This document shows positions 1-64,000 of a stretch of 64,000 nucleotides of DNA, piece by piece. Position 1 is the first letter of the stretch. The number at the start of each line of letters is the position of its first letter. The notes beneath the pieces are model-generated. The model saw nothing but the letters and a program-made list of their open reading frames with translations, was not told where the DNA came from and searched no databases. The stretch covers positions 178,142,247-178,206,246 of the forward strand of contig CP136064.1 in the NCBI GenBank assembly GCA_032622095.1. Reading direction: 5' to 3'. This DNA comes from Siphonodentalium dalli (Eukaryota; Mollusca; Scaphopoda; Gadilida; Siphonodentaliidae). The position numbers and the translations under genes were made by a program.

Positions 1-110
1 TTATATGCTGTGCGCATAATATTCTGGCCTTAAAATTTGGCGCCACAAACTTCTCAAATAGATATCACCCGTTTTGTGCAGAAAGCAAATGGTGGCCCCA
101 CTAGCAACCA

Positions 111-205
111 GCCCGGTTAGCTCAGTCGGTAGAGCATCAGACTTTTAAGAGTCTGCTAAATTCAGAGTCATCTGAGGGTCATGGGTTCAAGTCCCATATC
201 GGGCG
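111..205 (+). tRNA. tRNA-Lys-TTT: tRNA-Lys(TTT) with 22-nt intron, copy 1
   Basis: This decodes AAA/AAG lysine codons. The acceptor stem is 111-117 paired with 198-204, with discriminator G205. The D-arm reads TAGCTCAGTCGGTAGAGC (A box). The anticodon stem is TCAGA (137-141) with TCTGA (171-175). The loop is C142, T143, anticodon TTT at 144-146, A147, and A170 after splicing. Bases 148-169 are a 22-nt intron in the canonical place, one base 3' of the anticodon. The T-arm is ATGGG, loop TTCAAGT, CCCAT (181-197), the B box. Without the intron the gene is 73 nt. No CCA is encoded, as expected for a nuclear gene. A T5 terminator lies at about 213-217. Intron-bearing tRNA-Lys is unusual among animals, to my knowledge. 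Confidence 0.95.
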
Positions 206-468
206 ACGTTAGTTTTTATACTCGAAAACGATGCACCATCTCGGTTTCCATCACAAAATCATAACACCCGACCACCTGGTTCCCAATTGGATAGTTTACA
301 AACATCAAATAGCGTGTTTGCGCAATACACAATAAAATCGAGCCCCAAATTATTCCACTTATATGCTGTGCGCATAATATTCTGGCCTTAAAATTTGGCG
401 CCACAAACTTCTCAAATAGATATCACCCGTTTTGTGCAGAAAGCAAATGGTGGCCCCACTAGCAACCA

Positions 469-563
469 GCCCGGTTAGCTCAGTCGGTAGAGCATCAGAC
501 TTTTAAGAGTCTGCTAAATTCAGAGTCATCTGAGGGTCATGGGTTCAAGTCCCATATCGGGCG
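469..563 (+). tRNA. tRNA-Lys-TTT: tRNA-Lys(TTT), copy 2
   Basis: Identical by eye to copy 1, intron included. Confidence 0.94.
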
Positions 564-826
564 ACGTTAGTTTTTATACTCGAAAACGATGCACCATCTC
601 GGTTTCCATCACAAAATCATAACACCCGACCACCTGGTTCCCAATTGGATAGTTTACAAACATCAAATAGCGTGTTTGCGCAATACACAATAAAATCGAG
701 CCCCAAATTATTCCACTTATATGCTGTGCGCATAATATTCTGGCCTTAAAATTTGGCGCCACAAACTTCTCAAATAGATATCACCCGTTTTGTGCAGAAA
801 GCAAATGGTGGCCCCACTAGCAACCA

Positions 827-921
827 GCCCGGTTAGCTCAGTCGGTAGAGCATCAGACTTTTAAGAGTCTGCTAAATTCAGAGTCATCTGAGGGTCATGG
901 GTTCAAGTCCCATATCGGGCG
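827..921 (+). tRNA. tRNA-Lys-TTT: tRNA-Lys(TTT), copy 3
   Basis: Identical by eye to copy 1. The spacer after it carries the extra C. Confidence 0.94.
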
Positions 922-1185
922 ACGTTAGTTTTTATACTCGAAAACGATGCACCATCTCGGTTTCCATCACAAAATCATAACACCCGACCACCTGGTTCCC
1001 AATTGGATAGTTTACAAACATCAAATAGCGTGTTTGCGCAATACACAATAAAATCGAGCCCCAAATTATTCCACTTATATGCTGTGCGCATAATATTCTG
1101 GCCTTAAAATTTGGCGCCACAAACTTCTCAAATAGATATCACCCGTTTTGTGCAGAAAGCAAATGGTGGCCCCCACTAGCAACCA

Positions 1186-1280
1186 GCCCGGTTAGCTCAG
1201 TCGGTAGAGCATCAGACTTTTAAGAGTCTGCTAAATTCAGAGTCATCTGAGGGTCATGGGTTCAAGTCCCATATCGGGCG
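1186..1280 (+). tRNA. tRNA-Lys-TTT: tRNA-Lys(TTT), copy 4, in the only variant unit
   Basis: The tRNA itself is unchanged. It is shifted one base by an extra C upstream, and the spacer downstream lacks one A (near 1,360), which restores the period. Confidence 0.94.
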
Positions 1281-1542
1281 ACGTTAGTTTTTATACTCGA
1301 AAACGATGCACCATCTCGGTTTCCATCACAAAATCATAACACCCGACCACCTGGTTCCCATTGGATAGTTTACAAACATCAAATAGCGTGTTTGCGCAAT
1401 ACACAATAAAATCGAGCCCCAAATTATTCCACTTATATGCTGTGCGCATAATATTCTGGCCTTAAAATTTGGCGCCACAAACTTCTCAAATAGATATCAC
1501 CCGTTTTGTGCAGAAAGCAAATGGTGGCCCCACTAGCAACCA

Positions 1543-1637
1543 GCCCGGTTAGCTCAGTCGGTAGAGCATCAGACTTTTAAGAGTCTGCTAAATTCAGAGT
1601 CATCTGAGGGTCATGGGTTCAAGTCCCATATCGGGCG
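1543..1637 (+). tRNA. tRNA-Lys-TTT: tRNA-Lys(TTT), copy 5
   Basis: Identical by eye to copy 1; 357 bp after copy 4. Confidence 0.94.
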
Positions 1638-1900
1638 ACGTTAGTTTTTATACTCGAAAACGATGCACCATCTCGGTTTCCATCACAAAATCATAACACC
1701 CGACCACCTGGTTCCCAATTGGATAGTTTACAAACATCAAATAGCGTGTTTGCGCAATACACAATAAAATCGAGCCCCAAATTATTCCACTTATATGCTG
1801 TGCGCATAATATTCTGGCCTTAAAATTTGGCGCCACAAACTTCTCAAATAGATATCACCCGTTTTGTGCAGAAAGCAAATGGTGGCCCCACTAGCAACCA

Positions 1901-1995
1901 GCCCGGTTAGCTCAGTCGGTAGAGCATCAGACTTTTAAGAGTCTGCTAAATTCAGAGTCATCTGAGGGTCATGGGTTCAAGTCCCATATCGGGCG
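1901..1995 (+). tRNA. tRNA-Lys-TTT: tRNA-Lys(TTT), copy 6
   Basis: Identical by eye to copy 1. Confidence 0.94.
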
Positions 1996-2258
1996 ACGTT
2001 AGTTTTTATACTCGAAAACGATGCACCATCTCGGTTTCCATCACAAAATCATAACACCCGACCACCTGGTTCCCAATTGGATAGTTTACAAACATCAAAT
2101 AGCGTGTTTGCGCAATACACAATAAAATCGAGCCCCAAATTATTCCACTTATATGCTGTGCGCATAATATTCTGGCCTTAAAATTTGGCGCCACAAACTT
2201 CTCAAATAGATATCACCCGTTTTGTGCAGAAAGCAAATGGTGGCCCCACTAGCAACCA

Positions 2259-2353
2259 GCCCGGTTAGCTCAGTCGGTAGAGCATCAGACTTTTAAGAGT
2301 CTGCTAAATTCAGAGTCATCTGAGGGTCATGGGTTCAAGTCCCATATCGGGCG
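2259..2353 (+). tRNA. tRNA-Lys-TTT: tRNA-Lys(TTT), copy 7
   Basis: Identical by eye to copy 1. Confidence 0.94.
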
Positions 2354-2616
2354 ACGTTAGTTTTTATACTCGAAAACGATGCACCATCTCGGTTTCCATC
2401 ACAAAATCATAACACCCGACCACCTGGTTCCCAATTGGATAGTTTACAAACATCAAATAGCGTGTTTGCGCAATACACAATAAAATCGAGCCCCAAATTA
2501 TTCCACTTATATGCTGTGCGCATAATATTCTGGCCTTAAAATTTGGCGCCACAAACTTCTCAAATAGATATCACCCGTTTTGTGCAGAAAGCAAATGGTG
2601 GCCCCACTAGCAACCA

Positions 2617-2711
2617 GCCCGGTTAGCTCAGTCGGTAGAGCATCAGACTTTTAAGAGTCTGCTAAATTCAGAGTCATCTGAGGGTCATGGGTTCAAGTCC
2701 CATATCGGGCG
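2617..2711 (+). tRNA. tRNA-Lys-TTT: tRNA-Lys(TTT), copy 8
   Basis: Identical by eye to copy 1. Confidence 0.94.
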
Positions 2712-2974
2712 ACGTTAGTTTTTATACTCGAAAACGATGCACCATCTCGGTTTCCATCACAAAATCATAACACCCGACCACCTGGTTCCCAATTGGATAG
2801 TTTACAAACATCAAATAGCGTGTTTGCGCAATACACAATAAAATCGAGCCCCAAATTATTCCACTTATATGCTGTGCGCATAATATTCTGGCCTTAAAAT
2901 TTGGCGCCACAAACTTCTCAAATAGATATCACCCGTTTTGTGCAGAAAGCAAATGGTGGCCCCACTAGCAACCA

Positions 2975-3069
2975 GCCCGGTTAGCTCAGTCGGTAGAGCA
3001 TCAGACTTTTAAGAGTCTGCTAAATTCAGAGTCATCTGAGGGTCATGGGTTCAAGTCCCATATCGGGCG
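2975..3069 (+). tRNA. tRNA-Lys-TTT: tRNA-Lys(TTT), copy 9
   Basis: Identical by eye to copy 1. Confidence 0.94.
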
Positions 3070-3332
3070 ACGTTAGTTTTTATACTCGAAAACGATGCAC
3101 CATCTCGGTTTCCATCACAAAATCATAACACCCGACCACCTGGTTCCCAATTGGATAGTTTACAAACATCAAATAGCGTGTTTGCGCAATACACAATAAA
3201 ATCGAGCCCCAAATTATTCCACTTATATGCTGTGCGCATAATATTCTGGCCTTAAAATTTGGCGCCACAAACTTCTCAAATAGATATCACCCGTTTTGTG
3301 CAGAAAGCAAATGGTGGCCCCACTAGCAACCA

Positions 3333-3427
3333 GCCCGGTTAGCTCAGTCGGTAGAGCATCAGACTTTTAAGAGTCTGCTAAATTCAGAGTCATCTGAGGG
3401 TCATGGGTTCAAGTCCCATATCGGGCG
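3333..3427 (+). tRNA. tRNA-Lys-TTT: tRNA-Lys(TTT), copy 10
   Basis: Identical by eye to copy 1. Confidence 0.94.
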
Positions 3428-3690
3428 ACGTTAGTTTTTATACTCGAAAACGATGCACCATCTCGGTTTCCATCACAAAATCATAACACCCGACCACCTG
3501 GTTCCCAATTGGATAGTTTACAAACATCAAATAGCGTGTTTGCGCAATACACAATAAAATCGAGCCCCAAATTATTCCACTTATATGCTGTGCGCATAAT
3601 ATTCTGGCCTTAAAATTTGGCGCCACAAACTTCTCAAATAGATATCACCCGTTTTGTGCAGAAAGCAAATGGTGGCCCCACTAGCAACCA

Positions 3691-3785
3691 GCCCGGTTAG
3701 CTCAGTCGGTAGAGCATCAGACTTTTAAGAGTCTGCTAAATTCAGAGTCATCTGAGGGTCATGGGTTCAAGTCCCATATCGGGCG
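3691..3785 (+). tRNA. tRNA-Lys-TTT: tRNA-Lys(TTT), copy 11
   Basis: Identical by eye to copy 1. Confidence 0.94.
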
Positions 3786-4048
3786 ACGTTAGTTTTTATA
3801 CTCGAAAACGATGCACCATCTCGGTTTCCATCACAAAATCATAACACCCGACCACCTGGTTCCCAATTGGATAGTTTACAAACATCAAATAGCGTGTTTG
3901 CGCAATACACAATAAAATCGAGCCCCAAATTATTCCACTTATATGCTGTGCGCATAATATTCTGGCCTTAAAATTTGGCGCCACAAACTTCTCAAATAGA
4001 TATCACCCGTTTTGTGCAGAAAGCAAATGGTGGCCCCACTAGCAACCA

Positions 4049-4143
4049 GCCCGGTTAGCTCAGTCGGTAGAGCATCAGACTTTTAAGAGTCTGCTAAATT
4101 CAGAGTCATCTGAGGGTCATGGGTTCAAGTCCCATATCGGGCG
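4049..4143 (+). tRNA. tRNA-Lys-TTT: tRNA-Lys(TTT), copy 12
   Basis: Identical by eye to copy 1. Confidence 0.94.
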
Positions 4144-4406
4144 ACGTTAGTTTTTATACTCGAAAACGATGCACCATCTCGGTTTCCATCACAAAATCAT
4201 AACACCCGACCACCTGGTTCCCAATTGGATAGTTTACAAACATCAAATAGCGTGTTTGCGCAATACACAATAAAATCGAGCCCCAAATTATTCCACTTAT
4301 ATGCTGTGCGCATAATATTCTGGCCTTAAAATTTGGCGCCACAAACTTCTCAAATAGATATCACCCGTTTTGTGCAGAAAGCAAATGGTGGCCCCACTAG
4401 CAACCA

Positions 4407-4501
4407 GCCCGGTTAGCTCAGTCGGTAGAGCATCAGACTTTTAAGAGTCTGCTAAATTCAGAGTCATCTGAGGGTCATGGGTTCAAGTCCCATATCGGGC
4501 G
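4407..4501 (+). tRNA. tRNA-Lys-TTT: tRNA-Lys(TTT), copy 13
   Basis: Identical by eye to copy 1. Confidence 0.94.
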
Positions 4502-4764
4502 ACGTTAGTTTTTATACTCGAAAACGATGCACCATCTCGGTTTCCATCACAAAATCATAACACCCGACCACCTGGTTCCCAATTGGATAGTTTACAAACA
4601 TCAAATAGCGTGTTTGCGCAATACACAATAAAATCGAGCCCCAAATTATTCCACTTATATGCTGTGCGCATAATATTCTGGCCTTAAAATTTGGCGCCAC
4701 AAACTTCTCAAATAGATATCACCCGTTTTGTGCAGAAAGCAAATGGTGGCCCCACTAGCAACCA

Positions 4765-4859
4765 GCCCGGTTAGCTCAGTCGGTAGAGCATCAGACTTTT
4801 AAGAGTCTGCTAAATTCAGAGTCATCTGAGGGTCATGGGTTCAAGTCCCATATCGGGCG
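4765..4859 (+). tRNA. tRNA-Lys-TTT: tRNA-Lys(TTT), copy 14
   Basis: Identical by eye to copy 1. Confidence 0.94.
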
Positions 4860-5122
4860 ACGTTAGTTTTTATACTCGAAAACGATGCACCATCTCGGTT
4901 TCCATCACAAAATCATAACACCCGACCACCTGGTTCCCAATTGGATAGTTTACAAACATCAAATAGCGTGTTTGCGCAATACACAATAAAATCGAGCCCC
5001 AAATTATTCCACTTATATGCTGTGCGCATAATATTCTGGCCTTAAAATTTGGCGCCACAAACTTCTCAAATAGATATCACCCGTTTTGTGCAGAAAGCAA
5101 ATGGTGGCCCCACTAGCAACCA

Positions 5123-5217
5123 GCCCGGTTAGCTCAGTCGGTAGAGCATCAGACTTTTAAGAGTCTGCTAAATTCAGAGTCATCTGAGGGTCATGGGTTC
5201 AAGTCCCATATCGGGCG
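5123..5217 (+). tRNA. tRNA-Lys-TTT: tRNA-Lys(TTT), copy 15
   Basis: Identical by eye to copy 1. Confidence 0.94.
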
Positions 5218-5480
5218 ACGTTAGTTTTTATACTCGAAAACGATGCACCATCTCGGTTTCCATCACAAAATCATAACACCCGACCACCTGGTTCCCAATT
5301 GGATAGTTTACAAACATCAAATAGCGTGTTTGCGCAATACACAATAAAATCGAGCCCCAAATTATTCCACTTATATGCTGTGCGCATAATATTCTGGCCT
5401 TAAAATTTGGCGCCACAAACTTCTCAAATAGATATCACCCGTTTTGTGCAGAAAGCAAATGGTGGCCCCACTAGCAACCA

Positions 5481-5575
5481 GCCCGGTTAGCTCAGTCGGT
5501 AGAGCATCAGACTTTTAAGAGTCTGCTAAATTCAGAGTCATCTGAGGGTCATGGGTTCAAGTCCCATATCGGGCG
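5481..5575 (+). tRNA. tRNA-Lys-TTT: tRNA-Lys(TTT), copy 16
   Basis: Identical by eye to copy 1. Confidence 0.94.
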
Positions 5576-5838
5576 ACGTTAGTTTTTATACTCGAAAACG
5601 ATGCACCATCTCGGTTTCCATCACAAAATCATAACACCCGACCACCTGGTTCCCAATTGGATAGTTTACAAACATCAAATAGCGTGTTTGCGCAATACAC
5701 AATAAAATCGAGCCCCAAATTATTCCACTTATATGCTGTGCGCATAATATTCTGGCCTTAAAATTTGGCGCCACAAACTTCTCAAATAGATATCACCCGT
5801 TTTGTGCAGAAAGCAAATGGTGGCCCCACTAGCAACCA

Positions 5839-5933
5839 GCCCGGTTAGCTCAGTCGGTAGAGCATCAGACTTTTAAGAGTCTGCTAAATTCAGAGTCATC
5901 TGAGGGTCATGGGTTCAAGTCCCATATCGGGCG
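5839..5933 (+). tRNA. tRNA-Lys-TTT: tRNA-Lys(TTT), copy 17
   Basis: Identical by eye to copy 1. Confidence 0.94.
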
Positions 5934-6196
5934 ACGTTAGTTTTTATACTCGAAAACGATGCACCATCTCGGTTTCCATCACAAAATCATAACACCCGAC
6001 CACCTGGTTCCCAATTGGATAGTTTACAAACATCAAATAGCGTGTTTGCGCAATACACAATAAAATCGAGCCCCAAATTATTCCACTTATATGCTGTGCG
6101 CATAATATTCTGGCCTTAAAATTTGGCGCCACAAACTTCTCAAATAGATATCACCCGTTTTGTGCAGAAAGCAAATGGTGGCCCCACTAGCAACCA

Positions 6197-6291
6197 GCCC
6201 GGTTAGCTCAGTCGGTAGAGCATCAGACTTTTAAGAGTCTGCTAAATTCAGAGTCATCTGAGGGTCATGGGTTCAAGTCCCATATCGGGCG
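6197..6291 (+). tRNA. tRNA-Lys-TTT: tRNA-Lys(TTT), copy 18
   Basis: Identical by eye to copy 1. Confidence 0.94.
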
Positions 6292-6554
6292 ACGTTAGTT
6301 TTTATACTCGAAAACGATGCACCATCTCGGTTTCCATCACAAAATCATAACACCCGACCACCTGGTTCCCAATTGGATAGTTTACAAACATCAAATAGCG
6401 TGTTTGCGCAATACACAATAAAATCGAGCCCCAAATTATTCCACTTATATGCTGTGCGCATAATATTCTGGCCTTAAAATTTGGCGCCACAAACTTCTCA
6501 AATAGATATCACCCGTTTTGTGCAGAAAGCAAATGGTGGCCCCACTAGCAACCA

Positions 6555-6649
6555 GCCCGGTTAGCTCAGTCGGTAGAGCATCAGACTTTTAAGAGTCTGC
6601 TAAATTCAGAGTCATCTGAGGGTCATGGGTTCAAGTCCCATATCGGGCG
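6555..6649 (+). tRNA. tRNA-Lys-TTT: tRNA-Lys(TTT), copy 19
   Basis: Identical by eye to copy 1. Confidence 0.94.
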
Positions 6650-6912
6650 ACGTTAGTTTTTATACTCGAAAACGATGCACCATCTCGGTTTCCATCACAA
6701 AATCATAACACCCGACCACCTGGTTCCCAATTGGATAGTTTACAAACATCAAATAGCGTGTTTGCGCAATACACAATAAAATCGAGCCCCAAATTATTCC
6801 ACTTATATGCTGTGCGCATAATATTCTGGCCTTAAAATTTGGCGCCACAAACTTCTCAAATAGATATCACCCGTTTTGTGCAGAAAGCAAATGGTGGCCC
6901 CACTAGCAACCA

Positions 6913-7007
6913 GCCCGGTTAGCTCAGTCGGTAGAGCATCAGACTTTTAAGAGTCTGCTAAATTCAGAGTCATCTGAGGGTCATGGGTTCAAGTCCCATA
7001 TCGGGCG
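6913..7007 (+). tRNA. tRNA-Lys-TTT: tRNA-Lys(TTT), copy 20
   Basis: Identical by eye to copy 1. Confidence 0.94.
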
Positions 7008-7270
7008 ACGTTAGTTTTTATACTCGAAAACGATGCACCATCTCGGTTTCCATCACAAAATCATAACACCCGACCACCTGGTTCCCAATTGGATAGTTTA
7101 CAAACATCAAATAGCGTGTTTGCGCAATACACAATAAAATCGAGCCCCAAATTATTCCACTTATATGCTGTGCGCATAATATTCTGGCCTTAAAATTTGG
7201 CGCCACAAACTTCTCAAATAGATATCACCCGTTTTGTGCAGAAAGCAAATGGTGGCCCCACTAGCAACCA

Positions 7271-7365
7271 GCCCGGTTAGCTCAGTCGGTAGAGCATCAG
7301 ACTTTTAAGAGTCTGCTAAATTCAGAGTCATCTGAGGGTCATGGGTTCAAGTCCCATATCGGGCG
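7271..7365 (+). tRNA. tRNA-Lys-TTT: tRNA-Lys(TTT), copy 21
   Basis: Identical by eye to copy 1. Confidence 0.94.
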
Positions 7366-7628
7366 ACGTTAGTTTTTATACTCGAAAACGATGCACCATC
7401 TCGGTTTCCATCACAAAATCATAACACCCGACCACCTGGTTCCCAATTGGATAGTTTACAAACATCAAATAGCGTGTTTGCGCAATACACAATAAAATCG
7501 AGCCCCAAATTATTCCACTTATATGCTGTGCGCATAATATTCTGGCCTTAAAATTTGGCGCCACAAACTTCTCAAATAGATATCACCCGTTTTGTGCAGA
7601 AAGCAAATGGTGGCCCCACTAGCAACCA

Positions 7629-7723
7629 GCCCGGTTAGCTCAGTCGGTAGAGCATCAGACTTTTAAGAGTCTGCTAAATTCAGAGTCATCTGAGGGTCAT
7701 GGGTTCAAGTCCCATATCGGGCG
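7629..7723 (+). tRNA. tRNA-Lys-TTT: tRNA-Lys(TTT), copy 22
   Basis: Identical by eye to copy 1. Confidence 0.94.
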
Positions 7724-7986
7724 ACGTTAGTTTTTATACTCGAAAACGATGCACCATCTCGGTTTCCATCACAAAATCATAACACCCGACCACCTGGTTC
7801 CCAATTGGATAGTTTACAAACATCAAATAGCGTGTTTGCGCAATACACAATAAAATCGAGCCCCAAATTATTCCACTTATATGCTGTGCGCATAATATTC
7901 TGGCCTTAAAATTTGGCGCCACAAACTTCTCAAATAGATATCACCCGTTTTGTGCAGAAAGCAAATGGTGGCCCCACTAGCAACCA

Positions 7987-8081
7987 GCCCGGTTAGCTCA
8001 GTCGGTAGAGCATCAGACTTTTAAGAGTCTGCTAAATTCAGAGTCATCTGAGGGTCATGGGTTCAAGTCCCATATCGGGCG
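7987..8081 (+). tRNA. tRNA-Lys-TTT: tRNA-Lys(TTT), copy 23
   Basis: Identical by eye to copy 1. Confidence 0.94.
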
Positions 8082-8344
8082 ACGTTAGTTTTTATACTCG
8101 AAAACGATGCACCATCTCGGTTTCCATCACAAAATCATAACACCCGACCACCTGGTTCCCAATTGGATAGTTTACAAACATCAAATAGCGTGTTTGCGCA
8201 ATACACAATAAAATCGAGCCCCAAATTATTCCACTTATATGCTGTGCGCATAATATTCTGGCCTTAAAATTTGGCGCCACAAACTTCTCAAATAGATATC
8301 ACCCGTTTTGTGCAGAAAGCAAATGGTGGCCCCACTAGCAACCA

Positions 8345-8439
8345 GCCCGGTTAGCTCAGTCGGTAGAGCATCAGACTTTTAAGAGTCTGCTAAATTCAGA
8401 GTCATCTGAGGGTCATGGGTTCAAGTCCCATATCGGGCG
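8345..8439 (+). tRNA. tRNA-Lys-TTT: tRNA-Lys(TTT), copy 24
   Basis: Identical by eye to copy 1. Confidence 0.94.
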
Positions 8440-8702
8440 ACGTTAGTTTTTATACTCGAAAACGATGCACCATCTCGGTTTCCATCACAAAATCATAACA
8501 CCCGACCACCTGGTTCCCAATTGGATAGTTTACAAACATCAAATAGCGTGTTTGCGCAATACACAATAAAATCGAGCCCCAAATTATTCCACTTATATGC
8601 TGTGCGCATAATATTCTGGCCTTAAAATTTGGCGCCACAAACTTCTCAAATAGATATCACCCGTTTTGTGCAGAAAGCAAATGGTGGCCCCACTAGCAAC
8701 CA

Positions 8703-8797
8703 GCCCGGTTAGCTCAGTCGGTAGAGCATCAGACTTTTAAGAGTCTGCTAAATTCAGAGTCATCTGAGGGTCATGGGTTCAAGTCCCATATCGGGCG
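8703..8797 (+). tRNA. tRNA-Lys-TTT: tRNA-Lys(TTT), copy 25
   Basis: Identical by eye to copy 1. Confidence 0.94.
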
Positions 8798-9060
8798 ACG
8801 TTAGTTTTTATACTCGAAAACGATGCACCATCTCGGTTTCCATCACAAAATCATAACACCCGACCACCTGGTTCCCAATTGGATAGTTTACAAACATCAA
8901 ATAGCGTGTTTGCGCAATACACAATAAAATCGAGCCCCAAATTATTCCACTTATATGCTGTGCGCATAATATTCTGGCCTTAAAATTTGGCGCCACAAAC
9001 TTCTCAAATAGATATCACCCGTTTTGTGCAGAAAGCAAATGGTGGCCCCACTAGCAACCA

Positions 9061-9155
9061 GCCCGGTTAGCTCAGTCGGTAGAGCATCAGACTTTTAAGA
9101 GTCTGCTAAATTCAGAGTCATCTGAGGGTCATGGGTTCAAGTCCCATATCGGGCG
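9061..9155 (+). tRNA. tRNA-Lys-TTT: tRNA-Lys(TTT), copy 26
   Basis: Identical by eye to copy 1. Confidence 0.94.
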
Positions 9156-9418
9156 ACGTTAGTTTTTATACTCGAAAACGATGCACCATCTCGGTTTCCA
9201 TCACAAAATCATAACACCCGACCACCTGGTTCCCAATTGGATAGTTTACAAACATCAAATAGCGTGTTTGCGCAATACACAATAAAATCGAGCCCCAAAT
9301 TATTCCACTTATATGCTGTGCGCATAATATTCTGGCCTTAAAATTTGGCGCCACAAACTTCTCAAATAGATATCACCCGTTTTGTGCAGAAAGCAAATGG
9401 TGGCCCCACTAGCAACCA

Positions 9419-9513
9419 GCCCGGTTAGCTCAGTCGGTAGAGCATCAGACTTTTAAGAGTCTGCTAAATTCAGAGTCATCTGAGGGTCATGGGTTCAAGT
9501 CCCATATCGGGCG
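9419..9513 (+). tRNA. tRNA-Lys-TTT: tRNA-Lys(TTT), copy 27
   Basis: Identical by eye to copy 1. Confidence 0.94.
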
Positions 9514-9776
9514 ACGTTAGTTTTTATACTCGAAAACGATGCACCATCTCGGTTTCCATCACAAAATCATAACACCCGACCACCTGGTTCCCAATTGGAT
9601 AGTTTACAAACATCAAATAGCGTGTTTGCGCAATACACAATAAAATCGAGCCCCAAATTATTCCACTTATATGCTGTGCGCATAATATTCTGGCCTTAAA
9701 ATTTGGCGCCACAAACTTCTCAAATAGATATCACCCGTTTTGTGCAGAAAGCAAATGGTGGCCCCACTAGCAACCA

Positions 9777-9871
9777 GCCCGGTTAGCTCAGTCGGTAGAG
9801 CATCAGACTTTTAAGAGTCTGCTAAATTCAGAGTCATCTGAGGGTCATGGGTTCAAGTCCCATATCGGGCG
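9777..9871 (+). tRNA. tRNA-Lys-TTT: tRNA-Lys(TTT), copy 28
   Basis: Identical by eye to copy 1. Confidence 0.94.
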
Positions 9872-10134
9872 ACGTTAGTTTTTATACTCGAAAACGATGC
9901 ACCATCTCGGTTTCCATCACAAAATCATAACACCCGACCACCTGGTTCCCAATTGGATAGTTTACAAACATCAAATAGCGTGTTTGCGCAATACACAATA
10001 AAATCGAGCCCCAAATTATTCCACTTATATGCTGTGCGCATAATATTCTGGCCTTAAAATTTGGCGCCACAAACTTCTCAAATAGATATCACCCGTTTTG
10101 TGCAGAAAGCAAATGGTGGCCCCACTAGCAACCA

Positions 10135-10229
10135 GCCCGGTTAGCTCAGTCGGTAGAGCATCAGACTTTTAAGAGTCTGCTAAATTCAGAGTCATCTGAG
10201 GGTCATGGGTTCAAGTCCCATATCGGGCG
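10135..10229 (+). tRNA. tRNA-Lys-TTT: tRNA-Lys(TTT), copy 29
   Basis: Identical by eye to copy 1. Confidence 0.94.
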
Positions 10230-10492
10230 ACGTTAGTTTTTATACTCGAAAACGATGCACCATCTCGGTTTCCATCACAAAATCATAACACCCGACCACC
10301 TGGTTCCCAATTGGATAGTTTACAAACATCAAATAGCGTGTTTGCGCAATACACAATAAAATCGAGCCCCAAATTATTCCACTTATATGCTGTGCGCATA
10401 ATATTCTGGCCTTAAAATTTGGCGCCACAAACTTCTCAAATAGATATCACCCGTTTTGTGCAGAAAGCAAATGGTGGCCCCACTAGCAACCA

Positions 10493-10587
10493 GCCCGGTT
10501 AGCTCAGTCGGTAGAGCATCAGACTTTTAAGAGTCTGCTAAATTCAGAGTCATCTGAGGGTCATGGGTTCAAGTCCCATATCGGGCG
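10493..10587 (+). tRNA. tRNA-Lys-TTT: tRNA-Lys(TTT), copy 30
   Basis: Identical by eye to copy 1. Confidence 0.94.
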
Positions 10588-10850
10588 ACGTTAGTTTTTA
10601 TACTCGAAAACGATGCACCATCTCGGTTTCCATCACAAAATCATAACACCCGACCACCTGGTTCCCAATTGGATAGTTTACAAACATCAAATAGCGTGTT
10701 TGCGCAATACACAATAAAATCGAGCCCCAAATTATTCCACTTATATGCTGTGCGCATAATATTCTGGCCTTAAAATTTGGCGCCACAAACTTCTCAAATA
10801 GATATCACCCGTTTTGTGCAGAAAGCAAATGGTGGCCCCACTAGCAACCA

Positions 10851-10945
10851 GCCCGGTTAGCTCAGTCGGTAGAGCATCAGACTTTTAAGAGTCTGCTAAA
10901 TTCAGAGTCATCTGAGGGTCATGGGTTCAAGTCCCATATCGGGCG
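10851..10945 (+). tRNA. tRNA-Lys-TTT: tRNA-Lys(TTT), copy 31
   Basis: Identical by eye to copy 1. Confidence 0.94.
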
Positions 10946-11208
10946 ACGTTAGTTTTTATACTCGAAAACGATGCACCATCTCGGTTTCCATCACAAAATC
11001 ATAACACCCGACCACCTGGTTCCCAATTGGATAGTTTACAAACATCAAATAGCGTGTTTGCGCAATACACAATAAAATCGAGCCCCAAATTATTCCACTT
11101 ATATGCTGTGCGCATAATATTCTGGCCTTAAAATTTGGCGCCACAAACTTCTCAAATAGATATCACCCGTTTTGTGCAGAAAGCAAATGGTGGCCCCACT
11201 AGCAACCA

Positions 11209-11303
11209 GCCCGGTTAGCTCAGTCGGTAGAGCATCAGACTTTTAAGAGTCTGCTAAATTCAGAGTCATCTGAGGGTCATGGGTTCAAGTCCCATATCGG
11301 GCG
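11209..11303 (+). tRNA. tRNA-Lys-TTT: tRNA-Lys(TTT), copy 32 (last)
   Basis: Identical by eye to copy 1. Its downstream spacer runs on normally for about 240 bp before the array ends. Confidence 0.94.
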
Positions 11304-11543
11304 ACGTTAGTTTTTATACTCGAAAACGATGCACCATCTCGGTTTCCATCACAAAATCATAACACCCGACCACCTGGTTCCCAATTGGATAGTTTACAAA
11401 CATCAAATAGCGTGTTTGCGCAATACACAATAAAATCGAGCCCCAAATTATTCCACTTATATGCTGTGCGCATAATATTCTGGCCTTAAAATTTGGCGCC
11501 ACAAACTTCTCAAATAGATATCACCCGTTTTGTGCAGAAAGCA

Positions 11544-12372
11544 CCACAACTAGCTATTTCGTTTCGTCGGAAATACAAAAAAATATTTAAATTAGCTCCG
11601 CCCTGCGTCAAAATGAAGATTACCCTTTTTGCGACCAGATATTTGCAATTGCGTTCAAACAGGCATTTATCCGCCATTTCGCGTGAAATCGAGTTCACCA
11701 ACTATCAGGGAATTCTCGATTTGATAGATTTCATCTTTTTTGCGACCACGATGAGTCTCAATTTACTAGAACTGTACGGTGTATACGATGAACTCTTCGA
11801 GATTATGACCTTTAGAAGCCACGCCCATCAACCGAAAGATTTTTGCCACATATATTAAAACCTCCATGGCTCCTGGGTGCCTTGACTTATGAAGATGTCA
11901 CATGCGCGGTTGGACAGGAGACATTCTCGACTATAATATGGTGTGATGGTTCATAGCGATATCTTAATTGTCTGTATTTATTAGAGACATTTCGTGAGAG
12001 TTTAGTTTCAAGCATCATGCCGCTATTACCAAAGGGTCGCATCATGCACCGTCACATGGAACCACAAGTCACGGGTTGCGCTAAAGACCGAGCAGAAAGA
12101 AAATAGAGTATTAAATGTGATAGAATTAATTTTTAATGATATTACATTCCACAATAATAGATAACATTTAAACTTCAGTGCAATTAGATATGACAATATG
12201 GTGTTCGTAAACCTCGGAATAAATTAACGCGAGTCATTGAAATCTTCTGCTCGGTATACATACAGTAAGGTAACTGACTATCTCTGTGTAAATGAAGAGG
12301 CCTAAGAATTATAGGAGATTTTTGGTGTTTGACCTGGTGATATTTGGGCTGCGAACATGTTGCAGGTAGAGG
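11544..12372. other. Array flank with no recognised gene
   Basis: Unique-looking DNA after the tRNA array. A 121-codon plus-strand frame (11,493-11,858) begins inside the last repeat unit and has no family resemblance that I recognise. I see no splice-supported exon, RNA gene or repeat here. Confidence 0.5.
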
Positions 12373-12389
12373 TTGGGCCGACACGCTCA

Positions 12390-12660
12390 GCCAAAAATAC
12401 CTTCCAAAAAAACGCATTTACAAAAATGTGGAGCAGACGAAATTGAAACGAAAGAACACTTAATAATGAGATGCGAAAAACATAACTATTTGCGGAAAAG
12501 ATTTTTCACTGAAATAAGATTTCACAAACCAATTTTCGTAAACTTTGATGAAAAAGAAAAGTTCATGTTCCCCATGAAGGTTTAAAACCGAGCATTTTCA
12601 ATCTGATATGCAACATGATTCGGCAGTTTCCGCAAATAATTGAGAATATATAGTGTTGAG
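12390..12660 (+). mobile_element. LINE (non-LTR retrotransposon) C-terminal remnant
   Basis: The plus frame has a CGADEIETKEHLIMRC motif, a Cys/His cluster of the C-E-T-x-x-H-x-x-x-x-C type that sits after the reverse transcriptase in many invertebrate LINE ORF2 proteins. It continues with a basic 'LRKRFF' stretch and 'NFDEKEKFMFPM', like the usual end of such proteins. No reverse transcriptase core is present, so this is a 5'-truncated fragment. The family name is not determined. Confidence 0.6.
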
Positions 12661-12699
12661 TTACCAATACATGTTTATTGTTCTATATATTTTTTATAC

Positions 12700-13018
12700 T
12701 AGCTGATGTGCCCGACTTCGGCTGGGCTATTTGGGGATTTCTTTGTGATCACCTCCGTCTGGGCAGACTATACAGCGTCTGGACAAATTATTGTTCGATC
12801 GGTCCAGAAACATGCCTATATGAGCGTATATGGACGAGGTCAATGTCAAGATCAAGGGTCATGGACGCGGCCGCACCTGAAATTGGACCCGCCCATATTG
12901 TTCCCGGGATCAAAGTAAGCCTACATACCAAATTTGAGTCGGATCGGTCGAGCAGTTTTCGAGTCTATAACACACATACATACATACATACATACAGAAG
13001 TTCCAAAATATATAATAG
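12700..13018 (+). mobile_element. SINE-like element with (CATA)n tail
   Basis: The unit starts 'AGCTGATGTGCCCGACTTCG' and holds 'CCTACATACCAAATTTGAG' followed by 'TCGGTCGAGCAGTTTTCGAG'. It ends in 'ATAACACACATACATACATA' and an A/T-rich stretch. This layout is typical of SINE and RTE-type 3' ends in invertebrates. The small reading frames over it are not genes. Confidence 0.6.
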
Positions 13019-13056
13019 ATGAAGTTGTCTTGGCTTGTGTTTAAATTATCTGTATT

Positions 13057-13500
13057 AGAATAGAATAGAATATTTATTGCAATACACCAGATATATAGGC
13101 AGTTGCAAGTTACAACATGAATTAAAACTTAAAACATGTAAATACGAACGATAATAAATTGTGTTCAATAACTGTTTGATGCAATACATCGTCATTCAAC
13201 TACCACCAATAACTTCTCGTGTTTATCATTATAATATACTAAACTTTCAAAGACCCTCTTCTGAGAAAGAACAACCTGATCATGTTGCATACGGTATTTA
13301 TAATCTTTGCTTCATCATTTCTCATAATCGTTTGAAATTTTTCACTATCGCTCATTTAAAAAAATTCACCCTTATTTTCTTGAATATTTCGAAATATTCA
13401 GTCTTGCTCTTAGATCACAAAATGATATTCAGTTTCAACACGCGCCTGATCGCACATTGTACAGTGTACACAATCTGTTTTTAACTGGAGTTTTCGGTTG
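13057..13500 (-). mobile_element. Degenerate LINE C-terminal remnant, minus strand
   Basis: The minus strand reads, with stops, 'CTMCDQARVETEYHFVI' (about 13,470-13,420), again a Cys/His cluster of LINE ORF2 ends, and then 'SDSEKFQTIMRND...INTVCNMIRLFFLRRGSLK' down to about 13,245. A (TTCTA)n-like tail lies at about 13,057-13,078 on the same strand, marking the 3' end. In-frame stops show it is dead. It faces the LINE remnant at 12,390. Confidence 0.6.
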
Positions 13501-14465
13501 TTTATGCCTACCTTTTTGTATTATGACAACTGCCCTACGTGGGTGAATTTTGTCAATAAAAAGTTTAGTTTAACAAGCACGGCTCAAGTTGGTTTGCATG
13601 GTCCATTCCCAGCTATGTTTAAATTGTCCACATCGCTGTCTGTAGAAGGTGCAAGCCAACGGTAGGCCTAGCTACCTGATTGAAATCATCACCCGAACGG
13701 AAACTGATCAGAAGACAGAATACTCATATATTCCTAATGTGGAATTTATTGATATATAATTATGTCATAATATCCAACCTGACACCACCCCTAAGGTTGG
13801 AAAATTTCCAACTGATGGCAATATCAGTCTAAAATTATGACCAAAAGGAGGTCAATATGCAAATGTTGGTCTGAAACAACAAATCCCCCTCAAATAAACT
13901 GTTGGAAAATCAAACTACAAGAACAATTTCAACCTATTGTTGGTGTGAAATTTCGAAATAATGTTGTGCCAGGTATGAAATTTCCAACTGTTCAAATTTT
14001 TTACCAAAGTTGGTGGGGGGGGGGGGGGGTGAGCCACCCCCACCCCAACCCGCCCCAGTCCCTGGTTACATAAAATAATACTCAACAAATATATTCACCC
14101 ATGTGTCTGATGTTGTATAAATAAAACGTGTTAATTCCAAATGTATTTCAATGTATAAATTCATCATACTAGTAGTACTAGACCAATCTTTAATGCTCCA
14201 GCTTCAATTCTGTTCATAGGCTATTAACCCTTTGATAACTGAATAATATCTGACAAGTAATTACTCCACTCCCATTGATTAAGGTGGCGCATAATTGGCT
14301 AAATTTTAAACATTGATGGCCATGGCAAATTTATATGTATCTAGTGCATGTATTGGACCTTGTAGTGTGTGAAAGAGATATTGTTATAGCAAGTTTGACA
14401 CTTTCTTCAAAACGACATTCTTGGTTTTCAAGATAGAATCCACGTTCTCTACCAAAGTGAATAAT
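13501..14465. other. Intergenic DNA, no gene seen
   Basis: Nothing recognised apart from a 15-base G run (14,015-14,029) next to a C-rich stretch. Confidence 0.5.
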
Positions 14466-14469
14466 TTAA

Positions 14470-14679
14470 CCCTGTTATGACAGGAGCTGCGCTGGTACAG
14501 CATTAAATTACCTGTACCAATGCATTCTCAATGCACTGGCTTACAAGGTCAAGTTAATATTGTTAAGCCAATGTATTCTGTTATATATGCGAGGCTCCCT
14601 ATGGGAGACTCACATATATAAGAGAATGCATTGGCACAGTGTTTTCGCAAAATTTCAGGAAGTTCCTGTCATGGAAGGG
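14470..14679. mobile_element. TTAA-target MITE with palindromic core
   Basis: TTAA repeats flank it (14,466-14,469 and 14,680-14,683). The ends are inverted: CCCTGTTATGACAGGA on the left and TCCTGTCATGGAAGGG on the right. Inside is the palindromic core 'CAATGCATTCTC...TATATGCGAGGCTCCC' that recurs in other elements of this window. TTAA duplication with CCC ends suggests the piggyBac superfamily. Confidence 0.75.
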
Positions 14680-14683
14680 TTAA

Positions 14684-15310
14684 ATTAATAAACCAGTGAG
14701 TGTACCGGTAATAGAATCTGGATCACAATATTAGCTTTCAGTTTTTGTGGTTTTCATAAGTATTACTGTACACTAAATCCAACCATTTATGGGACAATCT
14801 CCTTCTATAATCAACAGAATATATGCAACAAATGAATGAATTTGAGCCATGGATTAGTGCAAAATACACCCATGTCCTCTATGAACGATGCAAATAACAT
14901 GGTAATATTAATGAAAATGAATTTATGACTCCAGTTGCATATATTCTGTTGAGTATAAAAGGAGATAGTCACCTTTAATTTTGTTTTTACAAATATATTT
15001 TTGATCTTTAAAAAACAAGTTTTCTGTGATAAATATTATCTCCCTTTGAAATCCAAACAGCAGCTACAATCCAGAAAGAATGTCCAATTTACTATACATG
15101 CAAATCAGTGAACTCAAGCCTTTCATATTTCAAGCTATGAGGAGCAGATATTTCTAGTAATATCAGCATCTTCAAGACTGACTTCTAATTTCACAGCACC
15201 ATCTTAATTTGTAGTACTTTGCAGCTAATAATTTTAACAAACATCATTAGCCTGTTTGTTTGTTGATATTATTAGCTGAACATCCATCCAAGCCTGCAAA
15301 AAGAGTGTTT
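14684..15310. other. Intergenic DNA, no gene seen
   Basis: AT-rich sequence without a recognised feature. Confidence 0.5.
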
Positions 15311-15314
15311 GTCA

Positions 15315-15765
15315 TTTTCAGAATGAGGTTCCCAGAGGTTGAATTTAGTGGCGCTATCCCACATGGTGGGCTAGCATCACCATATTCACCCTCTGAGAAC
15401 CCCATTCTGCTTAGGCCTCAATGGCTATGGGAGACCTAGGATCAGATTGAATATCCCCAGTTGAAGTTGATGTTCACCCATTAGTCACCTCGATAATGCA
15501 TTTTATCTTCTGCAAATTAGGGGATATAGAAACTTCCCAGAAGGGAAAAAGTAACTAAAACAATGTTAATTTGAGACTGTAGATGGAATGTCATGAGGAA
15601 AATAATTATTGGATTTCCAGGACAGCTACAGAATTTCTCCTCTGTGATTTGGGCCCCTACATATCCACCTGGATCTTGTGCACTGGGATATCTATATGAC
15701 AACACTGAATTAAAATTGAAGCAGACATAGCAAATTGATGAATATTTATTACTCATAACAAGGAT
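15315..15765. repeat. Dispersed repeat related to the 49,677-50,006 element
   Basis: The stretch beginning 'AGAATGAGGTTCCCAGAGG' and running through 'CCCCATTCTGCTTAGGCCTC' to 'CAATGTTAATTTGAG' matches, partly in reverse complement, the interior of the TIR element at 49,677-50,006. It is a second, older copy. Confidence 0.65.
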
Positions 15766-16730
15766 AACATTTTTTTTAATTTTATATCACAGATATTCCA
15801 ACCCAGGAGGGTTGTATAAATAGTAACAAATGATTCACATCTGCTCAGTCAACATGTGGTTGCTTATCCTTAAGATTAAAGGCCCACAAGGCACTCGCAG
15901 CAAGTACTAACGGATATAAAGTTATTGAAATTCAACCGACCAAATGTGAGAATGCCACCGTATTGACAAATATAACCTAAAAAGATCTATTTGCTTCTTA
16001 AGGTCTCAAAATTTTACTCATTATGGATTTGCATGAAAATTTATTCTAAGTTTTACATGCAAGAACACTTTTAAAAGGGCACACATGCAATGTTGTACAT
16101 TTCAACAATGTATGATTCCTGAATTACTGCATGCATAAAAATAATCCATGTCTCTTTTTGTGGAAACCCAAAGATGATATTTTATTCTTGAACTCATGCT
16201 GTAATAATGGAAATTAATTAGAAACCATGTGTACAATAAAACAGAACTAAATAAACAAAGAACAGTTTCTAGTTTTGTCTTCTCCCAAACATTGCCTGCT
16301 AATCTATCTTGCACATTTTAACATTGATTAATTTTTGGTAGGCATAAACTGCTTTTTAGTTTGACTGTCTGACAAAATTATATGAAAAATATACTAAATT
16401 CAAGGCAGATGAAAAACTGTTCGGTTTCAAAATGGAGGTTATTTCTATAAAGCTGTTCAGTTTCAAACTGAAGGTTATTTGTATAAAAAAGGACAGACTT
16501 CATGTTTAGAAACACAGTATATTGCCACATACTGCGGAGGTTTAGATTGTAAAATGGTAACTTGGTTGCTAGTAGCTACCGATGGTCAGTTGATTCACAT
16601 GATAGCCAGACATTCCCGTTTTGAGGAAACTGGTTTAGATCATTCAGAGCGCATAACTTAACTTCAAAATTACAGCAAGCAAGATAATCGAATGCATATA
16701 GTCGGCATCTCGGAGCAGAGACCGTAGGAA
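15766..16730. other. Intergenic DNA, no gene seen
   Basis: No supported gene or repeat. This is downstream of the LRRC43 stop codon and may hold part of its 3' untranslated region or polyadenylation site, but I cannot place it. Confidence 0.45.
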
Positions 16731-16732
16731 TA

Positions 16733-16909
16733 CACTAATGCCCTAAATAATCGACTCCTTAACCACAGCAGAATTATGGGTAACTTTTCAGGATTTAGCT
16801 CATCAAGAGCTTTCCGATGAATGGCAACAAGCCATATTTCCGACTAAATCTTGAAAAGTTACCCATCATTCTGCTGTGGTTAAGGAGTCGATTATTTAGG
16901 GCATTAGTG
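16733..16909. mobile_element. TA-target palindromic MITE, copy 1
   Basis: TA is duplicated at 16,731-16,732 and 16,910-16,911. The ends read CACTAATGCCC and GGGCATTAGTG. The two halves are near-perfect inverted copies (TCGACTCCTTAACCACAGCA and its complement), so the transcript folds into one hairpin. The TA target and terminal CA suggest a Tc1/mariner-type non-autonomous element. Confidence 0.85.
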
Positions 16910-17395
16910 TATATGATTAGTTTATACACACATCAATAAGGTGATATCTATCAACGACAGAATGCCAAGTTTTTTCAGCAATTTAATTATGTTGGAATTT
17001 GACAATCTCCTTATCCTCTCCATGGCAAGATGGCCACACAAAACACAACAGCATGAGACTGAGATTCATTTGTCCCCCCAAAATAACCCATAAAAATACA
17101 CAAAATGACCCTTTACTGTTACCTTTAACTCATAACTATTGGTTGATTATAATACACATGAAATTGTTAGCGAAGCAAGCAAGCAAGCGGTTAGACAATA
17201 TTAGTCTTGCACATTTCGCAGTTCAGCGATTGTCGCATAATTATGATTTTCACAAAGCCACCTTGTCATTCAACATTATCGGCATATGTCAAACTTTCAC
17301 GAGTTATATGATGTGGTGCTTTTGCACCGCACCAAGAGTATTTCAATTGCAACCCAAGTTTCTCCGTTTTACAATGTAAACCTCACCACTACATA

Positions 17396-17594
17396 CAGTA
17401 ATGTCCTAAATAATCGACCCCAAATCCACAGCATAATTATGGGAACTTTTTCAGGATTTAGTCGGAAATATGGCTTGCTGCCATTCATCGGAAAGTTCTC
17501 TGTGAGTGGTAACAAGCCATATTTCCGACTATATCCTGAAACATTTCCCATAATTATGCTGTGGTTATAGGGTCATACACTTTGGGCGTTACTG
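17396..17594. mobile_element. TA-target palindromic MITE, copy 2
   Basis: TA flanks (17,394-17,395 and 17,595-17,596), ends CAGTAATGTCC and GGGCGTTACTG. It lies just past the 3' end of LRRC43. Confidence 0.82.
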
Positions 17595-17663
17595 TATGTC
17601 AGAAATCTCTATCTCAGGCTGGTTGATTTAAATTTGAGATATGATAATGACAATCTTGACAGG

Positions 17664-17881
17664 TCAAGACTCTGTGTGCTGTTCCTGACTGGCTTTCATC
17701 TTTTCTTCCTCCTCTCTAACAGAGTCCATAGCTGTCTGCCAATGGTGCAAGTGAACTTCAACTTTGACCTCAAGTGGAGGTGGAGGGGCATCTTCACCAT
17801 CCTCGTCTGGCAATGAGGGAGTCTTTCCTTTGCCCTTTGCATCTTTTTTGTCATCCTTGCCCTTCTTGTCAGGCTTTTTGT
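17664..17881 (-). CDS. LRRC43: LRRC43 exon 15 (C-terminus and stop)
   Basis: Residues about 611-682. The acceptor is 'TTTCGATTTTTCAG' before base 17,881, and the split codon G|AC (Asp) is finished here. The exon starts with a lysine-rich run (DKKPDKKGKDDKKDAKGKGK), then an acidic stretch, 'PPPPLEVKVEVHLHHWQTA' (about residues 646-664) and a charged helix-like tail ending 'QEQHTES'. The stop TGA is at 17,664-17,666. The 'LEVKVEVHLHHW' block corresponds to the conserved C-terminal end of LRRC43. I could not locate the poly(A) signal. Confidence 0.9.
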
Positions 17882-17939
17882 CTGAAAAATCGAAATTCAA
17901 GAAGTGAAGAAAAGTTTATCATGATGGTGATTATAGTAA

Positions 17940-18020
17940 TTGGAACCGTGACAACCCGACCCACCGACAAACCGACCCGAGCGTATTTTATGTCAGGTTG
18001 TCCCGAATTTCAGGGCAGGG
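17940..18020. repeat. Diverged 'ACAACCCG' inverted repeat
   Basis: 'GTGACAACCCGACCCACCGA' faces 'TCAGGTTGTCCCGAATTTC' and 'AGGGTTGTCCC' about 40 bases later. The motif resembles the terminal repeats of the Mutator-like element at 56,914-59,675, so it may be a small relative inserted in intron 14. Confidence 0.45.
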
Positions 18021-18079
18021 TTGTCCCATGATTTGAGTAAATATTTTTATTGTAATATTTTAATTTCATCTATTCTTAA

Positions 18080-18508
18080 AGGCCCACTTAATTTTCGAAC
18101 CCCCAGATCACATTATATAAAATATATGCCATATTATATACCATTTGAAAGAGGAAGCTCCAAAACATTGTATTATCAACTTATCCGGTGTAATAATCTG
18201 TGGAATGTTGTTTTTGTTGAGTTGCCAACACGTTTTGTCATCAAGATTGAAGTAAAAATCAATATCATTTTCAATGCAGCCGTTTGAGATCAGTTGCATT
18301 CTGGGTGTCGCAGGGGGGGGGGGGGGGGAAGTCTTTAAATGATTTCAGCAGTTTTCTATTTCTCTGTTGGCATCTTCTGAGAAACAGATGTTTCAAATAG
18401 TGATGAATTATGGTATTTTAATCATATTTTATGGCATAGATTGTTATTAAAACCGTATACCAAGTCACCATAAAAAAATAATCGGTGACTCGAAAATTAA
18501 GTGGGCCT
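18080..18508. mobile_element. 429-bp TTAA-target MITE in intron 14
   Basis: TTAA at 18,076-18,079 and 18,509-18,512. The inverted ends are perfect over 19 bases: AGGCCCACTTAATTTTCGA and its complement at 18,490-18,508. It has no ORF of note. A 16-base G run lies inside (18,313-18,328). The TTAA target suggests a piggyBac-type non-autonomous element, though the ends do not start with CCC. Confidence 0.8.
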
Positions 18509-18589
18509 TTAAGATTCCTATTATATAACATCAATTAATTACTCGTTTTCTTTGAGTTGCTGATATATATACTAAATGAAGCTCCACAA

Positions 18590-20620
18590 GACAACCGTCG
18601 CTGTCAATGTGTCTCGTGTCATGGAGAAGATAATAGGAAGAGAAGAAAGCAGATAGACCATTTAGAAAGAAAGGCTACTTCTAATCAACTGTCCGCTAAA
18701 GTAGTCAACAAGAGGTTGCAAGCCTTGAGATTCAATGAGAACCACGAAACTATGCTCGTAATGATGCTCGCGAACTTTTCAAAGTTGAATGCTGTATGAC
18801 CAACCTGATTCCGCATTTGATGCTCACAAAAGGCAATGCATTTGGAGCCTGGCATTTATCTGTTTCACGATTTCGAGAAGGCTTCCATTTCCCAACCTGG
18901 CGATATTCAACATGTTGAAATACCGGCTAGCTCCAAAGTTAAACCAACTGAGAAATCACAGGAAACATGCACCGTGATTGTGTACCCCTTCTGGGACGGA
19001 TGGGGTACCCCTCCGAATGCACCTTGTTCTTGAGACAACCATCGCCTGAAGTGCGAATCAAGTGGGCGGATCATATGATCTGGCATCCTACACCCAATGC
19101 TAGTGAATATCTCACACGAGGGAAAGCATCTGGCAAGGATCTTCTGTCCGTAGGAAGAGCGTACAACATTATTAATGTGAATCGTGAAGATAGGAAATCA
19201 GTTGCTTTCTGAAGATGAGCCTATGTCTAGGATGGATTCATATAGCGACCCATTGTATCAGTACCGCTCTTCGTGATATGACTGACCCATCATCCAAAGA
19301 TTATTCCTGAAGACTATCGACACAGGCGATACTCTATTCCGGCCATGACCACAACCTCTCAGGTGCCGGATGGCACATTGAAAGAAGCAACCACATTATA
19401 AAGCAGGAAGTCTTTTGAATACCTAGTCCGTTCCCATGTCGCCAGGTTTGCAGTCCGATGGCCTAACCACTCGGCTACAGCGACACTTGTCTGCAACAGA
19501 GAACCCTAAACAACTATCTGAGCTCCCTCGTGAGCACAATTCTCTTCTTCATTTCTCTTTTGTATGGGTGACCCCAAAGGAATGTCCAAAGCCTTTTCAC
19601 CTCGGGGATAGAACTACAGCTCGTCCCGATCCCGATCTCCATCCGTCCGAACTAGCGATGGGTTAAAAATGTTAGGTGGGGCAGGATCCGAAGCATGCCT
19701 CCTACTTGAATGGCATCGTGGGGAAATTTTTTTTTATTGTGCATTGGGATTCAAACCCGAAGGTACTGGCTGCTGTTAATCAAAAGGCGGCCAGTAACTG
19801 GAATTCCAGGACCACGGACATGCAGTTGGCCAACATGGAGGAAGCATGCTTGGGAATTTCGGCCCCAAACCATGCCCAGCAGGGACCGAAGGCATATAGG
19901 ATTATAATAGGGACAGGGTGTTCTCACCCCCAGCGGTGCTGACCCTGAGATGGTGACTTGTAGCGATGGACGGCGTGGTTCAAATGTTAGGTGAGAAGCA
20001 CACAGCCGTACCTGGGCACGCAACCCGCCAACCCGAGGGAGCAGATTGACGTCCCGTACGATAGTCCACGGATACCCACTACTTTTCTTCTTTTTTCTTT
20101 TCTTGTTTGTGTGGTTCTTCTTGGAGGGGCAGCTTGGCTGCGGTGCCCTCACGTTCCGTGTTTGAGGTAACTATCGCCCCGAGTTGCTAAGCCAAGGAGG
20201 GGATCACTATTCTCTAGTGGCCAGTTCTCCGAGGCAGCGGTACCCTCGAAACGAGGAGAACAGCAGCTCTAGGGGAGCTACAGGGAAAGATCTTCTGGAT
20301 CTGGTTCTTCTTACATCGTATCTGTATATATAACAGTGCAGGAACCATCTGGTTGTAGACGCACTGGTGCAGGTGCTACCACGGCCGAGCAATGTTATAA
20401 CCCTGTGGCGATTCCAGTAGCTCTCTTTAACGCGCACACCCCGAGGTGTGTACACGGGTCAGCTATTAATGTCAGTGCCCGATCGGGCATCGTACTGCAC
20501 CCCAGACAACCTACCTGGACAAGTGTTGTAATGGGGGGAAGCCGGCATTTTGCATTCGGATCTTTATTCAGAGATCTTGAATGAGACCTTTCAGCCTGAC
20601 AAGCTTGGTATCTGACCGAG
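18590..20620. other. Unresolved GC-richer stretch in intron 14
   Basis: Base composition is higher in GC than in the surrounding introns, and short overlapping frames (up to 133 codons) run on both strands, but none resembles a family I know and none continues through splice sites. It contains a tRNA-like head (see next entry). A composite old retroelement is the likeliest reading; I cannot name it. Confidence 0.35.
19436..19490 (-). repeat. tRNA-like SINE head, minus strand
   Basis: The minus strand reads GTAGCCGAGTGGTTAGGCC, a good A box and D-arm of the serine-tRNA type, followed by ATCGGACTGCAAACC, where an anticodon arm would lie. No matching T-arm at the right distance and no paired acceptor ends, so this is a tRNA-derived SINE head or relic, not a working tRNA. 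Confidence 0.5.
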
Positions 20621-20825
20621 TTCTGACAATTGCTAACAATAAAAAACTACACCTGTTATTTTTATGTTGATAAGCACCTTGGCTGTGACAACGAACGGCA
20701 GTAAGCTAATCGATTGTTTTGCACGAAATCAATATTGTAACACAATTTTGTTAAGTTGAAACAACAATGAAAAAATAATTGACAAGTGTCAATTTTCACT
20801 CGTAGTATAACTAAACCTTGTAGCG

Positions 20826-21405
20826 ACGAAGCCGTCAGAAGCCGAAAGTAAGTCACCTAATTTCATGATACCGTTATCGCACAGGCCAGAGCACGTGGCG
20901 CCTCGCTTGGACCACGGAATACATTTCACATGTATGCAATAGATACTTGCAATAAAGATGAGCGTCGTTAATCATATCCAAATGTGCATATATCATTCTG
21001 TCGTTCGTCGACGAAAATAATTATTATGCCATTTTGAATTTATTAAAATTTGGAAAACAAAATAACTTTAAAAACGAAAAGAGTTTCCACACCAATCCGG
21101 GATATATTGCATATCCTGACCATCCATTTCACAAGATTTTAATACTGCTACCGTCAGTTGTACACCTGACTACGACTGCTTTCTCTTATAAATAAAATTG
21201 TAGCTACAATTTTAACAAGCCGTCAGACGGCCAAAGTAAGTCACCGAATTTCGTGATACTGTTACTATGCCGCCACACGTGGTAATTTGCTTCGACCATA
21301 GAAAATCTCTCATGCTTGCAATCGATTCTTGCTATAAAGATTCTGAGCGTCCTTAGTCATATCCAAATGTGCATCTATTATTCGTCTGTTCCGTGACAAA
21401 TAATA
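20826..21405. repeat. Diverged direct duplication in intron 14
   Basis: About 190 bases at 20,826-21,015 (from 'GAAGCCGTCAGAAGCCGAAA' to 'CATATCATTCTGTCG') recur at about 21,210-21,400 ('AGCCGTCAGACGGCCAAAGT' to 'CTATTATTCGTCTG'). Shared blocks include AAGTAAGTCACC, ACTTGCAATAAAGAT-like and 'CATATCCAAATGTGCAT'. Function unknown. Confidence 0.6.
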
Positions 21406-21731
21406 TAAAGAATATAAAAGATGCCTTCGACAAGTTTCGTTTCATGTGGACTTGTCTGTTTAAAAACATGGATTGGACTACAAAATTACGTATAGCAACG
21501 CGTAGTAAAGTGCACACAACAAATAATAATCAACGGAGATAATGTTTTTTGTATAACACAAAAAAACAAATATCAAGACTTATCTTTGTGTCCTTCCGTT
21601 AACAAGGGAAAAAGTGGAAAAGCGATCTGGCAACAGAGCTTATATGGACATTTGGAGATGACGTCATCAGAGGTTACAGGTCAGGAAACAGGATAAAATG
21701 TACCATATAATTTTCGTACCGGGTTTGTTAA

Positions 21732-22016
21732 CCCTTCCTTGTTAATATTTTGGGAATATACCATATAGTTCAGTGGGCAAGATGACTTTGACAGAGATAC
21801 CCTGTGCCAATGCATTCTCTTCTATATATGAGTCTCCCATAGGGAGCCTCACATATACAAGAGAACACATTGGCCTGACAATATATACTTTGACCTTATA
21901 AGTCAGTGCATTGTCTTATATATGTGAGGCTCCCTATGGGAGACTCGCATAAATAAGAGAATGCACTGGCACAGGGTCTTTAATGCTGCTCAAGCCCAGC
22001 TCCCATCATGAAAGGT
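21732..22016. mobile_element. TTAA-target MITE with two palindromic cores, intron 14
   Basis: TTAA at 21,728-21,731 and 22,017-22,020. The ends are CCCTTCCTTG on the left and CATCATGAAAGG on the right, only partly matched. Two copies of the 'ATTCTCTTATATATG' core lie inside, separated by 'CCTTATAAGTCAGTGCATTG'. It ends 131 bases from exon 14. Confidence 0.6.
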
Positions 22017-22151
22017 TTAAGCAAATTTTACAAGGAGGATCCAAAATTGGCCTATATCAACTTTGGAGATACCCATCCACAGAAATGTATAACCAATGAA
22101 GTCGCTTAAACACAATAAACACCCAAAATGTTATGACCTAAACATATTTAC

Positions 22152-22221
22152 CTTTCTCTTTCCCCTTATCTTTCCTTGGTGAAGCTGGTTTCTTTTTGTC
22201 ATCTTTTCCCTTCTTTCCATC
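22152..22221 (-). CDS. LRRC43: LRRC43 exon 14
   Basis: Residues about 588-610. Acceptor 'TATATCTGTAG' before 22,221 and donor G|GTAAAT at 22,151-22,150. It encodes a lysine-rich linker (DGKKGKDDKKKPASPRKDKG). It ends one base into a codon, which matches the start of exon 15. Low-complexity content makes it the exon least supported by family resemblance, but phase and splice sites fit. Confidence 0.82.
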
Positions 22222-22561
22222 CTACAGATATAATGAACAATATGTGTGCGAGGATGTACATACCACATGACTTCAGTGCAGATAATCAGTGGATTATTTC
22301 TCACAAAAAAAAATGCATTACAATTTCCGTAGCACAGAAATTATTACACTCCTATGCGCAATTTCCATGGAAAATGCCGTTAATTAAAAATGGTAATGTC
22401 ACTAGTGAATTATGTCATTTCTCGTGACGTCATTGATGTTACCTCGCTTACTGATCTAGACTGAATTTTCGATGGTTGATCTTTCTCCACATCGGAACTT
22501 TCATGTATTAATTCTTGTGTTTTAATATTTGGTGAACAAAATTGATGCAGGAGTGTAATAA

Positions 22562-22697
22562 ACAGAGTAATCAATTGGTTCCGAGAATTGTGTTAAATAA
22601 TTCACTCGAGGCGAGAGACATTAACTTGTTTCTTGCCGACATCTCTCGCCTCTCGTGAATTATTTAACATAATTCTCAGAACCAATTAATTACTCTC
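22562..22697. repeat. Fold-back repeat in intron 13
   Basis: 'CAGAGTAATCAATTGGTTCC' through 'AATAATTCAC' is mirrored by 'GTGAATTATTTAACATAATT' through 'GGTTCTGAGAATT'-type complement to 22,697. The arms are about 55 bases and the loop about 20. It looks like a palindromic MITE with no clear target duplication. Confidence 0.65.
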
Positions 22698-22699
22698 TA

Positions 22700-24470
22700 T
22701 GCTATGTGCTTATTTCACTAAACTGATGTTGAAAGTGAACTTGGAACACTCCTCTGATAGTGATGCCAAAATTAGTTATTTTCATAAATTTTATATCCAC
22801 ATAGGATTGATTGCGTTTAATGTCGCTTTCAGCAACTAAGGCCATATCATGACATCCGTACACTTACGGCTAAACTAACAGATGGCTGATAAACTCATCG
22901 ACAATGTGCGGTAAACTACCGGCCATTGGCGAGTAACTGGCAACTCCACCAGGTAACGATTTCAAGTTACAATCCATGATGGAAACATGTGGATTTGAAC
23001 CCTTATCGCCAGCGCTGGAGGGCGAGACGGCCTGGAGCAAGTCTGAATATAAGCGGCCGGACACGGACATTGTCCGATACAAATTACCAAATGTCCGATG
23101 GTTTTCAGTTTGCGTCTGCCGTTATGTCCGGTGGCATTTTATGTGTGAATTTTACTTCAAACTTGTCTTATAGGTTATATGTCAGAAATACACAAATTCA
23201 ATGTTTTAATTTCCTATTAAAATAAACACAAAACTATCTAAATTTGTCAAACTATACCTGACTATACCGGAAGTTTTAAAAATGCTCGTCAGATTTCCCC
23301 AACAGTTATATATAGAACATATTTCTCAGAATACAAAATACGAAAAACTCAGAACGGAAATCACAGGGTTTTTGTTAAATTTCAGGAAGCTCCAGTCACG
23401 AAAGCCTAGAAAGGGTTAATAAACAATGAATATTATATTAAGTAGAATTTAATTTACTGTTTTACTTACAGGGGTACTGTACCCAAGATGTTATTGTTGG
23501 TTTCTATAATCCCCGAGTCGGAGAATAAGGTAACAACTTTTCCATTTTTTGAAAGTCTGTTGAGTACGAAGTATTGTTACGGATGGCAAATTTACCGGAA
23601 TGCAAAAATACAAATTGTCGTTGTCGAGTAATTTTTGTACAGTTTTCAACCAAATGAATCAAATAAACATTATATTATATGCTTAGTAGTCCCATATACT
23701 CATTTAAGTTAGTGTATGGTCACTAGTCAATGGGTGGCTTGGGTTTTCTCCCCGTATAAGCATAATGTTTCAAACGATCGTGTATGCAATTGTTTTATTA
23801 ATCCAGTATCCCTCAATTATAATTTGATTACGTTTTGTACACGGAAATTCCAATTTTAAGAGACGCCATTTTATGGCTGGAGCCATAAAATCAATTTATA
23901 TTAAATTATTAACTTTTAAATTATTAAATTTTAAGATAGCCTATTAACCTGAGCGTTTACAGAATACATCTTCGACTCAAATTACTTATATTTCTATATA
24001 GTATCGATAATAGATCGTTGTTATCACCGGGAATTTATTGAAAATGGCGTACAGTACCCCTTTAACTCTAGCAAAGAGAATATAGTGACTTGATTGATCA
24101 ATGATATACACTAATTCAGCTTCAATTTTTGTTGAATGTTCTTAACAAATTTAAAAGCAAAACGTTTTCGACAAAATGTCAGATGCATTTAAAAAAATGT
24201 CAGACAGACCTGTGTTAGTGCCTGACATTTGTCAGGTGGTGAGCAAAAAATTAAATTCAGGCTTGGCCTGGAGTTGTACCCCTTTACGGCTGAGCCACCG
24301 AGGCCCCTTATCCACATAGCAAGAAAACATTGTCATTGCTATAAATGAATTACATGCAGTGACTATTTTGGACGGAATCATTACCATATGATTGGTAATG
24401 ATAGTTCAAATAATGTACGTGTTCTCAGAAATGGTACCATCAATCTGGTTGGAATTTTCTAAAATCTTAG
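22700..24470. other. Intron 13 sequence without recognised features
   Basis: AT-rich. Near 24,260-24,305 the minus strand has 'GGCCTCGGTGGCTCAGCCG', faintly tRNA-like, but I see no complete structure. Confidence 0.45.
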
Positions 24471-24478
24471 TTGATTAA

Positions 24479-24938
24479 CCCTTTGAGTGCCAGGTCCGAT
24501 TTTTGTATCAACCCATATACTCTGTGCCAATGCATTCTCTTATATATGCGAGTCGACCATAGGTCGCCTCGCATATATAAGAGAATGCATTGGCCTAACA
24601 ATTTTTCATAATTTGTTTTATATTTTACAATTTTTTACAATTTTAAATTTTTTTTCTTATATTCTCCAACTCTTTCAGTATTTTGTAGGTTTAGTGCCAG
24701 GGAATATTACATTTTTCATGGGCAACAAAATTATTATTATGAATACTTGGTGATAGTTTTGAGTTATAAGATGCCCCTAAGGTTTTATCCAGTTTGTTTT
24801 TAAATTCGCTATAGCATGCTTAAGCATACTAAAAAAAATTCAACCCAAAAAAAATGTTTAAAAAATAAAATATTTTTAGGGCCGATTTTACAGACCATAC
24901 ATTAGGGCCGATGAGATCGGCCCCTGGCACTGAAAGGG
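24479..24938. mobile_element. 460-bp TTAA-target MITE with palindromic core, intron 13
   Basis: TTAA at 24,475-24,478 and 24,939-24,942. Inverted ends CCCTTTGAGTGCCAGG and CCTGGCACTGAAAGGG. Just inside the left end is the core 'CCAATGCATTCTCTTATATA' and its mirror. CCC ends with TTAA duplication fit piggyBac. Confidence 0.82.
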
Positions 24939-25379
24939 TTAATACATTCTTCCAGTGGAAATAGAGTTTGAATACTAACTTATCAGTTTTATTTACAAAA
25001 ATAATTCCATAGTATGTATTCAATAGTCAAGACTCTACACTCATCAGAAAAATGTAAACAGATCAGACCCTTTTGCAAATACTTGAATCTGAACTACGTA
25101 AAAATATAAATATTTAGTTCTTTGTTTATCGTAAATTAATTACTGATAAACAAAGAGCATTCCATCAATGGGATTTACTATATTTATAATTTATATAAAA
25201 AATAAAGTGTTCTGACAATTTTGATACAAAATTATGAAAATAACCTGTGTTGAGTAATGTTTATACTGAGTGAACTTGAACACACACAAAAAATGTGTTT
25301 CAATACACTTTAATCCCTGATTTTAAATAAAAATTGCGGATTTATTTCATTGAATAAAACCAATCAGTTATTATCCATA

Positions 25380-25425
25380 CAGTAATGCCCTAAATAATCC
25401 GATGAATGGCAACAAGCCATGTGAT
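25380..25425. mobile_element. TA-target palindromic MITE, fragment (copy 3)
   Basis: CAGTAATGCCCTAAATAAT joins directly to 'CCGATGAATGGCAACAAGCC', so most of both arms is deleted. Confidence 0.7.
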
Positions 25426-25618
25426 GAATGCAACATTGGCCAAAACGGTTTATACTGAACAAGATTATTTGTTTACAAAATTTGGACACCCCAGCAGAGC
25501 ACTTAATTACCATCAAAGTCTGAATTCACCCAGATTTATACATGAAAGTGTCAGAAACAGCTCAAATGACATAAACAGCTGGATGTGGATTTATTAACAG
25601 ACATGAATAAAGCATTAC

Positions 25619-25825
25619 CTTCCTTGGGTGATCAGTATCCACAGTTTTTATTGTTGTAGCCAGCTCTATATCACCCTTTGTGAATATTGATTGAAAATTA
25701 AAATCTCCTTCAAGAAACTCATCGAGTGGTATCTTAAATGTTGCCAGGGTCGTAAATGTTGGTGGCATTCTTTTTAAATCCAGTTCTGGTTCTTTCTTCT
25801 TTTTCTTCTTGTCATCCTTCGCAGG
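25619..25825 (-). CDS. LRRC43: LRRC43 exon 13
   Basis: Residues about 519-587, 69 whole codons. Acceptor 'TTTATTCTTTCAG' before 25,825 and donor AAG|GTAATG. After a lysine run (DDKKKKKKEPE) comes 'LKRMPPTFTTLATFKIPLDE' and 'FLEGDFNFQSIFTKGDIELA', which lines up with the part of LRRC43 that follows its lysine-rich linker. Confidence 0.92.
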
Positions 25826-25884
25826 CTGAAAGAATAAAATATAAATAACCTATGAACATGATTCTACATTTGGTCTACAAGCTA

Positions 25885-26003
25885 GAGTAATGCCCAAATA
25901 ATCTACTCCTTAACAACAGAAGAATTATGGGTAACTTTTCAGGATTTAGTCGGAAATATGGCTTGTTGCCATTCATCAGAAAGCTCTATTTAGGGTATTA
26001 CTG
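25885..26003. mobile_element. TA-target palindromic MITE, copy 4 (deleted)
   Basis: TA at both edges (25,883-25,884 and 26,004-26,005). One arm is intact to 'CATCAGAAAGCTC', then it jumps to the right end TATTACTG. Confidence 0.75.
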
Positions 26004-26838
26004 TAGTCTGATTCTCATAGTTTTAATTATACTTAAGCCAAGTCCGGCCTGAAGGTGTGTCAAACACTATACTATTAAAACTGGAGCACTTTATTTTAAT
26101 TTTAAGTCAGCGTAATGCACTTTTGATATTTCTTCATTTAGAATGAATTCATAAATCTTTCAAAAGAGAGAGATGCCAATCATGCCATGGCGACTAGAAT
26201 GTTCACACAACTATCAGCAAAATGAAAAACAGATTACTCAATAATGAACCTTCAAAAATATGATAACGCTATATCGAAGCTATATGCTCTCTCTGAATAT
26301 ATCAACATTATTTTTTGCTATATCGTGCAATGTTGTTGCTGTTGAATGCAATGTTAGACTGCCATGGATGGGGTGTGAGGGGAGGGGGGGGGGTGCATGA
26401 GGAACATAAAATGACCCAAAACATTTCACAAATGGTCCCAAAAAGATGGTACAAGGACACATCATATTTCTCTTGCTATTAATAGTCCTGGCAAATATCC
26501 TGGACATGGACAACAATGTGATGATGATAAATTTTTTATTTATTAATCTATTTAAGACCTATTCCCAGTTATATTTTGAATGATGGGCATAAGTATTAAT
26601 AATGTGACATCACACCTGTGAACCTTGACAGATAATTTAAACAACATTGACCAAGTTGTTTTTGAGAAGTCATTTGAAGAAAATAACTGATATTACGATG
26701 TTCATGAACACTATCTCAGCTATGCCAATACTTGTCTGATGCTTTATGTATTGTGAAAACAAAATCTATAATCATATAGTAATTTTCCTACCAAAAACAT
26801 GGATCACAACATATTTCTATTTATCAAGAAAATATTAC

Positions 26839-26949
26839 CTTAGCATCTTTTTTGTCATCTTTCTTCTTCCCTCCTTTCTCATCCTTGCTTTTCTTCGGAG
26901 CAGATGAACTAGCAATTGATTCAGTTTCATCAGCTGGATAACACAGCAC
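26839..26949 (-). CDS. LRRC43: LRRC43 exon 12
   Basis: Residues about 482-518, 37 whole codons. Acceptor 'TTCTGCATCTGTAG' before 26,949 and donor AAG|GTAATA. It begins 'VLCYPADETESIASSSAPKK', matching the LRRC43 stretch that leads into its lysine-rich linker, and ends 'KKKDDKKDAK'. Confidence 0.9.
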
Positions 26950-27023
26950 CTACAGATGCAGAAGATAACAAGGAATTAAAGGAGTAACTTATTAAAATAA
27001 CAACTACATGTATGATGCATTAA

Positions 27024-27414
27024 CCCTTTCTATACTAAATACTTATTGATGAGTACAATAATGCCCTAAATAATCGAATCCTTAACAGCAGCAGAATTAT
27101 GGGTAATTTTTCAGGATTTAGTTGGAAATATGGCTTGTTGGCATGCACCGGAAAGCTCTCACTGAGAGCTTTCCAATGAATGGCAACAAGCCATATTTCC
27201 GATTAAATCCTGCTGTGGTTAAGGAGTCGATGAATTTAGGGCATTAATGCATAGTTCCCACACAAACATTTCCCTCCAATAAAATAGGACTCCTTCTGCA
27301 CTTTTATTGTCTGCCATCTGCTTTATATTCCCGAACACCCCTCCAGATGAATAATAGACCATTACAATCTATACTTTATAACTGAGTGGGATAATCTATT
27401 CAGTATAGAAAAGG
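27024..27414. mobile_element. TTAA-type MITE (TATACT family) interrupted by a TA-MITE, intron 11
   Basis: Left TTAA at 27,020-27,023 then CCCTTTCTATACT; right end AGTATAGAAAAGG then TTAC. The TA-MITE at 27,056-27,249 sits inside it, so it is the younger of the two. Confidence 0.72.
27056..27249. mobile_element. TA-target palindromic MITE, copy 5 (nested)
   Basis: Ends CAATAATGCCC and GGGCATTAATG. TA lies on the left, CA on the right (probably a mutated TA). Both arms are present; the right arm has a short deletion. Confidence 0.78.
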
Positions 27415-27551
27415 TTACAGTATTAAGGTGGTAATTAGGTTATTTTTGTTCCACTCTCACAGAAATATTAGTTGAGCACAGCAGGAAATTAATAAACACT
27501 TGATGCCACTGATTTACATGTATAGTAAACTGGATATCCATTCTTACTATA

Positions 27552-27662
27552 CAGTAATGCCCGATGTATATGACCCTCTAACCACAGCAGAATTATGGGA
27601 ATTTTTTCAGGATTTAGTCGGAAATATGGCTTGTTGCCATTCATCGGAAAGCTCTCACCGAG
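27552..27662. mobile_element. TA-target palindromic MITE, copy 6 (one arm)
   Basis: TA then CAGTAATGCCC and one arm to 'GGAAAGCTCTCACCGAG'. The second arm is missing. Confidence 0.7.
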
Positions 27663-28574
27663 TGTCATTTTGAACGAAGTGTCAAAAATTGCTTTAAAGG
27701 CATGGATGGCCTTCGTAATAGGTTATAATTTAGAAATTACATTTACAACATTATGAAAATGTCCTCAAGAATATACTAATTGCATAGTATTATGATAGCA
27801 CAAATGTGATATTATCCACAAAACACACTTTTTGTGAGCTGAGTGTTTGTTTATATACAAAACACTCAACACGGTGGCAGTTTTTTAGGAGAGTGATTCA
27901 CGGTGACCCAATCAACAGTGAAATCTTGAGTGGCCAGGATTAGTGAGTGCTATACTGGTGTGTTGTAAACCACTTGATGGCAGTTTTAAGTACAGTTCCA
28001 TTGGTAGGTCTCCCCGGTGTTGAGGGTTTTGCTTATCGCATACTCTTTACATAATCTACTGTAACATAATTTGGCTTTTGCTTACATAACACAGCATACA
28101 AACTTAACAATAACATACTATTTACACAATATTTATCATTGGTATAAGAACAAGGTCTGCAAAGTTCTTTTTTGGTTTGCGTTAAATGAAGATATTTGTC
28201 AATGATCAGGACTGAGCAGAAAAAGATTGAGGCATATTTTTACAGCCATAGTTTGAACTCTCCACACAATGCCTAAAAGAAGCTTTGATGTGTTAATATA
28301 GGCGCCGTTTTAATATTACTGCGGTTGAATATATTCTTTTATGTATCATGATACTCGCACGACATGCATTGTTTTAAAGCTTAAAATGGTTAACTGGAAT
28401 GTACGTCAGTGTGCATTTGCATGAGAGCATGAATGCTGGAGTCACTGTGCACACTGATTAACACTCAACTTGTAAATGGTGGGAAATTAGCACGGTCTGG
28501 GGAGTCAGTGATTAATTGATTTCAGAAATGGTCAGATGATTATCCATTGTTAGATATTATTATGAAATGTGAAT

Positions 28575-28995
28575 CAAACAGGAGGTTGCACCACGGGTGA
28601 TGAGATACCACCATGGTGAAAATTGAAATATGGGCAGGTCGGACACCAAATTGTGAAAAACAATGTGATGAAAGATCAAATTACTTGACAATTCTAACAA
28701 ACGACGAACAGAAATCCAACATTTTCAGATAAAGTAAGAGGGATAATCTTGAATGGAAAATGTGAACAACATCAATGAACCCTCTTTTGAAAGCCTTCAT
28801 GATGCCAAACCTGCATACCAAATTTCATCGAGATCCGATAATCCATGGCTGAGATATATGAGAGGACGCACAGAAATCCCATATTTTCCGATAAACATAG
28901 TTGAGATATATGAATGGACGGATAGATGGACGGACAGATGGATGCATGTTATCTTTTGGGATGGGGGTATAATTATAAGGATTATCTCTAATATG
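28575..28995 (+). mobile_element. SINE-like repeat in intron 11
   Basis: It has 'CAGGAGGTTGCACCACGGGT', 'CATACCAAATTTCATCGAGA' and an end of 'GGACGGATAGATGGACGGAC' repeats. The same layout recurs at 40,195-40,400. Confidence 0.55.
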
Positions 28996-29014
28996 GTTGT
29001 ATATTATCTGTGCT

Positions 29015-29238
29015 GAACCAAATGAGTAGTTCTCAGCAAATGCTCAGTTAATAAGTTTAACAAACAACCAAGGTCGTTTGTTGAACTTTTTATCTGAACA
29101 ATTCCCTCCAGTAAATAGGCTCCTTCTGGACTTTTACGATCTGCCGTCTGCTTATTTTTCATGAAAACCCCTCCAGGTGAATAATAGACACAAACACTTT
29201 TGCAATTGAGTGGGAAAATCCATTTACTATAGAAAGTG
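29015..29238. mobile_element. TTAA-type MITE (TATACT family), intron 11
   Basis: The right end ACTATAGAAAGTG is followed by TTAA (29,239-29,242). The interior 'GTTTAACAAACAACCAAGGT' and 'CTCCAGGTGAATAATAGAC' are shared with copies at 37,265, 47,434 and 49,066. The left end is decayed. Confidence 0.65.
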
Positions 29239-29301
29239 TTAAAGTACACTTTATTGACCTATAACCGTGTTGTATTGTGGTGGACTTATTTAGCGAATTT
29301 A

Positions 29302-29598
29302 CAGTAATGCCCTAAATAATCGACTCCATATCCACAGCAGAATTATGTGTAATTTTTCAGGATTTAGTCGGAAATAAGGCTTGTTGCCATATTTCCAACT
29401 AAATCCTGAAAATGACCACAGCAGAATTATGGGTAATTTTTCAGGATTTAGTCGTAAATATGACTTGTTGCCAATCATCAGAAAGCTCTCAGTGAGAGCT
29501 TTCCAATGAATGGCAACAAGCCATATTTCTGACTAAATCCTGAAAAATTACCCATAATTCTGCTGTGGTTAAGGAGTCGATTATTTAGGGCAATACTG
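29302..29598. mobile_element. TA-target palindromic MITE, copy 7, with duplicated arm
   Basis: TA flanks (29,300-29,301 and 29,599-29,600). About 297 bp rather than about 213 bp because an extra arm segment ('ACCACAGCAGAATTATG' twice in a row) is present. It ends 54 bases from exon 11. Confidence 0.8.
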
Positions 29599-29652
29599 TA
29601 GGTCCAATGGTATAACAGAAGTACCCTACTGTTAGATGATGTACCAACATAC

Positions 29653-29870
29653 CACTTGTTCTATCACCAAGAATTCCATTCCCTGCTTGAAGAAGTTCCT
29701 GAGAGATAGAAGGTCATCTCTGACCAGTGACTGAGACCAGTCGAGTTCCATTTCTTCCTTCCATGGCAGCTTCTGTGAGTCTACTGGACTCAGTCGTAGC
29801 TGGGGATTCTCTATATCTTCAGTGACTCCGCCAGTACCAGGTCTACCACTGGGTGCTGATAAAGGATGAT
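29653..29870 (-). CDS. LRRC43: LRRC43 exon 11
   Basis: Residues about 409-481. Acceptor 'TTTTTTTACAG' before 29,870 completes the split codon G|AT (Asp), and the donor is GTG|GTATGT. Key stretches: 'ENPQLRLSPVDSQKLPWKEE', 'LDWSQSLVRDDLLSLRNFF' and 'FLVIEQV'. These line up with the LRRC43 region just before the lysine-rich linker. No membrane segment or signal peptide. Confidence 0.93.
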
Positions 29871-30029
29871 CTGTAAAAAAAATATTTGTGCACATGGCAG
29901 GGACAAATCTGGGACCGAAAATCTCAAACAATCAATTCCAACAATAATTGCAGTGCTGACTGTTATCTGAATTAATCTAATTTCATTTGTTGAACTCATC
30001 TCAACCAGTCTACACAAATTGAACAAATA

Positions 30030-30990
30030 TTACACTTGAAGCTGACATTACTATATCGTGCAGAATATTTTTTGAAGCCATTATGGCACAATCAAATTTA
30101 TAATCATTAATTGCTTTAAAAATATTAACAGCATGAGGGACTATAAGATGTAGTCATTCCGAGATGACCGTTCATAATCCATAAAGCCCCATAAAGTCAT
30201 GTTATTACTTGCGCCGATAATGAACAGAGTCACTCATTATTTGATGACTTTACACAATTTGGAATGCCCTGTATAAACTTGGTTAAAACTTAATAGACTA
30301 GAGAATGCCAAATACAGTGATAATTAAGAACGTTGTATGTTAGTCCTTTCCTGATATGGTAAAAATAAAGAGGATTTGTATCACTTTTGTGTGGAATGTT
30401 TAAAACATAGTTTTTTATGGCTTTGGTTAAGACTTTTAACCATTTACCCAAACAAACAGGCCATTTCACGCCTTTACTGCATCCAATGAACCGACTGATA
30501 CAAACTGTAAAAAAGTTAGATTATTACTTTTTGTTTTGAGCCACATGGGAGCATTTTGACGAATCAAAAACAAATAATTTCAGTACGTGTGGGAAGCTGA
30601 GATTATTAGGTAGGTATCACGCAAGTTATTTAAAACTTTTTGTTGATTGTATGAAGATTTTCGCGTGTAAACCTTTCAAGATAGTTTTCAACAACAAAAA
30701 TATTGGTGAAGGCACATTCGTGCATGCTTGTCAACTGTTGTTGGAGATACTTTCTTCTTGACTGCATTCTACAAGGCCGCAAGGGCAAACTATATGAAAT
30801 CCGACAACTTGAAATGTCGATTTTTTATTTCCAAAAACTGCATTATTAATATATTTTTCCAGTCCTAAACCGATCACAGATAAGCGAGATTTCATCATGA
30901 AAGTGTCAATGACACTGTAGCTCAACTTGGAAAGGGAATAATTTCATGTGTTACAGTCAATGGAGTGATTAGGAATGTGGAAAGTTGAAA
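30030..30990. other. Intron 10 sequence without recognised features
   Basis: AT-rich; short frames only. Confidence 0.45.
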
Positions 30991-31000
30991 GGCCTAGTTA

Positions 31001-32655
31001 TGCAAAGAGTAAAAACCAAGATGGCCCCTGGCAGTCATGTTTTTTTGCCAAATGACCCCAAAAAGACTCATTCCCATTTACATGTCATTGTTAACATCCA
31101 TCACAAATTTCATGATGATCTAACAAAAGATACGACCTGTAGCCTGTGTCAAAGGATTTAGTCATGTAAAGAGTAAAATACAAGATGGCTGCTGGCGGCC
31201 ATGTTTTTTGGCCGAATGACCTCAAAATGATTCCTTTCCCATCTACATGTCATTTTTAACATCCATGACAAATCTCATGATGATCAGACCGACGATACAA
31301 CTTGTAGCCGGTGCCAAAGGATTTAGTCATGCAAAGAGTAAAATCCAAGATGGCTGCTGGTGAAGTTTTTTGGCTTAACGACCCCAAAATTACTCGTTCC
31401 CATCTACATGTCAATATTACATGTAACATCCATGACATATTTCATGATGATCAGACGAACAGTACGACCTGTAGCCCATGCTAATAGATTGAATTTTGAA
31501 ATCCAAGATGGCCACTGGTGGCCATGATTTTTTGCCAAATGACCCCAAAATGACTCGTTCCCATCTACATGTCAATATTAACATCCATGACAAATATCAT
31601 GATGATCAGACCAAAGGATTTAGTCTAACAAAGTAAAATCCAAGATGGCTGCTGGTCGCCATGTTTTTTGGCCGAACGACCCCAAAATTACTCGTTCCCA
31701 TCTACATGTCAATATTAACATCCATGACAAATTTAATGATGATCCGAAAAAAGATACGACCTGTAGCCCATGCTAATGGATTGAATTTTGAAATCCAAGA
31801 TGGCCACTGGCGGCCATGTTTTTTGGGCCGAATGACCCCATAATGACTCGTTCCCATCTACATGTCAATATTAACATCCATGACAAATTTCATGAAGATC
31901 CGACCAAAGCTACGACCTGTTGCCCGCGCGAATGGATTTAGTCATGCAAAGAGTAAAATCCAAGATGGCTGCTGGCGGCCATGTTTTTTGGCAGAACGAC
32001 CCCAAGATGACTCGTTCCCATCTACATGCCAATATTAACATCCAAGACAAATTTTATGATGATCAGACAAAATATACGACCTGTAGCCCGTGCTAATGGA
32101 TTGAATTTTGAAATGAAAGAAGGCCACTGGCGGCCGGCCATGTTTTTTGGCCGAATGACCCCAAAAGGACTCGTTCCCATCTACATGTCAATGTCAACAG
32201 CCATGACAAGTTTCATGAAGATCTGATCAAAGGTAGGACCTGTAGCCCGCGCCAAAGAATTTAGTCATGCAAAGAGTAAAATCCAAGATGGCTGCTGGCG
32301 GCCATGTTTTTTGGCCGAACGACCCAAAAATGACTCGTTTCCATCTACATGTCAATATTAACATTCATGACAAATTTCATAATGATCAGACAAACAGTAC
32401 GACCTGTAGCCCGCGCCAATGGATTTAATTTTGAAATCCAAGATGGCCGCCAGCAGCCATGTTTTTTGGCCGAATGACCCCAAAATGACTCGTTCCCATC
32501 TACATGTCAATGTCAACATTCATGACAAATTTCATAAAGATCAGACCAAAGGTACGACCTGTAGCCCGCGCCAAAGGAAATTGTTGACGGACACACAGAC
32601 ACACGGACGCCAAGCCATGGCAATAGCTCAAACTTACAAGGAAGTTGAGCTAATA
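31001..32655 (+). repeat. Tandem array of about ten units of roughly 163 bp, intron 10
   Basis: The unit carries 'CCAAGATGGCTGCTGGCGGC', 'CATGTTTTTTGGCCGAA', 'GACCCCAAAATGACTCGTTC', 'CCATCTACATGTCAATATTA' and 'ACGACCTGTAGCCCG'. Units start near 31,001, 31,165, 31,330, 31,489, 31,627, 31,784, 31,947, 32,105, 32,265 and 32,426. Two alternating versions are visible ('GCAAAGAGTAAAATCC' and 'TTGAATTTTGAAATCC'). The array ends in 'GACGGACACACAGACACACG'. A single unit recurs at 53,390-53,560. The short frames inside are not genes. Confidence 0.88.
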
Positions 32656-32771
32656 ATGTTTGCGTAACTGGATGTTTTTCCTGTTGAGTTTTCATAATGA
32701 CACTTTCACTTTCAATCACATGACGATAACAAAAGTACATGTACTTATAATCTAAATTTTTATAACAACTA

Positions 32772-33440
32772 AAAACAAGAAATGTCACTCGGAAGTGACA
32801 ATGCCCCTGAAATGGAGCAACTCCTCAGCGAATTTATGCCCTGACCTTCAATAATTTGTAATGTTGTATTCAATGAAGTCTATTTGAATATCATACCCCT
32901 CTACTTTCATGAAAAACTTATCACATTTAGTATCGAGAGAACGATCTTAACCTGTGACCTTGTCCTTCAATGATTGGAAAAAATATTTGTAAGTGACGTT
33001 AGGAACAACTGTGCCAAGTTTCAACAGAATCCAATAAAGCATCGCGACGCTAAGGAGCGGACACGAAGAGTGCAAGAAAAAATGACTGGTGCACTTTGAA
33101 CTCTAAGGTTTGAAAGCTCCCTGTGACCTTGACCTTTGACAAACCACAATGCACACATATTGTGACACACCGTCACCCTTACAGGTTAACCATCACGCCT
33201 TGTTTCGTTGAAATCACAGAAATTATGGAGCATTAATCGAGAGAAAGACCTTGATCTGTGACCTTGACATTCAACAATTATGAAAAGATTTGTGCGTGAC
33301 GAATCATCTCCTCATTAGAAACAACTATGGCAAGTTTCAACATAATCCATAAAGGAAAGCGATGCTATGGAGCGAACACCAGAAATGTTACAGACAGATG
33401 GATGGATGGATGGCTAGACAGATGGATGGACAGAAAAGAC
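32772..33440 (+). mobile_element. SINE-like repeat with GATGGATG tail, intron 10
   Basis: Starts 'AACAAGAAATGTCACTCGG', contains two related copies of 'CTGTGACCTTGACCTTTGAC'-like blocks with 'GTGCCAAGTTTCAAC' / 'GGCAAGTTTCAACATAATCC', and ends 'ACAGATGGATGGATGGATGG'. Confidence 0.55.
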
Positions 33441-34039
33441 AAATACTATATGGAATGTGTTAGAAGCCAGGTGTGCCATTTTCAATCGCATAATTATCAC
33501 CAAATTTTCAAGTGATATTTATCATTTTACTCAAAAAGATTTGCACATTCAGAAGTGTCCATATTCAAGTTATACATACAACAAGAAATTTCAATTAAAA
33601 TTCTAATAGTGTATTCAACGCTTAATTTGGACAGTACGTTGACTGAGTTTTGAAATTACCGATATGGAACAAGGTTAAGGTTGCCAGCGAAACATAGACA
33701 AAACACACTTGTTGTTATCAATCATTATATAGTTACCTGTTTGGTTTATAAAACACAATTTTTTTTGGCACATTCATATGGAAAGTAGAAGTAATGAGCC
33801 ACATTTCGATGTAAAACATTAAAAGTAATTGTCACATAAAACGATATAAATATTTTATTATACTAGCCATTATCAATGTCTTGTCCTCTATAACCCAATA
33901 AACGACTCATTGTTTGCACGTGCATGTTGTCAGGTTACAACATTTTATTGATTAAACATGACATTTGGTGATATCATAGCCAAACAATACTTTGAAAGCC
34001 GTCGCAAAACAAAAACTTACCTGACTTACCTCATATAAA

Positions 34040-34820
34040 CTGATTATAAAAGGTCGGTAGACCTCATGTCCGCCTCTAAGAGTCGGCTTGATGCGACCGT
34101 TGTTTGCGCATAAAAATTGGCATGGTGGAACACAAAATCAAATTTGATCTGTCTTTTGTGCTAGTAAACCTACATATACCAAATTTAATTTCATTCAGTA
34201 CACATTTACTAAAGTTATCATCTGGAAACGTCAAATTGGCAAAATTCTAAGTAAAAAAGGGACATAACTCTGATGAAAATTTGCGGGCGGAACCCGAATT
34301 CGAACTTGACCTGTGTTTTGCTGGGAGAAAGACACATCCCAACTTTGGTTCAGATCAAATAATCCAAACTGGAGTTATCGGTCGGAAACCAAAAATGTTA
34401 ACAGACGGTCAAATTCTAAGTCGAAAAAGGGCCGTAACTCATGTAAAAATAATTGGACGGAACCCATATTCGAACTTGGCCTGTGTTTTGCTGGGAGAAA
34501 GACACATCCCAACTTTGGTTCAGATCAAATAATCCAAACTGGAGTTATCAGTCGGAAACCAAAAATGTTAACAGACGGCCAAATTTTCTAATTCGAAAAA
34601 GGGGCATAACTCTGGTGAAAATTGGCGGACGGAACCATAATTCGAACTTGACCTGTCTTTTCTGCTAGTAAACCCACATACCAAATTTAATTTACTTTGG
34701 TTCACTCTAACTAAAGTTATCATCTGGAAACCTCGGACGGACGGACGAACGGACGTACGGACACACGCACGTGCTGATTATAATAGTCCTCCGAACCCGT
34801 TGGGTCGGCGGACAATAATA
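34040..34820 (+). repeat. Three units of about 172 bp with a GGACGGACG end, intron 10
   Basis: Units carry 'AAAAAGGGACATAACTCTG', 'CGAACTTGACCTGTGTTTTG' and 'CCAACTTTGGTTCAGATCAA'. They start near 34,256, 34,425 and 34,598. The array ends 'CGGACGGACGGACGAACGGA'. A relative is at 51,780-52,250. Confidence 0.75.
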
Positions 34821-35688
34821 TGTCGTAATTACACAATGCAATAAATTAAATACTAGAAAAGTAACTGAAAGGATGTTTGGATCTCATGAGTTTTATAGTA
34901 TCCCTCACCACTTCTCAAAATTACACGAAGATGAACAACACACATCATTGCAAATCAAATGTGGTTTTCTGTGTAAAATATGACGCTGCATGAAAATTAG
35001 GATGACGTTTTATTGGTTGGCGGGAATGACTTTGGTCATATGTGCATTGGGTAAAGGGCCAAAAGTATATAGAGTCTGTATATTGGTATTTCATGTACTT
35101 ATCAACCTATTTTGATCACCGGGACATGATATACATGAGAAATTACTATGTCTAATATCACATATGAAGATTATGAGTCACTTAAAAAAAATACACGCCT
35201 GTATTCTATGAAAATGTGGATGAGGGAGGCAGGTTTCAATAATCTTTTTTAATTATGGCAGTTTGCGCTCCAAAATACACCTAAAAATAATGGCTTTTGA
35301 ATTTTTCCCGGTACAGAAATAGGTCGATAATTACTTGAACTACCTTTCTACAGGCATTATATTTCACAGAAAGACGCATTGAAGTCATGAAAAATACAAC
35401 TTTGAACACAGTGTTTGGGTGCCAAACAAACAGCAGCCATGTGCAAGGCATAATACAATAAGAGGGTTCCGTGTTACTCTATTCTTGATATGGTGAAAAT
35501 AAATAGTGTCTACTTCACTTCTGTGTGAAAAATTAAAAATAGCTGGAAAATGTATGACAATGGCAAGTATTTTTCAGAGCATATGAAGCCGGTGTATCAA
35601 TATTTTGTGTATTTGTCAAATTATCTCATACCTCCTTCTAAATTTTGTAGAAAATATTTGGAAGCTCGATTGAGCCATGTCCGGTTAA

Positions 35689-36073
35689 CCCTTTACCCAA
35701 CAAAACCGGCCAAATAAAGCTTCAACAGCCTAAAATATCTTCGGTCTGTCTCAATAGAACCATACAAATATGGATATCATTGGAACCGGCTCCTTGACCA
35801 CATTGTGATAGTTACAGTTATGCCCTGTGCCAATGCATTCTCTTATATATGCGAGTCGACCATAGGTCGCCTCGCATATATAAGAGAATGCATTGGCCTA
35901 AAAAAAATCTTTTTTTTAAACAATTTTTACCATTTTTTCTTACATTCTTTAACAATTTTATAATTTTTAATGTGTTACGCCAATGCATTCTCTTATATAT
36001 GCGAGGCGACCTATGGTCGACTCGCATATATAAGAGAATGCATTGCTACAGGGCCCTTCTGTTGGGTAAAGGG
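35689..36073 (+). mobile_element. TTAA-target MITE (CCCTTTACCCAACA ends), intron 10
   Basis: TTAA at 35,685-35,688 and 36,074-36,077. Inverted ends CCCTTTACCCAACA and TGTTGGGTAAAGGG. It holds two palindromic 'ATTCTCTTATATATGCGAG' cores about 110 bases apart. A second copy in the opposite orientation lies at 43,437-43,831. piggyBac type by target and ends. It sits 62 bases from exon 10. Confidence 0.88.
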
Positions 36074-36135
36074 TTAATCATTATCCAGTAATCAAAGTTT
36101 AAATATATGATTGTCCATCGAGAAGGAGTTCTTAC

Positions 36136-36253
36136 CATCTGTTGGGAGGTTGGGGCTGAGTATCTCAGGTTCTTCAGTGAAGTTCACATTCTTATCTGCA
36201 TGATGGTGTCCGTTAGAACCCCCACCAGGTGTGGTCGTTCTGGATTCATCCAA
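36136..36253 (-). CDS. LRRC43: LRRC43 exon 10
   Basis: Residues about 370-408. Acceptor 'CTTCTATCCCATAG' before 36,253 and donor G|GTAAGA. It codes a Thr/Gly/His-rich then acidic linker ('LDESRTTTPGGGSNGHHHAD', 'NVNFTEEPEILSPNLPTD'). Little family resemblance is expected in this linker; it is supported by open frame, strong splice sites and matching phases. Confidence 0.83.
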
Positions 36254-36329
36254 CTATGGGATAGAAGAAACTGCTTTGATAAAAAAGGATACAAAGTGAG
36301 CCAAGAGGTAAAGCTAAAAAACATCCTAG

Positions 36330-36550
36330 TAACCCTCTGATTATTGAATGGATTCTCTCATTTAATTTAAAAGTATACATTAGAATGGTCAATTCTTCAT
36401 GTATAGGAATGTTAAGATACTGTAAGCAGATGTTAGGAAGAGAAATACTCTGAAATGATTTATTTGTAGGTGTTGAACTTATTTGCTGAACATCTGTGAA
36501 TCAATGGAAATAAAGTAACTACTCATTAATGAGTATTCAATTATCCAACT
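36330..36550. mobile_element. TATACT-family MITE fragment, intron 9
   Basis: 'AAAGTATACATTAGAATGGT' and 'TAACTACTCATTAATGAGTA' match the two sides of the TATACT family. Both ends are decayed. Further pieces lie at 36,890-36,975. Confidence 0.55.
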
Positions 36551-37061
36551 GCTTAAAAGCGGCATATATAAATCTTCAGGCCTAAACTTAAACATAGTAA
36601 TTATTTTTGTCATGTTTCAGTGATAAAAAAAGGTTGACAAATACATGACAGTCTTAAATATATGGGCTATATATATATGCCTTAAAAAACACTTACTGAA
36701 ATGATAGAAATTATCAACTCAGAAACACCACAGCAGTTGCTTATTTCTACAACAATAATGAGCATTTGCTCCTAGAGCTTTCCTAATATGGTATAATAAT
36801 GAGATTTTGTATGGATATTTGAGAAGAGATAACACACTTTGTAGATACAGTCCACATGAATGGATGTATTTTCATACCTATTCAATAACCTGAAGGGAAT
36901 ATTCAGATAATAAATACAAGGAGAGACTATTTGTTGAATTTATTATCTGAACGTTATTATCTGAAGTGAATTACTTGTCAACAAGTGTCCAGTCATCAAA
37001 GGGTCGAGGCCAACTGTATCATTCATCACATAAAACAGTTAAAACATTTTACGATTCATAC

Positions 37062-37229
37062 ATTACGAATACAATGATGATTTCGGTCTGTGTCCAGCGA
37101 TGGTGTGATATCAATGTCATCATGGATCAGTTGCAGTACATCACTCTTCCCACCCGAGTCTTCTAGAAACATGAACTGAACGAAGTACGTCCTATCTATG
37201 ATCGGGAAATCTGGCTGGTCCTCAGGATT
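37062..37229 (-). CDS. LRRC43: LRRC43 exon 9
   Basis: Residues about 314-369, 56 whole codons. Acceptor 'CCCTTATGTAG' before 37,229 and donor AAT|GTATGA. It contains 'DQPDFPIIDRTYFVQFMFLE', which fits the beta-strand-like stretch after the LRRs in LRRC43, and 'DVLQLIHDDIDITPSLDTD'. The donor is a weaker GTATGA; it is the one that keeps the phase with exon 10 (a GT seven bases upstream would not). Confidence 0.85.
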
Positions 37230-37264
37230 CTACATAAGGGAAAATGAGAATGAGTCATACAAAT

Positions 37265-37500
37265 ACTAAATTGATTCTCCCACTCAGTTATAAAAGTATA
37301 CATTAGAACCGTCTATTATTCATCTGGAGTTGTGTTCAGGTAAAAAATGCAGATGACAGACAGAAAAAACAGTTAATACAAGAGCAGAAATATTCATATT
37401 CGTTGGGTGGGAAATGTTAAGAAAATAAGTTCAACAAACAACCTATGGTCTATGGTCGTTTGTTGAACTTATTATCTGAGCATTTCCTAAGGGAACTACT
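37265..37500. mobile_element. TATACT-family MITE fragment, intron 8
   Basis: 'TTCTCCCACTCAGTTATAAA' then 'TATTATTCATCTGGAG', and to the right 'GTTTGTTGAACTTATTATCT'. The TTAA ends are lost. Confidence 0.6.
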
Positions 37501-37550
37501 GTAAAATTCTTTTAATTCGTGGGGTCTATTATTCGTTGATTTCTTGGTTT

Positions 37551-37840
37551 CCAACGAAATAATTTGCTCGGAGTTGGTAAAGTAAATCTCAATATATGAG
37601 ATGGAATTGAAGATCGGGCCGGGCATTAAGTCCGTTTTGAGCATGTCATAAAAATGGTTGATAAAAAATATGAAAGACGAGATGAAACATTATTAATTTA
37701 ATTGATCAGTAGCCTATTCATAATTGTTTAATTACAACATATGTGCAATATTTTTTAAATTATTTTGTTTTGATCTTGGAATAAAAATAGCATGCAAAAT
37801 ATATACTTCACTCATATGTGGAGTTGTATTAGTCTAAAAG
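37551..37840. repeat. Left part of a dispersed repeat, split by the TIR element at 37,847
   Basis: 'AGTTGGTAAAGTAAATCTCA' to 'TTAGTCTAAAAGTTTA' is nearly identical to 46,262-46,524. The right part resumes at 39,174. See the findings. Confidence 0.85.
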
Positions 37841-37846
37841 TTTATA

Positions 37847-39173
37847 GGGTGATTTCACGGGAAGTGGAGCACAACGGAATTGGACACATATCTTCCTCAA
37901 ATTCAAGTTCAGTGTACGGCCAACCTACCACCCATGTTCTATCATATAAAGGTAAATTTATGTAACCTGCCCAGAAAATTTCAGGTGAATTTGACAATTT
38001 TTTGTGATTTTATGACCATAAATGTCCCTTTTTTGGCCATTTTTCCACTGTCAAACAGAACATGGTCTTAATAATAAGGCGATTATCAGAAAATATATAG
38101 TGCCAAATTACATACAGTAATCATAATGTCAATTTTTGTTATTTAAGAGACATTCCGTTAAACAAATAAAATAACACCAATTTCAAATTAACTACAGCCA
38201 GTATTAAAGAAACCATCATTAAATCATTTACATATGGTGTATTTTGAACATTTAGGACATGATGAGTAATATAGATGTGCTATTATTTCGGTGATGAGGA
38301 GTTACTGATTTTTTTTAGTTTTGTGATTAGCGATGATGAAAATTCCATTAAAAAATGTCCTTTCCTGAACATGCCTTTTTATGAAATTTTCTCAGTGCCA
38401 GCCACTTTAACATGGAAAGTAAAAAATTTCAATAATGGCATTAGATGGCATGACATACATAACTGTCCAAAAGTTTGGTATGTAGCACACTAGTAATGTA
38501 GAAAAGTTGATTTACAATGTATCATTGTTAAATAAAATGTCCTTTCCTGAACGATTTTTGACAATATGCATTGAGGCCATATATCAGAGGGAAAGCACCT
38601 GTAATCACCGGTGAAATATATATCACTTGGGAACACACATAAAATTTCACAAAATCCTTTCAAGTATTTTTTATAATTCTGTGAAATTTTTATTTGTAAA
38701 AAGCACACAAAAATAGTGTTTTTGTGGGGTTTTTTTTTTTACACATTATTCAAATTAGTCATAAATCAATGAAAGGCTTTTGACAAAAAATATGACCATT
38801 TCAAAAAACTAAAAGTGGTATAAACTTTGGAACCGTTTAGAATTTTTCAATTCTGTAAAAATTGTTAAATTTTAGAAACTCTCCTCTACAACTTGAGACT
38901 AATTGTGACTAATAGGATCACATTTGAAAATTTCATCTGTATTCCCTATGTTTACTGCTGCTGTTTTTTCATCTTTAATTTTAAGATATTATAGTGATGC
39001 CATATGTATGGTATGATGTAACTTTTTAAATAATGGTTCCCACGCTATAAAAAATTTAGAGACGTGTTCCTGAAGCCAAGCTACAAAATGAAAACAAAAC
39101 AAAAGTCATTGAGGAAACTTCATTTTTGGGTGTATTTGGCAGTTTTTGTGCTCCACTTCCCATGAAATCACCC
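37847..39173. mobile_element. 1,327-bp TIR element of unknown superfamily, intron 8
   Basis: Inverted ends GGGTGATTTCACGGGAAGTG (left) and its complement at 39,173 with one mismatch, extending to GTGCTCCACTTCCC. TATA flanks both sides (37,843-37,846 and 39,174-39,177), and the related sequence at 46,525-46,528 has a single TATA with no insert. No transposase-like frame is seen, so it is non-autonomous. Confidence 0.88.
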
Positions 39174-39480
39174 TATACAAACTGTCTATCAAGTTTATAC
39201 ATGAGCCCAGATGTTAAATAGGTCAGATTTCCCTCACTCTCTATCTCTCAACACAAGGGTGTATTCCAATATAGTATCCAGTTACTGCACGTTTTATGCC
39301 GCATCAAACACATGTCATGCTATCTTCGCCTGGTTCGACAAATGAATACCCCCCCCCCCCCCCCCCCCCGGGCATGTTCAACATGCATTTGGTTTATATG
39401 TTAAGCCAGCTGGCACATGCCATAATTGTATACTTCGATTAACGTTATCATTACAAATACAAAATACCCCAAAAATATGC
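39174..39480. repeat. Right part of the split dispersed repeat
   Basis: 'TACAAACTGTCTATCAAGTT' to 'CCCCAAAAATATGCCATAAT' matches 46,527-46,890. A 21-base C run at 39,349-39,369 replaces the short 'ACCCTCCGGGC' seen in the other copy. Confidence 0.85.
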
Positions 39481-40041
39481 CATAATATTGACATCTGGCT
39501 ATGCTCTATAAATTGCACCTCATTGTTTCTTTGATACTTCTGCAGTGAATCTAAAACTGCCTCCCCCTGAAATCCTTCGTATATATCTCCGCAAATTAAT
39601 TATTCCAAAATGTTTTGAAACATCCTCTTTCAGTCAATACATGTATGTCACCGTAGCATGCCAAAGGTCAACACGTCTAGCACAAGGACGATCTAGGGAT
39701 GATGCACTATCTTGCAAAAAAACTCACTTTGAAGTGCGAGCACATGCTCTACACAAACGTGGTACCAAATGGGGAATGATTTTTGCTGGATCGTCGTAGC
39801 ATGACCCATGTCTAGCACATCATATAAACAGTGTTGAGACACAAATGTGCAACATATGTCAGCACCAGACATGTAGCATGTCGGGTCATGCCAGAGAAAT
39901 GTTTACAAGTCACTTGGTTTTATACGTCAAGCTCCAGTTGAGCTTTCAGAGACTTAGTCAGTTTAATACTATTCGGTCTGGCATGACCCCCATGTTTGGT
40001 GCAATGTATAAAACAGACCTGATAAGTAAAACGGTTCTCAC

Positions 40042-40118
40042 CTTCAATTCTTCAGGCATTGGTATACCCTTCACATAAACCACATCCAATGTCACTTTTG
40101 CTTCGTCCAGAACATATT
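40042..40118 (-). CDS. LRRC43: LRRC43 exon 8
   Basis: Residues about 288-313. Acceptor 'TTTTCTTTTGGTCAG' before 40,118 completes G|AA (Glu); donor AAG|GTGAGA. It codes 'YVLDEAKVTLDVVYVKGIPM', matching the strand-like segment right after the LRR block in the family. Confidence 0.88.
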
Positions 40119-40194
40119 CTGACCAAAAGAAAACCAAATGGCATATATGTATTCAGTTAGTACAATGAGAAATAGTAAGTTTCTAACAAAGAGA

Positions 40195-40400
40195 TAATAA
40201 GAGCAAGAGGTTGCACCTCGGGTATATTGGCATACCCCAAGGTGCCAAATTGAAACATGGACAGAACGGAACCAAAATTTAAAACGTCATTGGGCACTCT
40301 TTTGAAAGCACTCCCGATGGTGAATCTCCAAATTTCACTGAGGTCCGATGAACAATGGCTGAGAGATCTGCGCAGATGGACAAAAAAGTTAAACAAATAA
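40195..40400 (+). mobile_element. SINE-like repeat in intron 7
   Basis: 'GCAAGAGGTTGCACCTCGGG' and 'CCAAATTTCACTGAGGTCCG' match the repeat at 28,575-28,995. The tail is short. Confidence 0.5.
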
Positions 40401-41780
40401 GGATAACTCTATTATTGTAATATTTGGCATTAAGATATAGAGTGAAATTGCTATCGCTATTATTAATTTCAGCCTAAATTACCACCATCACTAATATTAG
40501 GCACCTGAGAGAGCAGACAGACGACCAAAGTCAATGCAGTATACCACCATTTTACTTCCAATAATAAAGGGGTATAATAAAGTGCTGCTGAGATTGATTC
40601 ATTATCCTTTGATGTCAAAGTGGGAAAATCATTTAGATGCACATCTTGATGGTTTGAATAAATATGTCTAATTTGATGTGGGCATAAATGTGAAGATATC
40701 AGATTGATCTCTCTGCATTGACACCAGAAATTTAGAGCGATATCATCATTTGGCAACTTCTTATTTCAAGAGAATTTTTCATAAATAGCCTGCACCAAAT
40801 AATTTTCTTCAAAAAAAGAACTATTTCTCACCTGGTTTTGTTTTTATAGATATCACATGGAATTCTGTGTTTTCACAGAATATAATCTTAAAATGAGGCA
40901 AAGATCTGATGCAATGGGGATCAATTGGTTAATTTTAAAAATCAAGGTATCCATTAAAGGCACGGGCGGCATTCGTTGCAGAAATATTCATATTTGTTCA
41001 AATCGCCATCAACAGACGGAATATTAAAATATATATAGTTTTGATCATATGCCAAACATAATCAGCACGTAAATAGTATATTGTCGTCAAGACGTACAAT
41101 GGTGTACGTAAACAAGAGCATGCTCGTGTTACAGAAGTTGTTCTTCTGTTTACATAACATAGCGCAATTCTATTGGTTAATCACACAAAAATGATAAAAA
41201 CGCTCATTATTATTTCCATATCATGAAAACAGTAACAAATAACGCTCTTTATGTTTACCATATCGGGATCTAAACAAAAGCCAGGAAACGTAACGTTTTT
41301 TTGCTTTTGTTTACATAACAAAGGGGGGAAAATTTACAATAACATACTGTTTATGCCATATTTCTGATTGGTATAAGAACAAGGTCTGTCTATATTTGAC
41401 TATCTTTTCTGTTTATGGCGGTTTTTGACGGAGGTGAATATTTTAACAGCATACCCACCGCCAACACCGCCCGTATCTTTAAACATTGTGTCTTTGATTT
41501 TTTTAATTTATATTATGTATTAGTTTTATTTTTTATAAGGCTGATGTTCACAAAGATAAATGCATGCCATGCAGGGTATACTAATTATTCGAAAATGTGA
41601 ATCTTTGATTTCTTTGCCCATGAACAAACTGACACATATTAATTCATGCTATGTTCAGCTGTGGACAAACACATGTGTATACTAATGGAGAAAAATAAGG
41701 TACAGATAACAGTAAAGTAAAGATAAATGCTAGCCCATTTTGACTCTTGTCAGGTTGAGGTAAAAACATAGAAACAGTAC

Positions 41781-41898
41781 CTCTTCGTCTAGCCAGTCCC
41801 TTGTAAATGTGTTTCTCATCTGCTGATATCTGGACATCATCCAAAATGTTGAGCTTACGTAAGCTGTCCACAGTGTAACCCCTGTAAGCAGGGATGAG
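41781..41898 (-). CDS. LRRC43: LRRC43 exon 7 (end of the LRR domain)
   Basis: Residues about 249-287. Acceptor 'TTCTTCATTCCAG' before 41,898 and donor G|GTACTG. It codes 'LIPAYRGYTVDSLRKLNILD' and 'DVQISADEKHIYKGLA'. The 'P-x-Y-R...L...LxxLDD' pattern is the typical cap of an LRR array and matches LRRC43 closely. Confidence 0.94.
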
Positions 41899-42548
41899 CT
41901 GGAATGAAGAATATTACTCAATAGTAACTATGCACGACAAATTTTCCATTCTTATATAAAACTACATTTTTAGGAAATGTCTGACACTGACATTAGAAGA
42001 TTTATTAAAAAACAATTAAAAAAATTCCATTAAAAAAATACAACTTGTGTTTACGATTTGTTATTCAATTATGATTACCACCTCAAATAACCTTACTATG
42101 ATACAACATTTTTTATTCTTGATATATACCTGAAATAAGGCCAATTGGCTGATATCGTTATATATTGTTTGAAATGTTTTATACTTAAACAATAAAACAA
42201 ACAAACCACGGGCGACAATAAACTTGAAGTTTTTACATGGTGGTTCATCAGCATACCAATGATAATTCAAATCCGACCACCAATGACTCCAAAGTTTGAG
42301 CGATGAGCTCCAAAGTTTGGACGGACACAGACAGAGTTTCCCCTTTTCACACTAAGTCCCATAACTCAACAAAAATTTAATGGACAAAACCCGTTGTAAT
42401 TAAATATCCATTTCCTGGAGGTTCATAAGCACACCAATGGTCAACGAAATCCAACCACCAATGACAGAGATATAGAGGTCCGAAGTTCGGCTGGATGGAT
42501 GAACTCATGAAACCCATTTCTATCCCCCGCCAAACTTTGTTTGTTTGT

Positions 42549-42572
42549 GGGGGGGGGGGGGGGGGGGGGGGG
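42549..42572 (+). repeat. 24-base G run
   Basis: Uninterrupted G tract, 53 bases from exon 6. Confidence 0.9.
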
Positions 42573-42624
42573 TAATAACTATTTTATTATTTGTTTACTC
42601 ACTATTACTAATTTGTTTACTCAC

Positions 42625-42745
42625 TGATAGGGGGTTTCCTTGCAGAACAAGATTCCTTAGCTTTGGCAGACTTCCTAGTTTTCTGATGACATCAAGTAGA
42701 TCACATAAATTATTATGACTAAGATCCAATGATAATAAATTAGGC
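42625..42745 (-). CDS. LRRC43: LRRC43 exon 6 (LRRs)
   Basis: Residues about 208-248. Acceptor 'ACATTCCATTGCAG' before 42,745 completes TG|G (Trp); donor TCA|GTGAGT. It codes 'PNLLSLDLSHNNLCDLLDVI' and 'LPKLRNLVLQGNPLS', two LxxLxLxxNxL repeats. Confidence 0.95.
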
Positions 42746-43436
42746 CTGCAATGGAATGTAGCTGAATTATAAAAGAAAAAGAGTTAAAGTGATGTGAAAC
42801 ACTCCAGTTGGGTGATCAAATAGAATCTGAGAATAATCTTGCTGAAAGTAGTTATTTGTTACTAATATTTATCCAAATTGACAATACACATTGTCATTCT
42901 TATATATTAATTAAATGCAATGACTCTCGATGGCGAAATCATTTGTGTTAGATTATCGCCGATAGATGCGTCCCGAATCGAGATGTAAATATTTACAGTT
43001 GGGCATAGTTTAGATGATGTTTTCTATGGAGTGGTATGGTCGTTTCTTTGCATTTTGGCAATGTTATTGGAATGCTACATTCCCCATATAATAATGGCAT
43101 AGTGCCTGAGTACTAAATTGTAAATTTTGCACACCCGAACAAGTCCATAATAATTATTTGTGAATTAAGTGAATTTTTTCAACTGATATGACTCATTTGA
43201 TTCTAAAATTTAAGTAATTTGGAAGGAAGGGATATCAAAATATATATGCTATCTTCATGCCAAAATTTATTGCAAGAGAGAAAAGAAAGGCCCCCTTTTT
43301 TGTCTTTGAGGTGGTAATTTTTATGATATCAGTAAGTCAAATTCATAGATGAGCTGGTAACTGCCATGCAAAGTCATTAAAAAATGGGGCTTTCCAATAC
43401 GGTACCTGTGAACCATAAGTTTTGAAACTTGATTAA

Positions 43437-43831
43437 CCCTTTACCCAACAGAAGGGCCCTGTGCCAATGCATTCTCTTATATATGCGAGTCGACCATAGG
43501 TCGGCCTCGCATATATAAGAGAATGCATTAGGCTTAACACATTAAAAATTATAAAATTGTTAAAGAATGTAAGAAAAATGGTAAAAAGTGTTAAAAAAAA
43601 GATGTTTTTTAGGCCAATGCATTCTCTTATATATGCGAGGCAACCTATGGTCGACTCGCATATATAAGAGAATGCATTGGCACAGGGCATAACTGTAACT
43701 ATCACAATATGGTCAAGGAGCCGGTTCCAATGATATCCATATTTGTATGGTTCTATTGAGACAGACCGAAGATATTTTAGGCTGTTGAAGCTTTTATTTG
43801 GCCGGGTTTGGCCGGTTTGTTGGGTAAAGGG
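43437..43831 (-). mobile_element. TTAA-target MITE (CCCTTTACCCAACA ends), inverted copy, intron 5
   Basis: TTAA at 43,433-43,436 and 43,832-43,835. It is the reverse complement of the element at 35,689-36,073 with only scattered differences, for example one added G in 'GGTCGGCCTCGC'. It ends 28 bases from exon 5. Confidence 0.88.
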
Positions 43832-43859
43832 TTAAGACAAGTGAAGAAAATGAACATAC

Positions 43860-43992
43860 CAGTAATCCTCAGTAATATAGTCTCCCAGCTGACATATCTG
43901 ATTGTATCCTAGACCGAGGTGGGTCAGTGAAGTGGTGGACAGTCACACAAGGAAGAGAGATCACATATTCTGTTGGCACATAGTTCCAATAC
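43860..43992 (-). pseudogene. LRRC43: LRRC43 exon 5 (LRRs), with a one-base frameshift
   Basis: Residues about 164-207. Acceptor 'TATTTGTTCATAG' before 43,992; donor TG|GTATGT. The first half reads 'VLELCANRICDLSSLCDCPP' in the frame set by exon 4, then meets a TGA. The second half, 'LTHLGLGYNQICQLGDYITE', is in the next frame and leads into exon 6 in phase. The exon is 133 bases where 134 are needed. The missing base lies between about 43,926 and 43,942. The rest of the gene is intact, so an assembly error or a rare allele is likelier than a dead gene. This exon is marked as broken only for that base. Confidence 0.85.
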
Positions 43993-44099
43993 CTATGAAC
44001 AAATAGTGTTAGAAAAATTCCATAAAGGTCTACGAAAATGACCAAAGTAGTGCACAGTGAAAATTTATATGGAAAATATTATAAAACTTTTACTCTTTA

Positions 44100-45380
44100 C
44101 TTCTACACTATTTTATTAAATTTTTTGCCAAAAAAAAAGAACTGCAGATATTCAACTCAATTCAATTAATACTATATAATTAGGCCAAATAAATTAATAT
44201 TATTTGAGTCTCAGACACCGCCGCATTGAAATTAAATTGGCCCACATTGGACGTTTTATTTCAATATTGATATTATGACCAAAAAAAAGTATATTTTATA
44301 CAGTATGTTGTTTGTCAAGTTCATAAAAATGTTAAGATCTATATAAAACATACCGGTATCTGGCAGTTTAGGCATATACACTCAAAAGAATTATAAACCA
44401 TTTTATTTTATCATCGGCCACAGAAAAACCAGTCGGCGGATCAGTAAAGCAGATAATTTAAAATGCTTGGCCTAATGAAAATAAGAACAAAGTCAATCTA
44501 TTTTTTCATGTACTTGTTGATGAAAGTTGTTTTAGACTTTTATGTTATATGGTATGACCCACTTCGAAGGCCTTGGGTCCTTTTAAGTGTTTATCAGGAT
44601 TCAGGGATTATGAGACACCTTAAATCGTTGTGTTTGACTGAATAGACAATTAGGCCTACATATAAGCCTACATACCTATATTTACATGCGGGCAACCAAT
44701 ATCAAAACCATTACTCATATGTAAAGCGACAGATCATGGTAACATCTTCAATGATGAAATGCATGTAAGAAATACACATATTCCAGACTGAAGGTGCACA
44801 AAAACATGTTCCCCTATAAGTGAAATCACTTGCTCGTAGTGAATCCTCCATTGGTCGCCCGGAGGTCAAAGTTGACAAGTAGCATCTATTTTTAGTATAT
44901 GGCTCCTACTAGGGAATTCCATATATAACAACAATAAACATATTGCATATACTATTCAATGGAATTTTTAAACTATGAAATCAACAAGTGTGGGAAATTA
45001 GAAATAATCAGCCACAAATGGTAGCCAATTACATAAATATAATAATATAACATCATAACGTCGCTCAAGGGGACTGGCAGCCAGAAAACATAAATTTCTG
45101 GGGGCTTGACATTGAATGAGTTAATATACACATGTATCTTCAGGAAACAATTAAGAACTGAAACTGTCATCAGATCCAGGACTTTTACGAAAATATTTAT
45201 GTCAGTTTTGAATTCGCTTAGTTAGGTACGCTAATTCAAAGAACACAAATTAAAAATTGAGCGATAAATAGTACTAGGCAAATTAAAATACGAGTAAGGT
45301 ATACGATATCACATCAAGAAATTATAAACGTAAAACCCATCTCTCAACCACATAACATTAACAGCCTAGTGCCTTAAAAT
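44100..45380. other. Intron 4 sequence with one dispersed repeat
   Basis: About 44,815-44,930 ('GTGAATCCTCCATTGGTCGC', 'GGAGGTCAAAGTTGACAAG', 'TAGCATCTATTTTTAG') matches 61,700-61,800. Nothing else recognised. Confidence 0.55.
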
Positions 45381-45385
45381 TTCAC

Positions 45386-45496
45386 CTTTAGTGAAGGAGG
45401 TAGATTTCGTGCATTGATTGTGCTTATTAAGTTAGCACCAAGAGTAAGCTCCTCAAGATTCTTGAACCTCAACAGGTGTTCATCAACCTCAGTGAC
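45386..45496 (-). CDS. LRRC43: LRRC43 exon 4 (first LRRs)
   Basis: Residues about 127-163, 37 whole codons. Acceptor 'TTCTTTATTTCAG' before 45,496; donor AAG|GTGAAA. It codes 'VTEVDEHLLRFKNLEELTLG' and 'ANLISTINARNLPPSLK', the first LxxLxLxxNxI repeat. Very close to the family. Confidence 0.95.
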
Positions 45497-45629
45497 CTGA
45501 AATAAAGAATCATGCATATCATATACAGAGAATAACATGACAAATGTATTTTGCGATATGGCACAAGTTCCAGCGAGGAGGAATAGAACTTGAGGCTGCG
45601 CCACCAGTCCTAGAATCCACCTTTTCATG

Positions 45630-45854
45630 ACTGGAATTTTTTTTTATTTTGGGAAAATTCTCTTATATATGGAGCCATAGATAGCCTCACATATATAAGG
45701 GAACACATTGGCCTAACAATATTAACCTTGACCTTGTAAGCCAGTGCATTCTCTTATATATGCAAGGTTCCCTATGGGAGACTCGCTTATATAAGAGAAT
45801 ACACTGTCACAGGATCTTTAATGCTGCACCAGCGCAGCTCCCATCATGAAAGGC
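45630..45854. mobile_element. TTAA-type MITE with two palindromic cores, intron 3
   Basis: The right end 'CATCATGAAAGGC' then TTAA (45,855-45,858). Two cores of 'TTCTCTTATATATG' lie inside, as in 21,732-22,016, which it closely resembles. The left end is decayed. Confidence 0.65.
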
Positions 45855-46167
45855 TTAATTGAAAAAAAAGACTTACTAAAGTTAATTTAGAAACAGACAG
45901 AGCTTGTCTTGTCATGTGTGATTATGTTTTTATTTCTATAATTTCTGGTTTCATGGTTGAGTTGAACATCATTTAGGTCATGTGACATGAATGTCATTCA
46001 ATTCAGTACGTGTGTGTGGAATCACTTGAAAAATTTGACATGACCAAAGATGATAGAACGGTGCATATATTTAGGAACAGGCATGTAATAAACATCGAAA
46101 CAGTTTCTATTCTATGTTTAAATAGAATTCTATCTTTTAAATGTCAGTGTGACAGTGTACCTGTTGA

Positions 46168-46982
46168 TGATTTTATTTTGATCTTGAGGTAAAAGTAGGG
46201 GAATAAAAATAAATACTTGACCCTAGAGTGGAGTTTCACCTATGGTAGCTTAACCGTATAAGTTGGTAAAGTAAATCTCAATATATGAGATGGAATTGAA
46301 GATCGGGTATTAAGTCTGTTTTGAGCATGTCATAAAAATGGTTGATAAAAGATATGAAAGACAAGATGAAACATTATTAATTTAATTTGTCAGTAGCCTA
46401 TTCATAATTGTTTAATTACAACATATGTGCAATATTTTAAAAATTATTTTGTTTTATTGGAATAAAAATAGCATGCAAAATATATACTTCACTCATATGT
46501 GGAGTTTTATTAGTCTAAAGAGTTTATACAAACTATCTATCAAGTTTATACATGAGCCCGGATGTTAAATAGGTCAGATATATATGATATACTCAAAAGA
46601 ATGTCAGACATCCCTTTGGATTGAGTGCAAATTCCACGGGAAGACTTCCCTCGATCACTCTCTGTCTCTCAACACAAGGGTGTATTCCAATATAGTATCC
46701 AGTTACTGCACGTTTTATGCCGCATCAAACAAATGTCATGCTATCTTCGGCTGGCTCCACAAATTACTACCCTCCGGGCATGTCCAACATGCGTTTGGTT
46801 TATATGTTAAGCCAGCTGGCACATGCCATAATTGTATATTTCGATTAACGTTGTCATTACAAATACAAAATACCCCAAAAATATGCCATAATTTTATTTT
46901 GATCTTGAGGTAAAAGTAGGGGAATAAAAATAAATACTTGACCCTAGAGTGGAGTTTCATCTATGGTAGCTTAACCCTATAA
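46168..46982. repeat. Dispersed repeat bounded by 94-bp direct repeats, intron 3
   Basis: The stretch 46,170-46,263 ('TTTTATTTTGATCTTGAGG' to 'GGTAGCTTAACCGTATAAG') recurs at 46,889-46,982 with about two differences. Between them lies the roughly 620-bp sequence shared with 37,551-37,846 plus 39,174-39,480. It has an unoccupied TATA site at 46,525-46,528. Confidence 0.8.
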
Positions 46983-47205
46983 GTACCAAGTTTTTGCCTG
47001 TAAATGCTCTATCCGAGCTAAGTTTTTCTGGCAATTTGCTCATGATTAGCTTGGCACAGCAACGTTCTGAGCGCAGTTATTAGGAAAAGGTGGGTACTGT
47101 CAAGGAATAATTTTCCTATCATCCAAACAGAATCTGTGGCAAAACTGTGGATGGACCACATTTAGATCATAAGAAAATAAAAACATTGCACTGCTGAAAT
47201 CTTAC

Positions 47206-47399
47206 ATTCTTGTCGACGATCCTGAGAGTTTTGAAGTAACCAAGCACAAATTGATCATCAATAAGCCATGGTGATCTAACCGACAGTTCACGTAATTCCT
47301 TGGCTTCATTACTCCAACTGTAATCCAGGTGCCACGGGGAAAACTTCGAGTTCACAAACTCCTCCAACACCTCTGTTTTCTCTGTGTCTGGACCTTCAT
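47206..47399 (-). CDS. LRRC43: LRRC43 exon 3
   Basis: Residues about 62-126. Acceptor 'TTTCTTCCTCAG' before 47,399 completes G|AT (Asp); donor AAT|GTAAGA. It codes 'VLEEFVNSKFSPWHLDYSW', 'EAKELRELSVRSPWLIDDQF' and 'GYFKTLRIVDKN'. This block, ahead of the LRRs, is the most recognisable part of LRRC43. Confidence 0.96.
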
Positions 47400-47433
47400 C
47401 TGAGGAAGAAAGACATTATTTATAAGATATTAA

Positions 47434-47649
47434 CACTTTCTATACTAGATGGAATCTCTCAGTCAGTTAAAAAGTGTATATCAGAATGGTCTATTATTCA
47501 TTAGGAGGGTTGTTAAGGCGATAAAAGCAGACATTAGGTAAATAGAAGAGACGAAGGAGCCCTATTTATTTAGGGAAATGTATAGATAATAAGTTCAACA
47601 AATAACGTATGGATAACTACTCATCAATGATGCTTTAGTATAGAAATGG
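47434..47649. mobile_element. TATACT-family TTAA MITE, intron 2
   Basis: TTAA at 47,430-47,433 and 47,650-47,653. Ends CACTTTCTATACT and AGTATAGAAATGG. It starts 31 bases upstream of exon 3's acceptor. Confidence 0.8.
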
Positions 47650-47699
47650 TTAAGTCTTGTATTGATTAAGTTTAAACGGATATGGCTCGTTTGAACCCA

Positions 47700-49055
47700 A
47701 ACATTATTTATACATAATTTCGTAAGAGGCATGTCAAAACATACCTACGCAGAAGATTTCCAAACAAATTCGTTGATATAGCGCTGAAAATACATGTTTT
47801 GTTTCTAATATATTTTGATAAATTTGATACCGTTTCATTTGTGTCGGTTCAATGTTTAGTCAGCGGTCGAGTAAAAATAACAACTGTAGACAATGGGAAG
47901 AAAATCTAGAGCTTTAGTCGCTCTGAAACATTTATGGTACGACATAAATTTGATAACAAAAATGAAGAGAATGCAGTGTACGACTATATTTTAATACTTT
48001 CATGTTAAGATAACACAAATTACCATTTCTGGACATTTCTGATGACTACAAATGGCACTGTTTTAGTATGGGGCCCATACATTGTGTTTGAAGTTGTATT
48101 TTTTATAACTTCAAATTGTCTTTCTGGGACATATAACCATACCAGAAAAAATTAAAAAGTTAATACTATCAGGTGTATTTTGGAGCGCAAATCGCAATGT
48201 GACTTTAATATGCATTTACAACCTGAATGAAAAATTTGACAAAGTCTATACTGTAGCGCCATGTGTGATAGTGAACTAGTCTTCAAACTTCAAACTTTTT
48301 GGTTTCTGCATGCAAGTCTGGCTTTTAAGATCACAAAATTCTCATGTAACCTATGTATAGTGTACATACGTACGTACGTTTGACAATGTACATGTATGAA
48401 TATTGCTTGTTTTTTGGGCATAATTAATATACCTGTAGCATGAACCCAGGTGAATGGTTTTAAATTATATCTCATCATGGTGATTGATTTGAATTGAATT
48501 TCAAATGATTCAGATTGTCTAGACACTAAGGCCAAAATTTAAATTTTGTTAGTTTTCCCACACGCTATCTACACAATAAAAAGCCAGCAAAACACAGACT
48601 GTAACATGAACATGATGTCACAAATTGTTGACATAATCTCTAAAAGCGGTCAGCAGAACAATTAGGCATGCTTTTAAAATTTCAGCCGAATTGCATCTGA
48701 AGCCAGCTATTTATATCGATCAAGCTTGGACATGTTTTCTTAGGCTGACTCAATGTGCTGCTTGGGCTAGACTCAAATTCTCGGCTGATTTTGTGAACAT
48801 AAATAAGAATACATTCAGCTTTTTGTACATTCATTTCTTAATCAAATACATATACGTGTACATGTATTATACATTGAATATATATAAGAATGGGTGGAGG
48901 CACTGGTTCAGATGTTCCTCAACTCAAATAAAAAATTAGATCCTGATTTGAACCATTGTTGGGGGTCTTGTCGAACATGAAGAGAGTACAAATATATATA
49001 TTAGATGATCTACCTACCAAAATTTTTCACATACGGTTAGGAATGGCAAACAAAT
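47700..49055. other. Intron 2 sequence without recognised features
   Basis: AT-rich with short frames only. Confidence 0.45.
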
Positions 49056-49065
49056 ATTTTATTAA

Positions 49066-49531
49066 CACTTTCTTTACTGAGTGGATTCTCCCACTCAGTT
49101 ATAAAACTATACATTGGAATGGTCTATTATTCATCTGGATGGGTGTTAAAAAAAATAAGCAAACGTCGATAAATAAATAAAATTGCAGAAGAAGTTTTAT
49201 TTATTGGAGGAAAATGTTTAGATAATACAGTAATGCCCTAAATAATCGACTCCTTAACCACAGCAGAATTATGGGTAACTTTTCAGGATTTAGTCAGAAA
49301 TATGGCTTGTTGCCATTCTTCTGAAAGTTCTCACTGAGAGCTTTCCGATGAATGGCAACAAGCCATATTTCCGACTAAATCCTGAAAAATTACCCATAAT
49401 TCTGCTGTGGTTAAAGAGTCGATTATTTAGGGCATTACTGTATGTTCAACAAAATGAACTTTGTTGAACTTATTATCTGAACATTTCCTAAGGGATAACT
49501 ACTCATCAATGAGTGTTTAGTATAGAAAGGG
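49066..49531. mobile_element. TATACT-family TTAA MITE carrying a nested TA-MITE, intron 2
   Basis: TTAA at 49,062-49,065 and 49,532-49,535. Ends CACTTTCTTTACT and AGTATAGAAAGGG. Taking out the TA-MITE (49,228-49,440) and one TA restores the 'TAGATAATA...GTTCAACAAA' seen in other family members. Confidence 0.88.
49228..49440. mobile_element. TA-target palindromic MITE, copy 8 (213 bp, nested, full length)
   Basis: TA at 49,226-49,227 and 49,441-49,442. CAGTAATGCCC and GGGCATTACTG ends; both arms are nearly perfect mirrors around 'CTCACTGAGAG'. The best-preserved copy together with 53,916-54,128. Confidence 0.92.
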
Positions 49532-49565
49532 TTAATAGTGGCCTAACCACATTACATACATGTAC

Positions 49566-49650
49566 CTTGTGTTATGACATATACATGTTTGTTAGTTTTC
49601 TTCTTGGGACTTGTTTTCTTGGAGCACTGTGTTGAGATATGTTCCTCCCT
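49566..49650 (-). CDS. LRRC43: LRRC43 exon 2
   Basis: Residues about 34-61. Acceptor 'CTTTTCTTGTTGCAG' before 49,650; donor G|GTACAT. It codes 'REEHISTQCSKKTSPKKKTN' and 'KHVYVITQ', a basic linker. It starts in phase 0 after Trp33 of exon 1 and ends one base into Asp62, fitting both neighbours. It lies where the family is variable, so phase and splice signals carry the call. Confidence 0.78.
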
Positions 49651-49676
49651 CTGCAACAAGAAAAGATATCATGAAA

Positions 49677-50006
49677 GCAAGTCTGAGTTTAGTGTGTCTG
49701 ACCTCATTCTGCTTAGGCCTCATCTTCTGAGAAGTATCTATATTCTCAAATTAACATTGTTTTAGTTACTTTTCTCTTCTGTTGAGTTTCTATATCCCCT
49801 AATTTGCAGATGATAAAATGCATAATTGAGGTGACAAATGGGTGAACATCACCAACTTCAACTGGGGAATATCAATCTGATCCTAGATCTCCCATAGCAG
49901 TTGAGGCCTAAGCAGAATGAGGTCCCCAGAGAGTGAATTTAGTGATGCTATCCCGCACAGCGGGACCTCATTCTGCAAATGTCGGACACACTAAATTCAG
50001 ACTTGC
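49677..50006. mobile_element. 330-bp TIR MITE, intron 1
   Basis: Inverted ends GCAAGTCTGAGTTTAGTGTG (left) and the complement of GCAAGTCTGAATTTAGTGTG (right). Inside, 'CCTCATTCTGCTTAGGCCTC' is also mirrored. Flanks ATGAAA and ATGAAT could be a target duplication. It begins 27 bases upstream of exon 2. A related copy is at 15,315. Confidence 0.78.
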
Positions 50007-50551
50007 ATGAATGCTGGGCTTATTCGTGGAAGCATACTCTGCATGAACTAGTATTTAAACTGATAATTAAATACCTAGTTGTTATAACGAGGTAAAAGGA
50101 ACAGGTGCAAGATTTTGTACGAAGAAGTTTCGAATCCTCTGGACAAATCATACCAGATTGTTTAATCATTTCCTACCAGTACCAGGATCATTGGAACATG
50201 GAGTATTATATTTTCGAAAATAACATGGGTTTATAACATGAAAAATTTGACAAATTTATGATTCTTTTTGACAGATGATACCTTTCTGGAAGATCATTCC
50301 GGCATCAAAATATCTCAATATAATATACATGAACTACTTACAAATGAACTCTTCGTTCTGTAATATTATTTTTTATCACATAATTAACCAAAAAACCAGC
50401 TTCATATTTATTGGTAAAACACACATGTAATATTAGCGCGTGCGATGACTTCACACCATTATTTAAATGACTTGTGATTGCTGATGTTTATGATTGTTGT
50501 TTTCGATGAATACTTCGCGCTGCTTCGCGTTTATTTGATCATGTGATAAAA

Positions 50552-50696
50552 GGTATCTCAAACTCGTTCTATTTTGTACGTAATTTATCAATCTCGTCCA
50601 CTAAATTCTATTTGAGCCTCGGAAACCTCGGCTCAAATCGAATTTAGTGAACTCGGTTGATAAATTACATATAAAATAGAAACTCATGTGAGATCC
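50552..50696. repeat. Fold-back repeat, intron 1
   Basis: 'GGTATCTCAAACTCGTTCTA' to 'TTTGAGCC' is mirrored by 'GGCTCAAATCGAATTTAGTG' to 'CTCATGTGAGATCC'. Arms of about 65 bases, short loop near 50,624. Confidence 0.72.
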
Positions 50697-51779
50697 TCTA
50701 TTTGTTACAATTTTCGTTAACATCACCGAGAAACTATGAAACTAATAGAAAACGCTCTTTTCATTACATGCTGGAATGAAGGATTCTTATTTATGTTATT
50801 CTCTGGTGGAGCTAGGCAATATAGCGGAGTGGTCTTGGCCACAAAGGGGCAATTTTTTTTTTTACACACAGAAAAATTATATATCATATCAAAGTAGAAG
50901 TTGTCTGCTTCATGTTCCACCCTGCTGTAAAGTTTGAAAGTGGTGCCATTGTCATGGAAACATCATGAAAACAATGTAGACACATTTTGAGATAAAACCT
51001 TCAGTAGATGGTAAAAACAAATTTAATCACATTCTAGGACAGGAAGATAATTTATTGGTGGTATTTTCCACAATAACTATTATCCAACGGACTATTCCAG
51101 TATTAAATAGTATGCGCATATAGGTTATGAGAGATTTATTGCCATTTTTATTTTTAAAATGGTGATTTTTACAAAAAAAATGGGATAATTTTCGATTGGA
51201 ACATTCATCAGATACTACATTGGAAAACATTAATAATTTATACATATTGTGACAGCTTCATATGTCTACTTCAAATTAATTTTGATAAAACTGCCATAAA
51301 GGCCAAAGACCCTTACCTGTTAGTGTTACCATGGAAACCATATTGAAACGAGAGGCCGATCACGATCGGCAGATGTTAACCCATCCCTTGGCAATAGTAA
51401 ATTACTATGATGGGAATCATAAATGAGAGTTTTGGTGTTGAATTATAGAGTATACTTTTATGTACTATTATAGACAAATGTACATAACACAAATTATTTT
51501 AATGTATGGGTCACTAGCATTTATATAAGAGAATGCACTGGTACAGCTAAACCACCACAGCCTTGGGTTAAATGTGAAAGGTGGCCAGGACATGGGGTAC
51601 TTGGGTTTAGAGAGTTTACAATAACCAGAGTAAGAGTGCAAATTAATTAGATAGAGCTACTGCCTGTAAGCCTGTGTGTGTCCTGTCCCTAAAAACATAG
51701 CTGATTTCACTGTTTTACTGCTGGTGCTGGTAATCAATTAGATGTTGACTGCTATGGTTATCTGTTCAATTCTTAGTTG

Positions 51780-52330
51780 AAAAAGGGCCATAACTCTGGT
51801 ATAAAATGTTGGATCTAACCCATATTCAATCTCGATTTGTATTTTGAGTTGAGAAACTCGCATACCAAATTTGGTTCTTATCAGTTGAAAAATGGTTGAT
51901 TTATCAAAATATGTAGAAATTCTATGTCAAAGGGCCATAACTCCATTGAAAAATATCGGATCAAACCCATATTCGAACTCGATCTGTATTTTGGTCCGAG
52001 AATCTTGCATACCAAATTTGATTCTGATGAGATAAAAAAATTTTGAGTTATGGTAGCATGCATGAATTCTAAGTCGAAAAAGGGCCATAACTCCGTGAAA
52101 AAAACTCGGATCGAACCCGTATTCGAACTCGATCTGTATTTGGTGCTGACAAATTCATATACAAAATTTGGTTCCGATCAGATATAAAATTTTTGAGTTA
52201 TCGCACCATGCGTGAAGTGTCTACAGACAGACAGACAGACATACAGACAGACAGACGGACTAACGACGAGTGGTCAATCCGGACAACGACACTATGTTTA
52301 CCATACTATGGTATGGGTAAACATAAAAAT
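51780..52330 (+). repeat. Three-unit SINE-like repeat ending in ACAG runs, intron 1
   Basis: Units carry 'AAAAAGGGCCATAACTC', 'CCATATTCGAACTCGATCTG' and 'CATACCAAATTTGGTTC'. They start near 51,779, 51,927 and 52,076. The tail is 'CAGACAGACAGACAGAC'. Related to 34,040-34,820. Confidence 0.72.
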
Positions 52331-52990
52331 ACAAAAAATGGCATTAATGGAAAGATATGAAGTCTTATAACCTTTGCGGCATATTATAACTTTTTAAAAT
52401 CTGTTTTCTATGACATGCAGCTTTAATCCCGACTTCTGTGTTTGGTGACTGTTGTGGTTTATTCAGCTGTTGACATGGAAACAGACCAATTAAATTGCCT
52501 ATGTCTATTGTGTTCGTAGGTGTATCCTAAATTATGGAAGATTAATTATACACACAATGTAAATATCCCCACATATAGATTGATCACTCTTACTGATCAC
52601 AATATGAAGTTGCGAATTTACAGATTATTCTAATTATTAACAATTCTTATAAATTTATGCACTCAAATGTTATTTTTATTTCACAGCAATAATTGTTTCT
52701 ATATAGCAGTAAATTTCAGGCTAAATTTAGGATAACTAAAAACTTTCAAAATTGCCTTAACAATCGGAGCGAGCATGGAATCATGATAGAATATTTCTTT
52801 TTTTAATCTCAATTGCCTTTCAAATGTCTGAAATGTCATAAGAAACATGTATACAGGAATGCCATAGTCAGATGAAATGTTCTGAGTAGGGATATAATTT
52901 ACCATAAATGTATCAAACCCTCACAAATCTAGATGTTATAGGGTAAAAAAAACATAAAAAATGCTTAACATATTACCTAGACCAAGTCTT

Positions 52991-53045
52991 CTCGGTCCAC
53001 AACAGCTTGGGATATCAGTGGGGATGACGCTGTTTTTGGACCGAG
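52991..53045. repeat. Short perfect-ended hairpin, intron 1
   Basis: CTCGGTCCA and TGGACCGAG pair perfectly, followed by AACAGC with GCTGTT, in a total of 55 bases. The minus strand also has a short frame here that I rejected as an exon. Confidence 0.55.
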
Positions 53046-53389
53046 TCCCGCCCCGTTGCTCTTCCATAACAGATGTTCATTCAAAAGTTGTACTACATGT
53101 ACATATAAATTGGAACCCGGGCATTCACGTAAAACCCATGTCCGTGATTAATCTTTCTTCAAATGATATATCATCTACCATGATAGAAAAGGTAGAGTGA
53201 TGATACAATCATTTAATGCATTGTTTATACAATTTTCTTCTAGCGCCTTCAAATCGAAATTGTATGGAAAATTATCCTTTGTTTACTTAAATATCTCATT
53301 GCTTTGACATTTAACGAACCTCTGATATATGAATGTTTGATATCTTCATGCTTGGGAAAGGATGCCCTCCATGTTCATATATGCAAAGA

Positions 53390-53560
53390 TGTTTTTTTGT
53401 CGAATGACCCCAAAATTACTTGTTGTCATCTACATGTACATGCCAATTTCAACAGCCATGATAAATTTCATAATGATCTGACCAAAGGTACTTCCAGTAG
53501 CCTGTGCTAATGGAAATTGTTGATGGACATACGGGGTACACACACATGGACTCGATCCCT
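53390..53560 (+). repeat. Single unit of the 163-bp repeat, intron 1
   Basis: 'TCGAATGACCCCAAAATTAC', 'CATGATAAATTTCATAATGA' and 'GTAGCCTGTGC' match units of the array at 31,001-32,655. Confidence 0.75.
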
Positions 53561-53915
53561 CTATAAATTGGCAAAACGAACAACTTTAAAGAAGGAAAGG
53601 AATATTGTTGATAAATAAAATTATGAATTAGTTGAAGAATATGTATATACCACTTTCCTTCTTTAAAGTTGTTCGTTTTGCCAATTAATTAAAATTTAAT
53701 TTATAGATGGCCTCCGCGAATTGCTAATGCGAGTTGAGGGACATCCGCAATTTAATTTGAGCGATCGGGACTCCCACACAGCTTTCTTCTGAAGTACATG
53801 TAGGCGCTAGTTAATGAATAATATTATTTAATTGACTGAATGACATCAATAATCAATATTCTTCATCTTATTCACAAATTAGAAGGGGACCTCCCAGCAT
53901 GCATGGGCACGTATA

Positions 53916-54128
53916 CAGTAATTCCCTAAATAATCGACTCCTTAGCCACAGCAGAATTATGGGTAATTTTTCAGGATTTAGTCGGAAATATGGCTTGTTG
54001 CCATTCATCGGAAAGCTCTCACTGAGAGCTTACCGATGAATGGCAACAAGCCATATTTCTGACTAAATCCTGTAAAGTTACCCATAATTATGCTGTGGTT
54101 AAGGAGTCGATTATTTAGGTCATTACTG
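53916..54128. mobile_element. TA-target palindromic MITE, copy 9 (213 bp)
   Basis: TA at 53,914-53,915 and 54,129-54,130; CAGTAATTCCC and GGTCATTACTG ends; full mirrored arms. Confidence 0.88.
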
Positions 54129-54129
54129 T

Positions 54130-55140
54130 ATATGGGGACCTCCACAAATTCTTATTGTCGTATTCAATCTATGATTCTTGCAATTCTCAACTATGATTCT
54201 CGCATACATATCTCTGCTTTGTTATCGAAAGATAGTCATATCATATGTACAACAGAATGTTTCTTTTATTTGGCTATTAAACAGTAAATCTTTCAATATA
54301 TTGAAAGTTATGCATCATGCATGTGCAATAAATATTGCAATTCTGCATTCCTGTCAAATTCACATAAACTATCTTGACTGAAGATACAGGGAGAGGGTAA
54401 CTTTAATCTTAAAGAAAGATATTATTGAACATTGAGAAATTTGCTAAATTCATCTCTGAGAAAAGTTAAAATTAAAGCACCAGCAGTCAGAGGACTTGCT
54501 CTCATTGCATTGAATTTAAAAAAAAAATTCATGGGATACCCTTCAAACCACCTCTATTCCTCCATATGCTGCTCCCACCCAACTTATGGCATATTATGAT
54601 TCAATTTTGATTCTCGTACCATCAAACTTGTGAATCAACTTTGATTCTCGTGAAAATGGATGGATTTTAAGGCCTGCCTTTTGGCTATAGCAACTGTTTA
54701 AAGGAATTTTATTCTGAAACAATTTTAGTACTTTCTTTCAATATTATATAATTAAAATGTCCAATTTGCCCAAATAATCTTGCTAATTTTGTTTTTATAA
54801 CGGGAAAAAAAATAAAAAATTCTGAAGAATGCCGAAGATCTTATGTTGTAGACGAAGTCAGGTTATTGAAGTCACATGATCTCCGGTCACATGATATAAC
54901 ACGTGACAATGACATAGCGATAGGGGAATTCCCGTTACTATCAAAACAAAGCAACCTTACTGTTTGCCAGCTTATCTATGTATATATGGCTTTGTGCATA
55001 TATTATCAACATCTTTGTGTCAATTACGCATAACAATATAGCATTATAAAAGCATGCGCTTACGTCGATATAAACAATGGCAGTGGTTCGTTTGAACATC
55101 CAATTATGACACTTTTCAAAGGAGGGATAACATATATAAA
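54130..55140. other. Intron 1 sequence without recognised features
   Basis: AT-rich; no supported gene. Confidence 0.45.
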
Positions 55141-55510
55141 TACATGTACACAAACTTTTGATACACATGCTTTATATACCCGTCAAAGTCATAGCAATTT
55201 CTGGTTTAAAAAAGTAATCACATATATATATATAAACGCTCTTTATTCGACCCATATTCAGGAATACGCTTAGCTGGGAATTCTCTTTGTTGAGTCATGG
55301 TCACAGGTGAAGGAAAGTGGGACACATTTTAGAATAGTTGTCATCGTGAATATTTACTAATTACATCAATACATGTATGTAAATACATGTGCACGAACTT
55401 TTGATAAACATGCTTTACATACCCGTCAAAGTCATAGCAATTTCCAGTTTATTAAATGCTCTTTATTCGCACCATATCAGGAATACGCTTGACATGGAAC
55501 GCTTTTTATT
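55141..55510. repeat. Local direct duplication, intron 1
   Basis: 'AACTTTTGATACACATGCTT' plus 'ACCCGTCAAAGTCATAGCAA' at 55,152-55,206 recurs about 244 bases on (55,396-55,450), and both copies are followed by 'CGCTCTTTATTCG' or 'TGCTCTTTATTCG' and 'AGGAATACGCTT'. Confidence 0.75.
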
Positions 55511-55539
55511 GAGTCATGGTGATACTCATGACTGGATGC

Positions 55540-55848
55540 TCCGGCAAAAATTTATATTCTTTACGGGAGTTGACATTTATCTTGGGATGGCATTCTCGTT
55601 GGTGGTCGGTTTTAATGTGGGTATTCACGTTGTGCTCAAAACACCTTTTTTCGAAGTGGACGGAATAACTTCTGGACCATTTCGTCGACGACCACTTTAA
55701 TAGTTTCTGATTTTGCGCAATGGGTTTCCCCACAGAAATCACGCCAAATGTCATGTAAACGAACATCATTTGGAAATGAATGTAGAATTATACCCAATTG
55801 AATGTCACTATACCGACCACAGCCGAAAACACTGCATTTATTTGGCAT
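55540..55848 (-). pseudogene. THAP-domain relic, frameshifted
   Basis: From an ATG at 55,848 the minus strand reads 'MPNKCSVFGCGRYSD', 'GIILHSFPNDVRLHDIW', the start of a THAP zinc finger (DNA-binding C2CH type) with its first two Cys (C5, C10), the FP pair and the Trp. The second half, 'YSVHFEKRCF' near 55,667, is in another frame, and the Cys expected two residues before the His is Tyr. So a net indel and a lost zinc ligand. THAP domains occur in host regulators and in P-type transposases; this could be either. Downstream frame ends about 55,506. Confidence 0.6.
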
Positions 55849-56982
55849 TGTCACGAATGAATGAATGAAAAAATGATTGTGAACATATGGGACACTCGAG
55901 GCATATATATAGAAAATTAAAACAATATTGTGAACACGCGCCCGAATAGAGTTCACATGTCAGCTCGTGTTTTATTAATAGCTTTATTTTTGACACAACA
56001 GTGTTATCTACCCCACTCAATCGGCCTTTTATATTTTTGTCAAAACAATAACTTTTCAAACAGCACTGATGACAAATCACAAGTGAAGATAACTCACCGG
56101 GCGATGACAATTCACCACGTATACACAATGTTATTGATGCCCCGCAGTATAAATTCCATTACACTCACGCGCTCATGTTATTTATTTCTCAGCTTATTTA
56201 TTACGCGATTGTTATTGGAGTCATGGACTAGGATCATTGTGATCATAATACATGTAGGGCTGGCTTTCCGATAGCGTTTTGTTGTATTCATCAGGATAGT
56301 AATCTTTTAACATTGTATCGATTTTGCCAAGTGAACAACACAAATATAATTGATAGAATAAGCCACTATGATGACTATACCGTATAGTACACGCATATTC
56401 CTCCCTTTAGTTTAAAGTCGTCTCTTTCACCCATTTTAGGGGACCTAGCTCCACGAATACATGTACAAGGGACGGGTATCACAGCACATAGCGTTAAGAA
56501 CAAACGAGAAAGCACAAGCGAAGATAGCACAACGAGTCCAGTACTGGAATGACTTTAGAGTCATTAAAAGCAGTCAGAAGAACAACAACAAGAATTTGGG
56601 GAACTCCGCAAACTGCATGGGACCTACTGCAAATCACCAAATTCAAATATTATACTTAATTCTATATAATTTTAATAGTGAAATATAACTATAATTATAC
56701 TATTTATAGGCCAACTTATACTTATACAGTTAAATTCAGGATCTACAAGACTACATGAGTACACGTGTGCCTGACCTGGGAATAGTGGTATTATATTTAT
56801 ACTAAATTATAGTGGATCGCGGCCAGCTCGCCCCAGGGCCAAATCAGTCCAGATAGTTTTTGGCAAAGGAGAGTTAGAGTAGATCATACTACTTACTAGA
56901 TCTAGTAGATGGGTCCGTGACTACCCGCCACCGAGACAACCCGCCCCCGTTCACTGTGGGACAACCCGCCCCCAAAAATCAA

Positions 56983-57163
56983 TTAGCGGTAATCAGTGGC
57001 TGTTTTGAACGGAGCTCCCACAATCTTGAACGTTCCATCGATGAACCATCTGCGTGCGGTGTTGAGGAGGCTCAGTTGAAACGGTGTTGAAAAAACTATG
57101 TGGCGACAGGTGTCTAGGTTGATGTCTGCTATGAGGAATACGTCGATGTTGAGATAGTCGGTG
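56983..57163 (-). pseudogene. MULE transposase fragment, catalytic-region start
   Basis: It reads 'DYLNIDVFLIADINLDTCRH', 'IVFSTPFQLSLLNTARR' and 'WFIDGTFKIVGAPF'. The W-x-x-D-G-T-F-K motif (near 57,050-57,025) with 'HIVFST' ahead of it is characteristic of Mutator-like transposases, where this Asp is taken to be the first catalytic acid. The protein stops about ten residues later and runs into the terminal repeat, so the rest of the catalytic domain is deleted. Confidence 0.82.
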
Positions 57164-58538
57164 AAGTAAACAGAAATTAATTCAATTTTACAAAATGACA
57201 AGAAAAATAACTCCATCCTATTTATCCAATATGATTCCACCAGATTCTATGTCGTCTGGTTATAATTTTAGGCATGCTAGTATTCATCCACCTGACAGTA
57301 ATAGGAATGCGTATATGGACACATTTCTACCGTCAACCACACGTGCTTGGAATAGTTTACCCGACTCAGTAAAGATGACCCCTTCGTTGAAAGAATTTAA
57401 ACGGACCCTAAATGTTGATCGTTCAAAAATAGCCAAATTTTACTATCAAAGTTACTCCAGGAAAGCACAAGTTTATCATACTAGAATTAGATTAGGCTGT
57501 AGTAACCTGAATAAAGACCTCGTCGTAAACCACTTGGAAGATTCTCCGTTCTGTTCCTGTGGTGATTATGAAATTGAATCGGCATACCACTTCTTTTTTC
57601 ATTGTCCTCTGTATACTCAAGAGAGAATAGAGCTCATGTCCGCGCTACCAACAAGCAGAATATCAATTGATATCCTATTATATGGCTCAAGTGAACTTTC
57701 TGATCGTCTCAATACTCAGATCTTTGTCGCCGTACAAAAGTTCATTTTACAAACTCGGCGTTTCTCATAACCATGATGAGTCGTACGATCGCCGGGCCAT
57801 GCAATACACCACTATATGTAATTAAGTATTTGTTTTATCACATTATCTGTATTGTGTGCTCTGGTGGGGTCGATTCGTCATTTCTCAATGGAATTTTAAT
57901 GAAATGGAATTTAATAATTTCCAATCGAGTGCCAACCATTCTCCGTGTCACTGGGCCACTCCCCATGAAATTAAGTCATTGTTTCGTCATATTACATCAT
58001 ATAATGCTTAAGTACGCTTCTAACCAATTATTTAAATTTTAATATTAATTAACAGTTCAAGTAGTTTGATTGTTTTTTTCTCGCATTTCCTCCACGTGGG
58101 CCGCGATGCGTTTCGATTTGATTTTGATTTGATTTTGATTGTTTCATGGTTCTTAAATAGTATATGTTATAAATACAAAAGTTGTGTAACTAAAATATAA
58201 TTATACGGTACTTCGCTTCACTCCCCTCTTTCGTTTTGGCCGATGTCCGGTATGCAATACCAATTAACTTGACAAACGTTCTTCCTTCCTGCACTCTATC
58301 CCTCTACCCCCTCCTTGAACAATATTTTTTCGGATCTAACATGTTATCCCCGTCTGCTAAATTTACCCTATATGGTATCTACCCTGATACCAAGGGTAAA
58401 CTTCCTGCTCCGAGGAAAAGACTTTATAAAAGCCTTTTAGGCTTGTTGTCCAATCCCCGTTTTGAATTTTATTATTACTTATGTCAATTTGTTTGAATGT
58501 ATTACATGTTTTGTTCGAAATTAAATATTGTTTACACC
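57164..58538 (+). mobile_element. LINE-derived insertion with 12-bp target duplication
   Basis: AGATAGTCGGTG occurs at 57,152-57,163 and 58,539-58,550. Taking out the insert and one copy rejoins the MULE reading frame on the minus strand exactly. The insert is read on the plus strand and is 5' truncated. After the coding part lies a 'TTTGATTTGATTTTGATT' stretch (about 58,112-58,141) and then nearly 400 more bases of unknown kind, so it may be a composite. Confidence 0.78.
57195..57770 (+). CDS. C-terminal fragment of a LINE ORF2 protein (191 codons)
   Basis: It has the usual end of an invertebrate non-LTR reverse-transcriptase protein: 'FRHASIHPPDSNRNAYMDTF', 'LPSTTRAWNSLPDSV', then a Cys/His cluster 'FCSCGDYEIESAYHFFFHCP' and a closing 'LLYGSSELSDRLN...FVAVQKFILQTRRF'. 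Reverse transcriptase and endonuclease are missing. The frame is open from the insertion's left edge to a normal stop, so the copy is young. The ATG at 57,195 is probably not a real start. Confidence 0.85.
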   Translation: MTRKITPSYLSNMIPPDSMSSGYNFRHASIHPPDSNRNAYMDTFLPSTTRAWNSLPDSVKMTPSLKEFKRTLNVDRSKIAKFYYQSYSRKAQVYHTRIRLGCSNLNKDLVVNHLEDSPFCSCGDYEIESAYHFFFHCPLYTQERIELMSALPTSRISIDILLYGSSELSDRLNTQIFVAVQKFILQTRRFS

Positions 58539-58550
58539 AGATAGTCGGTG

Positions 58551-58883
58551 TCGATCTGGAAGTGGATGTTCTCAGGTGGTAGGTAGAACTCGGTAGGTGA
58601 CAGGCTCATCAGGGGGTAGTTCATCGTCGCAAGGCAGGTCAGGGTCTACTATCGACGTCTCCATTGGTTCAGGTTGACGTATGATGGCGATTCGATGTGG
58701 CAGGGCGAAGTCTAAGTTCAAGTCGTCTGAAGTCTGGTCTGATGATGGCTGAGGCGATGAGGTGGCATTGGTAGTATCGTCGTCGTTGATAACGTCCATG
58801 GCATCCGACAGTCGTTGAGACGTATCATCGGCTTCTTCGCGTAGCATGTCAGTGGCAATGGTATCTGAGTCACAGTCCATCAT
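58551..58883 (-). pseudogene. MULE transposase middle part
   Basis: Minus-strand frames give an acidic Ser/Thr/Asp-rich stretch ('LREEADDTSQRLSDAMDVIN', 58,572-58,883) and, in the frame that continues across the LINE insertion, 'LMSLSPTEFYLPPENIHFQI'. The two are in different frames, so an intron or indel separates them. Called from position and frame continuity, not from a known motif. Confidence 0.5.
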
Positions 58884-59155
58884 TGATGCTAAGTCGAGGA
58901 TGTCGTCGGTAGAATTTCGAGAAGTGTCTGCATGGCCTGTTGGATATAATTTATATTATAATTTTTTTATTATAATTATATATTTACAAGGTGATTTACA
59001 GAACACAGAACCGTAAGTATACAATAATTACTTGTCTTTGCAAGCCGTAGTATATTTATTATATATCTATTATATATTTACATGGTATTTATATAGATTT
59101 AAAAATATTACAAAGTGATTTACAGAACACAAGACCGTAAGTATACAATAATTAC

Positions 59156-59289
59156 CTGTCTTTGCAAGGCTTGCAAATGAAATTAAGGGCGACGGTCCCT
59201 CGTTTCGCATGAAAATACTGCACGTGGTCGATTCCAGTGTCACATAGTCGGTGTTGCCAGCGCCCACAAACATCACAATCAACCTCCAG
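59156..59289 (-). pseudogene. MULE N-terminal zinc-binding exon
   Basis: It reads 'LEVDCDVCGRWQHRLCDTGI' and 'YFHAKRGTVALNFICKPCKD', with donor AG|GTAATT. The C-x2-C-x2-WQH-x2-C-x-TGI ... C-x2-C pattern is a zinc-binding fold that I have seen ahead of MULE transposase cores in invertebrates. A direct repeat ('GTGATTTACAGAACACA' to 'TGTCTTTGCAAG', at about 58,990 and 59,112) lies just downstream. Confidence 0.6.
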
Positions 59290-59918
59290 TTAACATCAGT
59301 GAGATGAATCCCGATCACTAAGTGTTGTGATAACACACTGTGATAATGAACCATTTGCATCAAACGTTTGTTTTGAAAGCACCCCTTTTAATTAGTCTTC
59401 ACTTACCTTAAGTGCCGTTCAGTTGTCAAAACATCGTGTCATTCTTTATCTCAGTCCACGCATTGACATAATTAATGAATAAACACATGTTTTGTTGATC
59501 AAAATCTTTAATAATATATCATCAAAGAACATAAAAGAACATAATCACTATTAACAATTTCGGGACAACCCGCCCTCATTTATCGGGACAACCCGCCCCC
59601 AAAACAGCATAGGGGCGGGTTGTCTCGGGGGCGGGTAGTCCCGTTCCCCTAGTACTACTACTAGTAGTAGTACTACTAGTAGATGGGCGCGAAGCGCCCG
59701 GGAATGGGGATGGTCGAAAAGATCGAGTGATCTTCTCCTTCATCCCACCAGTTTTTGGGGCGAGCTGGCCCAGCTTTTATTCAGTGATTCACGGTCATTG
59801 GCATTAATTATAATTTAGATTAGGCAATTTATTATTTATAATTTTATTTATCAAATATCAATTTAAATTTTATCATATTTTTTTGACAAATTTTGTTAAA
59901 CTTAATGTTATGATTTAC

Positions 59919-60017
59919 CCAACTCCCAGATCCACAGGGAAATTCCTTCAAGCACAGAGTTTTTAACTGATTCTCGAATGCCGAGAATGCAGCACTCGAA
60001 GGACTGAACGCTGTCAT
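59919..60017 (-). CDS. LRRC43: LRRC43 exon 1 (start codon)
   Basis: Residues 1-33. ATG at 60,017-60,015; donor TGG|GTAAAT. It codes 'MTAFSPSSAAFSAFENQLKT' and 'LCLKEFPCGSGSW'. 'L(K/R)EFPCGxGSW' is the conserved N-terminal signature of LRRC43, which fixes this distant exon to the gene. I chose this ATG because it precedes the signature by a family-like length and an in-frame stop lies upstream. Two short upstream ORFs precede it. Confidence 0.93.
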
Positions 60018-60071
60018 CCTGTGAACATCTATTTTTCAAAAGTTTGTTTTCTTTGGTAACACGGCGTCCAT
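60018..60071 (-). promoter_or_regulatory. Two upstream ORFs in the LRRC43 leader
   Basis: An 11-codon ORF (MDAVLPKKTNF) runs from 60,071 to its stop at 60,036. A 4-codon ORF (MFTG) starts at about 60,029 and its TGA overlaps the main ATG as ATGA. Whether the transcript includes both depends on the unmapped start site. Confidence 0.5.
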
Positions 60072-60274
60072 TTTGACGCTAAATTCGGACTTCCGCTGTT
60101 AAGGTAAATTGAAAACCAAGTAAAGGATTGGGAAACGAACAGGAACAGAACTCAGTTCCCGGTAATGATTGAATGTGTATCAATTGGTGAACTTTTGTGC
60201 ATACAATGCGAGCAGATTTACATATATATGGCAAGAAACATGAGCAAACAGTTAAGGGGACCATATGTGTTTGT

Positions 60275-60610
60275 CCCATGTAGAAAGTCTTGGGACAGAG
60301 CGGGACAAGCGTTACAGACCGAAGCTGATCAATATAGAAGACATGTGTTTCTAGTGTTTATAAATCTGCGTATCAGTAGAAACTCTTGGGACAGAGCGGG
60401 ACAGGTGCCACAGAAGCTTATATAATCAATGTTATCTCGAGTTATCTGCGTCCCAGTAGTAACCCTTGGGGAAGAGCAGGACAAACGTTACATAATTTTA
60501 TAGAATCGTTTTTAATTCTAGTGGTTATCTGCGTATCAATAGAAACTCTTGGGACAGAGCGAGACACGTGTTACAGAAGCTTAAAAAATCTTTTTTATTT
60601 CTAGTTAGCA
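60275..60610 (+). repeat. 85-bp minisatellite cluster A, upstream of LRRC43
   Basis: Units carry 'CTTGGGACAGAGCGGGACA', 'CGTTACAGAAGCTTATAGAA' and 'GGTTATCTGCGTCCCAGTAG'. About four units, beginning some 260 bases before the LRRC43 ATG. Confidence 0.82.
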
Positions 60611-61135
60611 CGCCAGCGTGTATACTGTGCTTGAAAATATAAAAATCGACTGGTGTTATGGGGGATTATGGGGGATTAGGTCGATGTAAAAGTTAAAATG
60701 GGTCGCTTTAAAAGCTATAGTGTTACCCCGCTAAATAAAATAGTCCGACACAGATTAGCACATGTGCTTATATTGATATTACCACACCCTTTGGAAAGCA
60801 TGCAATCGTGTGGTAATCAAAGATGGATTTAGATTTGATACATAGGAGTAGTTTTGTCCGGGAAGTGTTTTGGACGGGTCAAATCGTTACCCCCGACACG
60901 ACCTTGACCTTTAAAATGGTCAATTCAAGATCAAATCGGATAAAACGGACGGATTTCGACGAAATTTTATACATAGGAGTCCTTTTCTCCGGGGAGTGTT
61001 TTGTAAGGGTCAATCATGACCCTGACCTGACCTTGACTTTCAAAATAGTCAATTCAAGGTCAAATCGCGCCTTTCGCCGGAAAGCAGATGGGAAACAGCC
61101 CGGACGAATTCGGGCCCACCAGCTAGTGTAATACA
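60604..61135 (+). mobile_element. SINE-like unit with an internal direct repeat
   Basis: 'TTAGCACGCCAGCGTGTATA' at the left and 'AATTCGGGCCCACCAGCTAG' at the right. Inside, 'GATACATAGGAGTAGTTTTG' to 'AATTCAAGATCAAATCG' is repeated about 135 bases later. Short frames over it are not genes. Confidence 0.5.
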
Positions 61136-61309
61136 AAAGACAACTTGAAGAATGTAATGTATAACACGAGAAACGGGAAAACTTGATATATGGAAGTATC
61201 CAAATTTCCCACATGGAATTTGAAAGCTAGTTTATATTATAATTATATTATAATTTATATTTATGGCTAATAATATGATCTTGGTGGCGTTACCATTTCT
61301 GACTATGGT

Positions 61310-61700
61310 TTTCTTGTAGTTATCTGTGCCCCAGTCATTGGGACAGCGCGGGGCAGGCGTTATGTACAGCAACTTATAGAAGTGATTTTATTTCTCATCG
61401 TTATCTGCGTCCCAGTAGTAAGTTAGTAACCCTTGGGACAGAGCGGGACAAACGTTACAGAAAATTATAGATAGTTTTTATTTCTAGTGGTTATCTGCGT
61501 CGGAGTGCGTCCTGTGCAGCGGTACTTAACCTTGGGACATGTGTTACAGAAGCTTACAGAATCGTATTATTTCTAGTGGTTATCTGTGTCCCAGTAGTAG
61601 CCTAACCCTTGGGACAGCCTGAGCGCGGGACGGGACAAAAGTTACAGCAACTTATATATATAGAAGTGATTTTTATTTCTCATCGTTATCTGCGTCCCAA
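61310..61700 (+). repeat. 85-bp minisatellite cluster B
   Basis: Four to five diverged units of the family in cluster A. Confidence 0.78.
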
Positions 61701-61810
61701 TAAGTGATATCACTTACTCGCGGTGAATCCGCCATTTGGTCTCCGGAGGTCAAAGTTAACAAGTAGCATCTATTTTTAGCATATGACTAAAGTCTGGGAA
61801 TTCCCAAAAT
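61700..61810. repeat. Dispersed repeat shared with 44,815-44,930
   Basis: 'AAGTGATATCACTTACTCGC', 'GGAGGTCAAAGTTAACAAG' and 'TAGCATCTATTTTTAG'. Confidence 0.7.
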
Positions 61811-62284
61811 AAAATGGCAACAGGTCGTTACCGAATCGCAGGTGCGAGAACTTCATAAAACTAATTAAACACTCACCCTGAATACATACAATACGTAGGT
61901 TTCGCACAGTAGATGGATTGGATGTATCACGTAAGTTTTTGAGTTATTTTTTTAACGCAAGAACTCGCTATTTATCAGTAACTTATGGGAAGTTCGTTGA
62001 CAAAAAAGGGCGTTTGAATGTCTGCATCGTCACCAGATCCTAACTCTATAGATGACATGGTCACAAAACAATTCTTAAACACGTAGTTGCACTGAGAATA
62101 AATGAAATTAGGCCATAAAATGTTGATAACAAATTCTCGCACTCAGCTGTCGAATGTTTACAAATGGATGCTACTTCTCAACTTTGACCTTTTACCGGCT
62201 TTTACCGGTGGGTGGGATAAAAAGTTAGGAATCGGACCGTATGGAACCATCGGCCATCTTGAAAATCGCGAACCAGTAATAAGG

Positions 62285-62670
62285 CTTATAGTGACCATTG
62301 GGACAGAGCTGGACAAAAGATACCGTAGTTTATAGAATCGTTTTTATTTCTATTGGTTATTTGCGTCCCAGTAGTCACCCTTGGGACAGAGCGAGACAGG
62401 CGTTACATAAGCTTACAGATTCGTTTTCATTTCTAGTGCATGGTTATCTGTGTCCCAGCATTAACCCTTGGGACAGCGCGGGACAAGCTTTACAGACGTT
62501 TATAGAATCGTTTTTATCTCTAGTGATTATCTGCGTCCCAGTAGTAACCCTTGGGACAGAGCGGGGACAAACATTACAGCAACTTATATATATAGAATTG
62601 ATTTTTATTTCTCATCGTTATCTGCGTCCCAGTAGTAACCCTTGGGGCAGAACGGGACAAACCGATTGCA
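62285..62670 (+). repeat. 85-bp minisatellite cluster C
   Basis: About five units. The 140-codon frame over it is a repeat artefact. Confidence 0.8.
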
Positions 62671-64000
62671 GGGCACGCTGGTGCAATATCTACCATTTTC
62701 CTTTATTTGGCTGCCATTAAGCTAAAGTGACAATAAATTGTTTATCCATTGAGCTAGAATATTCATATAAGTTATGGTATGCCTTACATTGCACAATTCT
62801 GCTCGTTTCTTTTTGAAATATGACTACAAATGGTGATTTTTGGTGAAATTTATACCGCGTTCTGTAAAATAAAATGTTTGAGTGATCGAAAGGGATTGGT
62901 ACCCACGAAATGACATATTTCATTGCTGGATTGATCAGTTAACTTAAAAAATACAAAATAAAGTCGCAATTCTCAACCAGTTCCAAACAGCAGAAACTAA
63001 TTTAGAAGATATCAGTGAAAATAGTTATTATAATTTTCAACTTCCGGCAGCCATTTTGGTGGCCATCTTGGACGTGGAGTTAAAAATGTAGCATTATGTC
63101 TTAGCTTCACAATAATATATACATTTGTATACATTTGTCAAGATTTTCTCTTAATAATTTGCACCAAACTGACTTATAGTGGCTCGTCTTAAAACGGCGG
63201 CCATGTTGGACGCCATCTTGTCATTTTGTTCGTGTTAACATTGCTTATGAGGGACATAATAAGAAAGAAAAGTTCAGAAGTTAAGAACTTAAGTCCTGTG
63301 TTCGGGGGTGCAGGGGTACCATATCAGATACAAGTATTACAAGACTATAATATGTGTTTTCATCACCGTTGCGTGACCTTTTGACCTCTGGTGACTTCAT
63401 CAATAAAACGTCATATTTTTTTTTTTTTGCTGCCAGTGGATAGAGTATTCAAATTCCTACAAAATGACACATCACAAAATCCCAATCACAATGACAGCAC
63501 TTATATGGGATATGAGTTTCCCCCACCCCACCATAATCGGAAAAAATGGTAACCGAGTAAGGCTAAACATTGGCCCAGTAGGCAGAGGCGGACTGGCCGA
63601 TCGGGAGACCGGAAAATTTCCCGATGGGCCGGAGGCCGGAAAAATTCTGATTCCACGTGATTTTCTATCAAGCGAGAATTCGATGGGGTTTTTTTACGGT
63701 TGGGGAGGGGGGGGGGTATATATGGTTGGGGCGCCCAACCACAACTTGGGGCGCGAATGAAGCCGACGTGGGCCGCCACATGTGTTGTGTAACCAGCACT
63801 CTTCTCACATAAATTCAAGAAGTGAATTCCATTTTATAACGGCGTCTGAGATTTCCAGATTGTAACCATATTTGGAACCGTCACTAAACAAGAATATATT
63901 GATTCGGAAATTAATCCACATGTAAAATGTTTTACTTCGGATAATGTGTACTGCCAATATATATATATAAATATATATCACCCGAGAAGCGGAAAACCGG
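62671..64000. other. Distal DNA without a supported gene
   Basis: Contains 'GCCATTTTGGTGGCCATCTTGG' type motifs (63,050-63,080 and 63,200-63,230), a G run near 63,704-63,716 and a (TA)n stretch at 63,960-63,978. No gene recognised. Confidence 0.45.

Follow-up and report, generated by a model that had tools for sequence, protein, structure and literature searches.

Intron-bearing tRNA-Lys(TTT) genes in a 358-bp tandem array of at least 32 copies in the scaphopod Siphonodentalium dalli

The DNA analysed here is a 64,000-nt stretch (the window) of contig CP136064.1 of the scaphopod mollusc Siphonodentalium dalli, and its first 11,543 bases form a single tandem array, with a period of 358 bp, 32.2 copies and 99% matches according to TRF (Table 1). 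The units lie head to tail with a tRNA gene in each, as in a tandem tRNA gene array, and exact string matching locates 32 copies of the 95-nt gene. Measured from gene to gene, 29 of the 31 complete units are 358 bp long and mutually identical, and the other two are each off by a one-nucleotide indel, namely a surplus C inside a run of C (unit 3) and an absent A in an AA pair (unit 4); substitutions between the 31 units are zero. Bases 1-110 are the same letters as the end of the unit, and the array therefore continues leftward past the start of the window, while on the right it stops 23 nt short of the next expected gene start. The preliminary description had given at least 32 copies at fixed spacing in an array open at base 1; the TRF period and the first 110 bases bear out the spacing and the open end, and string search and Rfam both give 32 genes.

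Table 1. Coordinates of the array and its parts within the window.
Feature	Position	Strand	Basis
Tandem array, 358-bp unit, 32.2 copies, left end beyond window	1..11543	+	TRF, unit comparison
Reference 358-bp unit (tRNA gene + 263-bp spacer)	111..468	+	29/31 units identical
tRNA-Lys(TTT) gene 1, intron-bearing	111..205	+	RF00005, 62.1 bits
Gene 1, 5' exon (tRNA positions 1-37)	111..147	+	folding, stem comparison
Gene 1, A box TAGCTCAGTCGG	118..129	+	read from sequence; box consensus
Gene 1, 22-nt intron at 37/38, 3-4-3 bulge-helix-bulge possible	148..169	+	folding
Gene 1, 3' exon (tRNA positions 38-73)	170..205	+	folding, stem comparison
Gene 1, B box GGTTCAAGTCC	184..194	+	read from sequence; box consensus
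T5 run, likely Pol III terminator	213..217	+	T-run at unit position 103
tRNA-Lys(TTT) gene 2	469..563	+	Rfam, string search
Unit 3, 359 bp, one surplus C	827..1185	+	unit comparison
tRNA-Lys(TTT) gene 3	827..921	+	Rfam, string search
Unit 4, 357 bp, one A fewer	1186..1542	+	unit comparison
tRNA-Lys(TTT) gene 4	1186..1280	+	Rfam, string search
tRNA-Lys(TTT) gene 5	1543..1637	+	Rfam, string search
tRNA-Lys(TTT) genes 6-31, at 358-bp steps	gene 31 at 10851..10945	+	Rfam, string search
tRNA-Lys(TTT) gene 32, last	11209..11303	+	Rfam, string search
Right edge of array (next gene start would be 23 nt on)	11543..11544	.	unit comparison

Each of the 32 genes matches the Rfam model RF00005 over its full length with 62.1 bits, where the gathering score is 29, and in the one alignment inspected the two aligned sides of the anticodon arm lie 23 nt apart. 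The spliced body forms a complete cloverleaf with standard pairs at 21 of 21 stem positions. It equals human tRNA-Lys-TTT at 67 of 73 positions, and the six differences constitute three compensated pairs (7-66, 49-65 and 50-64). With the intron placed at 37/38, the sequence reads anticodon TTT and G73, in line with the identity rules for lysine. ARAGORN detects 32/32 genes and assigns no anticodon or isotype, with intron mode on or off. An A box and a B box are present, judged by their consensus sequences, and a T5 run begins 8 nt 3' of the gene.

A single 22-nt intron interrupts every gene at 37/38; since A occupies position 37 as well as position 38, moving the intron by one base leaves the spliced RNA unchanged. 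The intron can form a symmetric 3-4-3 bulge-helix-bulge, composed of a 4-bp helix between positions 32-35 and the intron, 3-nt bulges and a 4-bp intron helix, with the anticodon-intron pair C32-G(-3) as its closing pair. Drosophila intron-bearing tRNA genes likewise have a BHB-like helix, and the proximal pair is C-G in 16 of 16 intron-bearing tRNAs of the fly (PMC6614914). In a test devised only after the structure had been seen, 2.8% of 200,000 intron shuffles yield the central helix and 0.057% yield both helices. Free folding pairs the intron with the anticodon arm at -35.9 kcal/mol, compared with -29.9 for the forced cloverleaf and -26.9 for the bulge-helix-bulge, and the C32-G pair has a probability of about 2e-6 in the free ensemble; this unfavourable folding weighs little, because yeast pre-tRNA-Phe (used as control) gives the same energy order, at -30.4, -27.7 and -23.6. 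The intron also carries 6- and 5-nt complements of two anticodon-stem strands, both reached by 0.125% of 20,000 shuffles; an origin of the intron by duplication of the anticodon arm is not claimed, as the complements were spotted post hoc and overlap the constraints of the splice motif. The earlier identification as intron-bearing tRNA-Lys(TTT) stands for 32/32 genes on the Rfam score, the anticodon and the intron. The genes look functional rather than pseudogenic, as judged from the paired stems, the compensated changes and the potential splice motif.

In the rest of the window (about 52 kb), blastn searches for further copies of the unit gave just 12-20 nt matches (E 1.3-4.6) and nhmmer gave zero, and with E values up to 1 Rfam detects no other tRNAs at 11300-64000. 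In a search for decayed units past the right edge, the spacer was aligned locally with the following 600 bases, and on neither strand did the score exceed what shuffling gives, 90/300 and 78/300 shuffles reaching it. A search of 1-830 with Rfam (E <= 1) for a second RNA gene in the spacer returned, besides the tRNA, two minus-strand snR67 matches, which at 17 bits stay below the gathering score of 55. Inside the unit, direct repeats of at least 10 nt are absent and there is a single 10-nt inverted repeat, 90% complementary; its CpG observed/expected ratio is 0.90, a value reached by 38 of 146 other 358-bp tiles and uninformative either way. The surroundings of the array are rich in repeats. 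As for neighbouring protein genes, a comparison of 10 of the window's open frames with Pfam gave one match, under its cut-off.

Tandem tRNA arrays are already known in Entamoeba, plants and zebrafish, and the apparently unusual part of this array is the interrupted lysine tRNA gene in an animal. The intron-bearing tRNA families of Drosophila are Tyr, Leu-CAA and Ile-TAT, and Lys is not known to be among them. Tandem arrays of one gene are not mentioned in the part of the Drosophila article that was available (PMC6614914). The Arabidopsis SYY cluster is similar in having tandem tRNA genes, with introns in its Tyr genes, but its unit comprises one Ser and two Tyr genes instead of one Lys gene, and its 54 clustered tRNA-Tyr genes fall into 32 of a major form and 22 of a minor form, 13 of the 54 giving tRNA-like RNAs, whereas here 32/32 genes are identical (PMC12308677). 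Identical tandem tRNA clusters in plants, with clusters of 26, 18 and 14 for "Cpu", resemble the present array of identical genes, but they are of Ile-AAT and Cys-GCA in a bryophyte, and introns go unmentioned in the text available (PMC12652284). Another Arabidopsis cluster, of tRNA-Cys-GCA, also has one tRNA gene per repeating unit, of 0.4 kb, and differs in having four genes and varying between ecotypes; its abstract mentions no intron (PMC10701932). In the protist Entamoeba, a unit of the tandem arrays holds as many as 5 tRNA genes, separated by microsatellite-like repeats (PMC2652664). Among animals, the tRNA clusters reported for a flatworm genome have at most 6 members (PMC5327563), and many zebrafish tRNA genes lie in highly repetitive clusters that are described as the source of the bona fide maternal tRNAs; the zebrafish clusters differ in covering many isoacceptors, and the available text does not mention a Lys-TTT intron for them (PMC11417395).

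The preliminary description took intron-bearing Lys-TTT genes to be rare in animals. Among the matches listed for the open-licence literature, as titles and abstract starts, none was recognised as describing this array or an intron in an animal Lys-TTT gene. In the available parts of two tRNA-intron reviews, "lys" occurs 0 times in one and once, for archaea, in the other, without an animal Lys intron being named, and the corresponding part of the tRNAscan-SE paper is likewise uninformative about introns in Lys genes. In contig searches, a pattern describing intron-bearing Lys-TTT had 0 matches in viral contigs and 0 in genome contigs; an intronless control pattern had 0 and 8 respectively, all eight titled bacterial MAGs, and these nil results therefore say nothing on animals.

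The array probably consists of genuine nuclear tRNA-Lys(UUU) genes amplified in tandem, a reading drawn from sequence features. RNA polymerase III would transcribe every copy through the internal A and B boxes and terminate at the T5 run. Cleavage after A37 and before A38 would fall to the TSEN endonuclease, and a ligase would join the exons, freeing the 22-nt intron, perhaps in the circular form known from flies. The array may have grown, and its units stayed alike, through unequal crossing-over and gene conversion. The most likely role would be to raise the gene dose of tRNA-Lys(UUU), perhaps in provisioning the egg, a function proposed for the zebrafish repeat-cluster tRNA genes; alternatively, the array may be a largely silent reserve, comparable to the SYY cluster. 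The identity of the units is by itself uninformative on selection for the gene, because the spacer is as constant as the gene.

Satellite and LTR-element readings are weaker than that of genuine genes. The array could be a satellite that arose from a functional or marginal tRNA gene, was amplified by unequal crossing-over and is now silent or heterochromatic, with dispersed genes supplying tRNA-Lys(UUU). We consider this unlikely, if worth serious attention: gene and spacer alike are near-perfectly homogeneous and the surroundings are repeat-rich, and the SYY cluster, although its genes work once relocated, stays silent in the majority of tissues (PMC12308677). The compensated stem changes and the good bulge-helix-bulge, on the other hand, suggest a functional founder. 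The preliminary description had already raised this alternative, which is weakened by the intact gene in 32/32 copies and survives in so far as recent homogenisation alone could yield the same intactness.

Mobile elements are weakened by the zero dispersed copies of the unit in the window's other 52 kb. A tRNA-derived SINE would show dispersed copies, a degenerate tRNA head and a 3' tail, and the intact tRNA body also speaks against it. A miniature LTR element (Helenus-type TRIM) would have two LTRs around an internal part, a primer-binding site and dispersed copies with 4-bp target-site duplications, and a tandem array of such an element, with a tRNA-Lys-like sequence in its LTR, is very improbable here. 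In its favour, the unit contains TGGCGCC, the first 7 nt of the Lys primer-binding site, and the array ends in CA, a common LTR terminus; the lack of direct repeats inside the unit does not count against it, because each unit of a tandem array would comprise a single LTR with a single internal part. However, the match to the primer-binding site is lost beyond these 7 nt, the best ungapped one being 11/18 with the gene's own 3' end, on the plus strand only, and should the LTR contain the tRNA and finish at the right edge, an internal part could span at most 23 bp, although the edge may be a truncation. In the part of the Helenus article available, molluscan LTRs with Lys-TTT-like sequence are aligned with Aplysia tRNA-Lys-TTT and tandem arrays are reported for one zebrafish family, but an internal part described as "only 85 bp" is still 85 bp, isotype model and anticodon conflict in many families, whereas the tRNA body of the present array is intact, the seven bivalve families predicted to encode a tRNA encode Thr, and Helenus has LTRs, a primer-binding site and a polypurine tract, which could not be demonstrated in the present array (PMC10886601). 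Arrays of bivalve TRIMs are also reported (PMC6934838).

Least probable of all is an assembly artefact, in which a short real cluster was lengthened or homogenised by the assembler. The zero substitutions in 31 units would fit it, as would the sole differences, a C in a C run and an A in an AA pair, indels at such runs being a common type of residual error, and the near-identity of the units could partly stem from repeat collapse. Against it, the right edge passes cleanly into unrelated sequence, and tRNA arrays of similar size are reported in two plant studies (PMC12308677, PMC12652284); moreover, an artefact in copy number would not alter the gene or its intron.

The preliminary description had raised the possibility that the array dominates the cellular supply of tRNA-Lys(UUU). 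It is conceivable, though rather doubtful, that in this lineage tRNA-Lys(UUU) acquired an intron and came to be supplied by a single homogenised array, in which case AAA decoding, if only in the egg or germ line, would need splicing of the array transcripts. If so, the intron would mark the array specifically and give rise to abundant 22-nt circular RNA. If the array is merely a silent satellite, it warns against equating tRNA gene counts with supply. The identity of spacer and gene makes the array a good subject for the study of concerted evolution, and the intron would provide a natural marker for telling if tandem tRNA arrays are in use, silenced or reserved for the egg. Intron-bearing Lys-TTT genes in such numbers would lengthen the list of spliced animal tRNAs.

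The left part of the window (1-11543) consists of a single 358-bp repeat in 32.2 copies (TRF), and an exact match count recovered 32 letter-for-letter occurrences of the 95-nt tRNA-Lys(TTT) gene, so that the preliminary description, which had claimed at least 32 such genes at this spacing, each with the same 22-nt intron at 37/38 and in an array open at base 1, is borne out in full. All 32 genes score 62.1 bits over the full length of the tRNA model (Rfam). The gene-to-gene units are identical in 29 of 31 cases, with no substitution in any of the 31; unit 3 carries one additional C, and one A is missing from unit 4. Base 1 falls inside a unit and the array size is therefore a minimum, while a similarity comparison of the flank and the rest of the window revealed no likeness to the 358-bp unit past the right edge at 11543. 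Chance is not an issue as the source of an 11.5-kb array with such identity.

Genuine tRNA-Lys(UUU) genes amplified in tandem are the probable explanation, the strongest rival being a satellite without present function. The intron-free body of 73 nt has standard pairs at 21 of 21 stem positions, the anticodon TTT and G73, and equals human tRNA-Lys-TTT at 67 of 73 positions. The six differences are three pairs altered on both sides (7-66, 49-65 and 50-64), and since both-sided changes are a mark of selection on a working tRNA, the sequence argues for a functional founder of the array; the present-day function of the copies is not deducible from their identity, because the spacer is as constant as the gene. 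The A box TAGCTCAGTCGG and the B box GGTTCAAGTCC both agree with the usual consensus, and a T5 run begins 8 nt downstream of the gene. ARAGORN found 32/32 genes but assigned no anticodon, as part of the intron is drawn into the anticodon stem. The exact 27-nt anticodon-arm region, intronless, also occurs in eight contigs of bacterial metagenome-assembled genomes, seven of them labelled as Deltaproteobacteria, Myxococcota or Myxococcales.

When the cloverleaf is held and a C32-G pair requested, positions 32-35 pair with the third- to sixth-last bases of the intron, flanked by 3-nt bulges (U36-A37-A at intron base 1, and U-C-A38 with intron bases 21-22), beyond which the intron folds into a 4-bp helix with a 7-nt loop. 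Each splice site then falls after the second base of its bulge, the textbook symmetric motif. The proximal pair is of the C-G type in 16/16 intron-bearing Drosophila tRNAs (PMC6614914), and C32-G(-3) is of the same type. Among 200,000 intron shuffles, in a test designed once the motif had been seen, the central helix appeared in 2.8% and the central helix with at least four intron pairs in 0.057%. Counting against the motif, the free minimum-energy fold is lower (-35.9, versus -29.9 with the cloverleaf and -26.9 with the motif) and differs from both, and the anticodon stem is absent from the free ensemble. Since yeast pre-tRNA-Phe, a well-established splicing substrate, ranks alike (-30.4, -27.7 and -23.6), free energy is not discriminating here. 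The intron (148-169 in the first gene) holds complements of 6 and 5 nt to both anticodon-stem strands, and the precursor can thus form two hairpins replacing the anticodon arm.

An array of Helenus-type TRIMs (miniature LTR elements) would fit the last bases of the array, CA, a common LTR end, yet we regard it as very improbable, given that the matching primer site in the unit is limited to 7 contiguous nt, that a right edge equal to the LTR end would leave at most 23 bp of internal part, and that the tRNA body is intact. What makes this reading worth considering is published work that shows molluscan Helenus LTRs aligned with tRNA-Lys-TTT and tandem arrays formed by one fish Helenus family (PMC10886601), and that describes bivalve TRIM arrays that alternate terminal repeats and inner domains (PMC6934838). 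Direct repeats were not found inside one unit, which does not count against TRIMs because a tandem TRIM unit would hold one LTR. An assembly artefact could have inflated or homogenised the copy number, but is unable to create the gene itself.

The 60 best self-matches listed for the rest of the window include eight MITE-like fold-back repeats about 155-230 bp long (see table), each matching its own reverse complement at 78-94%. Plant miRNA family matches (Rfam), all below gathering score, lie on at least three of these repeats and probably just reflect such hairpins. Just past the array edge a motif around TTTTTGCGACCA occurs twice, about 110 nt apart; the alignment score of the two copies, 27, was reached by 0/300 shuffles (highest 25), the regions having been picked after the motif was noticed, and the tRNA spacer holds a vaguely similar TTTTGTGCAG stretch. 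One of ten frames scanned, a 201-codon open frame, weakly matches the reverse-transcriptase zinc finger zf-RVT (PF13966) below cut-off (E = 0.0022) and is probably the end of a LINE. This match and the repeats would be in keeping with an animal genome, and the style of the repeats may be molluscan.

Repeats and other features of the window outside the tRNA array
Feature	Positions	Detail
Fold-back repeats	35822-36054, 43456-43688, 49225-49443, 53912-54132, 29415-29569, 16730-16912, 17391-17599, 21799-21977	self reverse-complement match
Tandem repeat, about 165 and 323 bp	30995-32578	78-88% matches
83-bp-unit array	60364-60605	73% matches; consensus similar to next
83-bp-unit array	62289-62662	77% matches
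TTTTTGCGACCA motif, two copies	11614-11640, 11722-11752	
Open frame with zf-RVT match	57165-57767	

A survey of tRNA genes across eukaryotes, published in 2010, stated that tandem repeats had been reported until then in Entamoeba only (PMC2888827), whose tandem tRNA arrays are described in PMC2652664. Later papers go beyond this statement, with clusters of up to 26 identical tRNA genes in the bryophyte abbreviated Cpu (PMC12652284), repetitive tRNA clusters in zebrafish (PMC11417395), and the Arabidopsis SYY cluster of tRNA-Ser and tRNA-Tyr genes, a tandem array like the present one in which, however, the intron-bearing gene is tRNA-Tyr (PMC12308677). Tandem tRNA arrays as such are already known; the present one seems unusual in that it combines a single isoacceptor with complete identity and with a Lys-TTT intron. 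This combination may be rare in animals. If the copies are genuine tRNA genes, established tRNA biology predicts that Pol III would transcribe every one of them, TSEN would cleave the precursors, the exons would be ligated and the intron released, and the identity of the units suggests that unequal exchange may expand and homogenise them. Its most likely role would be an added gene dose for tRNA-Lys(UUU), possibly to load the egg, as suggested for the repeat clusters of zebrafish, or else a mostly silent reserve of such genes. The latter is by analogy with the SYY cluster, which most tissues keep silent, although its transgenic copies are strongly expressed at other sites (PMC12308677).
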